Source: Sulfurirhabdus autotrophica
GTDB lineage: Bacteria > Pseudomonadota > Gammaproteobacteria > Burkholderiales > SMCO01
Length of the DNA stretch: 64,000 bases
Reading direction: 5' to 3'
Assembly (NCBI RefSeq): GCF_004346685.1
Contig: NZ_SMCO01000008.1
Span: forward strand, 1 to 64,000
Each line of letters starts with the position of its first letter. Within the stretch, counting starts at the first letter, position 1. The translations under genes were made by a program, and so were the position numbers. Below the pieces are notes generated by a model. That model saw only the letters and a list, made by a program, of their open reading frames with translations. It was not told the origin of the DNA and ran no database searches. Below are positions 1 through 64,000 of this stretch, in pieces.

Positions 1-88
1 AGGTGCCCCTCAAGACTTACTGCACTTTTTTTGATAGTTCGTGCTTTTACACAATACCGTCAAATTTGATACAAAGGAATAATACAAG

Positions 89-108
89 GTTGGGCTGCCA
101 AGCCCAAC
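89..108. repeat. REP-like inverted repeat downstream of the RAYT gene
   Basis: An 8-bp perfect stem (GTTGGGCT / AGCCCAAC, loop gcca) lies just beyond the stop codon of the transposase gene at 117-647. The same GTTGGGC/GCCCAAC arms recur on the other side of that gene at 664-690. Paired palindromes beside a RAYT gene are the usual arrangement for REP sequences mobilised by this enzyme class. Confidence 0.7.
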
Positions 109-116
109 ATTTCCAT

Positions 117-647
117 TTATTCGCCAAACCTTCCATCTTCTTCTGATTTCTCGTGAACACCCCAATCCGCATTCAGCCATCCCATAAGGATATAACGGTG
201 AATACTTGAATACGGCCAGTCGCTTGCGCGTTCAACATACCCGTGCTTGACCGGGTTGTAATGGATGTAATCCACATGGGCTTGCAAATCCTGCTCATCC
301 CGAATCTGATGTTCCCAATATCGTCGTTGCCATATTCCCCGCTCACGCTTTGCAACCCGGCTTGCCCGGATGCGCTCCTCCTTCGGTAATCCACGGGAAA
401 AATTGGCTTTGATCAAAGACCATCGTTTTGGGAAGTCCGCGTCTTCTGGCGGAAAACGCCAGATAGCGTGAAGATAATCAGGCAAAACGACCATGGCTTC
501 AATGATAAAAGGGTGGCGTTGCCTCACTTTTGCAACGATCTCCCTCAATCGGTCCACATGCTCAATCAGCAAAGCGCTTTTGCGCTCTGCCAAGGCAAGG
601 GTGAAGAAATAGGTTCCACCTGCACTGTTTGCTCTGCGATAACGCAT
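117..647 (-). CDS. REP-associated tyrosine transposase (RAYT, Y1_Tnp family)
   Basis: This 176-residue protein is a single-domain HUH/Y1 nuclease of the REP-associated group, which cuts and rejoins single-stranded DNA at REP hairpins. The motif region LPDYLHAIW (residues 55-63) corresponds to the metal-binding HUH motif, but its first His is Tyr58 and only His60 remains. The catalytic Tyr is probably Tyr127 in DYIHYNPVKHGYV, a sequence typical of RAYTs. Length matches the family. Matching inverted repeats (89-108 and 664-690) flank the gene, as expected if it acts on its own REPs. The Tyr58 variant may be tolerated in this subfamily or may reduce activity. Family assignment is secure; activity is not. 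Confidence 0.88.
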   Translation of the reverse strand: MRYRRANSAGGTYFFTLALAERKSALLIEHVDRLREIVAKVRQRHPFIIEAMVVLPDYLHAIWRFPPEDADFPKRWSLIKANFSRGLPKEERIRASRVAKRERGIWQRRYWEHQIRDEQDLQAHVDYIHYNPVKHGYVERASDWPYSSIHRYILMGWLNADWGVHEKSEEDGRFGE

Positions 648-663
648 ATTATGATCTTTTTTT

Positions 664-690
664 GTTGGGCTTCATTACATTCTGCCCAAC
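664..690. repeat. REP-like inverted repeat upstream of the RAYT gene
   Basis: GTTGGGC (664-670) and GCCCAAC (684-690) form a 7-bp stem with a 13-base loop immediately upstream of the transposase start at 647. The arms are the same as those of the hairpin at 89-108, so the gene is bracketed by two REP-like elements. Confidence 0.65.
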
Positions 691-852
691 CAACGCAAGC
701 TATATGAATCACGATGCCACTTTGAATTAGGTTCTTTAAATATTTTTATGTCAATGTAATGCAACAGATTCTATGTTGCATTTAATTTAACTGCAAGTTT
801 AAGGGGTGAAAATACCCCAATGAATATTCCAACCGAAGAGCCACCATTAAAT

Positions 853-896
853 AGCTTAGATTCGTGTAAATGCCTGCGCTCCCACGAATCTAAGCT
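853..896. repeat. 14-bp perfect hairpin in the leader before the TetR gene
   Basis: Positions 853-866 and 883-896 are perfect reverse complements (arm core CTTAGATTCGTG) around a 16-base loop. No T-run follows, so it is not an ordinary terminator. It lies in the 370-bp gap 648-1020, which also holds a 56-codon reading frame (820-990) behind an AGGGG-like site. The hairpin falls inside that frame, so the frame is doubtful. The hairpin could be an operator, a transcript-stability element or another mobile repeat. Confidence 0.55.
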
Positions 897-1020
897 TAAC
901 TCTTTCCAAAAAGACGGGATTTTTCAAACACAGTTCAATCAAGCACTCAAGACACATTTTGCTATCACTATCACTAAACGAGTAAAATAGATTTTTCTAC
1001 GCGATTTTCTCATCACTCCC

Positions 1021-1587
1021 ATGAAAACCAAAGGCCAGGACAACCGGCAACATATCATTGATGCGGCTAACATGCTGTTCTACCGGCAGGGGTTTAATCA
1101 GACTTCGTTTTCTGAAATTGCGGATCAGGCGCACATCCCACGCGGGAATTTTTACTATTATTTCAAATCCAAAGATGACATTCTGGCTGCGGTGATTGAA
1201 GACAGAATCCAGCGTATGCGCGCCATGCTGGCAGAATGGGATACCCAATTTCCCAACCCCAAGGACAAGCTGCATCGCTTTTTAGACATGCTGCTCAATA
1301 GTGAAGCTGATCTGGTTCGCTATGGATGCCCTATCGGATCATTGGCTGTTGAGCTCAGCAAAACACAGCAAGATATGCAATCCAAGGCAAAAGACATGTT
1401 CGATGTTTTTGTAGACTGGCTCATTCCACAATTTGAAGCCTTGGGTCACAAAACCGAAGCTCGTATGATGGCCTTACGTTTGCTGGCTAAAGGTCAAGGG
1501 GTCAGCGTGATCAGCAATGCTTATTCAGATGCAAATTTTTTACGCGCTGAGATTGCCGAACTAAATAACTGGATTGAGCAACTTTAG
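1021..1587 (+). CDS. TetR/AcrR family transcriptional regulator
   Basis: A 188-residue one-component regulator. The N-terminal helix-turn-helix covers about residues 8-55, with the family pattern of an initial helix (IIDAANMLFYRQGF), then TSFSEIADQAHI and the recognition segment PRGNFYYYFKSKDD. The C-terminal ligand domain carries CPIGSLAVELS, seen in the NemR/AcuR-like branch. The gene runs towards, and ends 70 bp from, the exporter operon on the other strand (1658-4364). It could repress that operon by analogy with other TetR-efflux pairs, but the tail-to-tail arrangement makes this uncertain. The ligand is unknown. Confidence 0.88.
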   Translation: MKTKGQDNRQHIIDAANMLFYRQGFNQTSFSEIADQAHIPRGNFYYYFKSKDDILAAVIEDRIQRMRAMLAEWDTQFPNPKDKLHRFLDMLLNSEADLVRYGCPIGSLAVELSKTQQDMQSKAKDMFDVFVDWLIPQFEALGHKTEARMMALRLLAKGQGVSVISNAYSDANFLRAEIAELNNWIEQL

Positions 1588-1657
1588 CGCCAGCAATCAA
1601 ATCCATTATTAGAAAAAACACCAACACCCGTATTTGAAATTGAAATCAAGACTGCCC

Positions 1658-2557
1658 TCAACGCGCTAAAGCCTTTCCCTGCATTTCCACTTCCACTCGC
1701 TGCCCCAACTTAAGCGGCGTAGGTTCCAATAGCGCAATTTTCACCAGCAACACGCGCGTATCTGAAGGTCTTCCCGGGTCCTGGGGTTTTAAACGTCTGT
1801 CTACTACTGCATCAGGTATTTCTTCCACCTTTCCTTGCCAGGATTGATTTACGTAACCTTCTGCGGTTATCTGAACTTTAGCGCCTGTCACTATTCGGCC
1901 CACATCAAACTCATCCACTTCTGCTTCCACGCGCATTTTACTGAGATCGGCTATCATCACCAAGTGCGTACCAGGTGCGACCATTTCCCCGGGGTTGGTG
2001 TAGCGGGTAATTATCACGCCATCAATCGGCGAGAGAATACGTGATTTATCAAGTGACACTTGAATGCGCCGCGCAGCGGCCTGTGCAGTGGCAAGTCGTG
2101 CCAAGGCGGCTTTATGATCATGCACCGCGCGATCCAGATTTTGCTTGGTCCCCATCTGTTTCTGGAACAGCAATTTGTACCGCTCAACTTCTATTTTTGC
2201 CAATTGTAATGTCGCTTCTGCTTCACGTATTTTTGCTCTGGATTCCGCCAACATCGCTCGCAGTTCATCTGTTTCCAATTCTGCAATCAGATCGCCTTTT
2301 TTCACGGACATTTTTTCATCGACTGGCAACTTTACCACTACTCCACTTTGCTCAGCACTCACTACGATTTCTGCGCCGGGATAAGTAACCACCCGCCCTT
2401 CAGCAATGATTCGCACAGATTGACTCGAGTTGATCTTGACCGCAGGTGCTGTTTTCCCGGGATTTTCCTGCGGCTTGCCACATGCCCCCAATCCAGCTGC
2501 CATCATCACAAAAAGCAACAGTAAGAATAATCGTTTGAATTGTTGAGACATCGCCAT
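1658..2557 (-). CDS. HlyD-family membrane fusion lipoprotein of an ABC exporter (DevB-like)
   Basis: The periplasmic adaptor subunit that links an inner-membrane ABC exporter to an outer-membrane channel. A lipoprotein signal ends in LGAC (Cys about residue 26), so the protein is probably anchored in a membrane. The barrel-sandwich halves (ISAEQ/VVKLPVDEKMSVKKGDLIAEL and ILSPIDGVI) flank an alpha-hairpin of about residues 95-165, followed by a beta-barrel domain. I use the ATG at 2557 because AGGGAA lies six bases upstream; the longer frame starts with TTG at 2560. It is the last gene of the permease-ATPase-adaptor operon, 10 bp after the ATPase gene. The substrate is unknown. Confidence 0.88.
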   Translation of the reverse strand: MAMSQQFKRLFLLLLFVMMAAGLGACGKPQENPGKTAPAVKINSSQSVRIIAEGRVVTYPGAEIVVSAEQSGVVVKLPVDEKMSVKKGDLIAELETDELRAMLAESRAKIREAEATLQLAKIEVERYKLLFQKQMGTKQNLDRAVHDHKAALARLATAQAAARRIQVSLDKSRILSPIDGVIITRYTNPGEMVAPGTHLVMIADLSKMRVEAEVDEFDVGRIVTGAKVQITAEGYVNQSWQGKVEEIPDAVVDRRLKPQDPGRPSDTRVLLVKIALLEPTPLKLGQRVEVEMQGKALAR

Positions 2558-2567
2558 CAATTCCCTG

Positions 2568-3227
2568 TTAAGTCAGCTTGCCATCACGAATCGTCAGAAC
2601 ACGGTCGGAAATTTCCCGCACTTGTGGGTCGTGTGTCACAATCAATAGCGCACGATCTTTCTGCTTCGCCAGATCACGAAAGAGGGACAGTATCTGCCCG
2701 CCAGTTTGAGAGTCCAGATTTGCAGTAGGCTCATCAGCAAGAATAATGGCAGCATTGCCTGCCAGTGCACGCGCAATCGCGACCCGCTGCTTCTGACCGC
2801 CAGACAAATCCTCCGGCAAAAAATCTTTACGTTCAGCCAGCCCAACCGCATCCAGGGCACGCGCCGCTTCATCCTGTGCTGTATGGTTTTTAACGCCCTT
2901 GATATTTAATGCGTATTCCACATTTTCAACCGCGGTAAGAGAAGGAAACAAATTAAATTGCTGGAATACAAAGCCAATGTATTTTCTGCGTATTGCTGCC
3001 AACCGCCTAGGATCAACCAGCGCATCATCTATCATGACCCGTCCATCACTGGGTGTAAGAATGCACCCTAAAATTGAGAGCAGCGTGGTTTTTCCCGAAC
3101 CAGACGGCCCTTCCAGCGTTACAACTTCACCCCGTTCCAATGCCAGCGAAATACCATTGAGCACTTGCACAGCTTGATTGCCTTCCCTGTACACCTTGAT
3201 AATATTTTCGGCTTTCAGCACTGGCAT
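2568..3227 (-). CDS. ABC transporter ATP-binding protein (MacB/DevA/LolD class)
   Basis: A 219-residue nucleotide-binding subunit. Walker A GPSGSGKTT is at residues 40-48, the Q-loop FQQFNLF at 88-94, signature LSGGQ at 141-145, Walker B IILADEPT at 161-168 and switch His in THDPQV. The fold and length match the LolD/MacB/DevA ATPases that drive mechanotransmission exporters. It lies 9 bp downstream of the permease gene and just before the adaptor gene, so the three form one operon. Confidence 0.92.
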   Translation of the reverse strand: MPVLKAENIIKVYREGNQAVQVLNGISLALERGEVVTLEGPSGSGKTTLLSILGCILTPSDGRVMIDDALVDPRRLAAIRRKYIGFVFQQFNLFPSLTAVENVEYALNIKGVKNHTAQDEAARALDAVGLAERKDFLPEDLSGGQKQRVAIARALAGNAAIILADEPTANLDSQTGGQILSLFRDLAKQKDRALLIVTHDPQVREISDRVLTIRDGKLT

Positions 3228-3236
3228 GGCGTGTCC

Positions 3237-4364
3237 TTATGTTCTGAATACCAGTGCGGGATCTATCGATGCCACTTTTCTGAAAGAAAGCATGGCAGCC
3301 GCAAGGCACAGTATCAATGTGCCAAAAAAAACCCACACTACCAGTTCCGGATAAATAATCAGTTTTAAATCCAGCTTGCTGACTAAAGGCCGCAGGGCGT
3401 AAGACAGTAATGCGCCCAGCGTAAATCCCGTTACAGCGGCAATCGTGGCCTGCTTGGCCAGGATGAGATATATATCTGCATTCGTCCCGCCAATTGCCTT
3501 AACTGTGCCGAATTCCTTCACATGCTCCATGGTCATGGTATAAAGGGTTTGCGCAACCACCACGACCCCCACCAGACACCCCAGAAAAACAGTCAGGTAC
3601 ATATTCAGCCCGATCCCTGTGCTGTTTATCCAGTAATCCCGGGACTGGGTAGCCCAGCCATCTTTAGTATAGACATCGTTATAAGGTAAACGCCTGCGCA
3701 TTTCAGCAATGACCTTGGTTTCATCTGCTCCAGGCGCAAGTTTTGCCACAATATAGGCAGTTCGCCCGCCAAAATATTGATACATCAAAAACTGGGCCAG
3801 CTGGAAATCCATAAAGGCTATCGGTGTTGTAGTAAAAGACCGCGCTTCTTGCGTCAAACCGATAATTTTTAAACGCTGATCCAGAATTTCCCGATAGTCA
3901 CCCACCTTAAATTTTCCGAAACGCTTGGTGGCGGATTCGTCCAGAAAAAAATAATGTCCTCGCCGTAAATCGGCCACATCGCCATGAATGATGCGCCAGG
4001 GCAAATTCCAGCGTGCCAGATCATCCATTGCATAAACCATAATGCCTTCACGTGCTCCGCTGGGAAGCGAAATCTGCATGAAGCCTACAAGCAAATTATC
4101 TGCACGCTGTATGCCGGGTATTGAACGTACACGCTGCACCAGAGAATCCGAAAAGGGGCTGGCGAAATCAATATTGGGTGTATTTTTTGAAGAAACCCAG
4201 ATATCGGCATTCATTTTCCGAATGGTGATCGTCGCATTATCCAGCAAGCCGACAAACAGCCCGGCTTGTACCAATACCAATGTAACGGCAAATGCAACAC
4301 CCGATATCGTGGTCAAAAACCGCAATTTGTCATGCAACAGTATTTTTCGCGCCAAATCGACCAT
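3237..4364 (-). CDS. FtsX-like ABC permease (DevC-like)
   Basis: A 375-residue inner-membrane subunit with the MacB/DevC layout: an N-terminal membrane helix (residues 15-40), a large periplasmic domain (about 40-255), then three C-terminal helices in an FtsX domain (about 260-375). N-terminal motifs such as DKLRFLTTISGVAFAVTLVL and NADIWVSS are typical of the DevC group, which exports glycolipids in cyanobacteria and unknown lipids or small molecules in proteobacteria. It is the first gene of the operon. Its start is 193 bp from the divergent purB start, so the two promoters share this gap. Confidence 0.88.
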   Translation of the reverse strand: MVDLARKILLHDKLRFLTTISGVAFAVTLVLVQAGLFVGLLDNATITIRKMNADIWVSSKNTPNIDFASPFSDSLVQRVRSIPGIQRADNLLVGFMQISLPSGAREGIMVYAMDDLARWNLPWRIIHGDVADLRRGHYFFLDESATKRFGKFKVGDYREILDQRLKIIGLTQEARSFTTTPIAFMDFQLAQFLMYQYFGGRTAYIVAKLAPGADETKVIAEMRRRLPYNDVYTKDGWATQSRDYWINSTGIGLNMYLTVFLGCLVGVVVVAQTLYTMTMEHVKEFGTVKAIGGTNADIYLILAKQATIAAVTGFTLGALLSYALRPLVSKLDLKLIIYPELVVWVFFGTLILCLAAAMLSFRKVASIDPALVFRT

Positions 4365-4533
4365 ATATAGTGGATTTATCCTCTATAAAAAACACAACCA
4401 TCACTATAACGTTAGTTAGCAATACTGCGTTAGTCAAAGCTAAATATAAAAACACCAGATAAAACATTGCACTGCGAAAATCGTAGCCTATTGATGCAAT
4501 CTCAAGGTGAATACAACTGTGATAAAATGCTGA

Positions 4534-5928
<1,395 letters not shown>

Positions 5929-5935
5929 AAACACA

Positions 5936-5961
5936 GGTCGTGGGCCCCAACACCCACGGCC
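5936..5961 (+). terminator. Probable purB terminator hairpin
   Basis: A 9-bp stem (5936-5944 with 5953-5961, one G-T wobble) starts 7 bp after the purB stop and is followed a few bases later by a short T-rich stretch. The T-tract is weak, so termination efficiency is uncertain. Confidence 0.5.
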
Positions 5962-6033
5962 ATCCAGTTTTGTTATCCAGTTCACAATACTGCTGCTATT
6001 AAGCCAGCACTTTAATTTTAAGAGGCTAGCAAC

Positions 6034-6891
6034 ATGTCAGATTACTCACTAGACGTTACTGCAGAAAATTTTCAGAACATCGTTATTGCCGGTTCCAATA
6101 AAGTTCCGGTGATTGTGGATTTTTGGGCGCCCTGGTGCGGACCATGCAAATCTCTCAAGCCGATATTAGAAAAACTGGCAGAGGAATATCAAGGCAAATT
6201 CATACTGGCCAAGGTCAATTCAGATGATCACCAACAACTTGCCACGCAATATGGCGTCAGAGGCATTCCCAATGTCAAAGCCTTTGTGAATGGTGAAATA
6301 GTGGATGAATTTTCAGGTGCATTACCCGAAGGAACGGTGCGCGAGTTTATCGACAAACTGCTCCCTTCTCCCTGTGATGAGTTACGCAAACAGGCCATGG
6401 AAGTGTATCGACAAGGGAATGCCGCAGAAGCACTAAAAATGCTGGCCTCTGTTGCAAATCTTGATCCGAAAAACGAACAAATCCACATAGATGCGGCTGA
6501 AATCATGCTGGATATTGATCAAGTGGATGAAGCCAAGAGATTACTTTCCAATTTGCCTCCAGCCTTCCGGGGAGAGGCACGCGTCATTGCAATGCTCGCG
6601 CGCCTTGATTTTGCAGACAAAAGCAAAGGACTACCTGACTCAATCGAACTGGAAAAGCGCATTACCGCCAATGAAAATGATCTGGATGCGCGCCTGCAAC
6701 TGGCCAATCAGATGGTTGCAAAACAGCAATATGAAACCGCGCTGGATCAGTTACTGGAAATTATCCAGCGGGACCCTACATATGGTAATGAAGCAGGTCG
6801 AAAAACCATGTTATCTATATTTATCCTGCTGGGTGGACATGGAGAAATAGTCAGCAAGTACCGCCGTTTGATGGCAAGTGCACTTCACTGA
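6034..6891 (+). CDS. cnoX: Chaperedoxin (thioredoxin domain plus TPR, YbbN/CnoX family)
   Basis: A 285-residue cytosolic protein. Residues 1-110 form a thioredoxin fold with active site WCGPC (Cys35, Cys38); residues 120-285 form TPR-like helices. This two-part architecture and the length match CnoX/YbbN, which protects substrates from oxidation and hands them to GroEL. E. coli CnoX has lost the first Cys, but this protein keeps both, so it may also act as a reductase. The start ATG follows AGAGG at good spacing. It appears monocistronic between purB and the GAF gene. Confidence 0.9.
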   Translation: MSDYSLDVTAENFQNIVIAGSNKVPVIVDFWAPWCGPCKSLKPILEKLAEEYQGKFILAKVNSDDHQQLATQYGVRGIPNVKAFVNGEIVDEFSGALPEGTVREFIDKLLPSPCDELRKQAMEVYRQGNAAEALKMLASVANLDPKNEQIHIDAAEIMLDIDQVDEAKRLLSNLPPAFRGEARVIAMLARLDFADKSKGLPDSIELEKRITANENDLDARLQLANQMVAKQQYETALDQLLEIIQRDPTYGNEAGRKTMLSIFILLGGHGEIVSKYRRLMASALH

Positions 6892-7016
6892 TATATTAAC
6901 TATTCCGGTTGCATAACCTATAATCCTAACAACGACCATTTGAAATTCTTGAAGTGCGTAAGTTCTTCACTGAAAGGAATACAATCAATCGGTAAATCGA
7001 CGTTATTAGGATAAGT

Positions 7017-7769
7017 ATGGGCGACGCAGAAAATCTACTCACTGGCCTTCACGTACTCACAGATTTCCTGGAGTCCCAAGGCAACCTTGACGACAATCTG
7101 CAGCAACTCGCGGCCATGTCAGCAAAAATCCTCAATGCTGAAAACTGCTCCATCATGCTGTTGAGCGAAGGTGAGTTTGATGAACTGAGTTTGCGTGTAT
7201 GCGCGAACCACGGTGCCCTGCCTGCCAAAGCCTATAAAGAAACCATGAAAAAGGGCGAAGGCATTTCAGGTCATGTCATTGCTACAGGAAAGTCACTGCT
7301 TATCGAGAACATCGACAACTCGGAATTTTCGAAATGGGCCAGACACACTCAAGACCCTAATAAAAGCGTGCTTTCTTCACCCATCCTGATTAACAGTAAA
7401 ATCATTGGCGTGATTAACGTGAATGGGCAAAAACAAAAGCGCCCCTTTAACCTGGACGACCTGAATCTGCTGGATATTGTGGCGCTTTTCATTGGAAAAT
7501 CCATCCAGGTGAATCAACTGCAAAGCGTTTTACGTTCTCGTTTTGCACAAATGGCACTGGTGGATAATGCAGGAAAGTCTGTTGAAAATGTGATGATTAA
7601 CGCTGCGCAAGACCCTGATAAAATGGCGAAAATCGTCGCAAAATCGTTCTATCGGGAAATGGCGAAATCGGGATTTGGTTCAGCGCAGATAATCAATGCT
7701 GCTTCTGAAATCATTTCTGAGTTAACGAGAAATCTGGATAAACACAGCAAGCGTGCAGCCAAGAAGTAA
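7017..7769 (+). CDS. GAF-domain protein
   Basis: A 250-residue soluble protein. The GAF domain spans about residues 20-165, with the typical ILNAENCSIMLL, GEGISGHVIATGKSLLIENI and SVLSSPILINSKIIGVINV segments. The C-terminal 85 residues are helical, lysine-rich at the end, and contain no HisKA, GGDEF or other output domain that I recognise. It may be a stand-alone ligand or redox sensor acting through a partner. It starts 125 bp after cnoX behind an AGGA site and converges on the DHH gene. Ligand and partner are unknown. Confidence 0.8.
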   Translation: MGDAENLLTGLHVLTDFLESQGNLDDNLQQLAAMSAKILNAENCSIMLLSEGEFDELSLRVCANHGALPAKAYKETMKKGEGISGHVIATGKSLLIENIDNSEFSKWARHTQDPNKSVLSSPILINSKIIGVINVNGQKQKRPFNLDDLNLLDIVALFIGKSIQVNQLQSVLRSRFAQMALVDNAGKSVENVMINAAQDPDKMAKIVAKSFYREMAKSGFGSAQIINAASEIISELTRNLDKHSKRAAKK

Positions 7770-7845
7770 ACTACACAAGATTTAAACGTTCATCACAAAG
7801 GCACTATTCCTGTACCATCATGATGAATATTTAATCTGCTTAAAT

Positions 7846-8778
7846 TTAACCATCCTCATTTATCTTGGTGATCAATTCCTGCAATATTGATTCAGCTTTG
7901 TCATTTTCCACCTGACACGTACCTGCATTTAAATGGCCACCACCGCCATACTGCAGCATCAGTTCACCCACATTGGTATTTGAACCACGATCAAGAATGG
8001 ATTTACCTGTGGCAAAAACGGTATTCTGCTGCTTCAATCCCCATAAAACATGGATTGAGATATTGCATTCAGGGTAAAGCGCATAAATTACGAATCGATT
8101 ACCGGCATAAATGGTTTCTTCATGGCGAAGATCGAGCACAACCAGATTGCCAAAAACCTTGGAGCAGCGCTTAATCTGTTCCTTGAATTTTGCATCATGC
8201 TCGAAATACATAGCCGAACGTTCCTTCACATCCGGTAATTGCATAATCTCGGTGATATTGTGATTTCTGCAATAATCGATCAAATCCATCATCAGATTGT
8301 AATTTGAAATACGGAATTCACGGAAACGCCCCAGACCAGTGCGGGCATCCATTAGATAATTCAGCAATACCCAGCCTTCAGGATTCAAAATCTCATCGCG
8401 TGAAAACTGAGCGGCATCGCCCTTGTCCACCGCAGCCATCATATCGTCCCATTCCGCCGGAAAAGCCTTTTTCCCGCCATAATAGTCATACACCACCCGC
8501 GCGGCAGACGGCGCTTCAGGATCTATCACATGATTACTGCGTTCACCGGTATTACGTATGGTTTCGGACAAATGGTGATCAAAGACGAGGTGTGCACCCG
8601 ACACATAGGGTAAATTAGTGGTGATATCATTTGGCCCGATTTCAATCTTGCCATCCTGCATATCTTTTGGGTGAACAAATTTGATATCTTCAAGCATATT
8701 GAGGTGCTTCAACAATACTGCGCAGACCAGACCATCAAAATCGCTTCGCGTAATAAGACGAAATTTTTTTCCTTCCAT
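7846..8778 (-). CDS. DHH-family phosphoesterase
   Basis: A 310-residue protein of the DHH superfamily, which includes exopolyphosphatases, oligoribonucleases and cyclic-dinucleotide phosphodiesterases. Metal-binding motifs are visible: DFDG at residues 13-16, the signature DHH at 67-69, and the C-terminal DHHA1-type glycine loop GGGGHLNAGT near residue 280. I start at the ATG at 8778, preceded by GGAGAGAAAG, rather than at the longer frame to 8811. The substrate cannot be told from sequence. The gene is monocistronic, 90 bp from dedA on the same strand. Confidence 0.85.
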   Translation of the reverse strand: MEGKKFRLITRSDFDGLVCAVLLKHLNMLEDIKFVHPKDMQDGKIEIGPNDITTNLPYVSGAHLVFDHHLSETIRNTGERSNHVIDPEAPSAARVVYDYYGGKKAFPAEWDDMMAAVDKGDAAQFSRDEILNPEGWVLLNYLMDARTGLGRFREFRISNYNLMMDLIDYCRNHNITEIMQLPDVKERSAMYFEHDAKFKEQIKRCSKVFGNLVVLDLRHEETIYAGNRFVIYALYPECNISIHVLWGLKQQNTVFATGKSILDRGSNTNVGELMLQYGGGGHLNAGTCQVENDKAESILQELITKINEDG

Positions 8779-8867
8779 AGTACTTTCTCTCCGTAACCAG
8801 AAAAATGACAATGACTATTTGGGCGACAGACCACATCGCGGAATTTTGTTTCAACTTCCTCTTAACG

Positions 8868-9509
8868 TTACGTTCTTAAGCGACGATGTTGCACATACTT
8901 GATTATCCCCGGCAGAATGGAGACAAAAATAATACCCAGCATTACCAGCGTCAGGTTTTGTTTGACGACAGGTATATTGCCAAAATAATAGCCAATGAGA
9001 ACAAAAAAGCTGATCCAGAAAATACTGCCGATAAAACTGAATAGTGCGAAGTGCGCATAGTGCATGCGGCCAATACCCGCTACAAAAGGGGCAAAGGTTC
9101 GAATAATTGGCAAAAAACGGGCAAAAATGATGGTTTTACCACCGTGCTTTTCATAGAAAGCGTGGGTTTTTTCAAGATATTCACGATTTAAAAAGCGCGA
9201 CTGCTGTTTCGAAAAAACTTTGGGCCCGATGAAACGGCCAATCCAGTAATTCGTGTTATCGCCCAGGAAAGCCGCTGCCACCAGCAGGGGAAACAGCGTC
9301 TGGATTTCCATCCCGCCTGCTGCTGCAAGCGTGCCCGCAACAAACAGCAAAGAGTCACCTGGCAAAAATGGTGTGATCACCAACCCGGTTTCGCAAAAGA
9401 TAATCAGAAATAAAATCAGGTAAACCCAAGAACCGTAATTCTGGATGATCACACTGAGATGTTGATCCAGATGCAGAACGATATCAATAAATAAACTTAT
9501 ATATTCCAC
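8868..9509 (-). CDS. DedA family membrane protein
   Basis: A 213-residue polytopic inner-membrane protein of the DedA/VTT family, implicated in phospholipid scrambling and undecaprenyl-phosphate recycling. The family signature ETGLVITPFLPGDSLLF is near residues 41-57, followed by a re-entrant segment and KHGGKTIIFARFLPIIRTF (about residues 119-138) with its conserved Arg. The length is typical. It lies just downstream of secF on the same strand but is separated by a small gap containing a hairpin, so co-transcription is possible but unproven. Confidence 0.9.
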   Translation of the reverse strand: MEYISLFIDIVLHLDQHLSVIIQNYGSWVYLILFLIIFCETGLVITPFLPGDSLLFVAGTLAAAGGMEIQTLFPLLVAAAFLGDNTNYWIGRFIGPKVFSKQQSRFLNREYLEKTHAFYEKHGGKTIIFARFLPIIRTFAPFVAGIGRMHYAHFALFSFIGSIFWISFFVLIGYYFGNIPVVKQNLTLVMLGIIFVSILPGIIKYVQHRRLRT

Positions 9510-9544
9510 AAGTCTTACCCGATATTTGTACTCTAGCGCACCTG

Positions 9545-10474
9545 TTATGGCAGGTTATCAACCGGCACTTTCTCCGGCTTAAGAAAATCTTCACGTGAAA
9601 CGCCTAACCACAACACGATTGGGCTTGCTACCAGCACGGAAGAATAAATACCAAAGATAATACCGATAGTTAAGGCCAGTGCAAAATAGTGCAAGGCCTC
9701 GCCTCCAAAAAACAACATGGCAAGAACCATCAACTGGGTCATGGAATGGGTAATAATCGTCCGGGACATGGTGCGTGTAATGGCATTATCGATAATTTCA
9801 GGAACACCCGCTTTACGCATGTTGCGGAAGTTTTCACGAATCCGGTCAAACACCACAACTGATTCATTAACAGAATAACCCAGAATAGCCAGAACACCAG
9901 CTAAAACGGTCAGTGAAAATTCCCACTGAAAAAACGCAAAACAGCCAAGAATAATCACCACGTCGTGCATGTTGGCGACAATCGCAGCGACCGAGAAGCG
10001 CCATTCAAAACGCACTGCCAAGTAAGCCATAATACCAATGACCACTACCAGCAATGCCAGAGCGCCATTTTCGTACAACTCTTTTCCTACCTGTGGCCCC
10101 ACAAACTCTACCCGCTGCAGTTTTGCCCCATTCTCAGTTTTCTGCAGCATCTCGAATATTTGCTCGCTCAATTTAGCACTGGTCACACCTGCCTTGACGG
10201 GTAAGCGCACCATCACATCATGAGAAGTCCCAAAATTTTGCACCGCCGCGTCCGGAAAACCATTTTTTGCTAACGTGTCACGAATCTGAGGAATATCAGC
10301 CGGCTGAGGGTAGTTTATTTCCATCACTGTACCGCCAGTGAAATCCACACCAAGATTCAGCCCTTTTGTGGCCAATGCCCCTACAGCAAGAATAAAGGTA
10401 ACCAGCGAAATGATGGTGGTAACCCGCGCATAGCGCATGAAAGGTATATCACTTTTAATTCTAAAAAATTCCAT
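9545..10474 (-). CDS. secF: Protein translocase subunit SecF
   Basis: A 309-residue inner-membrane protein that forms, with SecD, the proton-driven complex assisting late export through SecYEG. It has six membrane helices. The periplasmic domain after TM1 starts with GVDFTGGTVMEI, and the conserved RND segments VLAILGYSVNESVVVFDRIREN and TRTMSRTIITHSMTQL are present. It is the last gene of the queA-tgt-yajC-secD-secF operon, 27 bp after secD. Confidence 0.96.
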   Translation of the reverse strand: MEFFRIKSDIPFMRYARVTTIISLVTFILAVGALATKGLNLGVDFTGGTVMEINYPQPADIPQIRDTLAKNGFPDAAVQNFGTSHDVMVRLPVKAGVTSAKLSEQIFEMLQKTENGAKLQRVEFVGPQVGKELYENGALALLVVVIGIMAYLAVRFEWRFSVAAIVANMHDVVIILGCFAFFQWEFSLTVLAGVLAILGYSVNESVVVFDRIRENFRNMRKAGVPEIIDNAITRTMSRTIITHSMTQLMVLAMLFFGGEALHYFALALTIGIIFGIYSSVLVASPIVLWLGVSREDFLKPEKVPVDNLP

Positions 10475-10501
10475 AATTGCTTCCTAACGAGCCAGCGTTA
10501 T

Positions 10502-12328
10502 TTAGATGGAGACTTTAGTAAGTCTTGCCTGTCTGCCATAAACCAGGTTCACAATGCCACGCGATACCATCACGGCACTGAACATGGATGTCAAAATACC
10601 CAAACACAATACAACTGCAAAGCCTTTTACCGGACCGGAACCCAGCCAGAACAAAGCGACACCAGCAATCAAGGTAGTAATATTCGAATCCAGAATAGTA
10701 CCGAATGCACGCTCATATCCTGAATATATGGCCGCCTGCGGAGACATGCCTGATCGCAACTCTTCACGAATACGTTCATTAATCAGCACGTTGGCATCAA
10801 TCGCCATACCCACTGTCAAGGCAATACCTGCCATACCTGGCAATGTCAGGGTGGCTTGCAGTAAGGAAAGTATGGATAGCAAGAACAACACGTTCACTGC
10901 CAGGGCAAAAGTAGAAATCACGCCAAACAGGTTGTAATACATTATCATAAATATGGCAATGGCAACAAAACCATAGATATTGGAGTTGAATCCCTTGGTG
11001 ATATTATCAGCACCCAGACTTGGTCCAACCGTCCGCTCTTCAACGATTTCCATCGGTGCTGCCAGTGCACCGGCGCGTAACAGCAGCGCCACGTCATTCG
11101 CTTCTACAGCATCTTGCATCCCGGTAATCTGCACACGACCACCACCGATTTCTTCACGGATGACAGGTGCTGTAATCACTTCTGCGTGCCCTTTTTCCAC
11201 CAGCAGAATGGCCATGCGTTTGCCCACATTTTCACGGGTGATGTTTTTGAATATCCGTGCGCCTCTGCCATCCAGATTGACGTGTACAGCTGCCTGACTC
11301 GTTTGAGAGTCAAAGCCTGGTGAGGCGTCGTTAATGTATTCACCGGTAAGCACCACATTCTTTTTCACCAGAACCGGACGACCGTCACGTTCTGTATACA
11401 GTTCCGAACCAAATGGCACCTGGCCCGCTATAGCCGCTTGAAGTGTGGCTGGGTCGCTATGCTCCTCATCTACTAAACGTACTTCCAGTGTCGCAGTACG
11501 ACCCAGTATATCTTTGGCTTTCGCTGTATCCTGCACGCCAGGCAGTTGAACCACGACGCGGTCTATACCTTGTTGCTGGATAATCGGTTCTGCTACACCC
11601 AGTTCATTTACCCGGTTACGCAAGGTGGTGATATTTTGCTGCAATGCCAATTCCTGAAGACGCTTTTGCGCTTCAACCTTGAGGGTACCAATCAATTTAA
11701 ATTCACCCTCTACATCCTGCTCTTTCAGTAGCAGATCACCGTATGCATTACTGATTTCCTTCTCTGCCTTGGCACGGCTATCCGCATCACGAAACTTTAC
11801 TTCAACAGATTGTCCGGTACGACTGATCCCAGCGTAATAGATTTTTTTATCGCGTAACGTGGTTCGAATATCTCCGGTATAACGTTCCACTGCCTTATCC
11901 AAAGCGGCTTTCATATCCACTTGCAGCAGAAAGTGCACACCGCCACGCAAATCGAGTCCCAGATACATGGGCAACGCACCAATGCTCGTCAGCCATTTCG
12001 GGGAACTCGGCAGGAGGTTCAGCGCAACCACATAACCTGTGCCCAACTTTGCCTGAACAATATCTTTGGCTTTCAACTGGGTGTCGGTATCTGCGAATCG
12101 CACCTTGACACTCGCCTGATCCATGAATACACCCTGATAGCTGATTTTGCCTGCCTTGAGTGATTCTTCTACCTGCTGCATTAATCCAGTATCTGCTTTG
12201 GCTGTAGTGCGTAAGGGCGAAACCTGAATCGCGGGTGATTCACCATATAAATTGGGCAAGGTAAAAATAAAACCAAGCACCAGGGTTACGGCAATAAGGA
12301 TGTATTTCCAGAGAGGATAACGGTTCAT
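10502..12328 (-). CDS. secD: Protein translocase subunit SecD
   Basis: A 608-residue SecD. The N-terminal helix (MNRYPLWKYILIAV) is followed by a large periplasmic P1 region with the hallmark LGLDLRGGVHFLLQVD, and a C-terminal six-helix RND domain with GMAIDANVLINERIREE. I use the ATG at 12328 because GGAG stands at proper spacing; the longer frame begins with TTG at 12334. SecD and SecF use the proton-motive force to pull proteins through the Sec channel. Length is normal for proteobacteria. Confidence 0.96.
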   Translation of the reverse strand: MNRYPLWKYILIAVTLVLGFIFTLPNLYGESPAIQVSPLRTTAKADTGLMQQVEESLKAGKISYQGVFMDQASVKVRFADTDTQLKAKDIVQAKLGTGYVVALNLLPSSPKWLTSIGALPMYLGLDLRGGVHFLLQVDMKAALDKAVERYTGDIRTTLRDKKIYYAGISRTGQSVEVKFRDADSRAKAEKEISNAYGDLLLKEQDVEGEFKLIGTLKVEAQKRLQELALQQNITTLRNRVNELGVAEPIIQQQGIDRVVVQLPGVQDTAKAKDILGRTATLEVRLVDEEHSDPATLQAAIAGQVPFGSELYTERDGRPVLVKKNVVLTGEYINDASPGFDSQTSQAAVHVNLDGRGARIFKNITRENVGKRMAILLVEKGHAEVITAPVIREEIGGGRVQITGMQDAVEANDVALLLRAGALAAPMEIVEERTVGPSLGADNITKGFNSNIYGFVAIAIFMIMYYNLFGVISTFALAVNVLFLLSILSLLQATLTLPGMAGIALTVGMAIDANVLINERIREELRSGMSPQAAIYSGYERAFGTILDSNITTLIAGVALFWLGSGPVKGFAVVLCLGILTSMFSAVMVSRGIVNLVYGRQARLTKVSI

Positions 12329-12395
12329 GCACAAAACTCCGAGAGGCGTGAGATTTGAAACGCAGAGAGAGCAAACAAGTCAGGCTTCGCTTTCA

Positions 12396-12716
12396 TCAGA
12401 TACTTTTAATGGTGCCCTTGGGAAGCAGGGTTTGAATTGCCTGTTTTTGAACATGCACAACCACATTGTCGGCAATTTCCAGGCTGACGTAATTATCGGT
12501 CACTTTGACTACTTTACCCAATTCGCCACCTGTCGTTACCACTTCATCCCCTTTTTGCAAGGCAGCCAGCATATTGCGCACTTCTTTGGCCCGCTTCATC
12601 TGTGGACGAATCATCATGAAGTAAAACAAGGCGAAAATAACGATAAGCGGTACAAATCCCATCAAATCCGGACTGGCAGGTGCAGCACCAGCAGCAAAGG
12701 CTTCACTAATCAACAC
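12396..12716 (-). CDS. yajC: Preprotein translocase subunit YajC
   Basis: A 106-residue protein with one N-terminal membrane helix (about residues 20-42, containing MGFVPLIVIFALFYFMMIRPQ) and a basic cytosolic tail with the family motif MKRAKEVRNMLAALQKGDEVVTTGG. YajC associates with SecDF and the YidC holo-translocon. It sits between tgt and secD as in most proteobacteria. Confidence 0.95.
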   Translation of the reverse strand: MLISEAFAAGAAPASPDLMGFVPLIVIFALFYFMMIRPQMKRAKEVRNMLAALQKGDEVVTTGGELGKVVKVTDNYVSLEIADNVVVHVQKQAIQTLLPKGTIKSI

Positions 12717-12773
12717 AGGTATTCCTCCAAACGTTTCTAATATTTCTAATTAAAGCGCATAAAAAAATGCATT

Positions 12774-14913
<2,140 letters not shown>

Positions 14914-15101
14914 GAAATTACAGGCCCAAACTATGAATTAGCCTCGCATTATAACGCCTAGTCCAATACCGGTGTTTCATAAATTGACTCACCCATCCGC
15001 TTAAATACTGATTTATTCTATAGGCTGTATAAACACCATGGCATTCACCATTCTAGTTAATCACATGTGGTGAGCAGGGATATAATATTGAAAACCAGCG
15101 C

Positions 15102-15130
15102 TTGCATGCCCGTTGCGTTTAAGGGATAAT
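15102..15130 (+). promoter_or_regulatory. Sigma70 promoter of the tRNA-Leu gene
   Basis: TTGCAT (15102-15107) and GATAAT (15125-15130) are separated by exactly 17 bp. Transcription would begin about 10 bases before the tRNA at 15147. Confidence 0.7.
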
Positions 15131-15146
15131 GCCACGCTTGTAGCAA

Positions 15147-15233
15147 GCCGGGATGGCGGAATTGGTAGACGCACGGGACTCAAAATCCCGCGATCGCAAG
15201 GTCATGGGGGTTCGATTCCCCCTCCCGGCACCA
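15147..15233 (+). tRNA. tRNA-Leu (anticodon CAA)
   Basis: An 87-base class II tRNA. The acceptor arms GCCGGGA and TCCCGGC pair perfectly, the D-arm reads ATGGCGGAATTGGTAGACGC, and the T-arm carries GTTCGATTC. The anticodon stem CGGGA/TCCCG encloses loop CTCAAAA with anticodon CAA at 15181-15183, which reads UUG. A long variable arm and an encoded CCA end are present. tRNA-Leu genes are common integration sites, and the accessory block begins just downstream. Confidence 0.97.
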
Positions 15234-15246
15234 ATAGAATCAACAG

Positions 15247-15292
15247 TTTTGTGAAATTTAATGATGTCTGTTCATCACTGCATTTCACAAAA
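15247..15292 (+). terminator. tRNA-Leu terminator hairpin
   Basis: TTTTGTGAAAT (15247-15257) pairs perfectly with ATTTCACAAAA (15282-15292), and an inner 5-bp stem TGATG/CATCA (15262-15266 with 15273-15277) closes the loop. It begins 14 bases after the tRNA CCA end. Confidence 0.7.
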
Positions 15293-15616
15293 TTTCCCTC
15301 CTGAATTTTCCCAAATTGTCCCACAAAAATTCATTTCAAAGAATTTTTTGTTTTCCCTTGAATTTGCTTAATTCGGATCTGTATTATGAACTTTCACCTT
15401 GAAGAAAAGTTCAAGAGAGTGCATAAACCATTGGTGTAAAAACGAAATGGAGATACTTTTGGTGCGCGCGAGACGCCCGATGCACTTTAATTTGCGCGCT
15501 GAATTGAAGGCATGAGATAACCTATCTTAGCAGGGCACGTTCGCTGGCCATAACAACCCCAGCGACTCCAATTCTCGACAATTCGGCATCTTGACGCCGA
15601 AAAAGACGAGGCCGTT
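15293..15616. other. Gene-free leader after tRNA-Leu
   Basis: No credible reading frame. It holds a T-rich stretch (about 15340-15356) and an interrupted repeat TGAACTT (15387-15393) / AAGTTCA (15407-15413). It is the left edge of the accessory block. I saw no copy of the tRNA 3' end elsewhere in the window, so an island boundary cannot be proved. Confidence 0.5.
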
Positions 15617-15919
15617 ATGATTACTACGAAAGAACTTTTATATTCTAAATATAAATGTATTTTATTAAAATTTGGTGATTGCTCAAAAGAAATTAACGTC
15701 ACTGAACGTTACATATACAACTTACATTCAGAAAAAAAACTACCATTTCCTGTTGTAAAATATGGGAAGCTTTGTCGGGTGCACATTGAAGATTTCGCGA
15801 ATTTTTTGGATGGCTTGAGACCCGTCATTGAAAAACGGCGCGGTCGCCCCAGAAAAATTGCACCCATTCAATATCAGAATAATCAACAGTTGCACAAGGG
15901 GGAGATTTCAGATGATTAA
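15617..15919 (+). CDS. Small helix-turn-helix protein (AlpA/excisionase-like)
   Basis: A 100-residue protein with CSKEINVTERYIYNLHSEKK followed by LPFPVVKYGKLCRVHIEDFANFLDG, the pattern of a MerR-like winged helix that picks a recognition helix and then a wing, as in AlpA and phage excisionases. The tail is basic (EKRRGRPRKI). The gene overlaps the next one by 8 bp (shared ATGATTAA), so they are translated together. Low-GC codon use contrasts with the restriction genes further on. A role in element excision or replication control is inferred from the fold and partner. Confidence 0.55.
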   Translation: MITTKELLYSKYKCILLKFGDCSKEINVTERYIYNLHSEKKLPFPVVKYGKLCRVHIEDFANFLDGLRPVIEKRRGRPRKIAPIQYQNNQQLHKGEISDD

Positions 15920-16958
15920 TAGCGCCCTTGCATTCAATCCAAACAAACTTCTGCTTGACGAACCTCCCATCGCCGTTTCTCCATCACTTTGCAGGTTATT
16001 TGATCTATCTGTAGCCGTTTTTTTACAGCAACTAAACTACCGATGTTTTTCAAATTTTGACCATCCCGGAAAGTGGTGCGTGATTGAAGTACAAGGACAG
16101 CGATGGGTTTCTTGGACCCCGGAAGGACTGCTAGAAGACGTCCCTCTTGGAAAAAGTCTTGCAGCCCATAAGCGAGTCATTTCTGAGTTGAAAAAAAAGA
16201 AAATCATCCAGGTGGCGCAACTTAGGAAAAAATATTATGATCGCTCCAATTTTTATTCGATCAATTTAGAAATTTTTCAGCAGTTCATTGCTGAGAATCA
16301 GGAGAACTTGTCAGATAGCACGATACCATCAATTCCTGATTCTCGAGAAAGAGGTTACTCACAACCTGATCAGACGAACAACATGTCTTCGACAACTGGC
16401 GAATCAGGTTCTCTACCTATGATAGAAGAAAATAATAAAGAGAGAGATAGCTCTCTCCCACCCCTTAAGGAAAGTCTCGAATCGCTAATCGGACATGGCC
16501 CAAATGATAATAAAGAATGGGATAAACGTAGAGTTATATCGATAATTAATATGGTTGAAGAGGGACTATTGGGTTCAAATGATCTTAAGACTATTATTGA
16601 TGATCCCAGCATTCGCTACCTGTCCGAAGTTGACAAACGTGCACGCCTTAAAGTAGAGGAAAATCAGAAACTTCAGAAGAAAGTCGCTTCGGAATCATCC
16701 CAAAGAATTGAGCATGAGAAAAAGAAAGCCGAAGCATCTGAGCAAGAAATTTTCAGAAAATCTTGCTCTTCTTGGCTTGAACAGGCTGATCAAACCCAGC
16801 TTGCCGAACTTAAAAACGTAGCACAAGGCGTCGGACTAGCCTCAGTTAACAACAAAATTAGGGAGAGCGTAATATCCTCTATTGCTGGCCGTATTCTTGG
16901 GACAGGCACAACTGAAGTGACGATTCGGCAAGCTTTACGCCAACTTGGTTATGTTTAG
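15912..16958 (+). CDS. Replication-protein-like winged-helix protein of a mobile element
   Basis: A 348-residue protein. Residues 1-120 (LCRLFDLSVAVFLQQLNYR, then KWCVIEVQGQRWVSWTPEGL and AAHKRVISELKKKKIIQV) look like the winged-helix start of phage and plasmid replisome-organiser proteins: a helical layer that senses neighbouring molecules, then a wing. The middle is low-complexity and acidic, and about 245-285 is a charged coiled coil (KVEENQKLQKKVASESSQ). I start at 15912, behind GGAG, overlapping the previous stop. No helicase or nuclease motif is seen. Function is inferred, and the gene may be a remnant of an integrated element. Confidence 0.45.
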   Translation: MINSALAFNPNKLLLDEPPIAVSPSLCRLFDLSVAVFLQQLNYRCFSNFDHPGKWCVIEVQGQRWVSWTPEGLLEDVPLGKSLAAHKRVISELKKKKIIQVAQLRKKYYDRSNFYSINLEIFQQFIAENQENLSDSTIPSIPDSRERGYSQPDQTNNMSSTTGESGSLPMIEENNKERDSSLPPLKESLESLIGHGPNDNKEWDKRRVISIINMVEEGLLGSNDLKTIIDDPSIRYLSEVDKRARLKVEENQKLQKKVASESSQRIEHEKKKAEASEQEIFRKSCSSWLEQADQTQLAELKNVAQGVGLASVNNKIRESVISSIAGRILGTGTTEVTIRQALRQLGYV

Positions 16959-16980
16959 CTTTAGTAGTCTAGCTCCCGAT

Positions 16981-17017
16981 CTGACAGTTCCCCCTAGTTA
17001 CCGGATGTAACTGTCAG
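16981..17017. repeat. 9-bp inverted repeat between convergent genes
   Basis: CTGACAGTT (16981-16989) and AACTGTCAG (17009-17017) are perfect reverse complements with a competing inner stem AGTTAC/GTAACT. A second hairpin CCGATCT/AGATCGG (17067-17073 with 17076-17082) overlaps the stop codon of the next gene. Neither has a T-run. They may be operators or element-specific sites rather than terminators. Confidence 0.5.
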
Positions 17018-17071
17018 GCTAAATCAAACCTGCCACAGTTATAACAGCAGCCCTATGCTATTCCCCCCGAT

Positions 17072-18592
17072 CTACAGATCGGAGGCCTTTGTATAATTAG
17101 CTGCCTTTGCAAGCCAATCAAGCCCCTCATCGCCAATTTTTTTCATGACCATTTCAAGTGTCTCTGCATCTGGATTTTTGTACGCAGCTAACATCATTGG
17201 ATAAAGATGGGTGGAACATAAGATACAGCGGCGACTAAGCTCTTCAGCCAACAAAGCTATTTCTTGCGATTTTTTATCTCTTGGTGATAAATCTCCGTGC
17301 AGTAATGCCGAGCGTGCGTTATAGACTTGCAGTGCGTCTTCATATGCCTGCCCGCCATCTTCATAGCCAAATAAATTGCATACTATTTTTATGCGGCTCG
17401 CAAATTCAGTCTTGTGGCCTCTATCAAACTTTCCAAAAAATAGCCGCTCTATTGCAGAAACATACTTAACCACACTAGCCGTGGATTCCGTGTCAGTAGC
17501 GGCATCTCCAAACCAATTGATCGCATCGACGAACCGCTCATGTAAGTGAGTAATTTCACGCGGGTCCACAAGTGGCGCTAGCGCTGATCCCAATATTTGT
17601 AGCTCATGGCCACTTCCTTGAGTCAACCCTTCGTACCAGTTCTCAAACCCGACTGGCCCGATACTGCTTAATCCGGTTTGGACATGAATCATGTCCTGTG
17701 CATCGGCCCACATACCGGCTGTCCGTAAAGCATCCCCTCGCGACCATGCCAACCTCAGTCTCCTGGTACGTTCCGCCCCAAGTAGAATACGAATAACATT
17801 AAGTGCCGTCTCTATAGCTTTTGCTGCGAGCTTTTCTGAAACCTCATGGTCGCAATTGATAATCTGCACTTTGGCTATCCAAGGGTAACCACGATACGTC
17901 TTTATTGCGCGTGCATGAAGCCCCCTCACTAGATGTCTTGACTGTTCAACGGTGGCCGCCCGTTCGCGCGAAAAACCTTGTTCAATATGCTTATCTACGT
18001 GCTCTATATGAGCAGCAATCTCAGCTTCTACACTTCTTCGATGAACCTGCTTTTTGTTTTGAAAAAATTTCTTCCTTCTGACGAAAGTAACTGGACCAAT
18101 ACTGAATTCATCAGGTTTTCCATGGAGAAACAGTACGCAAGGGAGGTAGTGTTCTGTGGTTTGGAGTGCTTGCGAAGACATTCCGGCAGCATCAACCAAA
18201 ATTTGTTCTGCCGTTATTTGGTCAATTTCTTGATGCTCTCTCAGCACTCGTTGCACAAAAGCATCAATAACTTCTTTCATTACGCGCCCTTCGCTGACCC
18301 GCTGTGCCAGCGTTGGTTCGAATTCAAAAACACGTCCTGCAAGTTTGCCAAACTTTTCCCACGCAAGTGAACCGCATTGAAGTTGCCCTTTTCCATCTGG
18401 GTGTGGGATAGTGCAAAAAGCGTCATGACGATTCTTCTGATAATGCGCAAATAGCTCCTTGTGCGGCATTTTTAAGAATCTAAGAATCTGCTTGCAGATA
18501 AACTCTAGATCGCGCCTCGACTGCGAAATTATCCTTTTCCGAGATGGATCAATATGTGCGGCAGTGCAGTGGGTCATGTTTGGCTGACTCAT
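17072..18592 (-). CDS. HEPN-type (ApeA-like) protein, candidate anti-phage RNase
   Basis: A 506-residue protein. The C-terminal third carries the HEPN signature R-x4-H as NARSALLHGDLSP (Arg427, His432), with the upstream helix SVVKYVSAIERLFFGK typical of ApeA-like HEPN domains. HEPN domains are often RNases in defence and toxin systems. The N-terminal 300 residues match nothing I know. The gene is 48 bp downstream of hsdR on the same strand, so it is probably the last gene of the restriction operon. A direct link to restriction is inferred from position. It could also be an RNA-processing accessory protein without antiviral function. Confidence 0.6.
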   Translation of the reverse strand: MSQPNMTHCTAAHIDPSRKRIISQSRRDLEFICKQILRFLKMPHKELFAHYQKNRHDAFCTIPHPDGKGQLQCGSLAWEKFGKLAGRVFEFEPTLAQRVSEGRVMKEVIDAFVQRVLREHQEIDQITAEQILVDAAGMSSQALQTTEHYLPCVLFLHGKPDEFSIGPVTFVRRKKFFQNKKQVHRRSVEAEIAAHIEHVDKHIEQGFSRERAATVEQSRHLVRGLHARAIKTYRGYPWIAKVQIINCDHEVSEKLAAKAIETALNVIRILLGAERTRRLRLAWSRGDALRTAGMWADAQDMIHVQTGLSSIGPVGFENWYEGLTQGSGHELQILGSALAPLVDPREITHLHERFVDAINWFGDAATDTESTASVVKYVSAIERLFFGKFDRGHKTEFASRIKIVCNLFGYEDGGQAYEDALQVYNARSALLHGDLSPRDKKSQEIALLAEELSRRCILCSTHLYPMMLAAYKNPDAETLEMVMKKIGDEGLDWLAKAANYTKASDL

Positions 18593-18640
18593 TAAAATGA
18601 GTTCAATGTGTAGCTCGCTATGATTGGCATATGTACTAAA

Positions 18641-21616
18641 TTAGTAATATTGCCGGATATAGCTATACGCCTTCTCGAACAATTCCTCGTCCGCGTGTAA
18701 CTTGTATTTGAATAGTGCTTTACGCAGCGCTTTCTTGATTTCCCGCTCGCCGGCCAAGGTATCCTGCCAGCCGGGAAAGCGAACCAAGCGAACAATCTCA
18801 TCGATGTCCGTCACCACACGCTCGACCATGATCGGCGTCTCGGCGGTTTTCACCTCGTTAAAGAGCTCGGTCAGCGCGGCCTTACCACGGTCCTCGTCCT
18901 CCTCAGGCGGAATTTCCTTCTCGGCCTGCAACACCTCCTTGGCGATCTGAAGCAAGGCTTTCAGAAATTCAACACTGTTGACCTGCCCTGACTCAAACCT
19001 ATCCCGCAGAGCATCCAGCCGTTCCGATAGCGCCTTGAATTTTGGATTGCCGAGATGCTTGCGCAGCCGGCGTGCTACCTTGATTTCTATTTCCTTGGCC
19101 TTGCTCGGATCGGGATTGGAGAGCACCGCCTCCAGCAGATCAGCATCCAGCACCAGGGTATCAAGATCGTCGCGCACGGCATCGACATGCACGTTCTGGT
19201 GGATCAGCTCGATGGTCTTGGCCCCGAGGGAATGCCAGATCAACTTGCCGTGGCCACTGGAAGGCTGCACCGACTGGTACACCTGCGACAGCCACTTGTA
19301 GTCCTTCTCGTACTGGCCGAGGATAGTGTCAGGCGAAATCGCCTCCCAAAGCTTACCGAGCACGCTGTATTCACCAGCGAAATTATCGCGCACCGTGTTG
19401 TTAGGCAGGCATTGCTGGGCGGAGATCAGGCCCTCGTAACCTTCAACCGTGCGATCCACGCCGGTAAAGAAAGCCAGGCATTTCTGCATCGCCTCAGGCA
19501 ACCGGTCCATGAGTTCCTGGATGTTGCTGACGACGGAGAGTATGGATTTATCGTCAAACTCCAGTGCCTTGGCCACGTCGTCGAAGATGCCGAGGTAGTC
19601 CACGATCAGTCCATGGGTCTTCTGTTCGGAGTAGGTGCGGTTCACACGGCAGATGGCCTGCAACAGCGTGTGATCGCGCAGTGGCTTGTCGAGATACATG
19701 GCCTGCAAGATCGGTGCGTCGAAGCCAGTGAGCAGCTTGGAGGTAACGATCAGTAGTTTCAACGGGTCGTTGGGGTCGCGGAAGCGGTCGAGCAGCCGTT
19801 CGTCTTCATCCCGACTACGTGAGAATGCCTTATATTGGGGCTCGTTCGCATTCACCGTCATCACGATATCGGATGCCTCGGGCGGCAGCAGCTTGTCGAG
19901 TTCGGTCTTGTAGAGCAGGCATGATTCCCGATCGAAGGTGACGATTTGCCCCTTGAATCCATTCGGCTCCACCTTGCTCTGGAAGTGCCGGACGATGTCC
20001 TCACACACGTACCGGATTCGCTCCGGCGTCTTGACCAGCACAGCCATCTTGGCAGCGGTCTTGCCGAGGTTGTCCTTGTCCAAGTCGGAGAGGCCGCCAG
20101 TCATCTCCTTGAAAGCCGCATCAATGGCGGCCTTGTCGATATGCAAATCCACCAGGCGCGGCTCGAAGTGCAGCTTCAATGTCGCCCCATCGCGGATGGA
20201 CTCCTCAAAGCCGTAGCGGCTCATGTAGCCCTTGGTATCCTCATCGGCACCAAAGGCGTAGAAGGTATTCTTGTCGAAACGATTGATCGGCGTACCGGTC
20301 AGGCCGAAGAGGAAGGCATTCGGCAGGGCATCGCGCATCTTGCGGCCAAGGTCGCCTTCCTGGGTGCGGTGCGCCTCGTCCACCAGGGCAATGATATTGC
20401 TGCGCTCGTTTAACGCGCCATCGGCCTCGCCGAACTTGAAGATCGTCGTGATGATGATTTTCCGCACGTCCTGCGCCAGCAATTGTTGCAGCTTGTCGCG
20501 AGTCTCGGCCTTTTCCAGATTGGGGATGTCGGCCCCCGTGAAGGTGCCGGTGATCTGGGTGTCGAGGTCGATGCGATCCACCACGATCAGCACGGTCGGG
20601 TTTTTCAGGTGGGGATGCAGGCGCAGCTTCTGCGCCGCGAACACCATCAGCAGCGATTTACCCGAACCCTGGAAGTGCCAGATCAAGCCTTTCTTGGGAT
20701 AACCTGCCAGCACACGCTCGACGATCTTGTTCGCTGCTTCGTATTGCTGATAACGACAAATGATCTTGATGCGGCGCTGCTTCTTGTCCGTGGCGAACAG
20801 AGTGAAACTGGAGAGGATGTCCAGCACCACATGGGGCCGCAACATGCTTTCCGCTGCGAGCTTCAGACCATGCAAAGGGTGCCGCTGCGGGTCACCACCA
20901 TCCGCATCCAGATTCCACGGACCCCAGTCCTTGACTGGCAGGCCGAGCGAACCGTAGTGATATTCCTTACCCTCGGTGGCCACCGAAAATACGTTGCAGA
21001 CGAACAATTCCGGCACGAACTTCTCGTAGTCGTCATGTACCTGTACCGCGCCATCCACCCAGCTCACAGCCGAGCGTGTCGGCGTCTTGGCTTCGATCAG
21101 CACCAGCGGTAGGCCGTTGACCAGCAATACCAGATCGGCCCGGCGCTCGGCGCTGCCGGCGCGGTAGACGAACTGCTGGGTGACGACATACTGGTTCTGG
21201 TCGAGGTTGTCGTAGTCAATCAGACGTATTGGCACATGCTCGTTGTTCTGGCCGAAGGGCATGGAACGCTCACCGCGCAGCCAAGCAGTCATTTCCTCGT
21301 TGGCGCGAATCAGGCCGTCTGAGCGCACCGACAGGATGATGGCGCGCAGCTTGTACAGCACTTCATCAGCGTGGTCTGGGTGGGCGGCAATCTCAGGGTT
21401 GAGGCGGATCAGCGCCTCACGCACCCATTGCTCGACTAGCACATCCTGTGGCTGGCGCGGAATGTCGGCGCTGGCGAGACGGCGCCAACCGAGACCCTTG
21501 TGGCTGCGACCATAGGTGACCTGGGGTTCCTGAGCGAGATTGGCGGGAACGGACTTCGCCGGCCCGGAGAGCAGGTCATAGAGGTATGCTTCTACGGTAT
21601 TTGACTCATTAAACAT
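18641..21616 (-). CDS. hsdR: Type I restriction enzyme, HsdR endonuclease/translocase subunit
   Basis: A 991-residue motor and nuclease subunit. The nuclease catalytic segment ADLVLLVNGLPLVLIEAKTP shows the D...E-x-K core (about Asp161, Glu175, Lys177). SF2 helicase motif I is FQGSGKS (315-321), motif II DEAH (413-416), and the motifs SKLLTGFDAP and QAICRVNRTY are intact. It pumps DNA past the methylase complex and cuts at a distance. I use the ATG at 21616, which overlaps the end of hsdS by 8 bp and follows a G-rich site; a TTG-started extension to 21628 is less likely. High-GC codon use differs from the tRNA-side genes. Confidence 0.94.
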   Translation of the reverse strand: MFNESNTVEAYLYDLLSGPAKSVPANLAQEPQVTYGRSHKGLGWRRLASADIPRQPQDVLVEQWVREALIRLNPEIAAHPDHADEVLYKLRAIILSVRSDGLIRANEEMTAWLRGERSMPFGQNNEHVPIRLIDYDNLDQNQYVVTQQFVYRAGSAERRADLVLLVNGLPLVLIEAKTPTRSAVSWVDGAVQVHDDYEKFVPELFVCNVFSVATEGKEYHYGSLGLPVKDWGPWNLDADGGDPQRHPLHGLKLAAESMLRPHVVLDILSSFTLFATDKKQRRIKIICRYQQYEAANKIVERVLAGYPKKGLIWHFQGSGKSLLMVFAAQKLRLHPHLKNPTVLIVVDRIDLDTQITGTFTGADIPNLEKAETRDKLQQLLAQDVRKIIITTIFKFGEADGALNERSNIIALVDEAHRTQEGDLGRKMRDALPNAFLFGLTGTPINRFDKNTFYAFGADEDTKGYMSRYGFEESIRDGATLKLHFEPRLVDLHIDKAAIDAAFKEMTGGLSDLDKDNLGKTAAKMAVLVKTPERIRYVCEDIVRHFQSKVEPNGFKGQIVTFDRESCLLYKTELDKLLPPEASDIVMTVNANEPQYKAFSRSRDEDERLLDRFRDPNDPLKLLIVTSKLLTGFDAPILQAMYLDKPLRDHTLLQAICRVNRTYSEQKTHGLIVDYLGIFDDVAKALEFDDKSILSVVSNIQELMDRLPEAMQKCLAFFTGVDRTVEGYEGLISAQQCLPNNTVRDNFAGEYSVLGKLWEAISPDTILGQYEKDYKWLSQVYQSVQPSSGHGKLIWHSLGAKTIELIHQNVHVDAVRDDLDTLVLDADLLEAVLSNPDPSKAKEIEIKVARRLRKHLGNPKFKALSERLDALRDRFESGQVNSVEFLKALLQIAKEVLQAEKEIPPEEDEDRGKAALTELFNEVKTAETPIMVERVVTDIDEIVRLVRFPGWQDTLAGEREIKKALRKALFKYKLHADEELFEKAYSYIRQYY

Positions 21617-22850
21617 TCCCACCCCCAATGAATGCTTCGGCAGTCAATTTTCTTCGGAAAGCAATTAGCCCCCTATTCCGTTGCGCCGCAAGCGTTAGCG
21701 TATTGGAAATGCCTGCGCACTCTTCTACGATTGCAGCCTGCTCCGCTAGTGAAGGAATCGGCAAGCCTATCGAGTAAAAGTTATCAAGTGAAACTCGTGT
21801 ACGAGTGCCTCCCTTCATAAATTTCGAGATTGCTCGTGCGGTACGACCATTGTTGAATACAAGAGTCATATATTCCGCGAGTGCCACATCTGGATCGATT
21901 GATGCCTTAATCACGTCCGGTGTAACCATTGCAGTTGGTGACCTAGGCGGATAAATACAGGTCATGCCCGGTGGCTCCCCCATTTTTGCTATCAGTAGAT
22001 CACCAGGCTTTACTGTGTATGGCACGTGAAGACGCTCATAAACTGCTTGATCCATAAATGTGGTGCTTTCGCCCCAAGCGAATCCTGACTTTGTGATGTG
22101 GCGTAGCTGGATGATCGGAATACCCGAGTCTCGGAAATCCCTGGCTTTAAAAATCGTTCCGAATGGTCCGGCAGTCAGAGCATTTGGTTGAGATAGAACG
22201 ATTCCAGGAAGACGAAGAAGCCTCCACTGTTTCGGAAATCTGAAAAATTCTGTCTGAACGCATTGATCATCAGGTAAATTGGATTGCCAATACAAGGCAT
22301 CCAACCTTGCAGCCATTAGCTGGTTTGTCGGTTGAAGAAGACTCGACAGAGAGTCTGAACAGTCTCGGACGGCCACCAGCAGGTCTCTGAGCGGGAATTG
22401 CTCCACCATCGGTGGCAGGAAAAACTCAAATTCAGCTAGGCTTTTCCAGTTTGTACGCGGGCTCAGACTTCCTGCCGAGGTGCCTACCGCATGGTCGAAG
22501 AAGGCTTCGGTCTGGCAGATAAAGGGCAGCAACTCGGGCAGCAGGACGTTCGCATCCAGAGTTTCCAACACGTAGATATCGCCAGAGCACACGCCGGTAA
22601 AATCGGCTACCGCCACCTTGCGCTGGTAAGCGCGGCGTTTGCCGAACAAAACCTGTCCCGGTTTGAACACGCTGGTGAAGGTGACACCGTCCGCTACGCT
22701 ACCCCAACTACGAATTCGCAGATCACCCGGCTCCAGATGCTCCAGCCCGACAAAACGCTCAACGCCTTCGGCCAGCGGATCTTGACAGCGTGCCTTGGAG
22801 AGGCGCACCACTTCTCCGAATTTGACCTTACGCCAATTAGCCTTAGACAT
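21609..22850 (-). CDS. hsdS: Type I restriction enzyme, HsdS specificity subunit
   Basis: A 413-residue DNA-recognition subunit with two target-recognition domains. The first opens with WRKVKFGEVVRLSKARCQDP and QVLFGKRRAYQRKVAVADFTG; the second region contains GIPIIQLRHITKSGFAWGES and KPGDLLIAKMGEPPG, each followed by the coiled-coil spacer LRDLLVAVRDC / LAEQAAIVEECAGI. It starts one base after the stop of the HigA-ImmA gene, so translation is coupled. The half-sites recognised cannot be read from sequence. Confidence 0.9.
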   Translation of the reverse strand: MSKANWRKVKFGEVVRLSKARCQDPLAEGVERFVGLEHLEPGDLRIRSWGSVADGVTFTSVFKPGQVLFGKRRAYQRKVAVADFTGVCSGDIYVLETLDANVLLPELLPFICQTEAFFDHAVGTSAGSLSPRTNWKSLAEFEFFLPPMVEQFPLRDLLVAVRDCSDSLSSLLQPTNQLMAARLDALYWQSNLPDDQCVQTEFFRFPKQWRLLRLPGIVLSQPNALTAGPFGTIFKARDFRDSGIPIIQLRHITKSGFAWGESTTFMDQAVYERLHVPYTVKPGDLLIAKMGEPPGMTCIYPPRSPTAMVTPDVIKASIDPDVALAEYMTLVFNNGRTARAISKFMKGGTRTRVSLDNFYSIGLPIPSLAEQAAIVEECAGISNTLTLAAQRNRGLIAFRRKLTAEAFIGGGNV

Positions 22851-22851
22851 G

Positions 22852-23961
22852 CTACTCGGCTGCTATGAAACGGAAACTCACACGCAAATCATTCATCCAA
22901 GATGGGTCAATCAGGCCATCGTGTTGGAGACGGCCGACCACGATACCAGGATGAATGCCAATTTTTTCGGCAAAATCACATACGGCTGCCTTAGTGCGTA
23001 GCCCCGTCAATTGAGGTGCAAAGCGATCAGGGATCAAAAAACTTCCAGCCCAGTCATTGGCTTCACGTTCTTCCACAGAATCCGCTCCCGATTTAGTCGG
23101 GTCATCCAGATAAACCGATTTTTTCTCTTTTGCATGCAGCAGCACGTGAGCTGCTTCATGAAACAGAGTAAACCAGAACTTGTCGTTGGTTTTGCCATAC
23201 AGGGAGAGTTGAATAAGTGGGCGATGGAGGTTAAGCCAACGCGCAACACCACTGACATGCGCTTTTGGGATGCCCGGAACCAGTACGAAAGCCACTCCTG
23301 CCTGGCGGAACAAGGTGCGCAAATGGGGCTGGAATTCTGCTGGATCAAGGTTGGTCAGTTTACGTATCTCGGTGAGGGCCGCCTCAAAGCGAGCTCGGTC
23401 ATATTTCGGACCATCTTGCTTTTCAGCTTCCTGCTCGCCCATACGCAACCAGGCAGAGATAGCGCCGACATCGCTTTGCTCCTCCCTGCTACGGCGAAAT
23501 GCGGCCTGCATTTCGCCATAATGGCCCTGCCACTCTTCAGGTGAGGCAACACCAAAGAAGCGCAGGCACGATTCCACCAGGCCAGGTTTAGATTTCGCGT
23601 CTACCCGGCGTTTCTCGATGGCACCAGCACTCATCAATTCTTTGATTGGCAGCTGGTCGAGCCAGTCTATCCAACCGGCAAATTTCTCTGCTGCTTCGAG
23701 ACGAGCACAACGCTCACGGTACTTCGCTTCACGTGCCAGCCAGAAGCCAACGGTGCTACCCACCACACGTTCCAATCGAATAGCGGCATCTTCTGTGAGC
23801 GGAACCTTGCCCTTGATGAGCTGGTTAACGTGCTTAGTGGTATAGCCTAATCGTTGCGCCAATTCGGCCTGGGTCCAGTCACGTTCTTCGATGATGTCGA
23901 GAACGGTGTCCCCTGGTGGAGAAACCCAGTCTGGTGCGAATGGGGCTGCCAAATCATTCAT
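22852..23961 (-). CDS. HigA-type antitoxin fused to an ImmA/IrrE zinc peptidase domain
   Basis: A 369-residue protein. Residues 17-75 are an Xre helix-turn-helix (WTQAELAQRLGYTTKHVNQLI), as in HigA antitoxins. The C-terminal half is an ImmA/IrrE metallopeptidase domain with HEAAH at 268-272 and the downstream EREANDWAGSFLIP glutamate segment. I use the ATG at 23961, preceded by GGAG, rather than the long frame to 24093. It overlaps the toxin gene upstream by 8 bp, so the pair is one module. It sits between hsdM and hsdS, so it is embedded in the restriction operon. Peptidase activity in antitoxin control is inferred from ImmA homologues. Confidence 0.8.
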   Translation of the reverse strand: MNDLAAPFAPDWVSPPGDTVLDIIEERDWTQAELAQRLGYTTKHVNQLIKGKVPLTEDAAIRLERVVGSTVGFWLAREAKYRERCARLEAAEKFAGWIDWLDQLPIKELMSAGAIEKRRVDAKSKPGLVESCLRFFGVASPEEWQGHYGEMQAAFRRSREEQSDVGAISAWLRMGEQEAEKQDGPKYDRARFEAALTEIRKLTNLDPAEFQPHLRTLFRQAGVAFVLVPGIPKAHVSGVARWLNLHRPLIQLSLYGKTNDKFWFTLFHEAAHVLLHAKEKKSVYLDDPTKSGADSVEEREANDWAGSFLIPDRFAPQLTGLRTKAAVCDFAEKIGIHPGIVVGRLQHDGLIDPSWMNDLRVSFRFIAAE

Positions 23962-24283
23962 GGTAGTCTCCAATAAATTCGATGCAGATGATTGTGACCT
24001 GTGACCAGTCAATGGACAGATCATCGCGAACGGGGCAAGGATCTTGATCGGAAGCAAATACGAGCCGCCAACCTCCTGCCAAATCGAGAGCAATCTGGCC
24101 CGAACGATCCCCCTTGAGTAGATGGGGATTGCCCGCAGTTAAATCAGTTACCCGGCCTGCTGCATCTAAGTCATCAAGCCGTGTTCTTAATTTACGTGCG
24201 CAAGCGGCACCGAGTTTTTTCTCAGCAACAGCCTGCTTTTCACATAACTCTCGAATCTTTTTGTCCTTGAAGTGTATCTCCAA
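23954..24283 (-). CDS. HigB/RelE-superfamily toxin
   Basis: A 109-residue protein with the HigB-like layout: charged N-terminal helices (DKKIRELCEKQAVAEKKLGAACARKLRTRL), then the beta-strand core GNPHLLKGDRSGQIALDLAGGWRLVFA and a C-terminal strand VTIICIEFIGDYHE. Family members are ribosome-dependent mRNA endonucleases. The gene starts 24 bp from the palindrome at 24308-24324 and overlaps its partner. It is the first gene of the second half of the restriction operon and could be transcribed from its own promoter. Confidence 0.75.
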   Translation of the reverse strand: MEIHFKDKKIRELCEKQAVAEKKLGAACARKLRTRLDDLDAAGRVTDLTAGNPHLLKGDRSGQIALDLAGGWRLVFASDQDPCPVRDDLSIDWSQVTIICIEFIGDYHE

Positions 24284-24307
24284 GAGAACCTCGCCATTCT
24301 ATATAAC

Positions 24308-24324
24308 TTTACCTAATAGGTAAA
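24308..24324. promoter_or_regulatory. Palindromic operator before the HigB-like toxin
   Basis: TTTACC TAATA GGTAAA is a perfect 6-bp-arm palindrome in the 67-bp gap between hsdM and the toxin start at 24283. On the minus strand it lies where a promoter core would be. Position and symmetry suit autoregulation by the Xre-type antitoxin. Confidence 0.6.
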
Positions 24325-24350
24325 TAATTTAATTTCACCTGCCTCAATTT

Positions 24351-25865
24351 CTATTGAGGCAGGTCGGTAACTAATCCATCCAGTGTTTCTACCAGGTTAT
24401 CCATCTGTAGCCAAAAATCACGCCCTGATGTTTGCCATTGCTCCCATGCTGCTTCTAGTGTTTCTGGCTGTTGAGATTGACCATTAACGCTAATGACTGA
24501 AGCTTGGCGTTTGACGTAGAGCGGGATCGACAGGTTGTCTTTGTTAGCAGAGATTTGGTCGATGGTTGCTACTTTTGCAAACCCTGACTCATCTTGGAAA
24601 GCTTGATAGGCATTAAGAACACGCTGCTGGTGCTCCGGCTTGAGGAAGCTCTGCGCCCGTTCCCGCGTGACCTCACTCAACGCGTCGATGAACAGCACCT
24701 TGCCCTTGCGAGCAGCTAGTTTGCGGCGGTTGCAGACAACGATGCAGGATTCCATCGGCGAGTTATAGAACAAGTTCGGCCCGAGGCCAATCACCGCTTC
24801 GACCCAATCCAGCTCGACCATCTTGGCGCGCATGGATTGTTCCTCGTTACGGAACAGCACGCCATGGGGCCAGAGAACGGCGCAGCGGCCTTTGTCACTA
24901 AGACTGGCCAGGATATGCTGCTGGAAGGCGTAGTCGGCTCGGCCCTGAGGTGGGGTGCCAAGGAAGTTGCGGCCCCATTTATCCTTCTCCCACGCTGTGC
25001 GATCCCATTGTTTAATGGAATACGGCGGATTGGCCAGGATCACGTCGAACTTGCGCAGGCGGTCGCCCTCAATGTGCTTGGGGTCGGCCAGGGTGTCACC
25101 CCGGATGATCTGAAAATCCTCAACGCCATGCAAAAAAAGGTTCATCCGCGCAATGCCGGAGGTGATGAGGTTGCGTTCCTGCCCATAGAGCTTGAGTGTG
25201 CGGTACTCGCCACCGCTGCGCTTGACCTCGGCCAACGCCGAAATCAGCATTCCGCCCGTACCGCAGGTAGGATCGTAGATCGACTCGCCAGCCTGAGGCG
25301 CGAGCAGTTGCGTCATCAGGTGCACGACGGTGCGGTTGGTGTAGAACTCTGCGGCAGTATGGCCTGAGTCGTCGGCGAACTTCTTGATCAGGAATTCGTA
25401 GGCATTGCCGAGTTCGTCCTCGGGCACGTTGGCGACCGAGAGCGTCTGGGTCGAGAAGTGCTCAATCAGGTTCTTGAGGGTTTCGTCGGGCAGGCGCTCG
25501 CGGTTGGTCCACGGCGCATCGCCGAAGATGCCGGCGAGCAGGTCGGGATTCGCAGCCTCCAATTGACGCAGGGCAGTCTGAATGGCCATGCCGACATTTT
25601 TCGGTGACTGGCGTACATCCTTCCAGTGCGCACCATCGGGGATCTGGAAGCGGTGGTTCTCTGCAAACTCAGCGTAGGAGAGATCGCTACCAGAATCGGC
25701 CAAAGCGGCTTGGTATTCCTCTTCCCAGATATCCGAGATGCGCTTGAAAAACAGCAGCGGGAAGATGAACTGCTTGTAGTCGCCTGCGTCGATCAGGCCG
25801 CGCAGCAAGACAGCTGCGCCCCAGAGATAACTTTCCAATTCTTGCTGGGTGATCCGGGCGCTCAT
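24351..25865 (-). CDS. hsdM: Type I restriction-modification N6-adenine methylase subunit HsdM (copy 1)
   Basis: A 504-residue methyltransferase subunit. The helical N-terminal HsdM domain (LLFFKRISDIWEEEY) is followed by SAM motif I DPTCGTGG (198-205) and the catalytic NPPY (279-282). It overlaps the other hsdM by 4 bp (ATGA). Length and motifs match the full-size family, and no truncation is seen. With HsdS it should methylate adenines in the host recognition sequence. It is collinear with, but clearly different from, the upstream copy. Confidence 0.93.
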   Translation of the reverse strand: MSARITQQELESYLWGAAVLLRGLIDAGDYKQFIFPLLFFKRISDIWEEEYQAALADSGSDLSYAEFAENHRFQIPDGAHWKDVRQSPKNVGMAIQTALRQLEAANPDLLAGIFGDAPWTNRERLPDETLKNLIEHFSTQTLSVANVPEDELGNAYEFLIKKFADDSGHTAAEFYTNRTVVHLMTQLLAPQAGESIYDPTCGTGGMLISALAEVKRSGGEYRTLKLYGQERNLITSGIARMNLFLHGVEDFQIIRGDTLADPKHIEGDRLRKFDVILANPPYSIKQWDRTAWEKDKWGRNFLGTPPQGRADYAFQQHILASLSDKGRCAVLWPHGVLFRNEEQSMRAKMVELDWVEAVIGLGPNLFYNSPMESCIVVCNRRKLAARKGKVLFIDALSEVTRERAQSFLKPEHQQRVLNAYQAFQDESGFAKVATIDQISANKDNLSIPLYVKRQASVISVNGQSQQPETLEAAWEQWQTSGRDFWLQMDNLVETLDGLVTDLPQ

Positions 25866-27358
25866 TGCAGCCAGCCTCCCTCGGTCATTACTTTGGCGAG
25901 GCGATCCTCGGCTTCGCGGCAGCGGGTGAGTGCATCCTTGAATGAGGCAATGGCTTCCGGCAGTGGCGGAATATCCTCCTGCAAGGGTGGTAGCACGTAG
26001 CGAGAAATGTTGAGCGTCCAGTCCTCGGCCTTGATATCGTCGAGGCTGACGATGCGCACGGCGTCCTGCACGTCCTCGAAGTTTTCGAACCAGCGTTGGA
26101 TTTCCAGCGCATGCTCAGGCTCCAGGTAGTTCTGCGCCCGTCCACGCCGAAACAGGCGGGACGCATCGGCGATCATGACTTTCTTGCGCCGTTGGGCCGG
26201 CTTCTTCTTGCGTAGCACCAGTATGCAAGCGGCAAGGCCAGTGCCGTAGAACAGGTTCGGAGCTAAACCGATGACCGCCTCGACAAGATCCATCTCCAGC
26301 AATTTCTGACGAATCGCACCCTCGGCCCCTTTGCGGAATAACGCGCCCTGCGGCAACACCACGGCCATGCGTCCTTTGACCTCGGCCATCGACTTGACCA
26401 TGTGCTGCACCCAGGCAAAATCACCCGAACTTGAAGGCGGCAGGCCGGCGAAGTTGCGGCCGAATGGGTCATTGATCCACTGTTCCTCGCCCCACTTTTC
26501 CAGTGAGAACGGCGGATTGGCGATGACGCAATCGAAGTTGGCGAGGCGGTCGCCATCGAAGAAGGCCGGGTTTCGGAGAGTGTCGCCACGCACGATCTGA
26601 AAGTCCTCAATGCCGTGTAGGAACAGATTCATACGGGCGATAGACGAAGTGGTGAGGTTTTTCTCCTGACCATAGAGCTTGCCCCACAAGCGCTTCACAT
26701 CACCGTGCATATCCTTCACGTGCAGGACGGCAGCGAGTAGCATGCCGCCAGTGCCGCAAGCCGGGTCGTAGATAGTCTCGCCCTCCCGGGGATCGAGCAT
26801 CTCGATCATCAGCCTAACCACGCTGCGCGGCGTATAGAACTCGCCTGCCTTCTTATTGGTGGCGTCGGCGAATTTCTTGATCAGGTATTCGTAGGCATCG
26901 CCAAGCAAGTCAGAGGTGACATTGTGGTTGCCCAGGGGCAATCTGGAAAAGTGCTCGATAAGATCTTTCAGGAGTGGATCAGACAGACGGTCCTTGTTGG
27001 TCCACTGAGCATCTCCGAATACGCCATAGAGGGTATCAGGATTTGCTTTCTCGATCTCGCGCATGGCCCGTTGCAGTGCGTTGCCCACATTGGTGGCTAC
27101 GGCACGCACATCATTCCAGTGACAGTCATCCGGGATCTGAAAGCGATGTGATTCCGGGAATAACGCAAGTTCGGCATCTCCAGTGTCCGCAACAATCTCA
27201 GCGTATTCATCGTCCCAGACATCGCAGATGCGCTTGAAGAATAGCAGCGGGAAGATGTAAGTCTTGAAGTCAGCCGCGTCCACCGGGCCACGCAGGATAT
27301 TGGCGGACTCCCAGAGATGGGATTCAATCTGGTTGAGCGTGATTTCATTTGCGCTCAA
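25862..27358 (-). CDS. hsdM: Type I restriction-modification N6-adenine methylase subunit HsdM (copy 2)
   Basis: A 498-residue second HsdM in the same operon. Motif I is DPACGTGG (198-205) and the catalytic motif is NPPF (about residue 283), so Phe replaces Tyr. Its N-terminal segment LWESANILRGPVDAADFKTY tracks copy 1 residue by residue with many substitutions, so the two are paralogues rather than a recent duplication. The start is TTG at 27358, overlapping the upstream PIN gene stop (TTGA); an ATG-free N-terminal extension is less likely. The two copies may form a heterodimeric methylase, or one may replace the other. Confidence 0.92.
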   Translation of the reverse strand: MSANEITLNQIESHLWESANILRGPVDAADFKTYIFPLLFFKRICDVWDDEYAEIVADTGDAELALFPESHRFQIPDDCHWNDVRAVATNVGNALQRAMREIEKANPDTLYGVFGDAQWTNKDRLSDPLLKDLIEHFSRLPLGNHNVTSDLLGDAYEYLIKKFADATNKKAGEFYTPRSVVRLMIEMLDPREGETIYDPACGTGGMLLAAVLHVKDMHGDVKRLWGKLYGQEKNLTTSSIARMNLFLHGIEDFQIVRGDTLRNPAFFDGDRLANFDCVIANPPFSLEKWGEEQWINDPFGRNFAGLPPSSSGDFAWVQHMVKSMAEVKGRMAVVLPQGALFRKGAEGAIRQKLLEMDLVEAVIGLAPNLFYGTGLAACILVLRKKKPAQRRKKVMIADASRLFRRGRAQNYLEPEHALEIQRWFENFEDVQDAVRIVSLDDIKAEDWTLNISRYVLPPLQEDIPPLPEAIASFKDALTRCREAEDRLAKVMTEGGWLQ

Positions 27359-27852
27359 GGCTGCAACCCTTCTTCTATTGCATGCAGCCGCTGCTCGGCA
27401 AGGTGCCAAGGCAATCTACGGCCATGCACCTGCATCTGCAGATAGGCATTTCGAGCAACCTGAACTGATATCTTCCCTGTTTTCACCATTTCCTCAACCA
27501 GCCAAAGTGTTCCGTGAACCTGAATATTTTCCTGATCAGCCACCGCTCTCAAGGCACTGTCACCTGTTAATAATGGGCACTTCTCGTGTTCCGCCAACAC
27601 CAGCGCGAATAGGTCCATACGGCCTGGACGCGGGTATTTTTGAGCAAGCTGTTCAACCCGAGTCACCATATTGTCATTCAATGACCTAGACTCCAAACCC
27701 ATTCCCAATAGATACCCATGTTGCTCATCGAGTTCTTCGTAAAACAATACGTCAGGGACAGCAAACTGATAACTGAGACTGAACATTGGAGCAACGAGAC
27801 CACCAATCTCAATATCGATCAGAATATTGGCATCACTGATGAACAGCAGCAT
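27355..27852 (-). CDS. PIN-domain toxin-like protein
   Basis: A 165-residue protein with the PIN RNase layout: the N-terminal strand ISDANILID carries the first acidic residue (Asp7), and Glu39/40, Asp80 in RMDLFALVLAEHE and Asp98 in LLTGDSALR complete the likely metal site. It overlaps the Xre-ImmA gene upstream by 20 bp, matching the Xre-ImmA plus PIN toxin-antitoxin pairing known in other genomes. In the same operon it is followed by both hsdM genes. Confidence 0.75.
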   Translation of the reverse strand: MLLFISDANILIDIEIGGLVAPMFSLSYQFAVPDVLFYEELDEQHGYLLGMGLESRSLNDNMVTRVEQLAQKYPRPGRMDLFALVLAEHEKCPLLTGDSALRAVADQENIQVHGTLWLVEEMVKTGKISVQVARNAYLQMQVHGRRLPWHLAEQRLHAIEEGLQP

Positions 27853-28900
27853 TACTGCCCTCCAAAGCGCGCACGGTTTGGAAGGCGGTCAGAGACATCT
27901 TCATCAGCTCTGCTGCCTTTGACTCCCCGATGTAATCCTCTGCGAGTGCATGAAAAACCAGCTGCTCAAACACATGAGCCTTCTCCGCGGGGTATGGTAT
28001 ACATGGTTCAGTTACATGCCACCCTTTAATTCGGAACAATCGGGCCTGATCGCCACGGTAAGCATGCGTAACAATTCCAAGGTCGCTTGCCCGATAGAGA
28101 ATACCGGCCATGCTTAGGCCAAATTCCTCCTTAAGGAGGGCCAGTTCTTTGGGCTCAATATAATTTCGGTGCTGGCCAAGTTCCTGAAGCACTGACTGCC
28201 GAGGAATCAAAAATGCTCCTGCAAATCGATTGCACGCCTTCTCTTCATCGATGTCAGCCGCTAGGCGACCAGCCAACATCAGGTGCCCCAACTCATGAGC
28301 CAAGGTAAAACGTTGCCGGTCACCAGGCCAATTACTTCCCACAACGACAATCGGCATCTGGTTAACTTTAGCGGCTAAACCATCAAATTTCCGGTCGGTA
28401 TTTGTATCTACAATAAAGACACGAATGCCGTGCGTCTCAAGGACATCAATCAGGTCTGGTATGGGATCAAAGCCCAGCTTCCACGCCTGGCGAACGGTCT
28501 CAGCCACCCCCTCGATCTGCGAGACGTCTACAATAGCGTCAGGCAGACCTTCGACAGGCGCGAATGGAATTACAGGCGGGGTGGGAAACAGGCTCTCTAG
28601 CTCAATTCGCCGTTCGATCTGGTCGATCACCCCATGCGTAATAGCATTAAGCTGTTTCTTGGGTAGAGAACTGCGCTTTCGATACTCAATCCCATCCAGC
28701 GCAACAGTTTCTGGACGAAAAAAATATTCAGTCCGCACATTGAGCGCCCGAGAAAGCTTAATCAATATCTCCGAGGATGGCATTGCCACACCATCTTCGT
28801 ATTTCTTGATAGAAGCATGAGAAAGACCAATTGCATCGCCTAATGCTCGTAGAGATAACCCGGCAGCTTTGCGCGCGCGGAATAATCGCTGGCTAAACAT
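27833..28900 (-). CDS. Xre-family regulator with ImmA/IrrE metallopeptidase domain
   Basis: A 355-residue protein. The N-terminal Xre helix-turn-helix occupies residues 8-60 (LRALGDAIGLSHASIKKYEDG) and the ImmA/IrrE zinc peptidase has HELGH at 202-206 plus the downstream EKACNRFAGAFLIPR segment. Homologues act as antitoxin or repressor controllers paired with PIN or similar toxins. It is the first gene of the long minus-strand defence operon, and the inverted repeat at 28923-28959 lies just upstream of its start. It probably controls the whole operon, but that is inferred. Confidence 0.8.
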   Translation of the reverse strand: MFSQRLFRARKAAGLSLRALGDAIGLSHASIKKYEDGVAMPSSEILIKLSRALNVRTEYFFRPETVALDGIEYRKRSSLPKKQLNAITHGVIDQIERRIELESLFPTPPVIPFAPVEGLPDAIVDVSQIEGVAETVRQAWKLGFDPIPDLIDVLETHGIRVFIVDTNTDRKFDGLAAKVNQMPIVVVGSNWPGDRQRFTLAHELGHLMLAGRLAADIDEEKACNRFAGAFLIPRQSVLQELGQHRNYIEPKELALLKEEFGLSMAGILYRASDLGIVTHAYRGDQARLFRIKGWHVTEPCIPYPAEKAHVFEQLVFHALAEDYIGESKAAELMKMSLTAFQTVRALEGSNAAVHQ

Positions 28901-28922
28901 AGTTCCCTCCTAATTCAGCGAA

Positions 28923-28959
28923 GTTTACAAAAACAAAATTTATTATACATAATGTAAAC
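28923..28959. promoter_or_regulatory. Inverted repeat upstream of the Xre-ImmA gene
   Basis: GTTTACA (28923-28929) and TGTAAAC (28953-28959) are perfect reverse complements separated by 23 bp of AT-rich DNA containing TTATACATAA. The spacing and position (22-60 bp upstream of the start at 28900) suit a repressor or autoregulatory operator. Confidence 0.55.
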
Positions 28960-29046
28960 CATTAATGGGAACAACTAATTCAATACGCGCTGTTTTATTA
29001 ATCCATGTTCAGCCAATTAACACTGTTCACTTCAAAAGGAGGTTTT

Positions 29047-29442
29047 ATGAACAGTTACAAAGAGAAGCTAAAATCACGGCGATCAATGAAAGCCATTGTG
29101 GCTAAAATTGAAATTCCAGGTGCCATTTTATGGGTGCGAAAATACAAAACAGGGAGTGTATCCCTTTGGTCTCAACCCAAAAAAGGAGAATATAAGCGAG
29201 AAGCAAAGCCTATCTTACAAAAGTGGGCGTCAGCGGTTGGTGCTGAACGAGATGACCTCACTTGGTGGGTGCATTCAGATAAGAGTAGCCTTGCACTTAA
29301 AAGGCTCTTTCAGCTTGAGGGTACCAAAATAATCGAGCTAAATTTGCTTAAACTTAGCCCTTTTATCATAATCACCCTCCCTTTCAACATCTGGGTTAAA
29401 AAACTATCCGGCATCCGTAACGGAATATTTTTTCGGATCTAA
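29047..29442 (+). CDS. Hypothetical protein
   Basis: A 131-residue protein with a strong start: AAGGAGG stands five bases before the ATG at 29047. The N-terminus is very basic (EKLKSRRSMKAIVAKIE), and the C-terminus contains the hydrophobic stretch LSPFIIITLPFNIWV. I recognise no family. It overlaps the end of the Xre gene on the other strand by 4 bp. Low-GC codon use suggests recent acquisition. Confidence 0.55.
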   Translation: MNSYKEKLKSRRSMKAIVAKIEIPGAILWVRKYKTGSVSLWSQPKKGEYKREAKPILQKWASAVGAERDDLTWWVHSDKSSLALKRLFQLEGTKIIELNLLKLSPFIIITLPFNIWVKKLSGIRNGIFFRI

Positions 29443-29669
29443 ATGCCTTGCAACAATTCGATAACATCTAACTGGAGCGCCGTGGCAAGGCGCTCCATGT
29501 TGTCGATACTTATATTTCTTTCCCCCCTCTCCACTGATCCTACATAAGTCCGATGCAATTCCGCTAGTTCTGCAAGTTCTTCCTGCGATATATCTCTGGC
29601 TAGGCGTGCCTTGCGCAGGTTCATGGCAAATCGCTGCCGAGCTGAGATCGTTTTTTTCCCTTTTTTCAT
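29439..29669 (-). CDS. Xre-family helix-turn-helix regulator (C-protein-like)
   Basis: A 76-residue protein consisting of one Xre domain: ARLARDISQEELAELAELH, then RTYVGSVERGERNISIDNMERLA and the capping helix ALQLDVIELL. This size and motif set is typical of restriction-modification controller proteins and phage Cro/CI-like regulators. It stands 0.5 kb from the defence operon start but on a separate transcript. Its targets are unknown. Confidence 0.8.
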   Translation of the reverse strand: MKKGKKTISARQRFAMNLRKARLARDISQEELAELAELHRTYVGSVERGERNISIDNMERLATALQLDVIELLQGI

Positions 29670-29948
29670 AGGGTATCAGCATGCCGATCTTGACGACTTT
29701 GAATCTACAGACTATAAGTAGCATTTAGTGGAGGAATAATCACTATTCCAACCTACCCCTCTTTCATGCAATCAAAGATATGAAAAAGGGAGCGCGCCGC
29801 GACTTGTGGCTTATTCTCTCATTGAGATCAAAGCGCTAGTCGTTACTTCCGGAGCAAATACTATTGCTCAGCGGAAGCGAACAATGGGTAGCATCACTCA
29901 TCAAAAAATGAATTGATGATTAGCCGCCTATTCCGTGAAGGAAATAAC

Positions 29949-30428
29949 ATGAATTGGATTAAAAAACCAGAAAAAGCAATGACGTTCTTTGGCTTGATTT
30001 ACCTTGCTGTAGTTTGTTACTTGTTATATTGGGCATTTGATTTCATTGACCACCCTAGACTCACCATTCCTGATCCCCAACAAGATTCCCAGTTTGGCTG
30101 GTTGCTAACTTATTTTGCTGCCGCTTTCCTGATGGCATATATCGCTGAGATTGGTGTCATCAAGGTAAAATCGAGGACAGTTTTAGTGACAGCTTTTTAC
30201 GCAATCGGAAGTTTCTTCTTTGTTGTCGATATTATTTCGGGAAATATTGGAAAAATACTATTTTTCGCTTGGATCCTGTTTGCATCGATTTGGGCGAGGA
30301 GGTATTTCATTCCATTTCATGTGCGTGATGAACTTAAACGTCAAAATGCGCTGCAAGAAGAAATGCTTGAACAAATGCGTGAGTATCGTAACATTGATAA
30401 TTGGGAAAGACGTGAGCGTCCAAGATAA
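29949..30428 (+). CDS. Small membrane protein, unknown function
   Basis: A 159-residue protein with about four predicted membrane helices (TFFGLIYLAVVCYLLYWAF, WLLTYFAAAFLMAYIAEIG, TVLVTAFYAIGSFFFVVDII, ILFFAWILFASIWA) and a hydrophilic C-terminus rich in charged residues (VRDELKRQNALQEEMLEQM) that may form a coiled coil. I start at 29949 because AAGGAAA precedes it; the longer frame starts at 29913. It is the first of four closely spaced plus-strand genes (29.9-31.9 kb). I do not recognise its family. Confidence 0.55.
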   Translation: MNWIKKPEKAMTFFGLIYLAVVCYLLYWAFDFIDHPRLTIPDPQQDSQFGWLLTYFAAAFLMAYIAEIGVIKVKSRTVLVTAFYAIGSFFFVVDIISGNIGKILFFAWILFASIWARRYFIPFHVRDELKRQNALQEEMLEQMREYRNIDNWERRERPR

Positions 30429-30458
30429 CGATTATTACGTTAACCATATGGAGTGTCC

Positions 30459-30737
30459 ATGGCCTACCGAATAGATAACGTATCAGAGAATACGGGAATC
30501 TGGTGCTGGAAAGTAAAAGGCATTAATGGCAAGGGTGTCTACGGTACCCTGACTACAGGTCTGAACGGGCGTGGACTTTACCAGGTTAACATGGGTATCA
30601 GACACACGCTGATCATACCAGAACGTTTCCATGTACCACCAGATCTGCCAACCGGAGAGGCTAGTCTTTTGTTAGGGCTTGCACTGGATCAAATGGGATG
30701 GGGTCCTGAAGTGAATCAGGAAGGCGAAATTGCCTGA
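30459..30737 (+). CDS. Hypothetical protein
   Basis: A 92-residue protein. The chosen ATG at 30459 follows GGAG at five bases; a GTG at 30453 is the alternative. Residues are beta-rich (GIWCWKVKGINGKGVYGTL, GLYQVNMGIRHTLIIP), with no signal peptide or membrane helix. No family is recognised. It lies 30 bp after the membrane protein and 123 bp before the small transmembrane protein, so it may belong to the same transcript. Confidence 0.5.
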   Translation: MAYRIDNVSENTGIWCWKVKGINGKGVYGTLTTGLNGRGLYQVNMGIRHTLIIPERFHVPPDLPTGEASLLLGLALDQMGWGPEVNQEGEIA

Positions 30738-30860
30738 CGCATCATAATTACAGACCATTCTTCAAAGTTAGCGGAATAAATAATTGTTGAGCAATTTATG
30801 TTCATAACAATTTAATTTGTTTGGCGTTGAAGACTACTTTAATTTAAATAGGAGATGATG

Positions 30861-31001
30861 ATGTTACCGAATGGTGTGCTAATCGCGATGGGCATATTTA
30901 TCATGTTTGGATTGTGTGTGCTGGCTTTTACAATTTATACCGCCAAAAAAACCAATCATAGAAAAAATAATAAAGAAATCAGTGATCATGTTGCTTCTTG
31001 A
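30861..31001 (+). CDS. 46-residue single-pass membrane protein
   Basis: A short frame behind GGAG with three in-line ATGs (30855, 30858, 30861); I use the last because the spacing is best. It encodes one hydrophobic helix (VLIAMGIFIMFGLCVLAFTI) and a basic, asparagine-rich tail (AKKTNHRKNNKEIS). It ends 12 bp before the lipoprotein start and shares its ribosome-site region, so the two are likely co-translated. Function unknown. It is too short for most gene finders. Confidence 0.5.
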   Translation: MLPNGVLIAMGIFIMFGLCVLAFTIYTAKKTNHRKNNKEISDHVAS

Positions 31002-31013
31002 AGGAGAAATAAA

Positions 31014-31913
31014 TTGAAAGTAGTGATAATTTTACTGGTGTTATTAATTGAGGGGTGTGTTTCTACTCAGCAATACAAATTCACAGAAAATACAATTAAT
31101 AATGGGTGTGCAAATAATCATACATTGGCTTGGTGTGTGGTTGAATATGGTAATTTTACTGATGGATATGCCAATAATGGTAAAGAGATCAAAACCACTA
31201 AAACTTTAAATAATTCGCCTGGTTCTGCTGTTATGGATGGTGTTGCCAGCGCAGATGCACTGATTAGAGGCACGCCTGGATTGCCGGGCATTGTTACTGG
31301 TACAGCGGCCGTTATTTATGGTGCTGCTAATATCAAAAAAGATCTACAGGTTAAAACCACCCTGACTGATGCTGGATTTAATCATGTGTGCGCCATGATG
31401 CCGAAATCTATGGCCAAGAGTAATTCTGATGCTGCAGATCAATTTTTAAAGATATTTGAAAAAGGTATGGTGGATGCTTTGCCTCAGGATTATAGCGGTA
31501 AGCTGGCTGATCCGGATTCTAGTGCACAATTTGATATGGCAAAGAAATTTGCCAATATCACGCTGGACGGGAACGGTTGCGGAAGAGGATGTTACCTGTT
31601 CACTCCCAGGGCGAATAAAGTTCAAATTGGAGAATCTATTGTACCTGACTGGGTTACGGTTAAAAGTGCTGTCATTAAACCAGGTGATTCAGTGTGGACT
31701 ATGTGCAGTCCTGTGTCGAAATTCTGGTTCCATAAATTCAGTACGAATACCGATGTCCCACAAAGCCATGGATATGAAAATTACCCTTTTTCTGAAAAGG
31801 AATTTTTTCAAAACCTTTCTGCAAAGCTGCCAGACTGGTTTTACCTGGTGATTGCAAAACACAAGTTTTTTAATGCAAAGGTGATGCAATCCGGTGAAAC
31901 ATACGAATTTTAG
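31014..31913 (+). CDS. Putative lipoprotein, unknown function
   Basis: A 299-residue protein starting with TTG at 31014, five bases after AAGGAG. Its signal sequence MKVVIILLVLLIEGC ends with a lipobox-like LIEGC (Cys15). It then contains a hydrophobic, glycine-rich segment (PGLPGIVTGTAAVIYGAANIKKDLQ) and several Cys (CAMMP, GCGRGCYLF, TMCSP). Mature secretion to an envelope membrane is likely. I recognise no domain. It ends the group of four envelope-type genes, followed by a terminator at 32059. Confidence 0.55.
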   Translation: MKVVIILLVLLIEGCVSTQQYKFTENTINNGCANNHTLAWCVVEYGNFTDGYANNGKEIKTTKTLNNSPGSAVMDGVASADALIRGTPGLPGIVTGTAAVIYGAANIKKDLQVKTTLTDAGFNHVCAMMPKSMAKSNSDAADQFLKIFEKGMVDALPQDYSGKLADPDSSAQFDMAKKFANITLDGNGCGRGCYLFTPRANKVQIGESIVPDWVTVKSAVIKPGDSVWTMCSPVSKFWFHKFSTNTDVPQSHGYENYPFSEKEFFQNLSAKLPDWFYLVIAKHKFFNAKVMQSGETYEF

Positions 31914-32058
31914 CGGGTAAGTTTTAAACATGCTGCTTGTTGATGCCATTTATAAATTGATCATCTATAGAGGAGTTTTATTCAGGTGGACTCCCCCTAG
32001 AACGCCATTTTCTCTATTTTACGACTGCAGCAGCTACAAATCGCTGTTGTATTATATT

Positions 32059-32087
32059 GCCCGACCTTTGGTTGGGCATCTTTTTTT
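32059..32087 (+). terminator. Rho-independent terminator after the lipoprotein gene
   Basis: GCCCGACC (32059-32066) pairs with GGTTGGGC (32070-32077, one G-T), and a seven-T run (32081-32087) follows. It closes the 29.9-31.9 kb plus-strand group. A frame at 31930-32169 upstream of it is probably not a gene. Confidence 0.75.
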
Positions 32088-32441
32088 AGCTCTATCCAAA
32101 CTTACTGATGAGGATTTCAAAAAAAACACCTCTTGGACAAAAGCATCATCTGAAAATCTAGCTATATAACAATTTCATTGGAGATCCCGGATTTTACAGT
32201 GTGTTGCTATCAAAACTTCTAAAGGTTGATTTCGTCCATTAATGTGGTTTGGGTCTTTACTCACAATAAAATCTGGAAGCCCTTTAAATTGTAGAAAAAA
32301 TAGCAAGCAACACTTCACACAATTAATGTGCAAAATAGTAGTTACTGCCAACCTAAGGTCATCCATATCAATTTTTTCGTTTCTGGTTATAGCTTATCGG
32401 GTACTCAGCCAAGTGTGGCGTCAAACTTTCTCACGCATATC
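32088..32441. other. Gene-free AT-rich stretch
   Basis: About 350 bp between the terminator and the octamer cluster. I see no credible start with a ribosome site, no RNA gene and no mobile-element end here. Confidence 0.4.
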
Positions 32442-32579
32442 AATTATTCAGATTTGGGTCGTCAATTATGTGGCAATTTGCCTAACAGATCATGAATCTG
32501 AATTCGTATTCAGAAGAAGACATCTGTTTTTGAATTCCGATTCAGATATCTAAATTTGAACACGCAAATCTGAATAATT
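32442..32579. repeat. Cluster of inverted ATTCAGAT/ATCTGAAT octamers
   Basis: A 15-bp perfect inverted repeat (32442-32456 and 32565-32579) encloses further copies of the same octamer: ATCTGAAT at 32496-32503, a near copy at 32508-32514, and ATTCAGAT at 32540-32547. Spacing is roughly even. Such iterated sites are typical of binding sites for replication or partition proteins, but no iteron family is recognised and this interpretation is inferred. Confidence 0.5.
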
Positions 32580-32714
32580 AATTGCAATCAGTGCAGGATA
32601 AAATTGGCTAATACTTAATCTATAGCGAGCAAGGAGTGGTGACCAACCCAGCACACTACATTATTGATAACGATAGCAAAGAACATTAGTACAGAACGCA
32701 TAGGTAACCAAAAC

Positions 32715-33045
32715 CACCGCACTCAGGAGCCACCGCTTTTGCGGTGGGGCAAGGTATTCAACCGCAGCCCAATAAATGAGTTGCGCCCTAGCGCAGCTTA
32801 TTTATTGCCGGGGGAGCCACCACCGTAGGCGAGCGACAGTGAGACAGCGCGCCCCAGCGCGCGTTAGGTGGTGGGGGCATCGCCCCGCCGCCCCGCCCGC
32901 CATGGGGCGGACGGGCAATCTGGTTCCAGATCGGTGCGTCCAGCAACGACCCCGTAGGGGCGATGCAACCCTGGAGCATTAGCGGAAGGGTAGCAGTAGT
33001 CGGCGAAGCTGATTGCCCGTCCGCACGCAGTGCGCCCCGAAGGGG
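32715..33045. other. Strongly structured non-coding region
   Basis: A GC-rich block with many perfect stems and no supported gene. It holds CCACCGC/GCGGTGG (32730-32747); a composite hairpin of about 15 bp at 32771-32806 (10-bp outer arm with one mismatch, inner TGCGC/GCGCA); CCACCACC/GGTGGTGG (32817-32824, 32867-32874) around GCGCGC/GCGCGC; CCGCCCC/GGGGCGG (32888-32910); CGCAC/GTGCG (33022-33034); and CCCC/GGGG (33035-33045). A 13-bp perfect long-range helix joins 32908-32920 to 33011-33023. Candidates are a structured RNA, an origin of transfer or replication, or an element end. Confidence 0.55.
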
Positions 33046-33250
33046 ACGGAGCCGAAGGCGGAGAGGCGTGGCGGCGCAAAAATATTTTGCATGAGGCAGG
33101 AGCAGCGTTCAGCGGCTCCAGTCGTGGCTTCCGAGCGTTCAGATCGGATGCGCAGCACCACGACGATGCCGAATTCTTCGATTTCACCTTGCAATTGCTA
33201 TCCCCTGCTCAGGCAGAATATATGCAGAGCACATACCTGAGCATACCAAC

Positions 33251-34036
33251 ATGGATATACAACTAGACACCTCGCTTGATGATTTTCACACGCCTTCCAG
33301 GATACAAGGCCAGCGACTTGAGCTGGATGCCCTACATCTTCTCCACCGCTTTGGCTGGCTTCGCGCAAGGGAAGTCGGGATTCTATTGTACTCGTCATCG
33401 AATCAATCCAGAACGCTGGCAGAGCGGCTACTAAGACGCCTTGTAGAAAAACGCCAGATATTTTTTCGTCCATTACAAGGAGAGAATGACAGCAAACATG
33501 CACGGGCCTATCTACTTGGCCAAGCAGGCGCAGACCGCCTTTGGGAGGTGCGTGGGATTGATGCATGGACTTCAAAAGACATCACCATTTCTTCCACTTG
33601 GCTCCACGACCTGATTGCCCATCAAATTCTCGCAAAGTGGAAAAACAAGGGTTTCCAAATTGTCACTGGGCGCGAGCTGCATCGCAGAACTCGTTCCGGT
33701 ATGAAAATTCCCGATGGTTTGGCCAAGCCGCCTGGACAGGATTGGATATGGCTAGAGGTTGAACGTAGCAGGAAATCTGGTCCAGCCATACACAAACAGG
33801 CAAAATATTTGGCTGGCGCTGCATTGGGTATGGAATGGCTTGGTTATCAATTAGGCCGTGCAGTTGTCGCCTATCCGGAAACACCAGGTGTCAACCACCG
33901 CTTGCGGAATATTTCTGCTCTCTCAAAACTGTCGGCCCCTTCACCTTTCAAAGTGATCTTTTTCCCACTCAAAATTCACCCACTAACGCTAGTTGTGCAG
34001 TTTGGACAAGCGGAAGAAATAACGATTGAGCCATGA
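33251..34036 (+). CDS. Replication-relaxation-like protein of a mobile element
   Basis: A 261-residue protein. An N-terminal winged helix (LHLLHRFGWLRAREVGILLY and AERLLRRLVEKRQIFFRP) is followed by a nuclease-like segment IPDGLAKPPGQDWIWLEVER, with candidate catalytic residues Asp155, Glu169 and Glu171. Family resemblance is to the Replic_Relax proteins found on plasmids and integrative elements, whose role is to relax DNA for replication. It follows the structured region at 32.7-33.0 kb, which suits a protein acting at a nearby origin. The start is weakly supported (no clear ribosome site) and the assignment is by pattern only. Confidence 0.4.
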   Translation: MDIQLDTSLDDFHTPSRIQGQRLELDALHLLHRFGWLRAREVGILLYSSSNQSRTLAERLLRRLVEKRQIFFRPLQGENDSKHARAYLLGQAGADRLWEVRGIDAWTSKDITISSTWLHDLIAHQILAKWKNKGFQIVTGRELHRRTRSGMKIPDGLAKPPGQDWIWLEVERSRKSGPAIHKQAKYLAGAALGMEWLGYQLGRAVVAYPETPGVNHRLRNISALSKLSAPSPFKVIFFPLKIHPLTLVVQFGQAEEITIEP

Positions 34037-34713
34037 TAAATGACAGACTTTGAAAGCTTGCTGATGTGAACCGACTCTTAACATTGTGGATCGCCCTTGA
34101 GCTTATACAATGCTACGCACTATTTTAAGGGGGCGAATTACAAAGATTTTATGGAAAATTGCGACGATATCCGATTAGCGCACTATGATAAGTCCAGTTT
34201 ATAGAGTTCAGCCTCGAGCTAAAGTAGTTCCCGAGGTCTCGATACAAATGTCACAAAGCGGCACTAAGCTGGGAGTAGGACAGCTGGTGCATTAGTCCGT
34301 TAAATCGGCCTAAGCGGCCGGTCGCCCCCGTCAGAATTCGATTGACTATGAATGACGGCTTTGCGGCAGGCTGTTAGCAAAACGCATTTCCCACAGTGTG
34401 CCAGGAACGGTCATTCATTGATCGCAAGCTAATGGCTCATTATGCTTATGAAGCAGACTTTCACAGAAAAATTATCAGGCTTTCGCGCCTTTTCTTGTAA
34501 GACCGGGGAATCTCAAAATTCAGAAAATAGTTTCTTTATGTTAATCAGCATATTATGAAAATAATTCGAGTCGCATATAATCGAGCTTGGTGTAAGAAAT
34601 AATGTTCAGTTATCTAGCAAAAATAGTGCGTTGATATATTCAGAAACAAAAGCAACAGCCAATTGAAAATATTCAACCACCCTACCTACCATTTCGATTG
34701 CAGTACAGCCTCT
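34037..34713. other. Gene-free gap before the LuxR-type regulator
   Basis: About 680 bp with no convincing reading frame on either strand. It contains a short inverted repeat GGCC taagc GGCC (about 34306-34320), an ATGAATGAC / GTCATTCAT pair (near 34349 and 34418) and the AT-rich palindrome TTGAA-aata-TTCAA (about 34663-34676). It is probably decayed DNA at the right edge of the accessory block. Confidence 0.4.
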
Positions 34714-35478
34714 TCAGATCAAGTTTAGGCACATCGCCCGTGCAATCGCTTGAGATCGATTTGTGACATTCAGCTTGGTGTAACAGTTGGTGATGTGGAA
34801 CTTCACAGTACGCTCTGAAATAGACAGTATTGCACCGACTTCCCACGCTGTCTTACCCTCTTTCAACCATTGCAACACTTCCAGTTCGCGGACACTGAGT
34901 ACTGGCGCAATTTCCTCATGCGCCTTCTGACATACCCGTCGCAAAAGTTCATGCAGGTGGGGTAGTGCAAAACGAAGTGCTTCAGAATGGGCACTCGAAA
35001 AAGGTTCGCGTCCCGTCTCAAGGCAAATATAGCTTACTTCGTTGCTTCGCGGCATGGGGCGTGATGCATATGCGAGCCCGCGCTTGAGGCCATAGTCAGC
35101 GGACAATTCCAGAAGCTTTTTCACCTGGACTGCGTTGACTGGTCGGGTGTGCGAAGATATAGCCTCTTCCCATGAAAAAGGATCGGATTCACTCAAACCG
35201 CGGGCGACTAGTGGATCGTATTGCGCAAAAGCCTGCCTGGAATAATTATCCAGAAATTCGGGTGAGTGTCCGAGTGAAAAGGTTCGCACCGTTTGCTTAA
35301 GCGAACTACCGGAAACTTTCAGAAGTCCTACGATACCAGCTTGAAACGGAATGATGTCGTCAAGTTGTGCGAGTGCAGGCACAACTTTGTCCTGATTGTC
35401 CGCGCACCGGCAAAACTCGATGAAATCCAGGAGCCTGTACAAATCTCCACGCGACAATTTCTGTTCCAGTTCACTCAA
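34714..35478 (-). CDS. LuxR-family regulator with autoinducer-binding-like domain
   Basis: A 254-residue regulator. Residues 30-175 resemble the LuxR autoinducer domain, with the YDPL motif at 87-90 and the PFSWEE tryptophan (Trp103) at the positions that contact acyl-homoserine lactones. The C-terminal HTH (about 190-250) is canonical: LSVRELEVLQWLKEGKTAWEVGAILSIS then ERTVKFHITNCYTKLNVTNRSQAI. No LuxI-type synthase is visible, so it may be a LuxR solo. It is divergent from the 36-42.5 kb gene group and its start faces that group's promoter region, making it a plausible activator. Confidence 0.85.
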   Translation of the reverse strand: MSELEQKLSRGDLYRLLDFIEFCRCADNQDKVVPALAQLDDIIPFQAGIVGLLKVSGSSLKQTVRTFSLGHSPEFLDNYSRQAFAQYDPLVARGLSESDPFSWEEAISSHTRPVNAVQVKKLLELSADYGLKRGLAYASRPMPRSNEVSYICLETGREPFSSAHSEALRFALPHLHELLRRVCQKAHEEIAPVLSVRELEVLQWLKEGKTAWEVGAILSISERTVKFHITNCYTKLNVTNRSQAIARAMCLNLI

Positions 35479-35707
35479 GAAGAATATCCTAAATTATTGC
35501 TGGCTGACAATTAACGAAGTTATAGAAAAAGCAATCATGGCATTATGTCGCAAAATGCCATTTGCATCAAGATGTAGAATTGTAGTTGATATTGAGATCA
35601 CCATGCTAGATATCAGCCGTGACAGGGATATGCGGGTCGTTTCAGAACATAAATTAACAAACTGCAAGTCACGTGTAGTAAAAAATATCTATTGATTGGC
35701 GAGAAAT

Positions 35708-35730
35708 CCTTGTTTCGTTTTGAAACGAGG
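35708..35730. repeat. 9-bp hairpin in the LuxR/redoxin intergenic region
   Basis: CCTTGTTTC (35708-35716) pairs with GAAACGAGG (35722-35730) with one G-T wobble around a GTTTT loop. It lies between the divergent LuxR gene and the MITE-like element, 230 bp from the LuxR start. No T-run follows. It could be a regulatory site, but this is not established. Confidence 0.4.
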
Positions 35731-35753
35731 AAGCAATTACTGTCTAAAAGATA

Positions 35754-35908
35754 TCTGATTAGCCCTCAAACTCAGCCAATCTGGTCAAAGTTCTGATCTT
35801 GATGCGGGTTTCCGTTCGATAAGGTACATGTTGGGAAAAAACTCTATAGAGAGCCACTCGGCAAGAATCTTCGGAATCGAAACTGGCTGAGTTTGAGGGT
35901 TAATCAGA
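35754..35908. mobile_element. 155-bp MITE-like element with 25-bp terminal inverted repeats
   Basis: The 25-bp ends 35754-35778 and 35884-35908 are reverse complements with a single mismatch, and no coding capacity lies between them. This is the architecture of a miniature inverted-repeat transposable element or a deletion derivative of an insertion sequence. The parent transposase is not in the window. Target-site duplication cannot be judged with confidence. Confidence 0.55.
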
Positions 35909-36062
35909 AAAAAATATGATAAAAGTTTTTTCTACAGCCTCAACGCAAGCTATAGCTAATCGAGCAGTCATCACAATGACCACCTGTCCGAAAGGACAGT
36001 TTACCGATATCCAATATATAACCAAAATGTACATGGTCACATTTTTTAAGTGGATTATAAAC

Positions 36063-36920
36063 ATGCTACAAAACCATCTCAAAGCTGTATTTGTAGGAAT
36101 GTACATGACCGGGAATGTAGCCCTGTTCCTGATGGCAGTGTACAAGCTCATTTCAGAAGGCAATTCGCTGGCTTGGATCGGTGCTGCCGTAGCTAGCGGG
36201 GCAGTTTCATGCCTGATTGGCCTTTACTATGGGGGATGGTTGCCTCGTACAACGCGGCATATTCCTTTGCTGCTAGTGGCAACCACGCTCGGCACAGCAC
36301 TTGCGGGCATCGGATTGATGAATGACGGGGAAGTTCAAACGGCTAACCTTCCATTCCTTGCTGCGCTTGTCTTGAGCCTAGTCGGCACACTCGCCTATTT
36401 GTACTGGTACTCGATTTTAGGACGACCTGCTACTAAAGCATTGCACGTAGGCGAGATGCTTCCAGTGCTTGATCTAGCCGATGAAACCGGCCAAGCGGTT
36501 CGCATTGATAGTCTGTTTGGAAACCCCTTACTGCTGGTTTTTTACCGTGGCAACTGGTGTCCGCTTTGTATGGCGCAAGTGCGGGAACTAGCCAACCAGT
36601 GTCAGGAATTTCAGCAGCGCGGGGTCACGGTGGCTTTGATCAGTCCTCAACCACAAAACAAAAGCGCCAAATTAGCCATGAACTTAGGCGTCTCATTCAA
36701 GTTTCTAGTTGATAAAGAAGGGAAAGCTGCTAGAAAACTTGGAATTAGCCACATCGCGGGACTTCCGCTTGGTCTTCAAGTTTTTGGCTACAACACTGAC
36801 ACTGTTTTCCCAACTGTTATCGTGACCGACACAAAAGGCAAGATTGTATTCGTTGACCAAACAGAAAATTACAGGGTGAGGCCAGGGCTCGAAGTTTTGT
36901 TAGGTGCTCTGCAAAATTGA
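36063..36920 (+). CDS. Membrane-anchored redoxin (AhpC/TSA-like) protein
   Basis: A 285-residue protein with about four N-terminal helices (residues 10-120, e.g. GMYMTGNVALFLMAVYKLI and LPFLAALVLSLVGTLAYLYW) and a C-terminal redoxin domain with active site FYRGNWCPLC (Cys166, Cys169). The TSA-like strand VTVALISPQ follows. The active site is CxxC, as in the peroxiredoxin-like PrxL2/AhpC group. The start is chosen at 36063 because upstream in-frame ATGs lack support; it could begin earlier. It may reduce thiols or peroxide produced by the neighbouring biosynthetic-type genes. That link is inferred. Confidence 0.65.
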   Translation: MLQNHLKAVFVGMYMTGNVALFLMAVYKLISEGNSLAWIGAAVASGAVSCLIGLYYGGWLPRTTRHIPLLLVATTLGTALAGIGLMNDGEVQTANLPFLAALVLSLVGTLAYLYWYSILGRPATKALHVGEMLPVLDLADETGQAVRIDSLFGNPLLLVFYRGNWCPLCMAQVRELANQCQEFQQRGVTVALISPQPQNKSAKLAMNLGVSFKFLVDKEGKAARKLGISHIAGLPLGLQVFGYNTDTVFPTVIVTDTKGKIVFVDQTENYRVRPGLEVLLGALQN

Positions 36921-37020
36921 AAAAAAGCATGGCTCGGATTATTTTCAATATGTTATTGCCATGAAGCCATAACATAAAACAGTGCAGCAACTTTTTAAAA
37001 AAAATCTATGGAGGTTAACG

Positions 37021-37731
37021 ATGTCAAACAAAATGATTTCACGATACAGAAACAATTATTCAACCAAGAAGCAATGCTCAATTTTGGTGACAGCATTGGT
37101 TGTTACTATTGGATTCACAAGTTCCGTCTTGGCAGACGATGGACGCCGCAATAGTGAAAACAATAATCAACTGCAATTTTCCTTTCAGGTAAAAACATCT
37201 ATTGAACGAATTTCCCCAGAAATACCAACTGGGTTTGGGATGCCGATGAAATATACCGGCACCGCTGAAATAATTAAAATCACGAAAGACCCTATGAAAA
37301 AACTTCGGATGCATGCCAAAGGTAAGGATACAGGTTACATTGAATTTCCGTCTCAAATTGTGCTACCTGATGGCAGTATAACGCGTGATCCGATTGCAAT
37401 GCAGGTGGTTGGCACGCCCAATCTATTTGGTGGCAGAGTTTCCCCGATGAATTCTACAATCATTTCTTTCGGTGACATAGATGGGGATGGGGTTGAAGAC
37501 ACGGTAATAACTCATGGCAACGGATTTTCGCGCATGGTGACTTTACCTAATGAACTACCTGCTGTCATTCACTATTTTGGACTCTGCACGGTAGATGGTG
37601 GCACCGGCCTGTTTGCAAACGCCAAAGGTGATATTTTCCTAGAGGGTGACATGGTCGACCCTGATGGCCCTATGGGCCCTCAGTTGCCTTACTCAGTAGG
37701 AGTCGACAAAGCGTTCATAACTTTACCCTGA
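37021..37731 (+). CDS. Secreted protein, unknown function
   Basis: A 236-residue protein with a Sec signal (CSILVTALVVTIGFTSSVLA, likely cleaved before DDG) behind GGAGG at 37010-37014. It contains DIDGDGVEDT, a calcium-binding EF-hand-like loop, and a glycine-rich beta-strand pattern. No family is recognised. It lies 100 bp after the redoxin gene and is closed by a hairpin at 37874-37914, so it may form a unit with the redoxin. Confidence 0.55.
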   Translation: MSNKMISRYRNNYSTKKQCSILVTALVVTIGFTSSVLADDGRRNSENNNQLQFSFQVKTSIERISPEIPTGFGMPMKYTGTAEIIKITKDPMKKLRMHAKGKDTGYIEFPSQIVLPDGSITRDPIAMQVVGTPNLFGGRVSPMNSTIISFGDIDGDGVEDTVITHGNGFSRMVTLPNELPAVIHYFGLCTVDGGTGLFANAKGDIFLEGDMVDPDGPMGPQLPYSVGVDKAFITLP

Positions 37732-37873
37732 GTTTGAACAGTCTAATCGCTTACTCGAGATTCTCATTAGAGAGATACAATTCGGGTTGCCGCATGGCCA
37801 ACTTATTGGCTCTGGGAAGGTCGCAACATCATAAACATATACAGTTTTTATATGTTTTTTACTAGCAAAAACG

Positions 37874-37914
37874 GGTTTGGTAGCTCTACAATTTTCGAGC
37901 CACCAAACCTTGTT
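37874..37914 (+). terminator. Terminator-like hairpin before the nitroreductase-like gene
   Basis: GGTTTGGT/ACCAAACC plus GCTC/GAGC (37874-37886 with 37897-37909) form a 12-bp stem with one mismatch, followed by a T-rich stretch. It would separate the secreted-protein gene from the 37948 gene, unless it acts as an attenuator. Confidence 0.6.
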
Positions 37915-37947
37915 TCTTCAATTGCTCCTGGCAATTAGGAACCTAAC

Positions 37948-39258
37948 ATGAAAAATTCAAGATTGTCTGCCAGCTTGCTTAAAGTGGCCGATTATCCATT
38001 AGTTGCAGCGCTGATTAATCGTAGAAGTCGTCGGTTTGCCGTAGGTATGGACATTACAAGGGGGCCGTTACAATTCAGCAGTCAATTACCACCTATGCCG
38101 CTCGCGAAGGAAGAAGAAGAACTATTGTTGTTTGCAGGTATCGGTGATACAGGAAACAACATAGGTGATATGGCCTTTGATGAGCATACGGACACGGCCC
38201 AAGGGACGGGGAACAGCGAAGGGCGCACTTTAATGAATTTCCGTGGCCGAACTATTCCGAGTGCCTGCGGAGCCCACACCTCGCAGATTTTCCTTACAAA
38301 CGACGATGGCGTATTTTTTAATCCATGTCATCACGAATTGCCACAACATGATGTGCCTTCGAGTATCGTAAAAGTCTCCAATCAGCGCTTGGAAATCCCA
38401 CGCCGTTTGCCATATATGCATGCTTTTAATCAGCCATATAGCAATGTAGCAGGCAGCACATATTTTATTCCTGTTACCAGTGTTGTGCCGATCTATCTGA
38501 ATCTCCTCTTACTCCTTTTGAGTGAGGAATATGGTTTTTTTATTATCGATACAGAGAATGCTGATGCGCCTTGTGGACTAGCTGATTTTAGACAGTCACA
38601 AGGTGGACACTTGTATGAACAACCTAAAGATGGCCGGATCATGCGGTTGCGCGATCTAGATTCGATGGTTGCAGAAACCGCCGCTATCGAACAAGGCATC
38701 ATTTGCCAAAACATGATGCTCATGACTCAAGCAATGGGACTTGGCGGTAGTATCCAAACGCTGGGCAGTGGACGTCATATGCTTGGCTGCAATCCGGAAG
38801 TATTCGAAGGTCTGGGTTTTCAATTTGAGGCGGCGACACGGTCTGGGGTTCCTTCGAACCCGATTGGTAGGCTACCGGTATGGAACAGCTTGCTACCCCC
38901 TTTTGTAAAAAGCATGTCCGAAGCAGTTCAGACTGTAGTCAAATCGAAATTTGGACCCGAAGGGTTTTATCGCCAAAAAGGATACACACCATGGAAGCCT
39001 GAGACGTTTGACGTACCTGTTTTAGCGCATTCGGAACGGACAATTGACGCGGCAATAGCTTTCTGTGAATACGTCCAAAAAATTTATGGCAGATTTCCGG
39101 CCCATGTAGATGCGTTTCGTTGCGCGTATACCTACCAGGCACATCACCTGGATATGGACTTCTATGACATGCATTTCAAACAAGGTGCTTATACCAAAAC
39201 ACAGGCAGAACATCAGGAGAAATGGCACGGTGGGGAACGGCATGTTAGCAAATATTGA
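37948..39258 (+). CDS. Nitroreductase-fold-like protein
   Basis: A 436-residue protein. The N-terminus (VAALINRRSRRFAVGMDIT) and the helix AETAAIEQGIICQNMMLMTQ then AMGLGGSIQTL resemble the FMN-binding layout of nitroreductase-family enzymes. The middle contains GDTGNNIGDMAFDEHTDTA and FFNPCHHELPQHD, which I do not recognise. It is longer than ordinary nitroreductases (about 200-250 residues). The end overlaps the ketoacyl synthase start by 17 bp, so the pair is translated together. A redox tailoring role in the neighbouring cluster is inferred. Confidence 0.45.
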   Translation: MKNSRLSASLLKVADYPLVAALINRRSRRFAVGMDITRGPLQFSSQLPPMPLAKEEEELLLFAGIGDTGNNIGDMAFDEHTDTAQGTGNSEGRTLMNFRGRTIPSACGAHTSQIFLTNDDGVFFNPCHHELPQHDVPSSIVKVSNQRLEIPRRLPYMHAFNQPYSNVAGSTYFIPVTSVVPIYLNLLLLLLSEEYGFFIIDTENADAPCGLADFRQSQGGHLYEQPKDGRIMRLRDLDSMVAETAAIEQGIICQNMMLMTQAMGLGGSIQTLGSGRHMLGCNPEVFEGLGFQFEAATRSGVPSNPIGRLPVWNSLLPPFVKSMSEAVQTVVKSKFGPEGFYRQKGYTPWKPETFDVPVLAHSERTIDAAIAFCEYVQKIYGRFPAHVDAFRCAYTYQAHHLDMDFYDMHFKQGAYTKTQAEHQEKWHGGERHVSKY

Positions 39259-40558
39259 AGTCATGGGAAAAATGGAGAAATCCTTGGAAGCCCCATACTA
39301 TGATGCACAACAAAAAAAGGTGAGAGTTGTGGTGACCGGGCTCGGCATTGTATCTCCTCTGGGCAGTGACATTACACAATTCTGGTCTAGGTTATGCGCT
39401 GGCGAGTCTGGTGTGGCCCCAGCTACCAGCTTTGACACTTCGTCATTTGCTTCTTCGTTGGTAGCTGAAGTTTGCGACTTCGACCAAGTTAATACGCTGG
39501 GTGCAAAGTTGTCTCGACGTACCGATCGCGTAACCCAATTTGGTTTGCTAGCTGCATTGCGTGCTTGGTCAGATTCAGGCTTTGATGTTGCTCTTGGCAC
39601 TACAGATGATATTGGTGTTTGTGCAGGCACATCAATTGGCGGACTAGGTACGGCATTCAGGACACACGACTTGGTGCGCGAAGGAAACCTAAGGCGAATC
39701 AGTCCATTCACCATGTCTGCGACCTTTGCCAATGCACTTTCTGGAGAGATATCCATTGCACTTGGTGTAACAGGCCCTAGCGAGAGCATTTCAAATGGCT
39801 GCTCTTCGACTGCTAGCGCTATGGTGCGCGCTGCCGAACTAATCCGTAATGGAGAATGCCGTGCCGTAGTAGTTGTCGGTGCAGAGGCACCCCTGCATCC
39901 GACAATTTTTGCCGCCATGGAAGCAGGTGGGATGTTGGCTCCCGACGATGGGGGGCGTATACGTGATCTACCGCGGCCTTTCGATGCGCGCCGCTGTGGA
40001 ATTGTGATGGGTGAAGGCGCTGGATCTGTCATTCTGGAAGATTATAGTTACGCCGCGCAACGGGGGGCGAGAATCTACGGTGAGCTTGTCGGCTCGGGTG
40101 CCAGTTGCGATGCTTACTCAATGTTTAAGCCTAGAGAAGATGGCATGCTTGCTCGGTTAGCAATTGAAAAGGCCATCCAAACTGCTGGCTGGAATGCGCA
40201 TCAGGTGGATTACATAAACGCATGTGGTTTGGGTACCACCGACTTAGATCGAGTAGAAACGCACGCAATCAAAATGGCACTCGGGCAAGATGCAGGACGA
40301 ATACCGATAAGCTCTGTGAAAGGGGCGCTAGGTCATGCATTCGCGGCAAGCGGAATTTTTCAAATAATCACTTCGTTGCTTTCGATACGTGACGGAATAA
40401 TCCCTCCAACACTTCATTTATCTGAATCAGATCCGGAGTGTGATCTTAGTTATGTACGAAAAATGCATCAGACACCCCATTTGCAGCGAATTTTAGTAAA
40501 TAGCTTCGGGTTTGGCGGCAAGAATGTCGTATTGGCGCTAGCCCAGGTAGATAGGTAA
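39242..40558 (+). CDS. Beta-ketoacyl synthase with altered active site
   Basis: A 438-residue KAS of the FabF/KSalpha type. The nucleophile is intact as ISNGCSST (Cys187), and the second His is intact in SVKGALGH (His365) with NSFGFGGKN near the end. The first active-site His, normally in a HGTGT motif, is Cys328: the segment reads INACGLGTTDLDRVE. Two base changes are needed from a His codon, so it is not a simple point error. I start at 39242 behind GGGGAA; ATG 39263 is the alternative. No acyl-carrier protein or reductase gene is visible. It could be a chain-length factor-like or otherwise specialised synthase. Confidence 0.75.
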   Translation: MLANIEVMGKMEKSLEAPYYDAQQKKVRVVVTGLGIVSPLGSDITQFWSRLCAGESGVAPATSFDTSSFASSLVAEVCDFDQVNTLGAKLSRRTDRVTQFGLLAALRAWSDSGFDVALGTTDDIGVCAGTSIGGLGTAFRTHDLVREGNLRRISPFTMSATFANALSGEISIALGVTGPSESISNGCSSTASAMVRAAELIRNGECRAVVVVGAEAPLHPTIFAAMEAGGMLAPDDGGRIRDLPRPFDARRCGIVMGEGAGSVILEDYSYAAQRGARIYGELVGSGASCDAYSMFKPREDGMLARLAIEKAIQTAGWNAHQVDYINACGLGTTDLDRVETHAIKMALGQDAGRIPISSVKGALGHAFAASGIFQIITSLLSIRDGIIPPTLHLSESDPECDLSYVRKMHQTPHLQRILVNSFGFGGKNVVLALAQVDR

Positions 40559-40566
40559 GCGTTGTA

Positions 40567-40992
40567 ATGTCACGCCTTTCTGTGCACTTTCATAAGTTTT
40601 TAGCGAATGCGCTGAATGGTGAACTTTTAAGTAAAAAGATTTCTATCAACAACAGACTCCTCTTGGTGGAATGGACGGCGCGCGCCCAACGCGAGCTTGA
40701 TCGCCGAAAACGCCCTCTGTATGTCGAGATGGAACTGTACTTCTCTTGTATGGTAAAAAAATACATTCACTTTCATGAAAAACCTCGCAACAAGACACCA
40801 GTTTACGTCAATGAAAAATTCGCCGTATATTTCCGCCCAGTCACATCGTCAAATTGCAGTTTGGAGATTGCTGCGAATTTAGGACGTCAACCGGAAATTG
40901 AATTACACAACAAAGCTGTGACACGTTTGGTGCCAAAGCGCATTTTCATCGACTTCAAGAATACGCAATGGATTGGTGAATATTGGCTATAG
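40567..40992 (+). CDS. Hypothetical protein in the ketoacyl synthase cluster
   Basis: A 141-residue protein, 8 bp after the ketoacyl synthase stop. It is basic and beta-rich (ISINNRLLLVEWTARAQREL, KRPLYVEMELYFSCMVKKYIHF, VPKRIFIDFKNTQW). No signal sequence or family is recognised. The tight spacing marks it as a partner of the synthase, but its role is unknown. Confidence 0.5.
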   Translation: MSRLSVHFHKFLANALNGELLSKKISINNRLLLVEWTARAQRELDRRKRPLYVEMELYFSCMVKKYIHFHEKPRNKTPVYVNEKFAVYFRPVTSSNCSLEIAANLGRQPEIELHNKAVTRLVPKRIFIDFKNTQWIGEYWL

Positions 40993-41059
40993 AAAAAAAC
41001 CACTGCTAAAGGACGGTTGGACGAACACATTAATTCAGATCATATAGGGAGTTCAAAGT

Positions 41060-42514
41060 ATGGAATTGCTAAAATTGTTGTTAAAAGTAGTCCCCCTAAG
41101 CTTGGCAAGTTTAGTTGCGATGGGAGTGGAAGCTGAAGCCTCGCCTTCGGCGGTAATTGAATGGAATAATGTAATACTTGAAGCGATTCGCGTCACTCAT
41201 CCTGGGCCTCCTATGGTAGCGCGCATGCTGGCCGTTTCTCATACCTGCATGTATGACGCATGGGCCGCTTATGATGCAGACGCAATCGGAACGCGTTTGG
41301 GCAGCGCTTTGCGTAGACCGGAAGGTGAGCGAACCGATGCCAACAAGACCAAAGCGATCAATTACGCTGCTTACCGTGCAGCAGTCGATCTTTTCCCCAG
41401 CGAGAAACCTGTGTTTGATGCAAAGATGGCCTCGCTTGGATACAACCCGATCAGCGGGACGAACGATATGGCAACCCCTGAAGGGATTGGCAACGTGGCT
41501 TGTAAGGCTGTACTCGATTTTCGTCACGCAGATGGTTCCAACCAACTGGGCGACTTAGCCCCAGGGGCCTACAGCGATTACACCGGCTATCAACCGGTAA
41601 ATACCCCCGATTCGATCATTGACCCCAACCACTGGCAACCGCTCCGTGTAAGCAATGGCCACGGGGGTACCGTGAACCAAAAATTCATCGCGCCGCATTG
41701 GGGTAATGTAGTCCCCTTCGCCCTCAAATCGCTCCAACAATATAAAATTAAAGCACCCAGTCTGGCAGGCTCCATGGGATACTTGGAGCAAGCACGCGAG
41801 ATTCTAAGCTATAGTGCCACGTTGACTGATGTTCAAAAGGTTATTGCAGAATATTGGGCAGATGGTCCGAACTCTGAATTACCTCCTGGACACTGGAGCC
41901 TTTTTGCTCAGTTTGTATCGGAACGTGATGGTTATAATGTGGACAAGGACGCTAAGTTGTTTTTTGCCATGAATAATGCGCTGTTCGATGCTAGCGTGTG
42001 GACATGGGGCATTAAACGCCAATACGATTACGTTCGCCCTGTAAGTGCCATTCATTACTTGTTCAATGGTCAAACAGTTAAAGCATGGGGCGGCGCCTAT
42101 CAAGGTACGCGAGATGTCCTGGGAGGAAGCTGGAATCCATACCAAGCGAGCACAGTTGTAACACCGCCGTTTGCCGAATATGTTTCGGGCCACAGCACGT
42201 ATAGTGCTTCTGCGGCGGAGGTGCTAAAACTCTTTACGGGCAGCGATGTGTTCGGATACGGCGTGACGATCGGGAAGGGCACTTCACGCGTCGAGCCTGG
42301 TAGTGTGCCGGCTGCAGATATTTTGCTTTCCTGGGCTACGTTTACCGACGCTTCGGATGAGGCTGGTATATCTCGACGCTATGGTGGTATTCACTTCCGC
42401 GATGGCGACATGGAAGGTCGCCGAGTTGGTCATCTCATTGGTAGTGAGGCATGGAAGAAGGCAAAAAAACTCTTCGCTCCGCATGCCGGTAGGGACAACG
42501 ACGGTAGCACATAA
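41060..42514 (+). CDS. Secreted vanadium-dependent haloperoxidase
   Basis: A 484-residue enzyme of the vanadium haloperoxidase/PAP2 superfamily, which uses peroxide to oxidise halides and halogenate or cyclise organic substrates. The vanadate site is visible: KRQYDYVRP (Lys319, Arg326; the K-x6-RP pattern), VSGHST (His378) and SRRYGGIHFRDGD near the C-terminus. An N-terminal signal (LLLKVVPLSLASLVA) predicts export. It lies 67 bp after the unknown protein and ends the plus-strand gene group. It could also be a phosphatase, but the K-x6-RP motif and length favour a haloperoxidase. Confidence 0.78.
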   Translation: MELLKLLLKVVPLSLASLVAMGVEAEASPSAVIEWNNVILEAIRVTHPGPPMVARMLAVSHTCMYDAWAAYDADAIGTRLGSALRRPEGERTDANKTKAINYAAYRAAVDLFPSEKPVFDAKMASLGYNPISGTNDMATPEGIGNVACKAVLDFRHADGSNQLGDLAPGAYSDYTGYQPVNTPDSIIDPNHWQPLRVSNGHGGTVNQKFIAPHWGNVVPFALKSLQQYKIKAPSLAGSMGYLEQAREILSYSATLTDVQKVIAEYWADGPNSELPPGHWSLFAQFVSERDGYNVDKDAKLFFAMNNALFDASVWTWGIKRQYDYVRPVSAIHYLFNGQTVKAWGGAYQGTRDVLGGSWNPYQASTVVTPPFAEYVSGHSTYSASAAEVLKLFTGSDVFGYGVTIGKGTSRVEPGSVPAADILLSWATFTDASDEAGISRRYGGIHFRDGDMEGRRVGHLIGSEAWKKAKKLFAPHAGRDNDGST

Positions 42515-42719
42515 TAGTATGTATGGCTATTTTTGACCAACCCCCAAAACGTAAAATCTGGGGTAATTGTCCTTTTAGAGTGTGAAACAGCAGACCTGTT
42601 TTCCAACTTTTCTAAAAAAACAGCACAGTGGAAAACCACACAAACCTTATGCAATCGAGCTTGGGATAGAACAGATAGTAAAAGACTATGCTGTTTTCTG
42701 GCAATAATTGCGTGCTGAT

Positions 42720-43175
42720 TTACAGACTGGCGACATCTTCGTCCATCATACCTGTTTGCGGCACCAGTACTGAGACCTTCCCATCCGGTTTACATACCCG
42801 CGTCATTTCGTGCATCGCTATCGCTGGTTCGGAGATGATATTAATCAAGGAAGCAGCGATAACGTAATCGAATTGGTTATCTTCGAAGGGCAAGTCCAAC
42901 GCACTGGCCAGCTCAAAATGCGCCCTGTCCGTATGAGCTGCATTCGCCTTCTGCAACATCTTGGGTGACTTATCCACACCGATAACAACCGCACCACACT
43001 GAGCCAAGTATTGCGTAAGCTGCCCCGTTGCACACCCCACTTCCAATATCGAATCACACGTTTTGTATCCTAAACTATCGGCCCAGGTTCGTAAAACTCC
43101 CTGATACCAAGGTAACGCGTTTATCTTGTGAAACAGCGAGGCAGGGCTGAAACACAACAAGGCCAGGATGTTCAT
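42720..43175 (-). CDS. Class I SAM-dependent methyltransferase
   Basis: A 151-residue protein with SAM motif I ILEVGCATGQLTQYL, motif II acid GVDKS and the helix FDYVIAASLINIISEP. The start at 43175 places it 17 bp after the membrane gene upstream; the longer frame to 43259 would overlap that gene by 67 bp and lacks a ribosome site. It is short for a complete UbiE-type enzyme, so the C-terminus may be naturally abbreviated or lost. The substrate is unknown. Confidence 0.65.
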   Translation of the reverse strand: MNILALLCFSPASLFHKINALPWYQGVLRTWADSLGYKTCDSILEVGCATGQLTQYLAQCGAVVIGVDKSPKMLQKANAAHTDRAHFELASALDLPFEDNQFDYVIAASLINIISEPAIAMHEMTRVCKPDGKVSVLVPQTGMMDEDVASL

Positions 43176-43192
43176 CCTATGGTAATAATCAA

Positions 43193-43588
43193 TCAATGGG
43201 CTATTCCATTTGCGGGTTCCTTCATGGGGTGCCACATTGTTAACAGAAGGATAATCCATGTCGCGTTAAACATCGGGAACGCTGACAAGGAAAGCGGTAT
43301 CACGCCAATTGATGTGTAGAAAATGCCCACACCCAGATCAATTACCTGAATCAGGATCATAAAATTTATCCATAGCACGTGTTGGGCGGGTGCACTTGAT
43401 ATGATAAACAACGCTATACCATAGGAAATAAAGCGCGCTGCCAACATACCAAGCGGATAGTAAATATCTGGTTGCGGCATAGAATGCCCCATGGCATGCA
43501 GAAAAAGTGCCGGAGCAAAGAGGTAAGCCAATCCCAAAAAGATTTGAATACTTCCTACGAGTTTCAAAAGATAGTTTAGTTTTTTCAT
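43193..43588 (-). CDS. Small membrane protein (four helices), unknown function
   Basis: A 131-residue protein with four predicted helices (LLKLVGSIQIFLGLAYLF, LGMLAARFISYGIALFIIS, VLWINFMILIQVIDLGVG, FNATWIILLLTMWHP). The ATG at 43588 follows AGGAA. It is divergent from the HxlR regulator at 43695 and upstream of the methyltransferase gene. I do not recognise its family. An HxlR-controlled operon of the membrane and methyltransferase genes is a reasonable inference. Confidence 0.55.
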   Translation of the reverse strand: MKKLNYLLKLVGSIQIFLGLAYLFAPALFLHAMGHSMPQPDIYYPLGMLAARFISYGIALFIISSAPAQHVLWINFMILIQVIDLGVGIFYTSIGVIPLSLSAFPMFNATWIILLLTMWHPMKEPANGIAH

Positions 43589-43694
43589 GATATGTTCCTG
43601 TGTGATTAAGTGCTTGGCGAAATCTAACATTTAAACTATCCTTTCGGAAGTAGTTACCTTTTAGAAAGCTAGAGTCACAAAGGAAAGTAAGGCT

Positions 43695-44015
43695 ATGGCA
43701 TACGCAAATGAAACCCCCTGTTCTGAAGAATGTCCTGTTCGTAAAACTTCGAAAATAATCGAGGGGAAATGGACGACTTTGATCGTTCGCGACCTGTTAA
43801 GCGGCAAGAAGCGTTATTCGGAACTGCAAAGGAGTCTGGAAAAGATCAGTCCTAAACTGCTTGCAGCCCGTTTGCGCCTGCTAGAAAAAAACCAACTGGT
43901 CAAGCGAACCATATACCCGACCGTTCCTGTCACAACAGAATATGAACTTACACTCTTAGGCAGAAAATTGGAGAAAGTGATTATTTCAATGAGCGAGTTT
44001 GGGCAGTTGCTGTAG
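43695..44015 (+). CDS. HxlR-family transcriptional regulator
   Basis: A 106-residue winged-helix repressor. N-terminal Cys residues (Cys9, Cys13 in PCSEECPVRK) stand before the winged helix KWTTLIVRDLLSGKKRYSELQRSLEKI, as in thiol-responsive HxlR members. The wing and dimer helix (NQLVKRTIYPTVPVTTEYELT) are intact. It is divergent from the membrane protein at 43588, so it likely controls that operon. The signal (thiol, aldehyde or quinone) is not determined. Confidence 0.85.
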   Translation: MAYANETPCSEECPVRKTSKIIEGKWTTLIVRDLLSGKKRYSELQRSLEKISPKLLAARLRLLEKNQLVKRTIYPTVPVTTEYELTLLGRKLEKVIISMSEFGQLL

Positions 44016-44281
44016 GCCCCATCCCTTAACGCATGGAAATTCGGCACGCACAGCCAGTTATATCAGTCAGTTCTCGGCCGAGGCTTTGATAAGAAACAGC
44101 GAGACCGAACTATGCAAATAAAATGAGACCTCGTAAAATGCGTTGCATTCGATTTTCTGGCACCAGGACACAATCAACTCTGGAAATAAAATTTCTTTTG
44201 AATTTTACTTTGCCTCCACCCCAAGCCTATTCATGACATGCTTCTTTCAGTAGGCATCCGCTACACATTGAAGAATTCGAC

Positions 44282-45199
44282 CTAACCCACCACCATCGTT
44301 TGCAAACCTTCCGCCAGTGCGTCAAATACCAAGCGGATGCGAGCACTGTTACGTAGTTCCCGGTGCGCGGTTACCCAGACAGGCATATTGGGGACCAACT
44401 CTTCTGGCAGCACCAATTGCATCTCGGGCCATCGTGCCGCTACGCTGACAGGGGCAAATACAATTCCAAGACCCGCCAACGCTGCCTGCCACCCAATTAT
44501 TTGGTTATCGCAACGAAATGCAAAGAACTCTCGTTCGACCGGCATGCCTGCAGCGCGAAATCCACGCAGGATCATATTGGATGAATCGAGACCAATCCAG
44601 TCATAGTCACCTGCACGAGCCAGATCGACTTCTCCGCCGACGCGTTTCAGATAATCGACGTGCGCAAATGCCCCTATTTTGGCATCACCCACGCGCTTTG
44701 CCACCAAACCGCCTTGCGTCGGACGGGTATGGCGTATGGCGATATCGGCCTGACGTTCCAACAAGTTTTCTACCCGATTGGACGCCACTAACTCTATCTG
44801 AATCGCTGGATGGGTTTGCCGCAACAGCTTGAGTATCTCAGGTAGTACATAGGCAGAGGTCATCTCGCTAGCGGTCAGACGCACCGTGCCGCCCAACTGC
44901 TGCGTCTGGCCTAATGCAGTGAGCGACACGGCCTGCGCCGCTGTCTGCATCTGTCGTGCTGGCCATACTAACGCTTCGCCCGCTGCGGTCAGGCGCAAGC
45001 CGCGTGCCACCCGCTCAAAAAGTGCTATACCAAGTGACGATTCCAACTCGGCAATCTGGCGGCTCAGCGTAGGCTGGCTGGTTGCAAGCAAGCGCGTTGC
45101 ACCGGTTAATGAGCCTGCGTCCACTACTGCCAGAAATGCGCGCAGCAGGTTCCAGTCCGGTTGTTGTGCCTTTGGTACTGAAGAGTCTAATGTATTCAT
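44282..45199 (-). CDS. LysR-family transcriptional regulator
   Basis: About 305 residues from the ATG at 45199 (an upstream in-frame ATG at 45238 would add 13). The HTH is canonical (WNLLRAFLAVVDAGSLTGATRLLATSQPTLSRQI) and the C-terminal effector domain contains RLTASEMTSAYVLPEIL. It is divergent from the SDR gene at 45290, a typical LysR-target arrangement, so it probably activates that gene. The inducer is unknown. Confidence 0.9.
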   Translation of the reverse strand: MNTLDSSVPKAQQPDWNLLRAFLAVVDAGSLTGATRLLATSQPTLSRQIAELESSLGIALFERVARGLRLTAAGEALVWPARQMQTAAQAVSLTALGQTQQLGGTVRLTASEMTSAYVLPEILKLLRQTHPAIQIELVASNRVENLLERQADIAIRHTRPTQGGLVAKRVGDAKIGAFAHVDYLKRVGGEVDLARAGDYDWIGLDSSNMILRGFRAAGMPVEREFFAFRCDNQIIGWQAALAGLGIVFAPVSVAARWPEMQLVLPEELVPNMPVWVTAHRELRNSARIRLVFDALAEGLQTMVVG

Positions 45200-45289
45200 C
45201 AATGCATACCTTGCATTCAGATATACGGATTGTGCCATACATTTTCGACAGGCAGAATAGGATCATCCAATTATCAAGCAGGAATAACC

Positions 45290-46264
45290 ATGAGCCATCA
45301 CACTCCTTCAGTACTGATATTTGGTGCCAACGGACGCTTTGGAACTATGGCAACCCACGCATTTGCTAAAGCAGGCTGGCAGGTCCGCGCACAGGTCCGA
45401 CGCACTCAGGTCAGCTGGCCAAAAGAGGTCGAGCCGGTACAAATTGACGCGATGCAGGTCGATGCACTGTGCCGAACAGCACAAGGGATGGACGTGATCG
45501 TCAATGCGCTCAACCCGCCTTATACGCAGTGGGAGCGATTTGCGCGTCCGCTGGCCGCCAATGCGCTAGCTGCCGCGAAAGCCAGCGGCGCGCTCCTGAT
45601 GTTTCCCGGTAACGTGTACAACTTTGGAAAGTCATTACCCGCCGAGTTGCACCTGGACACGCCACAGATTGGCAACAACAGCAAGGCCCGCGTTCGTATC
45701 GACATTGAACAGCAACTGCGCGCTGCCGCTGCCAGCGGGGTAAACAGTGTGGTAGTGCGGGCTGGCGACTTCTTTGGTGGTGAGGGGCGCGGCTCGTGGT
45801 TTGATCTGGTGATCACCAAGTCGCTCGGCAAAGGCAAACTAGTTTATCCGGGGCCGATGGACGTGCCACATACTTGGGCCTATCTGCCGGACCTGGCGGA
45901 AACCTTTGTGCGCCTGGCGAACCTGCGCGCGCATCTGCATGGTGTAAATTGTTTACATTTTGCAGGACATGCACTCACTGGCGCTGAATTACATCTGGCG
46001 ATGGAAAGCGCAAGCGGACGGACGCTGCGACTAACGAGTCTGCCGTGGGGGATAATCCGTCTAGCAGCGCCGTTTTCGCCGATGGTACGAGCGATGCTGG
46101 AAATGCGTTACCTTTGGCAACGTCCTCATATCATGGAAGATAGCGCTCTAAGGGCGCAACTAGGAGACGTGCCCAATACGCCATTTACGCAAGCGCTCAC
46201 CGAAGCTCTTACCGCATTGAACCTGCCCACAGCCCACCCGGTACCAATATTACATGGAGCCTAA
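45290..46264 (+). CDS. NAD(P)-dependent epimerase/SDR-family protein
   Basis: A 324-residue Rossmann protein with the dinucleotide loop IFGANGRFGTMA at the N-terminus. The pattern of DVIVNALNPPY and SVVVRAGDFFGGEGRGSWF matches extended SDR/NmrA-like proteins, some of which have lost catalysis and act as redox sensors. The ATG at 45290 follows AGGAA. It is divergent from, and probably controlled by, the LysR gene 91 bp away. The substrate is unknown. Confidence 0.8.
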   Translation: MSHHTPSVLIFGANGRFGTMATHAFAKAGWQVRAQVRRTQVSWPKEVEPVQIDAMQVDALCRTAQGMDVIVNALNPPYTQWERFARPLAANALAAAKASGALLMFPGNVYNFGKSLPAELHLDTPQIGNNSKARVRIDIEQQLRAAAASGVNSVVVRAGDFFGGEGRGSWFDLVITKSLGKGKLVYPGPMDVPHTWAYLPDLAETFVRLANLRAHLHGVNCLHFAGHALTGAELHLAMESASGRTLRLTSLPWGIIRLAAPFSPMVRAMLEMRYLWQRPHIMEDSALRAQLGDVPNTPFTQALTEALTALNLPTAHPVPILHGA

Positions 46265-46542
46265 CATGTTAACGGCCACAGAGCATATTTTTTGTGCCAT
46301 ACCACATGGCAAGTTGTAGATCTTTAAATACCATGGGGTCTTAGCAGAGAAAATGATCCGGCCTACGGTAATAGATTTCGAGCATATTTGATCCATTTCA
46401 GCCATAAATTTGCATGTTACTACTCTTACTTTGGTGTCGAAGCCAATAAGATGCAACAAGCTTGAAATGACAGCATGTACCATGGTTTCATCTAAATTGC
46501 AGTTCAGTATGGCATGCAATTCAACATATGAGGACGGCTTAC

Positions 46543-47313
46543 ATGGAAGAAAGGACAATAGATACATGCGTAGGCCGTATTTCGCTGACCATAGATCATC
46601 GGGGCACAGGAGTGCCCATTATTTTTCTGCACGGGGTGTTTCTGGATAAGTCATTGTGGTTTGAGGTTTCCAATGATTTGCCAGAAATAACACGCATATT
46701 CATTGATATGCCTGCCCACGGAGTCAGCGGTGATGTGGGACATGACTGGGTGCTGGAAGATTGTGTCGAAATGCTCATGCAGATCATTAACGAATTAAAA
46801 CTCGACACCTGTTTTCTCATTGGGCAATCATGGGGAAGCATGACCGCCTTGCGAGCCGCAACCAAATATCCCGAGCGTTTTGAAGCACTGGGCTTATTCA
46901 ATATGCCTTTTAAGAAAACAACGGGGTTACGCAGGTTGGGATTTATTTTTCAAAAGGTAATGTTGTATTTCCCCAGATTTTATGCAAAGCAAGCTGCTAA
47001 ATCGCTCTACTCTAGAGAAATTTTGCATAAGCGACCTGAGCTATTAATTCAGATGCAAGATAGGCTTTCAAAACGCTCCCTACAGGAGTTGTCACGCGTT
47101 ATTAACGCTGTAATTCTAATGCCTGAAGACGCGACCCATTGGATCAATGAGTTGCAGATACCTGCATTGGCAGTAATAGGGCAAGAGGATTATGTCGGCA
47201 AACCGCCAAAACTGGAAACCTGGACAGTTCCAGGCGGACATATTAGTCCTCATGAATCAATCGAAAAAGTCAAAGCCGCTATTCTGAAGGTACTTGACAT
47301 GAAAAAACGGTAA
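46543..47313 (+). CDS. Alpha/beta hydrolase
   Basis: A 256-residue hydrolase. The oxyanion region IIFLHGVFLDKSLWF, nucleophile elbow GQSWGSMTALRA (Ser in G-x-S-x-G), an acid in VIGQEDYVG and His in VPGGHISPHES complete the triad. I start at 46543, which has GAGG upstream; the ATG at 46528 is an alternative. Size suits a small-molecule ester or lactone hydrolase. It is monocistronic and followed by IS debris. Confidence 0.82.
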   Translation: MEERTIDTCVGRISLTIDHRGTGVPIIFLHGVFLDKSLWFEVSNDLPEITRIFIDMPAHGVSGDVGHDWVLEDCVEMLMQIINELKLDTCFLIGQSWGSMTALRAATKYPERFEALGLFNMPFKKTTGLRRLGFIFQKVMLYFPRFYAKQAAKSLYSREILHKRPELLIQMQDRLSKRSLQELSRVINAVILMPEDATHWINELQIPALAVIGQEDYVGKPPKLETWTVPGGHISPHESIEKVKAAILKVLDMKKR

Positions 47314-47390
47314 ATACGACGAAAAATGCCATCCAGCCGTCGTTTCGCGTTCCCAAAACTGCAGCTTATAGATCCGGCCAACAAATATTA

Positions 47391-47653
47391 TCAAGCCGCA
47401 TATTTCACGCGTGGATCCTGGAAGTATTTTTTGACACGTTCAGGGGGCTGTTTCAATTTTTGCATGTGCTCTGTTGCAGCTGTTTTCAGTTTAGCCTTGT
47501 TGCGAGCCGGCACTTTTGAGCAGATCGCTTGCTTCAGGTGCTTCAGGCTGCGTTAAGCCGTATTTACTGGTTCAATTAAGAACTGTAGCTGAGTAGGTAG
47601 AACAACTCAATTTTGTCTTTACATTCCTTCAGCCAGACTTTAACCAGTTTGTT
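47391..47653 (-). pseudogene. IS630-family transposase remnant (C-terminal part)
   Basis: Reading the minus strand with one frameshift and one in-frame stop gives the diagnostic IS630 C-terminus: a helix-turn-helix segment with NKLVKVWLKECKDKIELFY (where family members have EVFYLPSYSPELNP), then HMQKLKQPPERVKKYF and a terminal VKYAA. The N-terminal half with the DDE core is absent. The stop codon (47391-47393) is preserved. It is dead DNA that joins the IS110 fragment upstream. Confidence 0.75.
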
Positions 47654-47823
47654 GCGGTGCGTACCAGAGCAGGCTTCATGCTGATCAGGTACGATGTCAG
47701 ATTGGCTATCACCGGCAATAACTGATCTCTTGTTGCTTTGGGTTTGACCAGTGAAGCTTTGCCACTTTCATCCACACCGTGGACGACTAAAATATTCTTG
47801 GCAAGATCAATACCTGCGGCCAT
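47654..47823 (-). pseudogene. IS110-family transposase remnant (N-terminal part)
   Basis: The frame opens with MAAGIDLAKNILVVHGVDES (catalytic Asp in GIDLAKN) and continues KPKATRDQLLPVIANL, typical of IS110 transposases. A one-base deletion shifts the frame just where the intact family reads MEACSG, and the sequence passes into IS630-type DNA near 47655. A chimaera of two IS families in 430 bp indicates nested insertion and loss. Confidence 0.72.
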
Positions 47824-47941
47824 AATGTTAATGACATTCCCCTCATGGTGATTGATGAAAACAGCGCATTCCATCTTGGCATTTTTAATGCCATTTGCAA
47901 CTCCTTCGTCGCTTTCTCGGGACGGGGAAGTCCTTTTCATT

Positions 47942-47948
47942 TGTTAGG
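47942..47948 (+). other. attC-type R' core site GTTAGGC
   Basis: GTTAGGC is a perfect GTTRRRY integron core site and lies 18 bp before the start of the methyltransferase gene at 47966. The sequence to its left (about 47896-47941) could form the other attC arms only loosely. It would mark the left end of a cassette holding that gene. No integrase is present, so this is a candidate. Confidence 0.4.
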
Positions 47949-47965
47949 CCGCTTAAGGATGCACC

Positions 47966-48604
47966 ATGGACACCTGCCAAGTTTCCGTCAACACGTTCGA
48001 TAGGCTCGCGGAAACGTACGCCCAGAAGTACCTAGCCCTGAATACGTATGATACCTACTACCGAGAGTTCTGCTCACACGTTCCTCGGCACGGCGCGACC
48101 GTGCTGGACGTTGCTTGCGGACCGGGCAATGTCTCTGCATTCCTCATGCGTGAAAGGCCAGATCTTCAGGTGCTCGGAATAGACCTTTCACCAAACATGG
48201 TACAGTTAGCCCAAAATCATGTGTCGACCGCCAGCTTTTTGGTTCAAGACTGTAGGCAGTTGGTTGAACTAGGCCGAGTGTTTGACGGCATTGCGTATGC
48301 CTTTGGATTGAACTATCTGAACCAGGAAGATGCGGAGCAGTTCTTTAGGTCGCTCAGTAAAATCCTAGCGCCCAACGGGGTGCTTTACCTCAGTGCAATG
48401 TTGGGGCCCAGGGAGCGGCCTGGACTCCAGACCTCAAGCAGCGGTGACCAAATCTATGTGCACTACCGATCAAGGCAGGAGATTGAACACTTGGTTCAGA
48501 GTGCACGTCTAGAGATCGTATTTTCAGAAGAAATCGGTAGTCCTGCCAATGCATCAAAGCCCATTATCGATATGGTTTTGGTTGCACGGCGCATTGGTAC
48601 TTAA
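47966..48604 (+). CDS. Class I SAM-dependent methyltransferase
   Basis: A 212-residue enzyme with motif I VLDVACGPGNVSAFL, motif II GIDLSPNM, motif III SFLVQDCRQL and a typical motif IV FDGIAYAFGLNYL. It resembles small-molecule UbiE-like methyltransferases. It begins 18 bp after a GTTAGGC core site and is followed directly by the attC-like site at 48614, as expected of an integron gene cassette with its own recombination site. The substrate is unknown. Confidence 0.8.
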   Translation: MDTCQVSVNTFDRLAETYAQKYLALNTYDTYYREFCSHVPRHGATVLDVACGPGNVSAFLMRERPDLQVLGIDLSPNMVQLAQNHVSTASFLVQDCRQLVELGRVFDGIAYAFGLNYLNQEDAEQFFRSLSKILAPNGVLYLSAMLGPRERPGLQTSSSGDQIYVHYRSRQEIEHLVQSARLEIVFSEEIGSPANASKPIIDMVLVARRIGT

Positions 48605-48613
48605 GATGAAGCG

Positions 48614-48680
48614 GCCAAACAATTCATTCTACCGGACGCTGTGCGATAAAACCGCGCAATGTCGGTGAATTCAAACGGTT
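48614..48680 (+). other. attC-like recombination site after the methyltransferase cassette
   Basis: Ten bases after the methyltransferase stop, GCCAAAC AATTCATTC opens a site of the common TAACAATTCATTC type. Its L''-like arm (ACCGGAC) pairs with GTCGGTGAATT (48661-48671), and an unpaired central stretch separates the arms. The right core (near GGTTCAG) is degenerate, so the site may be decayed. Confidence 0.35.
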
Positions 48681-48703
48681 CAGTGTCAGAAATAGGAGTG
48701 CTT

Positions 48704-49096
48704 ATGAAATTCGGCTATACCATCGTCTTTGTCTCATCTGTTACGGAAGCCCTCGCATTCTACAAAGAAGCGTTCGGTTTTGGAACCCGTTTTGTTGACG
48801 ACACGGGACAATATGGAGAACTGGAAACCGGTACAACAACCCTTGCCTTCGCCTCTCATGCCATGGGTGAAATGAACTTTGGTGAGCAGTTTCAAAATGC
48901 TGCCCCAAACGCAGCATCATTTGGTGTTGCGCTAGCATTCGTTGTTGAAGACGTTGCATCAGCTTATGCTAGAGCAACTGCCGCCGGAGCCACTCCAATC
49001 ACCGAGCCGGTTAAAAAACCTTGGGGACAAATTGTCGCCTATGTTCGCGCCAAAGATGGGGAGCTTATTGAGCTTTGCTCTCCGATGGGTGGTTAA
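48704..49096 (+). CDS. VOC-family (glyoxalase/bleomycin resistance) protein
   Basis: A 130-residue single-module VOC protein with two beta-alpha-beta-beta-beta repeats. The first begins MKFGYTIVFVSSVTEALAFYKEAFGF, the second contains VALAFVVEDVASAYARATAAGA and ends with the GELIELCSPMGG strand. The ATG at 48704 is preceded by AGGAG. Family members bind metal and act on small electrophiles or bind drugs. Substrate unknown. It sits in the cassette-like group. Confidence 0.75.
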   Translation: MKFGYTIVFVSSVTEALAFYKEAFGFGTRFVDDTGQYGELETGTTTLAFASHAMGEMNFGEQFQNAAPNAASFGVALAFVVEDVASAYARATAAGATPITEPVKKPWGQIVAYVRAKDGELIELCSPMGG

Positions 49097-49122
49097 CAAA
49101 TCATTCTGGCTGGCAGTCAAAC

Positions 49123-49542
49123 ATGGACAAATTTGAAAACCCTGAAGTTGCAGAAGTGTTCAATAACTATCCGAAGCACATACATCAAAAAATGATGTTC
49201 CTTCGCCAGTTAGTGCTGGATACAGCCTCAGAAAGTGAGGACGTTAGCGCAATGGAAGAAACGCTAAAATGGGGTGAGCCAAGTTATCTCACGAAGAGTG
49301 GAAGCACAATCCGAATGGATTGGAAGAATTCAACGCCAAATCAATACGCACTATATTTTCATTGCAAAACAAAGCTGGTTGATACATTCAAAGAGCTTTA
49401 TAACGATAAGCTGAAGTTTGAAGGGAACAGAGCCATTGTGTTTCATCAAAACGATGAAATACCCATTGATGAAGTGAAGCATTGTATTTTTTTGTCACTC
49501 ACTTATCACGGCAGAAAACATCTTCCAATGTTGGGCGTATGA
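49123..49542 (+). CDS. DUF1801-family protein
   Basis: A 139-residue protein of the DUF1801 family, seen from FNNYPKHIHQKMMFLRQLV, WGEPSYLTKSGSTIRM and SLTYHGRKHLP. Function unknown; the fold is shared with YdhG-type proteins. It starts 26 bp after the VOC stop, and the VOC stop itself is followed by an attC-like stretch (TAACAAATCATTC) that appears truncated. Cassette fusion by loss of a recombination site could explain this. Confidence 0.65.
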   Translation: MDKFENPEVAEVFNNYPKHIHQKMMFLRQLVLDTASESEDVSAMEETLKWGEPSYLTKSGSTIRMDWKNSTPNQYALYFHCKTKLVDTFKELYNDKLKFEGNRAIVFHQNDEIPIDEVKHCIFLSLTYHGRKHLPMLGV

Positions 49543-49635
49543 ATAAAACACATTGCATTGCGTTCTAGGGTGACACTACTGTCAAGGCACAGCACCTCTT
49601 AACTTTACGTAGCCACCTTAATTAAAGGAGAAAAA

Positions 49636-50250
49636 ATGAGCATATCAATTTTGGCTAGTCGCGCTGAATCCCTAAATGCAAAAGTCGGTGCCGTCACTTT
49701 GGCTGTGGCTGCCTTCATGACGCTGCTGCTGTCTCACATCGACACTTCTCTCGCGCCCCTGCGTATTTTGACGCTCACTGTTGCGGCGTTTGCTGCTTGG
49801 GCGTTTTGCGATGAAATGGGCCTGAGAAAACCGCTGAATCGAGCAGGCTTTATCTTCTTCACCATTGCGGCGATAACCAAAGTACAAATCTCGCTTGGTA
49901 TCGCAACAGAGTTTGCAGGACGTTACTATCTCCTGTACGCGGCATTCTTGTTGCTTGCAGTGCTTTTTTGGTCAATCGCCCTCCTTCACCGCCAGCGAGA
50001 GCTGAAAGTGATCGGCGCTGTTGGCGTTATTGCGACTTTGGCACCTATTGCAGCAATCATCGTAGGCCACATCGTAGTCGGCCTTGGGGCTGCTCTCGGG
50101 GTTGGGTCCTTGCTTGCTGCAACAGAAGGCGGCCCACTAACCAACCTCAGTTTTGTCACAATGGTTGAACGCATTTTCGGTCTCTGGGGTTACGTGGCTG
50201 CCTGGCTCCTATGGAGAGGACACATCGTTAACAAACCCTATGTGCAGTAG
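49636..50250 (+). CDS. Membrane protein, unknown function
   Basis: A 204-residue protein with about six helices (AVTLAVAAFMTLLLSHI-like, AAFAAWAFCDEMGL, FAGRYYLLYAAFLLLAVLFW, VIGAVGVIATLAPIAAIIVG and others). The ATG follows AAAGGAG. No transporter signature is seen and no family recognised. It is followed by an attC-like site at 50299-50394. Confidence 0.6.
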   Translation: MSISILASRAESLNAKVGAVTLAVAAFMTLLLSHIDTSLAPLRILTLTVAAFAAWAFCDEMGLRKPLNRAGFIFFTIAAITKVQISLGIATEFAGRYYLLYAAFLLLAVLFWSIALLHRQRELKVIGAVGVIATLAPIAAIIVGHIVVGLGAALGVGSLLAATEGGPLTNLSFVTMVERIFGLWGYVAAWLLWRGHIVNKPYVQ

Positions 50251-50298
50251 CATCGAATGGTAAGCCGAAGTTACTCAGCATCTATTCCGCCATGCACC

Positions 50299-50394
50299 AC
50301 TAAACTTACTGGTTGGGCAGAGGACACTCACGGCTTTTAGCCAGCATGCCCTCCGAACTGCGCACTCAAGTGCTGCTTACCAGGGTGTTAGCGC
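50299..50394 (+). other. attC-like site after the membrane protein gene
   Basis: CACTAAAC (50299-50306) and GTTAGCG (50388-50394) act as R''- and R'-like cores. Arms CTGGTTGGGCAG (50310-50321) and CTGCTTACCAG (50374-50384) pair as CTGGT...GCAG with an internal loop, and a 50-base spacer lies between. It lies between two cassette-like genes in the correct position. It scores weakly by eye. Confidence 0.35.
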
Positions 50395-50416
50395 ACATTC
50401 CCACAAAAGAGCAGAA

Positions 50417-50812
50417 ATGCCAAGCGTCTTAATCGAAGTACGGCGACAATACACTCAAGAGCAGGAGATTGCTCTGGTGGAGGCTATTCACATGGCCTTA
50501 CGTGAAGCTTTTCAGATCTTGCCCGGTGACAAAAATGTTCGCCTCATTGTGCACCAACCTCACCGCTTCGCGTGCCCACCTGCTCGTGAGAAGCCAGATT
50601 TCTATACGCACATCAGTATTGATGCATTTGCTGGTCGCTCTCTTGATGCGAAACGAAATCTGTACAAGGCTGTCGTGAGCAATCTTGAACCCTTCGGCAT
50701 ACCTAAAGACCACGTAAAAATTCTCCGCAGAGAAATTGCAAAAGAAAATTGGGGTATTCGTGGAGGGCAAGCAGAGTGTGATGTTGAGCGAGGTTTCAAG
50801 GTTGAGGTGTAG
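50417..50812 (+). CDS. Tautomerase-family protein
   Basis: A 131-residue protein of the 4-oxalocrotonate tautomerase superfamily. The residue after the initiator Met is Pro, the expected catalytic N-terminal Pro (MPSVLIEVRRQYTQEQ). Segments HMALREAFQI and DFYTHISIDAFAGRSLDAKRN match the larger tautomerase members. It could isomerise or dehalogenate small unsaturated acids. It follows the attC-like site at 50299-50394. Confidence 0.72.
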   Translation: MPSVLIEVRRQYTQEQEIALVEAIHMALREAFQILPGDKNVRLIVHQPHRFACPPAREKPDFYTHISIDAFAGRSLDAKRNLYKAVVSNLEPFGIPKDHVKILRREIAKENWGIRGGQAECDVERGFKVEV

Positions 50813-51255
50813 TTTGTGTTCTAATCTCACCATTTAAGCGGGGCGACCAAAGCACATCTCTTAATACCAAGATAAAACTATCGAAAAACTCATGAAGCAA
50901 TTCTATGGATGAATGGCTGCATTAGGGGTACTTTAACCCTGTGGAGATCAAGATAATTGATTGTATGACGTTTTGAGAGGTCGATATTTTTGTCGGCGCC
51001 TGTCGTTCGAGTATTTCAATACAATACCTGCAGTAGCAGTCATCCAATATAAGCTTGTGAGGTCTAAATGTAGCCCCCCTCGAAAATAAAAAACATTTCG
51101 AGATAGCGTCTTTCTGAGAAAGGAAGCGCTACATAAAGAAATCGAAATTCGATTCTTCACTTCACATAAGGCCGAACATGAGGCGCTCGCCGCATCCTGC
51201 CTGAACTTCCGCTACCATTGTTCAACAGAGCCATCTCAAGAAAAATTAGTTAATC
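50813..51255. other. Gene-free gap before the VOC-DUF2461-WYL group
   Basis: About 440 bp with no credible gene; a minus-strand frame at 50948-51160 has no ribosome site or recognisable protein. Together with the palindrome at 51256-51279 it forms the control region of the next operon. Confidence 0.4.
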
Positions 51256-51279
51256 CTACTGACACCACGCTGTCAGTAG
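51256..51279. promoter_or_regulatory. Perfect palindrome upstream of the VOC-DUF2461-WYL group
   Basis: CTACTGACA (51256-51264) and TGTCAGTAG (51271-51279) are a perfect 9-bp inverted repeat with a 6-base loop, 57 bp upstream of the VOC start at 51336. A WYL-domain regulator gene is the third gene downstream, so an autoregulatory operator is likely. The regulator-operator match is inferred. Confidence 0.55.
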
Positions 51280-51335
51280 CCCATTGTTAAGCTTGGATTC
51301 GTATTCAAACCACTACGTAATAAATGGAGAACATC

Positions 51336-51737
51336 ATGAGTGAATCAGCAATGAAACAAGTCGGTGCATTTAGCTGGAATGAATTAATGACAACGGACGT
51401 AAAAGGTGCCAAGGTATTTTATGGCGAGCTATTCAATTGGGGTATGCAGGATGTCAAGCCAGGCGATATGGACTACACCCTGGTTAAGTTGGGCGATCAG
51501 GATATCGCCGGCATCATGGCCATCCCGGATAAAGCGGCGGGCATGCCGCCACTCTGGGGCGCTTATGTTACGGTTGCCGATGTTGATGCGCTGCTGCCAC
51601 GCGTTATGCAGCTCGGAGGCAAGGTTATCGTATCCCCTCACGACATCCCTGATGTAGGGCGATTTGCCGTGATTCAAGATCCGCAAGGTGCTATGCTATC
51701 GATCATCAGTTATCCAATGGGTCATTCAGCGGCTTAA
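51336..51737 (+). CDS. VOC-family protein
   Basis: A 133-residue single-module VOC protein with start at 51336 behind GGAG (an in-frame ATG at 51324 is an alternative). Pattern: FSWNELMTTDVKGAKVFYGELFNW, then WGAYVTVADVDALLPRVMQL and FAVIQDPQGAMLSIISY. It heads the group with DUF2461 and WYL genes. It probably binds or modifies a small ligand. Confidence 0.75.
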   Translation: MSESAMKQVGAFSWNELMTTDVKGAKVFYGELFNWGMQDVKPGDMDYTLVKLGDQDIAGIMAIPDKAAGMPPLWGAYVTVADVDALLPRVMQLGGKVIVSPHDIPDVGRFAVIQDPQGAMLSIISYPMGHSAA

Positions 51738-51746
51738 CAATTTGCA

Positions 51747-51766
51747 GGGTCGGCCATACCCGACCC
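51747..51766. repeat. 7-bp hairpin after the VOC gene
   Basis: GGGTCGG (51747-51753) pairs with CCGACCC (51760-51766). It follows TTAACAATTTG, which itself matches an integron R''-core (GCTTAAC at the stop). It could be an attC arm or a terminator. Confidence 0.4.
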
Positions 51767-51822
51767 GCTTTCGATAATGGGCGCGGCATTCCTCGCCCCT
51801 ACATGCACCAGTAGGCATTTAA

Positions 51823-52509
51823 ATGGCGAACCGTTACTTCACACGCGATACGTTTAATTTTCTCTCGGCATTGGCGGCCAATAATCGGCGCGAATGGTTT
51901 GACGAACACAAGCCCGACTATGAAGCGACGGTTCGCACGCCCTCCTTGAATTTCATTAGGGACATTGCCACCGATCTCGCCCTGATTTCTCCGCACTTCC
52001 TAGCCCTACCCCGGAAGGTTGGCGGCGCTTTAATGCGTGTTAACCGTGATATTCGATTCGGCAATGACAAACGCCCGTATAAAACCAATATTGGTATCCA
52101 GTTTCGGCATGAGGTGGGGAAGGATGTGCATGCCCCAGGCTTTTACCTGCACATAGAACCAAACGATTGTTTTGTTGCCATTGGCCTGTGGCGTCCAGAT
52201 GCGAGCGCTTTGAGCAAGATTCGCGATGCCATTGTCAACCAAGGTGAGGCTTGGCTGGCCGCGCGAGACGACAAAAATTTCAATCAGAAGTTTTCGCTGG
52301 CTGGCGCTACGCTCACGAATGCACCACGCGGTTATGCCAAAGACCATCCCTTACTGTCAGATCTCAAACGCAAGGACTTCATCGCCATCGCCCCGTTGCG
52401 AGATGCAGAAGCTATCTCAAAAGACTTTTACCCTAAAGTGGTCGAGCATTATGCCCAGGCAGCACCCTTCATGCGCTATCTATGCAAGGCGCTGGAGCTA
52501 CGCTTTTAG
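51823..52509 (+). CDS. DUF2461-family protein
   Basis: A 228-residue protein recognised by FTRDTFNFLSALAANNRREWFDEHKPDY, GGALMRVNRDIRFGNDKRPYKTNIGIQF and HAPGFYLHIEPNDCF. The molecular function is unknown. It ends one base before the ATG of the WYL regulator, so the two are coupled. Confidence 0.7.
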   Translation: MANRYFTRDTFNFLSALAANNRREWFDEHKPDYEATVRTPSLNFIRDIATDLALISPHFLALPRKVGGALMRVNRDIRFGNDKRPYKTNIGIQFRHEVGKDVHAPGFYLHIEPNDCFVAIGLWRPDASALSKIRDAIVNQGEAWLAARDDKNFNQKFSLAGATLTNAPRGYAKDHPLLSDLKRKDFIAIAPLRDAEAISKDFYPKVVEHYAQAAPFMRYLCKALELRF

Positions 52510-52510
52510 C

Positions 52511-53194
52511 ATGCGGCGTGCCGACCGTCTGTTTCAGATCATCCAGCAACTGCACCACGACAGGGTCATCACCGCGCGCGATTTAGCGGCTGCACTCGAA
52601 GTTTCTGAACGCACCATTTATCGCGACATTCAAGACTTATCACTCTCTGGCGTACCGATCACGGGTGAAGCCGGTGTTGGATATCGGCTGATGCGCGGTT
52701 TCCACATGCCTCCGCTGATGTTCAATGAAGAAGAATTGACCGCACTGTTACTGGGCGCACGCATGGTGCAAGTATGGACCGACAAAAGTCTGGCCCGCGC
52801 CGCGCACCAGGCCATACAAAAAATCGAAAAGGTCATCCCCGAGCACCTCAAACCAGAGCTTGTGCGCGAAGAGATGCTCGTTCCAGATTTCAGTATTAGC
52901 CTTGAAGTGGCGGAGCACCTCGCCTTGTTGCGCCGGGCCATCAAGCAACTGGATACAGTCAATTTCGACTATATACGCCAAGATGGCCAACATGCTAATC
53001 GCAACGTTCATCCCTTGGGCTTATTTTACTGGGGTAAGGTCTGGACGCTGGTTGCATGGTGTGAACTGAGAGATGAATTTCGGCACTTCAGACTGGATAG
53101 AATACAACGCATGGAAGTGCTAAACCGGCGTTTCCAACCCCTCCCCGGTCGAACTTTGCAGGATTTTTTAAAGACACAATGCAATAACGAATGA
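52511..53194 (+). CDS. WYL-domain transcriptional regulator (YafY-like)
   Basis: A 227-residue protein with an N-terminal winged helix (RRADRLFQIIQQLHHDRVITARDLAA, then SERTIYRDIQDLSLSGVPITGEAG) and a C-terminal WYL domain (VNFDYIRQDGQHANRNVHPLG, WTLVAWCELRDEFRHFRLDRI). The gene starts one base after the DUF2461 stop. The palindrome at 51256-51279 is the best candidate operator. The ligand is unknown. Confidence 0.8.
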   Translation: MRRADRLFQIIQQLHHDRVITARDLAAALEVSERTIYRDIQDLSLSGVPITGEAGVGYRLMRGFHMPPLMFNEEELTALLLGARMVQVWTDKSLARAAHQAIQKIEKVIPEHLKPELVREEMLVPDFSISLEVAEHLALLRRAIKQLDTVNFDYIRQDGQHANRNVHPLGLFYWGKVWTLVAWCELRDEFRHFRLDRIQRMEVLNRRFQPLPGRTLQDFLKTQCNNE

Positions 53195-53332
53195 GTGTTT
53201 CAGCGCCAGAACATCAAAAAACATTCAATATGCTATTTGAATTGAGTTTTTTACAACCTACGCGCAAAATGTCTATTTGTACGCTGACATTCCGGTCGTC
53301 CAATATTACGTTAAAGCATCAAGGATCTTACT

Positions 53333-53758
53333 ATGCGTGGTAAATGTCTCTGCGGAAAAATTGAATTTGAAATTGTCGGCGCGGTTCCGAATCTTTACCA
53401 ATGCCATTGCTCTTTATGTCGAAAGCAAGGTGGCACCTCTTCGAATACTGCGGCTATCGTTGCTAAAGAGCAATTCCGATGGCTAGCTGGTCAAGAACAC
53501 ATATCCTCTTGGGTGAAAGACACGGGTTTTCGTTCCGACTTCTGTTCCAACTGCGGTTCTCCTGTACCCAATCCTCTGAGAAGCACGCCATACTTCTGGG
53601 TGCCTGCTGGTCTACTTGAAGGGGATGTGCAATTAAAAATAGGTGCTCACCTATTCGTGGGCTCCAAGGCCTCGTGGGATGTGATCTTATCACCAGAAAC
53701 ACAGTATGAAACCATGCCAGAATTATCCGTGCTTTTGTGCCCTGACACCCATGCTTAA
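53333..53758 (+). CDS. GFA (glutathione-dependent formaldehyde-activating) family protein
   Basis: A 141-residue zinc protein. Cys residues in MRGKCLCGKIEFEI, CHCSLCRKQ and SDFCSNCGSPVPNP form the metal clusters of the GFA fold. Family members bind glutathione and react with formaldehyde-type adducts, though many are of unknown activity. A second GFA gene lies on the other strand at 54569-54964. Confidence 0.78.
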   Translation: MRGKCLCGKIEFEIVGAVPNLYQCHCSLCRKQGGTSSNTAAIVAKEQFRWLAGQEHISSWVKDTGFRSDFCSNCGSPVPNPLRSTPYFWVPAGLLEGDVQLKIGAHLFVGSKASWDVILSPETQYETMPELSVLLCPDTHA

Positions 53759-53913
53759 AGCGTATTTGAGAAGGGCTAGCCATATCGTGTCATTTTAGGC
53801 ATGTATTTATCGTATATATTTGGGGCCTCTTTCCATAGTAGTGTGGCAGCCAGTATCGCAATTTTCATACGCTCCACAGCCACGATAGCAGGCAACTTTA
53901 ACAAGGAATACTG

Positions 53914-54519
53914 ATGAAATTATTTGACTATCCTCTATCAGGAAACGGCTACAAAGTCCGGCTGTTACTTGCACACCTCAACAAAGAGTACGAATACATT
54001 TCATTGGATATTCTTAAAGGGGAAACACGAACACCAACATTTCTGGATAAGAATCCAAACGGCAGAATTCCACTGTTACAACTTGACGACGGTTCATACC
54101 TACCCGAATCGAACGCGATATTATACTATTTGGCGCAAGACTCGCGATACTGGCCATCATCCGCAATAGAACAAGCACAAGTTCTTCAATGGCTTTTCTT
54201 TGAGCAATACAGTCACGAGCCCAATATTGCCACCGCAAGATTCTGGGTTTCCATCAAGAAAATCGAAAACACACCATTCAATGCCGAAATGCTTTCCCAA
54301 AAGCAAATACAAGGTCGTGCCGCACTTGAAGTAATGGAGCGTCACCTTCAGAATCGATCCTTCTTTGTAGGAGACCAGTACTCCATCGCGGACATTGGAC
54401 TTTACGCTTACACGCATGTTGCAAGCGAAGGGGGATTTGATTTGTCACCGTATAGGGCAATAGGTAAATGGCTTGACCGTGTGCAGGCGCAGTCTGGTCA
54501 CGTCACAATGAAGGACTGA
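53914..54519 (+). CDS. Glutathione S-transferase family protein
   Basis: A 201-residue GST. The N-terminal thioredoxin domain (MKLFDYPLSGNGYKVRLLLAHLN, PNGRIPLLQLDDGSYLPESNAILYYLA) is complete and the C-terminal helical domain follows (AALEVMERHLQNRSFFVGDQ, YSIADIGLYAYTHVA). Function could be detoxification or dehalogenation. It converges on the minus-strand GFA gene. Confidence 0.85.
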   Translation: MKLFDYPLSGNGYKVRLLLAHLNKEYEYISLDILKGETRTPTFLDKNPNGRIPLLQLDDGSYLPESNAILYYLAQDSRYWPSSAIEQAQVLQWLFFEQYSHEPNIATARFWVSIKKIENTPFNAEMLSQKQIQGRAALEVMERHLQNRSFFVGDQYSIADIGLYAYTHVASEGGFDLSPYRAIGKWLDRVQAQSGHVTMKD

Positions 54520-54568
54520 AAGTGCACATGATCATACGGATGAAGGAGTTGCTGTCGGTTTAGCACGT

Positions 54569-54964
54569 TCACGGTCGTTCTTTATGCTGTGGAAGCCCAT
54601 CAACAATTTCATACCACTCAGCTTTCGAGCCAACAAAGACATGATCAGAAGGTTTTGTTTCTACTTGAGTATCAAGCGTACCGATGCGCAAGCGTACCGT
54701 TTCAGGCATATTTTCACGCGTACCTATAATTGGTGATCCGCAGGTGCCGCAAAACACCCGATGAACACCTGCATCAGAGCGATAACTACTTAGAGATTCT
54801 TGTCCCTTAACGATGTGAAAATTTGCAGCAGGGATAGCTGAAACTGCGGCAAACGCAGACCCATTCGCTTTCCGGCAGCGAGCGCAGTGACAAAATACAA
54901 TTGGCCCAAGTGATCCAGTAATTTCATATTCCACTGCTCCGCAAAGACAGCTACCTTTTTGCAT
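54569..54964 (-). CDS. GFA-family protein (second copy)
   Basis: A 131-residue protein with the GFA metal ligands CLCGAVEYEI, FCHCARCRK and CGTCGSPIIG. I use the ATG at 54964 behind GGAG; upstream in-frame ATGs (54985, 54976) are possible. It differs clearly from the plus-strand copy. It follows the carboxymuconolactone decarboxylase gene by 28 bp and is likely co-transcribed with it and the MerR gene. Confidence 0.78.
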   Translation of the reverse strand: MQKGSCLCGAVEYEITGSLGPIVFCHCARCRKANGSAFAAVSAIPAANFHIVKGQESLSSYRSDAGVHRVFCGTCGSPIIGTRENMPETVRLRIGTLDTQVETKPSDHVFVGSKAEWYEIVDGLPQHKERP

Positions 54965-54992
54965 ATATTGCTCCATAGCGCTCATCTTCAAA

Positions 54993-55427
54993 TTATGGGG
55001 CGTTACTGAACTGCTCAATTGTTTCACGCTCCGCAAAAACTTCCTTGGCTGCAAACAGTCCGTTTAGGGCTGCCGGAAAGCCGGCATAGACAGACATTTG
55101 CATGATGATTTCGATAACTTCATCCCGAGTGCAACCGACGTTGAGTGCACCGTGAATATGTACTTTTAACTGAGGCGTTGCATTGCCGAGGGCAGTCAAG
55201 GCAGCGACGACACCAATTTCCCGTGATTTGATATCCAACTGTGGCCGTGAATAAATGTCGCCGAAAGGAAACTCGATCAATAATCTTGCAAAATCGGGGG
55301 CTATGTCTGCAAGTGCAGCGATGACATTTTCACCGGCCTTACCATCGATTTCGCGCAGTTTTTCCAAGCCACGTACATAGCGAATGGAATCCTTTGAGTT
55401 TTCTACTTCGACTGTTGAGTGGTTCAT
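54993..55427 (-). CDS. Carboxymuconolactone decarboxylase-family protein
   Basis: A 144-residue CMD/AhpD-like protein with the helical core [20 protein letters not shown] then [32 protein letters not shown]. The family includes gamma-carboxymuconolactone decarboxylase and thiol peroxidase relatives. The expected C-x-x-C peroxidase pair is not seen, so a decarboxylase-like or unknown role is more likely. It overlaps the MerR gene by 4 bp. Confidence 0.75.
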
Positions 55428-55834
55428 TTAGGCGTTTCTCCTGCTGGTGACTTCGTCTTGGCGATCATGTTTTGATAGATAAGAACCTTGTGATCAAGGA
55501 CGTTGGCACACTCTGAAAGCTCATCCATTTTGGCGACCAAACGCTCACGATGGAGCTTGAGCATCGTAAGCCGTGGTTGCAATGTCGAGTCGCCCTGCGC
55601 TCGAAGATCGGCGTACTGCTTGATCTCTGCGAGTGGCATGCCAGTGCGCTTTAGCCTGAGTACAAATTCAAGCCAAAGGACATCGTTGCTGTGATAGCGG
55701 CGATGCCCGTTTGCTGCACGTCTACTTGGTCTAATCACGCCTACCGTTTCGTAAAAACGAATTGTATGCGTGGTAAGGCCACTTAGTTGAGCAAGCTCGC
55801 CAATGGTGATGACATTGCAGGTCATGTTTGTCAT
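55424..55834 (-). CDS. MerR-family transcriptional regulator
   Basis: A 136-residue regulator with the winged helix [21 protein letters not shown] and a long dimer helix ([20 protein letters not shown]). The start at 55834 or 55825 fits the family better than the long frame to 55891. It overlaps the decarboxylase gene by 4 bp. MerR proteins of this size often respond to a small reactive molecule and regulate a short operon, so control of the downstream CMD-GFA genes is inferred. Confidence 0.8.
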
Positions 55835-56008
55835 ATTAATTCTTAGAGTGCACTTGAAGTCAAGGGACGTTAAAAGGATGCTTCCAATCAATGTACTCGC
55901 TATTGTCGAGATATTGTTCCATGTGGGTTTTCACTAAGATCTTGGCGTCTGTTAACAAGCGATTATCTTAAGGGGTGCGTCTAGTGCGCCCCAGTTGCGA
56001 AATGGGGG

Positions 56009-56338
56009 TTAGCTTTGATTAAATGCTGTTGTAGGATGGGAGATAGCACCATCTCCGTAAGCGCGTAGAACTTGTGAAATTATGACTTGATACCCATTGA
56101 GCCAATTGGATTGAGCGGCCTTAGCTTTAAGGTGTGTTGGATTTTGCATTAGTTCATGGAGTCCTTCCATTGTCTCCCAATAGTATACGTTTGAAACCCG
56201 GCCAGTTTCGGGGTTTTCCCATGCTTCCTCGCCGATATAGCCAACAGTTTGTTTTACTATTTTGACTATTGCCTGGTCAAGTTGATAAAACGCTTCATCG
56301 AATTGTTTTTTATCAAAGATGAATGTTGCTGAATACAT
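56009..56338 (-). CDS. Antibiotic biosynthesis monooxygenase (ABM)-like small protein
   Basis: A 109-residue protein of the dimeric alpha-beta barrel superfamily: YSATFIFDKKQFDEAFYQLDQ, then SNVYYWETMEGLHELMQNPTHLKAKAA. Members include monooxygenases and uncharacterised binding proteins. It lies between an attC site (56396-56441) and an attC-like pattern (about 55951-56014), so it may be a minus-strand cassette. Confidence 0.6.
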   Translation of the reverse strand: MYSATFIFDKKQFDEAFYQLDQAIVKIVKQTVGYIGEEAWENPETGRVSNVYYWETMEGLHELMQNPTHLKAKAAQSNWLNGYQVIISQVLRAYGDGAISHPTTAFNQS

Positions 56339-56395
56339 GCGGAATCCTAAATAGGGTTAACTAAGGGCTTATCTGATTTGCATCTGGCTACTGAG

Positions 56396-56441
56396 GTGCA
56401 ACGCCCGGCGCACATGTCAGAAATGTGCCGCCAGGTTAGAC
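56396..56441 (-). other. Probable integron attC site (minus orientation)
   Basis: On the minus strand the order is R'' GTCTAAC (56441-56435), arm CTGGCGGCACAT (56434-56423), a 7-base loop, arm ATGTGCGCCGGGC (56415-56403), R' GTTGCAC (56402-56396). R'' matches the RYYYAAC consensus. The arms pair with one mismatch and one extrahelical G, the hallmark of attC folding. It follows the metallo-hydrolase gene and precedes the ABM gene, as in a cassette array read on the minus strand. Confidence 0.6.
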
Positions 56442-56539
56442 GCTCTCAGGGAAAGTTTTCGGCAATACGCCCAAACGCATTTTTGGCGCGTCAGCTGGAA
56501 CGAAGTGCAGGCGTAATACCCCTCGCTCCTTGTTGCTGA

Positions 56540-57415
56540 TCAATCATAATAAGCAGGAGCATGCTTGATACCGGCATTTTGTTCCAGATCGTGCTGAATC
56601 CAGAGCACCGCATGATTTGCTTTCAGGAATTGTTCGGTCTCTTCCATGGTTTTGATCGACTGCTCCTTATCAAAGTTGAAGCTTGGCACACGTTTGTTCA
56701 CCCAATTATCGGTATAGTGAACCAAGTCCCCTGAGAGAAGAATATTTCCGGTTTTGGGAAGTTTTACGTACAAGGCCTGGTGACCAGGAGTATGCCCCAG
56801 CATGCGCTTGATCACGACAGCACCGTCCCCAAAGACGTCGTAGTCCCCTTCAAGTGTTTTAACTGGATTGGAGTGCATGGTCGAATAGGTAGCAGGGTCA
56901 AATCCATACTTGGCCGGCTCGGGTCCGAAGGCTGCATCGTATTCTTCCTTTTGCATCAGGAGTGTGGCATGAGGAAATAAATCGGCATTACCCACGTGGT
57001 CGAAATGCATATGCGAGATACCCAGATTCTTGATTGACTCAGGTGCATACCCGATTTCCTTGAGTTGACTGGCAAGTGTCTTCGGCATTTTAATAACGAA
57101 AGTATCCATCATCGTTTTGCCTTCTGGTGTTTGCGCGAGCGCATCTGGAAGACCAGCATCCCACATCAACGTACCCTTAGGATGAACCACAAGGTAGCAT
57201 GAATCAGTTAGCTTCTTGTGATCGCCTTTGCCTATACCAGGCTGGAATACTGAAAGATCCAATACGTCAATCGTGCCGCAGTTGAATACATAAAGATGTA
57301 ATCCTGACGGCGGTGCTGTCCGCTCAGTCGCGCAGGCGGATAGAGCAAGTACCAGAATGGTGGTGAGGAAGATACGAAATAAGTTTCCATGATTCTGCAT
57401 GATTTGGTTATCCAT
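56540..57415 (-). CDS. Metallo-beta-lactamase-fold hydrolase (lactonase-like lipoprotein)
   Basis: A 291-residue protein, start at 57415. It has a lipoprotein signal (IFLTTILVLALSAC) and the MBL zinc motif HMHFDHVGN, with GHTPGHQALYV, SGDLVH and IQHDLEQNAG segments completing the metal site. Resemblance is to AttM-type lactonases. Activity on acyl-homoserine lactones is possible but not shown. It is followed by the attC site at 56396-56441. Confidence 0.75.
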   Translation of the reverse strand: MDNQIMQNHGNLFRIFLTTILVLALSACATERTAPPSGLHLYVFNCGTIDVLDLSVFQPGIGKGDHKKLTDSCYLVVHPKGTLMWDAGLPDALAQTPEGKTMMDTFVIKMPKTLASQLKEIGYAPESIKNLGISHMHFDHVGNADLFPHATLLMQKEEYDAAFGPEPAKYGFDPATYSTMHSNPVKTLEGDYDVFGDGAVVIKRMLGHTPGHQALYVKLPKTGNILLSGDLVHYTDNWVNKRVPSFNFDKEQSIKTMEETEQFLKANHAVLWIQHDLEQNAGIKHAPAYYD

Positions 57416-57494
57416 TTTAATGTGCGTGGTTAAGATAGCGACGGTGGTACAAAGATCAGATGTTGCGGTCCGTGTTGATTCATAGAAAGGACAT

Positions 57495-57800
57495 TTACTC
57501 AAAAACCGGGCGCATAAACGAACGTTCAAAACTCAGAAAACACTGAGTTTCCTGGTAGTAGCGCATAGCTGCTTGACACTCCAGGTCATCAACTGCGGCT
57601 GCACGGTAAGTTTCGTAAGCAGCAAGGGATGGAAACGAAAACATGGCGAGCGCTATATTATTAGGGCCTTCATGAGGTAAAAAGTACCCGTGGTGTTTGC
57701 CGCCGAATTTCTCGACCAAGGGTATCCACATTTTTCCATAGGTTTCAAATTCCTTCAGCTTGAAAGGATCAATCACGTATCGAAGATAGCAAGTAATCAT
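57495..57800 (-). CDS. NIPSNAP-family protein
   Basis: A 101-residue protein with the NIPSNAP pattern MITCYLRYVIDPFKLKEFETYG, KFGGKHHGYFLPHEGPNNIALAMF and ERSFMRPVF. Family members are alpha-beta barrel proteins of uncertain function. It lies 80 bp upstream of the metallo-hydrolase on the same strand, and may be a separate cassette. Confidence 0.75.
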   Translation of the reverse strand: MITCYLRYVIDPFKLKEFETYGKMWIPLVEKFGGKHHGYFLPHEGPNNIALAMFSFPSLAAYETYRAAAVDDLECQAAMRYYQETQCFLSFERSFMRPVFE

Positions 57801-57992
57801 AAGGCGTTTCTTTCACCAGCAAAAAATTAGAACGCGTCACTATGGGCGATGCCAAACACAACCCAAATGACAGATTCGTCAGGACATGTTTTGAGAACAG
57901 GGACGCCAAGATATTTCTTTAACCTATTAATGACATACAGATTATCCATTTTTCATATAATACACAAGACCAAACATAAAAACGTTGCCAGT

Positions 57993-59438
57993 CTACTTAC
58001 CGAAGGTCGCAACGTTGGCCGCTAGTGATCCCAAGCATTTAACGGCTTCCTCGAAACGCGCCGACCATGGGTTGCCACAGTTCAAACGTAAGCAATTACG
58101 GTAATTGCCGCTCGCAGAAAAAAGATCTCCGGGGACAAAAGCGATGCCTGCACTCACGGCATGCTCCAAAAGTACTGCGCTATCGATCCCGGCAGGAAGT
58201 TCGACCCATAGAACAAATCCACCCTGAGGCTGCGACAGTCGGGTACCAGCCGGAAAATATCGCAGAACCGCCTCGGACATCTGCATGACCTGTTTTTCGT
58301 ACGCCCGCCGCAAGCCGCGCAGGTGCCGGTCATAAGCCGTCGACTCCAGATAACGGGCGACGACTTCCTGTGTCACCGGATTGGTGATACCAGAGGTCAG
58401 TGTTTTTTGCATCAGAACCGCCCCATGAAAGCGACCCGCTGCGACATATCCCAATCGAAGCGAAGGGCTCAGGGTTTTCGACATCGACGAGCAAAGCATC
58501 ACGTTCCCGGCTGTATCGAATGATTTAACTGGCCATGGGCGATCCGTACCGAAATGCAGGTTTCCAAAAATATCGTCTTCAATTATCGGTATCTGCCGCG
58601 CCGCCATTAGATCTGCAAGTCGTTTTTTCTCATAGTCGGGGACGAGGCTCCCCAGCGGATTGTTAAAGTTGCTTACCAGCAGGCACGCTGCGATCCGCCG
58701 TTCACGAGTGGCAATCTCCAGCGCGTCGACCGACATGCCGTTACGGGGGTGGGTTGGAATCTCTATGGCCTTGAGCCCCAGGAGTTCCAGTAACTGCAGC
58801 ATCAGATAGTACGATGGCGATTCCACGGCCACCGTATCCCCTGGCCGTGTCACGGCGCGCAAGCAGAGTGACAGGGATTCGGTACATGAATTGGTCACTA
58901 CGATCTCGTCTGCTGCAATGGGTTGACCCCAGGAAATTGAATGCCGGACGAACTGGCGCACCAGATCTGTTCGATTTAAGGCCGAATGGCTGGCCTCATC
59001 GATGAGTGCGCCGAATCGTTTACCGACAGCGCCATAAAGGCGTTGAAGGTTCGCGACCGGGAGCAATTCAGCAGCAGGAAGAGCGGCGCCGAGGGGAACC
59101 ATTTCCTTCCGATTATTCAACGCAAGCACGCGCATAAGACGACTGCTGATATCGACGGCTACCGGCCGCGCCAGATGTTGACGAGTTTGCGGTACAAGCT
59201 GCGGGTTCTGATTGAGAGATGGCAGGCGAACGAAAAACCCGGACTGTGGCCGCGCTTCCACTTGACCTCGATCTTCAAGCTGCCGCAACGCCTGCACCAC
59301 TGTTGAGACGGATAGCTTCTTATCACGAGCCAAACAACGCACTGAAGGCAGGCGATCGCCAGGACGCAAAATGCGTTCAGCAATCATGCCTGCAAGTTCG
59401 TCTGCTAATTGTTCATAACGCAAAGTACGCTGATCCAT
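57993..59438 (-). CDS. MocR-type regulator: GntR HTH fused to aminotransferase domain
   Basis: A 481-residue fusion. Residues 8-70 are a GntR winged helix (YEQLADELAGMIAERILRPGDRLPSVRCLA) and the remainder is a fold-type I aminotransferase with SSMSKTLSPSLRLGYVAAG holding the PLP lysine and IPIIEDDIFGNLHF. MocR proteins sense PLP-linked amino acids or vitamins and control nearby genes, often divergently. It is divergent from the DUF2917 gene 211 bp away, with inverted repeats between. Confidence 0.88.
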   Translation of the reverse strand: MDQRTLRYEQLADELAGMIAERILRPGDRLPSVRCLARDKKLSVSTVVQALRQLEDRGQVEARPQSGFFVRLPSLNQNPQLVPQTRQHLARPVAVDISSRLMRVLALNNRKEMVPLGAALPAAELLPVANLQRLYGAVGKRFGALIDEASHSALNRTDLVRQFVRHSISWGQPIAADEIVVTNSCTESLSLCLRAVTRPGDTVAVESPSYYLMLQLLELLGLKAIEIPTHPRNGMSVDALEIATRERRIAACLLVSNFNNPLGSLVPDYEKKRLADLMAARQIPIIEDDIFGNLHFGTDRPWPVKSFDTAGNVMLCSSMSKTLSPSLRLGYVAAGRFHGAVLMQKTLTSGITNPVTQEVVARYLESTAYDRHLRGLRRAYEKQVMQMSEAVLRYFPAGTRLSQPQGGFVLWVELPAGIDSAVLLEHAVSAGIAFVPGDLFSASGNYRNCLRLNCGNPWSARFEEAVKCLGSLAANVATFGK

Positions 59439-59527
59439 CCCAGTCCCTTTTCTGCCAGTGATCTGTGCTAAATATTACTGTAATCGATCTGCTGCTTACA
59501 GATACAATTGCCAACAGATTTGAACAG

Positions 59528-59553
59528 TACAGTTTATATAAACGATAACTGTA
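59528..59553. promoter_or_regulatory. Inverted repeat in the MocR/DUF2917 intergenic region
   Basis: TACAGTT (59528-59534) and AACTGTA (59547-59553) are perfect reverse complements, with the palindrome TTTATATAAA between the arms. A related CAGATACAATTGCC / GGTAACAATTTAGCC motif pair lies around it. The location between the divergent genes suits a MocR operator. Confidence 0.5.
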
Positions 59554-59648
59554 TTGGTAACAATTTAGCCTGATTGTGTCTGTACTGAATTATGCCGTAG
59601 TTCTAGACTGGCAGTGCGTTGTAATTGAATGCTTAAGGAAATTCAATC

Positions 59649-59993
59649 ATGCTACTGTCACTGAGAAACATGGAAATCCAACTTGCTGAAGGGAAACCGC
59701 TGGCTTTTCGAGGCGCGCGCAATGTATATCTCGAATGCACTGAAGGGATGGTGTGGATCACTGCCGAAGGTCAACCTGGCGACTTCCTGCTTGTCCAGGG
59801 TGAACGATTGCGCATCGAAAACAACGGTCTTGTACTTGTTCAAGGTTTACCCTCTGGCGCCATCAGACTCATCAGCGAGGCGCCATGGTCAATTCTCCTG
59901 GCAAATCGTTTCAATCGGTGTTTCCATCTTCTGGCGATACTGCCTCGACTTGTACAGGTAAAGTGCCATTCAAACAGACCGTCAAAATGCTGA
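59649..59993 (+). CDS. DUF2917-family protein
   Basis: A 114-residue cupin-like beta protein: LSLRNMEIQLAEGKPLAFRGARNVYLECTEG, VWITAEGQPGDFLLVQGERLRIE, LVLVQGLPSGAIRLI. DUF2917 genes often stand beside MocR-type regulators. The C-terminal stretch after residue 90 is unusual and could be read-through. Function unknown. Confidence 0.65.
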   Translation: MLLSLRNMEIQLAEGKPLAFRGARNVYLECTEGMVWITAEGQPGDFLLVQGERLRIENNGLVLVQGLPSGAIRLISEAPWSILLANRFNRCFHLLAILPRLVQVKCHSNRPSKC

Positions 59994-60031
59994 ATTTTTT
60001 TCGTTCGGTTACTTCTCAAGTTAAGTAAACA

Positions 60032-60790
60032 ATGAAAACACTTTCAGCCCAATGGCAAAGCACAATACTCGGCATGCTTGGGATAAGCCTCACTCTCCCC
60101 GCCACGCGGTTGGCGATCATCGAACTCGATCCCACTTTTGTTGGCCTCGATCGAGCAATCGTTGCTGCAAGCATAGCTGAAATTGCGCTCACAATGGTTG
60201 ATACTCCGAGGCCAGTTAGAATGCAGTAGCTCCGATTGGGTGGAACTGCAATCGGTGTTGTCATTGGCTTTCCATTTCTGTCTACTTGGGCGATGAAGAC
60301 CATACCTGCGGCTCACGGGGCAGTAGTCGTTGGCCTTTTGCCATTAGTTACTGCTCTATTTGGTGCATGGCTGGCTGGTGAACGCTCACGGCCAATTTTT
60401 TGGGTATCAACAATAGTGGGGAGCATAACCATTGCATTTTTTGCGCTGTCGTCGGGTGGAGGTTCTTTTCAAACTGGAGACTTTCTACTCTTAGGTGCAG
60501 TGTTTTCTACAGGATTTGGCTATGCCGAAGGAGCCCGTCTTTCAAGGGAGCTCGGCGCTTGGCAAACGACCAGTTGGGCGCTTGTTATTTCAGCCCCAAT
60601 ATGGTATTCCCTGCGTTCGAAACTATGCCTCATAACATCGACTCTGACGGTTGGCAAAGCCTATGCGGGTTTACTTACGTCAGCGTGGTCAGCATGTTTT
60701 TGGCCTTTGTAGGAATAAGTGTACGAACCGCTACTACGGTAGCTCACCACACACGCGCTTCAAAATTTGCGACAGACTCTGGTACTTGCT
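60032..60790 (+). pseudogene. Decayed EamA/DMT-family transporter
   Basis: The two EamA repeats are visible in pieces: residues encoded at 60032-60229 (SAQWQSTILGMLGISLTLPATRL) end in an in-frame TAG, the same frame resumes at 60236 (IGFPFLSTWAMKTIPAAHGAVVVGLLPLVTAL), then shifts near 60610 and again near 60700 before the final helices. At least one stop and two frameshifts make it non-functional. It lies between DUF2917 and the sigma54 regulator, as intact versions do next to MocR genes elsewhere. Confidence 0.75.
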
Positions 60791-62411
60791 ACTTCCCTTT
60801 ATCCAGATGCGCGACTTTGAGCTTTACCCGGGAGCGATAATTGTTGGGATCTATGCTGTGCAAATTGATCTTCTGATGGATCGCCCGCGGCGTAAGCCCC
60901 AAAGACTTCGCTACCTCGCTGACATTGCCGCGGAAACGGGTAAGCGCCTCCTTGAGGATTAGCGCCTCCACTTGTTCACCCGCCCGCTGTTTCACCTCCT
61001 TGAGGGACAAGTCAAGGGGTTGTCCGGCGCTTGCTGGCGTACCGACACTGGTTTGGGGAAGCAGCAGCTCGGACATCATAGGGCCGACTGAGAACAGGAA
61101 CGAGCGCTCCAGTACGTTCTCCAGTTCACGTACGTTTCCGGGCCAATCGTACTGCATCACCTGCGCCATCGCAGTCTCGCTTAATGCATTAATAACTTTG
61201 TTGTACTTCGCGGAGAGTTGCGCAAGGATGTGATTAACGAGGGGCAAAAGATCCTCGTGACGTTCGCGTAGTGGTGGGAGAAGGATGGGTACCACGTTTA
61301 TTCGGTAGTAGAGATCCGTCCGGAAAGTTCCTTCGGCAATGAACTTGTCTAGCCGCATACTGGCCGCGGCGATCACCCGAACATTCGTCGAAAGGCGCTG
61401 TTTCCCACCCACTCGCTCGAACTCACTACCCTGAAGCACCCGCAAAAGGCGCGCTTGGGCGGCGAGAGGCAACGAATCGATCTCGTCAAGAAACAGACTT
61501 CCGCCCTCTGCCTGCTCAAACAGGCCGTGGTGGACTTCGTAGGCACCGGTAAATGCACCACGTTCATGTCCGAATAGTGTAGTCTCGACTAAATTTTCTG
61601 GTATTGCGCCGCAGTTCACCGCGACAAAATTCCTGTTCCTGCGTTCACTCACGGCGTGGATGCGCCGGGCAATGACCTCCTTGCCCACGCCGGTCTCACC
61701 AGTAATCAGCACGGTCGCTGAAGTTGGTGCTACTACCTTTACTATCTCCAGAGCATGGAGCATGGCCAGGGATTTCGCCACGATGGGAGGTTTATCAGCA
61801 TCCTCTGGCTCGCTAACACCGCACCAAGTTTTCCCCTGCCGCAGCTCTCTAGTGATGTGAGCTTTGACTGTAGTCGCCCGACCGCGGATGACTCCCTGTT
61901 CCCGGTGATATTCGTCTCCCTCAAAGGAGGCAGCTTTCTTGAGATCGGTATAAATGCGTGCCTCGCACACCCCGTCTCCCATCGCAATGCGTTTGTCCAG
62001 AATCACCTTTGCGTAGCCGAAATTACGTGCTGCAATCCCGCCGAAGACACTGGACGTCATTTTGCAAAGCTCTGGGGCCTGCATGACAGCTTCCCCAAAG
62101 GGGCAGCGCGTGTTGACCACTCGCACCATGCCCGGTTCGCTTGATGCACGGGAAAAATTTCCGCCGATCTTATTCTTGATCTCAACAATCATGTCCGCGT
62201 ACTTGTCATGATCCAAGGGTCCGTCTTGCGCCAACTTTTGGCGATATGCGGTCTCAAAGCAACCACTCGCGGTGAGACCAAGCTGCTCGATGTAATTGAG
62301 GCGATCATTACCTTTGCCGCCCCCCATCTTTGCGCTGACCTCAATGCTCTGGGCAACAAAGGTTTGCAAAAACAGGATGGGACTAAGATGGGAAAAAAGC
62401 TTATCGGGCAT
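60789..62411 (-). CDS. Sigma54-dependent activator with N-terminal sensory domain
   Basis: A 540-residue bacterial enhancer-binding protein. Residues 1-165 form a sensory domain with conserved Cys (CPFG at 103, LC at 116, C149), resembling the MetOD1/V4R group. The AAA+ module has Walker A GETGVGKE (238-245), GAFTGA (285-290, the sigma54 contact) and Walker B LFLDE (306-310). The C-terminal Fis-type HTH is VSEVAKSLGLTPRAIHQKIN. The ATG at 62411 has AGGAG upstream. It should open sigma54 promoters, and a strong -24/-12 site stands before the carbonic-anhydrase-like gene 1.2 kb away. The ligand is unknown. Confidence 0.88.
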   Translation of the reverse strand: MPDKLFSHLSPILFLQTFVAQSIEVSAKMGGGKGNDRLNYIEQLGLTASGCFETAYRQKLAQDGPLDHDKYADMIVEIKNKIGGNFSRASSEPGMVRVVNTRCPFGEAVMQAPELCKMTSSVFGGIAARNFGYAKVILDKRIAMGDGVCEARIYTDLKKAASFEGDEYHREQGVIRGRATTVKAHITRELRQGKTWCGVSEPEDADKPPIVAKSLAMLHALEIVKVVAPTSATVLITGETGVGKEVIARRIHAVSERRNRNFVAVNCGAIPENLVETTLFGHERGAFTGAYEVHHGLFEQAEGGSLFLDEIDSLPLAAQARLLRVLQGSEFERVGGKQRLSTNVRVIAAASMRLDKFIAEGTFRTDLYYRINVVPILLPPLRERHEDLLPLVNHILAQLSAKYNKVINALSETAMAQVMQYDWPGNVRELENVLERSFLFSVGPMMSELLLPQTSVGTPASAGQPLDLSLKEVKQRAGEQVEALILKEALTRFRGNVSEVAKSLGLTPRAIHQKINLHSIDPNNYRSRVKLKVAHLDKGK

Positions 62412-62532
62412 AGTGGTTCTCCTCAAATCTGACACCGCTATCGCAAGTCGCGCGCTATTGTGCGCTGGGCTTAGTCATTCCAAGGTTCCGCGATGGCTAT
62501 CTGCCAAGGCTACACCAAAAAATTGATTGCGT

Positions 62533-62784
62533 TTAAGAATGTTGGTGATGCCCACATCCGCACCCAGGTCCGTGTACATGTTTTTCCTGGCCCGGTTTCG
62601 GCTGAAGTGAGCGCATTGCCAGATCACGGCCACGCGCCATGTTGCCATGCGTCGCGGGGGCCGAGAGGATCACTTTTTCAGTCGTGCCCCCACATACCGA
62701 GCAATCCGGGCTGGACGCGTTGATTGCATGACGTGCTTCGAATTGCAGCTTGCATTGTGTACACAGGTAATCATAAGTTGGCAT
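62533..62784 (-). CDS. FmdB-family zinc ribbon protein
   Basis: An 83-residue protein with the FmdB zinc ribbon MPTYDYLCTQCKLQFEARHA and SPDCSVCGGTTEKVIL, followed by a Gly/His-rich tail (HVHGPGCGCGHHQHS). FmdB proteins accompany amidases and other regulated enzymes and may handle metal. Here it lies between the sigma54 activator and the carbonic-anhydrase-like gene, so it could be part of one unit. Function uncertain. Confidence 0.78.
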   Translation of the reverse strand: MPTYDYLCTQCKLQFEARHAINASSPDCSVCGGTTEKVILSAPATHGNMARGRDLAMRSLQPKPGQEKHVHGPGCGCGHHQHS

Positions 62785-62885
62785 TTGGAACCCCCATCCA
62801 TTGTGTTAACGCGTTTCTCAGAAATGCTAAGACGTGGACACCTGTTACGCCAGGCAGCCCACGTTTCCGGCTTTCTCTTTTGGAC

Positions 62886-63539
62886 TTAGCTCCAACGAGG
62901 CGGTTGCTTCCCTTTGACGCCGAACTGGGCTGAGGTGACATCGGTCCTTGCCCGTTTTTCAGGGTCTTGGGTCGGCGCCCTCAACCGACGCGTCTCAACC
63001 TCCCAGACCCAGCCGCTGATGACCACATCCTTGGGAATAAGGGGATGATTTTTAAATGCCGCTATTGTTTTCATGCAGGATTCGTCCACATCGTCCATCA
63101 TCCCGATCCACTTGGCGAACGCGCCTTTCTCCAGCTTCAGTTCCGGCAGCGTCGGGTCCATCGCGATATTGTCCGTATCAATCCCCTTGTCGCGTAACAT
63201 CTTTTCCAGATCGGTCGCATTCGCAGACAACATGCCGCATTGTGTATGCTGCACGATGACGATTTCCTTGGTGCCAAAAAAATTGCAAGTCAGCATCGCC
63301 GAGCGAATTGCATCGTCGGTGACGATTCCTCCGGCATTACGGAAGCAGTGTGCATCCCCACCGCCGGCCGGTGTATCTACGTGAATGCCGAGCGCTTCAT
63401 CTACCGGCAGGCGTTCGTCCATACAGGCAAGTACCCACAAGCTTCGGTTGTTATGCCCATCCGGTCCATAGCGGCGACGTTGTGCCCAGAGGTCATATGC
63501 GGCGACGTGTGTGCTCAGTTGCTCTTTGAGAGTGGTCAT
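62886..63539 (-). CDS. Beta-carbonic-anhydrase-like enzyme (possible COS hydrolase)
   Basis: A 217-residue protein with the beta-carbonic-anhydrase zinc site: Cys39 (ACMDERLPVDE), His98 and Cys101 (VQHTQCGM), plus Asp41 and Arg43. The segment GDAHCFRNAGGIVTDDAIRS matches the clade that includes carbonyl sulfide hydrolase of thiobacilli and CS2 hydrolase. Substrate choice cannot be told from sequence. The start ATG at 63539 is downstream of a sigma54 promoter at 63652-63667, so expression is likely inducible. Confidence 0.75.
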   Translation of the reverse strand: MTTLKEQLSTHVAAYDLWAQRRRYGPDGHNNRSLWVLACMDERLPVDEALGIHVDTPAGGGDAHCFRNAGGIVTDDAIRSAMLTCNFFGTKEIVIVQHTQCGMLSANATDLEKMLRDKGIDTDNIAMDPTLPELKLEKGAFAKWIGMMDDVDESCMKTIAAFKNHPLIPKDVVISGWVWEVETRRLRAPTQDPEKRARTDVTSAQFGVKGKQPPRWS

Positions 63540-63651
63540 TTTGAATCTCCTCGGTAAAAGTCTGCAAATTTAAAACCCCTAGAGCGGCCTAATTTCTTCG
63601 GTAGCAGCCCAAGGGGATTGGTAACGGGGGTTTTACCCGCACACTTAAATT

Positions 63652-63667
63652 AGCAAGACTCGTGCCA
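63652..63667 (-). promoter_or_regulatory. Sigma54 (-24/-12) promoter of the carbonic-anhydrase-like gene
   Basis: On the minus strand, TGGCAC (63667-63662), five bases, then TTGCT (63656-63652) match the consensus TGGCAC-N5-TTGCW exactly. It lies 113 bp upstream of the start at 63539. The sigma54 activator gene 1.2 kb downstream on the same strand gives a ready partner. Confidence 0.78.
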
Positions 63668-63904
63668 GATAATAATCATAGCAAAAACAATGGCTTAAAT
63701 TTGCACGTACTCTCTCCAGTGATTTTATTTTTCTGCTGAAAACAAGTTAAGTGCGCATAACATATTGAAAAATATAAATAACACTGAAATGAAGTAACGC
63801 TTCATAGTGGGAAGTGATGTTGCTTGTTGCGGGGAAAATTGAGGCAAACATTGTCCATAAGGACTTCCCTGTCAACACCTAGGACTGAGCAGCAAATTTT
63901 ACTG
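63668..63904. other. Gene-free region upstream of the sigma54 promoter
   Basis: About 240 bp of AT-rich DNA with no gene. Enhancer sites for the sigma54 activator would be expected here; only a short TGAAG-taacg-CTTCA inverted repeat (about 63792-63806) is noticeable. Confidence 0.4.
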
Positions 63905-64000
63905 TTACCGATTTGCCCCCTGTTTTAACCGAAAGTGACTACCAGCGAGTTCGAAGCGAATGACAGTCCCTTCAGGGTCGAAGGCTGCCAACCAGCTTAT
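63905..64000 (-). CDS. C-terminal end of an unknown gene, possibly VOC-family (partial)
   Basis: The last 31 residues of a minus-strand gene run off the window edge: FDPEGTVIRFELAGSHFRLK then QGANR and the stop at 63905-63907. The DPEGTVIRFEL pattern is common at the end of VOC/glyoxalase proteins. Too little is present for a firm call. Confidence 0.35.
   Translation of the reverse strand: MSWLAAFDPEGTVIRFELAGSHFRLKQGANR

Follow-up and report, generated by a model that had tools for sequence, protein, structure and literature searches.

In the 64,000-nucleotide window analysed here (the whole stretch of Sulfurirhabdus autotrophica DNA), a nitroreductase-like gene (NTR) is paired with a FabF-like ketoacyl synthase gene (KAS). 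With modest confidence, we regard this pair as a co-inherited two-enzyme core tied to LuxR-type regulation and producing an acyl-derived small molecule. A same-strand KAS lay directly after NTR in all Nitrospira-group genomes examined (44/44 loci), a set comprising 37 of the 43 genomes with an NTR match at E<1e-120, and because the pairing recurs in 37/37 other genomes it is more than chance. The NTR proteins of these genomes were 46–50% identical to that of the window, and a LuxR-type gene was located upstream of the pair in 36/37. Of 147 sampled Nitrospira-family genomes, 45 had an NTR match (43 at the above threshold). In 75 further loci of the NTR family no KAS turned up, the flanks available for some of them being short. 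The dN/dS values were 0.03–0.13 for NTR and KAS alike (6 pairs); the distances of the two proteins were correlated (r 0.92, 666 pairs), a value that carries no weight as it has no control gene. Automated gene picking missed NTR in one and KAS in three of 29 wide loci owing to overlapping ORFs, and tblastn showed both genes there. P450s of two kinds, forming two clusters, flanked the core in 15 of these 29 loci, and 14 had neither kind.

The gene layout of the window is given in Table 1. The ORF list and Pfam bore out the order and kinds of the six plus-strand genes and the divergent luxR described in an earlier sequence-only reading, and the 17-bp overlap between NTR and KAS holds given a KAS start at ATG 39242, which is preceded by a Shine-Dalgarno-like GGTGGGG. 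The redoxin ATG sits within a longer ORF opening at 35916, and the secreted-protein gene may start at GTG 36982 or ATG 37024. As that reading had noted, no acyl carrier protein (ACP) was found in the window, here in a rough motif search among ORFs 60–220 aa long; the six genes include no ACP, thioesterase, transporter, exporter or NRPS/PKS gene. A promoter scan of the DNA found 24 candidates against 13.4 in shuffles and carries no interpretation; a terminator scan found 11 against 9.6.

Table 1 Features of the luxR–haloperoxidase region of the window.
Feature	Position	Strand	Evidence
luxR-type regulator gene	34714..35478	-	Pfam GerE 4e-21 and Autoind_bind 6e-12; pocket motif FYDPWG
lux-box palindrome CTGTCCGAAAGGACAG	35984..35999		sequence match
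redoxin gene	36063..36920	+	AhpC-TSA 7e-22, CPLC motif
secreted-protein gene	37024..37731	+	ORF and signal peptide from sequence; no Pfam
hairpin, terminator-/attenuator-like	37869..37915	+	between secreted gene and NTR
NTR, nitroreductase-like gene (core gene 1)	37948..39258	+	Pfam Nitroreductase 0.006, predicted fold
KAS, FabF-like ketoacyl synthase gene (core gene 2)	39242..40558	+	ketoacyl-synt 2e-42
141-aa protein gene	40567..40992	+	ORF; no Pfam; unnamed family
vanadium haloperoxidase-like gene (NapH type), secreted	41060..42514	+	DUF6851 1e-45, VCPO_2nd 9e-26

The KAS triad reads Cys-Cys-His, versus Cys-His-His in FabF, with a Cys at the position of FabF His303 in the window and in 44/44 Nitrospira-group loci (37 genomes). 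The FabF of the window genome itself reads NAHGTST. The FabF/KAS II triad is given as C163, H303 and H340 in the available part of PMC7138838. KAS shares with this family its homology (E 1e-87 to the KAS II structure 4ls5), the active Cys, the His340 equivalent and the GFGG loop; it differs in the Cys at His303 and in falling short of the fabF equivalog TIGR03150, scoring 399 bits where 493.75 are required. Because Cys replaces His303, ordinary decarboxylative elongation by KAS appears doubtful, and with it the acyl-chain building proposed in the sequence-only reading. As KAS passes the KAS II subfamily model NF005589 (388.5 vs a cutoff of 387), it may still be a condensing enzyme, and the Cys itself may support decarboxylation. 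In the KAS tree, the outgroup branch was very long and support was weak (53). Against plasmids, KAS matched 340 records at E<=1e-50, none with at least 60% identity; the best among the matches listed was 40.6%.

NTR scored 17.3 bits with Pfam Nitroreductase, under the 23.5 cutoff (E 0.006), and its assignment as a nitroreductase-fold enzyme of a ~430-aa unnamed family is based on the predicted model. This model matched 3hoi in Foldseek (E 3e-5) and aligned with an FMN nitroreductase (Z 14.8 over 174 residues), BmdC (Z 13.5) and ThcOx (Z 12.9); it also aligned with CLA-ER (Z 11.2), which we take to be a fatty-acid enone reductase. By the modelled fold, NTR is probably flavin-dependent with FMN as the cofactor. 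It resembles the SagB/BmdC/ThcOx oxidases and FMN nitroreductases in its fold and its N-terminal RRSRR stretch, in which R25, R28 and R29 were invariant (40 aligned rows). It differs from them in its length, its long insertions and its low Pfam score, and no precursor peptide or NRPS was seen with it, in contrast to SagB/BmdC/ThcOx. Rhizobium and Nonomuraea loci carry a catalase/animal-haem-peroxidase fusion followed by an NTR-family gene, and in a Phyllobacterium locus such a gene follows an annotated peroxidase. A role for NTR as a general peroxidase partner was rejected, as clustering of NTR-locus neighbours gave no general partner.

Conservation of gene order, which the sequence-only reading had suggested as a check on its six-gene cluster, was confirmed for the NTR-KAS pair and did not extend to the six-gene set; the remaining genes look locally assembled. 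A conserved six-gene operon was rejected on the basis of searches with the 141-aa, secreted and haloperoxidase proteins, each in 399 same-order genomes, and by neighbourhood checks. None of these three queries, nor the redoxin, matched any of 17 wide Nitrospira loci, and the redoxin had no match in any NTR locus searched. From its hydrophobic N-terminal part, the redoxin is probably membrane-anchored. Homologues of the 141-aa protein were scattered over 38/399 same-order genomes (self included), and no window neighbour recurred near them in the 16 loci inspected, where the commonest neighbour cluster was a PAS-type protein (6/16). Its predicted model (pLDDT 86) had no Foldseek match at E<=0.001; weak IscA/SufA rows were set aside. 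The secreted protein is nearly an orphan in the order, matching 2/399 genomes (itself and one weak match).

Vanadium haloperoxidases bind vanadate through K, R, (P)SGH, R and H. The window protein has these residues in the motifs KRQYDYVRP, VSGH and SRRYGGIH, with V instead of the P of PSGH, and is thus a putative member of this class. Homologues at E<=1e-20 were found in 6/399 same-order genomes (self included), with no other window protein beside them in the three loci inspected. It is of the NapH1/NapH3 type by homology (E 2e-58 to NapH3, ~390 residues); it keeps the catalytic His, which NapH3 does not, and unlike that type it has no meroterpenoid genes around it. Halogenation of the product is unproven, and nothing favours this claim of the sequence-only reading beyond the presence of the haloperoxidase-like gene.

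The window LuxR has the pocket motif FYDPWG, five of the six AHL-sensor residues WYDPWG. Among the LuxRs of the Nitrospira loci, 43/44 aligned rows lack W57, W85 and G113 (G113 being Cys) and retain Y61, D70 and P71, where the rows include repeat fetches of single genomes and W85 falls in a gapped alignment region. W57 and G113 are both present in a single row, a LuxR encoded next to luxI (locus L170). Searches for luxI (PF00765) gave no match in the window genome, in 30/37 Nitrospira genomes (many of them incomplete MAGs) or in 14 named controls; matches were found in 7/37 Nitrospira genomes, in three of which luxI lay within ~4 kb of the core, and in 2/6 plasmid records. The regulator was rejected as EpsA (TIGR03020), scoring 84 bits in the window and 94 bits in locus L020 against 170 required.

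The lux box lies between luxR and redoxin and is the sole exact CTGNCCNNNNGGNCAG match in the 3.86-Mb genome. About 3 exact matches are expected per genome, and therefore only its position is informative, the chance of falling within the luxR–redoxin stretch being about 4.5e-4. No exact lux box was found in the Nitrospira core loci scanned. The hairpin before NTR is strong (dG -20.4, z -4.8); its loop exceeds the limit of the simple terminator scan, from whose list it is absent. The sequence-only reading had mentioned neither this hairpin nor the lux box. Since the lux box precedes redoxin and the hairpin precedes NTR, LuxR control of the window NTR-KAS is unproven. The LuxR solo probably acts through the lux box on the redoxin/secreted unit, and NTR-KAS-141aa, perhaps with the haloperoxidase, probably forms a second transcription unit.

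For the preferred two-enzyme core, we propose that the active Cys of KAS would be loaded with an acyl group, the probable donor being the fatty-acid ACP of the cell itself. Acyl transfer or a condensation without decarboxylation would follow, because the His normally serving malonyl decarboxylation is Cys. NTR, probably with FMN, would then reduce or oxidise the KAS product. Lineage-specific oxidative tailoring may follow, by the two P450 types in some Nitrospira and perhaps by the vanadium haloperoxidase in the window.

Other explanations place the genes differently. The LuxR beside NTR-KAS might sense the product of the pair itself in a non-AHL circuit, as PluR and PauR of Photorhabdus sense ketosynthase-made pyrones and dialkylresorcinols (available parts of PMC4414361 and PMC4578411). 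The substituted Nitrospira motifs and the scarcity of luxI point this way, and the motifs of PluR (TYDQCS) and PauR (TYDQYI) are likewise substituted (PMC4414361, in part). We nevertheless consider this circuit unlikely, given that the window LuxR looks closer to an AHL sensor, that KAS is FabF-like and outside the PpyS class, that luxI beside the cluster in three genomes fits AHL control, and that the gapped W85 region and incomplete MAGs blunt the counts. Similarly speculative is the proposal that NTR-KAS represents a new two-enzyme core class, in which a Cys-Cys-His ketosynthase, transferring or condensing acyl groups without decarboxylation, and its nitroreductase-fold partner would make a non-AHL density signal for the adjacent LuxR in nitrite-oxidising Nitrospira; on this view the core also occurs in a betaproteobacterium-like genome, with a haloperoxidase instead of the P450.

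A role in lipid or envelope metabolism, such as an unusual fatty acid rather than a diffusible metabolite, would suit the FabF-like KAS, the similarity of NTR to CLA-ER and the lack of an exporter or NRPS/PKS among the six genes. It seems to us improbable, as the LuxR and luxI linkage, variable P450 partners, patchy distribution and loss of the catalytic His better fit specialised metabolism. We find it very unlikely that all six genes form one pathway in which the secreted haloperoxidase halogenates an exported product, as originally suggested. In its favour are the shared strand, the signal peptides, the conserved haloperoxidase residues and the small distances between the genes from NTR through to the haloperoxidase, as well as one KSB1 genome in which a short haloperoxidase-like gene adjoins a gene of the NTR family, but the haloperoxidase, 141-aa and secreted genes are unlinked with the core elsewhere and the hairpin splits the gene row.

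The sequence-only reading knew of no described cluster with this gene order, and for the NTR-KAS pair beside LuxR-type regulators we likewise found no published description in the literature searched. Nitrospira are major nitrite oxidisers, comammox species included, and to our knowledge their quorum-sensing targets are largely unknown. The regulator-linked, conserved NTR-KAS is therefore a concrete, cloneable candidate for a nitrifier signal or other specialised metabolite, and a test case for the function of a Cys-Cys-His ketosynthase. AHL quorum sensing by NspI/NspR1 and NjpI/NjpR is described in the same bacterial group (PMC8553950, PMC5767232), and luxI near the core in three genomes is in keeping with these systems. 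The reported NspR1 targets are nspI, a GGDEF/EAL gene and Nspbox23 with rpoD2 (PMC8553950), and the available main text of PMC8553950 and PMC5767232 contains neither 'ketoacyl' nor 'nitroreductase'.

In the Photorhabdus PpyS/PluR and DarABC/PauR systems, as far as the available text describes them, a LuxR-type receptor is likewise served by an atypical ketosynthase (PMC4414361, PMC4578411), and the Nitrospira cluster LuxRs share the substituted AHL motif with PluR and PauR (PMC4414361). The window LuxR, in contrast, is nearly AHL-type. PpyS and DarB are FabH-like; by its best-matching families, FabF/KAS II, KAS falls outside the PpyS class. In place of these enzymes, the present loci have a FabF-like Cys-Cys-His KAS with a nitroreductase-fold partner.

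The sequence-only reading had placed six plus-strand genes beside a divergent luxR, a layout borne out by ORF calls and Pfam. The 17-bp overlap it gave for the nitroreductase-like gene (NTR) and the FabF-like ketoacyl synthase gene (KAS) also stands with the KAS start at ATG 39242, most plausibly the start codon, where a Shine-Dalgarno-like stretch is present. The G+C content of the cluster genes (43–52%) was not distinct from the window mean of 48.3% in a host genome of 3.86 Mb and 59 contigs. Among plasmid-collection records the host's SecD came nearest to that of Neisseria (56%), which makes the host probably a betaproteobacterium, a class placed by GTDB within a broad Burkholderiales. A hairpin (dG -20.4, z -4.8), absent from a simple terminator scan with a loop limit of 8, suggests two transcription units, one of redoxin and the secreted protein gene and one from NTR onwards.

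Coordinates of the features in the window
Feature	Position	Strand	Remark
Type I restriction-modification genes	18641-25865		HsdR, HsdS-like, HsdM
G+C-rich region	18641-28900		54.6% vs window 48.3%
luxR	34714-35478	-	divergent
Inverted repeat	35754-35908		between luxR and redoxin; 25 bp, 96%, flanking ~105 bp; no second copy in host genome; MITE-like or regulatory
Six-gene cluster	36063-42514	+	redoxin to haloperoxidase
Hairpin	37869-37915
NTR	37948-39258	+	nitroreductase-like
KAS	39242-40558	+	ketoacyl synthase
141-aa protein gene	40567-40992	+

NTR matched the Pfam Nitroreductase family weakly (E 0.006, under the cutoff), and its AlphaFold model, predicted from a 40-row alignment (pLDDT 84), has a nitroreductase fold (Foldseek E 3e-5; Z 14.8 to 8cqs, 13.5 to BmdC and 12.9 to ThcOx). 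Among 100 relatives, NTR occurred in the window genome only, and the 399 same-order genomes added one distant match (G392, 31% identity) with no adjoining KAS. A profile from a six-row alignment, searched against genome contigs, matched at least 588 stretches, at least 306 of them relatives; the best 80 of the 306, which were taken further, span many bacterial phyla and archaea. Among loci L006-L009, the NTR-like gene lies downstream of a catalase/animal-haem-peroxidase fusion in Rhizobium and Nonomuraea and of an annotated peroxidase in Phyllobacterium, possibly an oxylipin or peroxide pathway. A KSB1 genome carries a short haloperoxidase-like protein directly 5' of its NTR-family gene (L090, 8853-9611).

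The NTR-KAS pair, here called the core, recurred in Nitrospira. LuxR, NTR and KAS stood in that order on one strand in all 14 Nitrospira-group loci among the best 80 (L013-L026, one record titled Nitrosospira), and the KAS query had no match in the other 66. In the family of N. defluvii, 45 of 147 genomes matched NTR, 43 of them at E<1e-120; second paralogues, 39–43% identical, were seen in G481, G430, G467 and G424, and a lone NTR-like match in G414. The 14 first loci and 30 from the family sample gave 44 core loci from 37 distinct genomes, with six of the 43 strong-NTR genomes outside this set. KAS directly followed NTR on the same strand in 44/44. LuxR lay inside the first fetched flank in 37/44 loci (30/37 genomes), and wider flanks for the seven remaining genomes revealed it in six (36/37 overall); in the seventh the contig stops early. 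In 75 other NTR-family loci (eight plasmid loci, L120 and L027-L092, the last being 66 genome-contig loci, 15 of them under 12 kb), neither KAS nor FabF as a query gave a match at E<=1e-6, and P450 queries matched in four of the 75.

Both core genes had dN/dS of 0.03–0.13 (six pairs). A quick NTR tree placed the window sequence outside the 37 Nitrospira sequences (SH-aLRT 99), on a branch joining Nitrospira and 13 others (SH-aLRT 99), a placement made less sure by its long terminal branch. Judged from these sequences, the window gene was not recently acquired from any of the sampled Nitrospira. Around the Nitrospira core, P450 cluster c18 was divergent and immediately 5' of NTR in 7/29 wide-flank loci, cluster c15 was downstream of KAS in 7/29 and upstream in 1/29, and neither was present in 14/29 (P450 identity by Pfam on representatives); 15 of the wide loci were picked partly for an unseen LuxR, so the shares do not estimate frequencies in the population.

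The six genes had been proposed as one cluster, a set not seen conserved as a unit in the genomes sampled: redoxin, secreted protein, 141-aa protein and haloperoxidase queries matched 0/17 wide Nitrospira loci. The 141-aa protein is a member of an unnamed family (L104-L119 and the window; ~120 aa, motifs ELYFSCLxRK and FRPV) found in 38/399 same-order genomes, self included, with no Pfam match in 17/17 members and no recurring window neighbour across 16 loci. The secreted protein (2/399) appears nearly an orphan. The haloperoxidase was found in 6/399, counting its own genome (E<=1e-20; 59% for the best relative), with no other window protein nearby in three loci inspected, one a 5.6-kb contig. 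It keeps the catalytic His, which the aligned relatives 9ptr, 9l8x and NapH3 are without. Its substrate may be what NTR-KAS makes, or it may have no connection with the pair, and the nearby redoxin could limit peroxide damage.

Alignment with FabF structures (numbering from PMC7138838) shows the active Cys and the counterpart of His340 retained in the window KAS, with Cys in place of His303. The same Cys occurs in 44/44 Nitrospira loci, and L122 reads NACGLGS; the host's own FabF (L102) has a canonical active site. Both His residues of ketosynthases normally serve condensation with malonyl-ACP. Since one of them is Cys here, we infer acyl transfer or non-decarboxylative condensation as the KAS reaction. 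Against a non-decarboxylative reaction counts the score of KAS over the cutoff of the KAS II subfamily model NF005589 (388.5 vs 387); it falls under that of the fabF equivalog TIGR03150. Acylating and head-to-head activities both have precedents among ketosynthases (PMC4578411). No description of the core was found among the papers listed on Nitrospira regulation and biosynthesis or on haloperoxidase with LuxR and ketosynthase, and Mellbye 2017 and Nasuno 2012 could still contain one; it is not among the classes named in the consulted part of a Nitrospira cluster survey (terpene, RiPP, phosphonate, homoserine lactone, aryl polyene, NRPS, polyketide; PMC9765116).

Upstream of redoxin lies the perfect lux-box palindrome CTGTCCGAAAGGACAG, with 63 bp from its end to the redoxin ATG. 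The exact pattern CTGNCCNNNNGGNCAG occurs once in the whole host genome, a rarity that is uninformative because composition predicts ~3 per genome and the reversed control pattern has four occurrences. Its position, not its rarity, carries meaning: the chance of an exact lux-box match inside this 584-bp stretch upstream of redoxin is ~4.5e-4. With up to two mismatches the window held 18 matches vs 22.6 expected, and an exact match was present in none of the Nitrospira core loci scanned.

The window LuxR looks like a solo, because a PF00765 search of its genome gave no match; it reads FYDPWG at the AHL-motif positions. LuxI (PF00765) matched in 7/37 Nitrospira core genomes (in G457 just a fragment scoring 31 bits where a contig ends), within ~4 kb of the core in G440, G476 and G426 and on separate contigs in the other four. 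Of 44 aligned Nitrospira LuxR rows, several of which repeat a single genome, 43 keep Y, D and P and are without W57, W85 and G113 (Cys); the sole exception is the luxI-adjacent LuxR of L170. This loss of the AHL motif is comparable to that of PluR and PauR, the Photorhabdus LuxR-type receptors for ketosynthase-made non-AHL signals.
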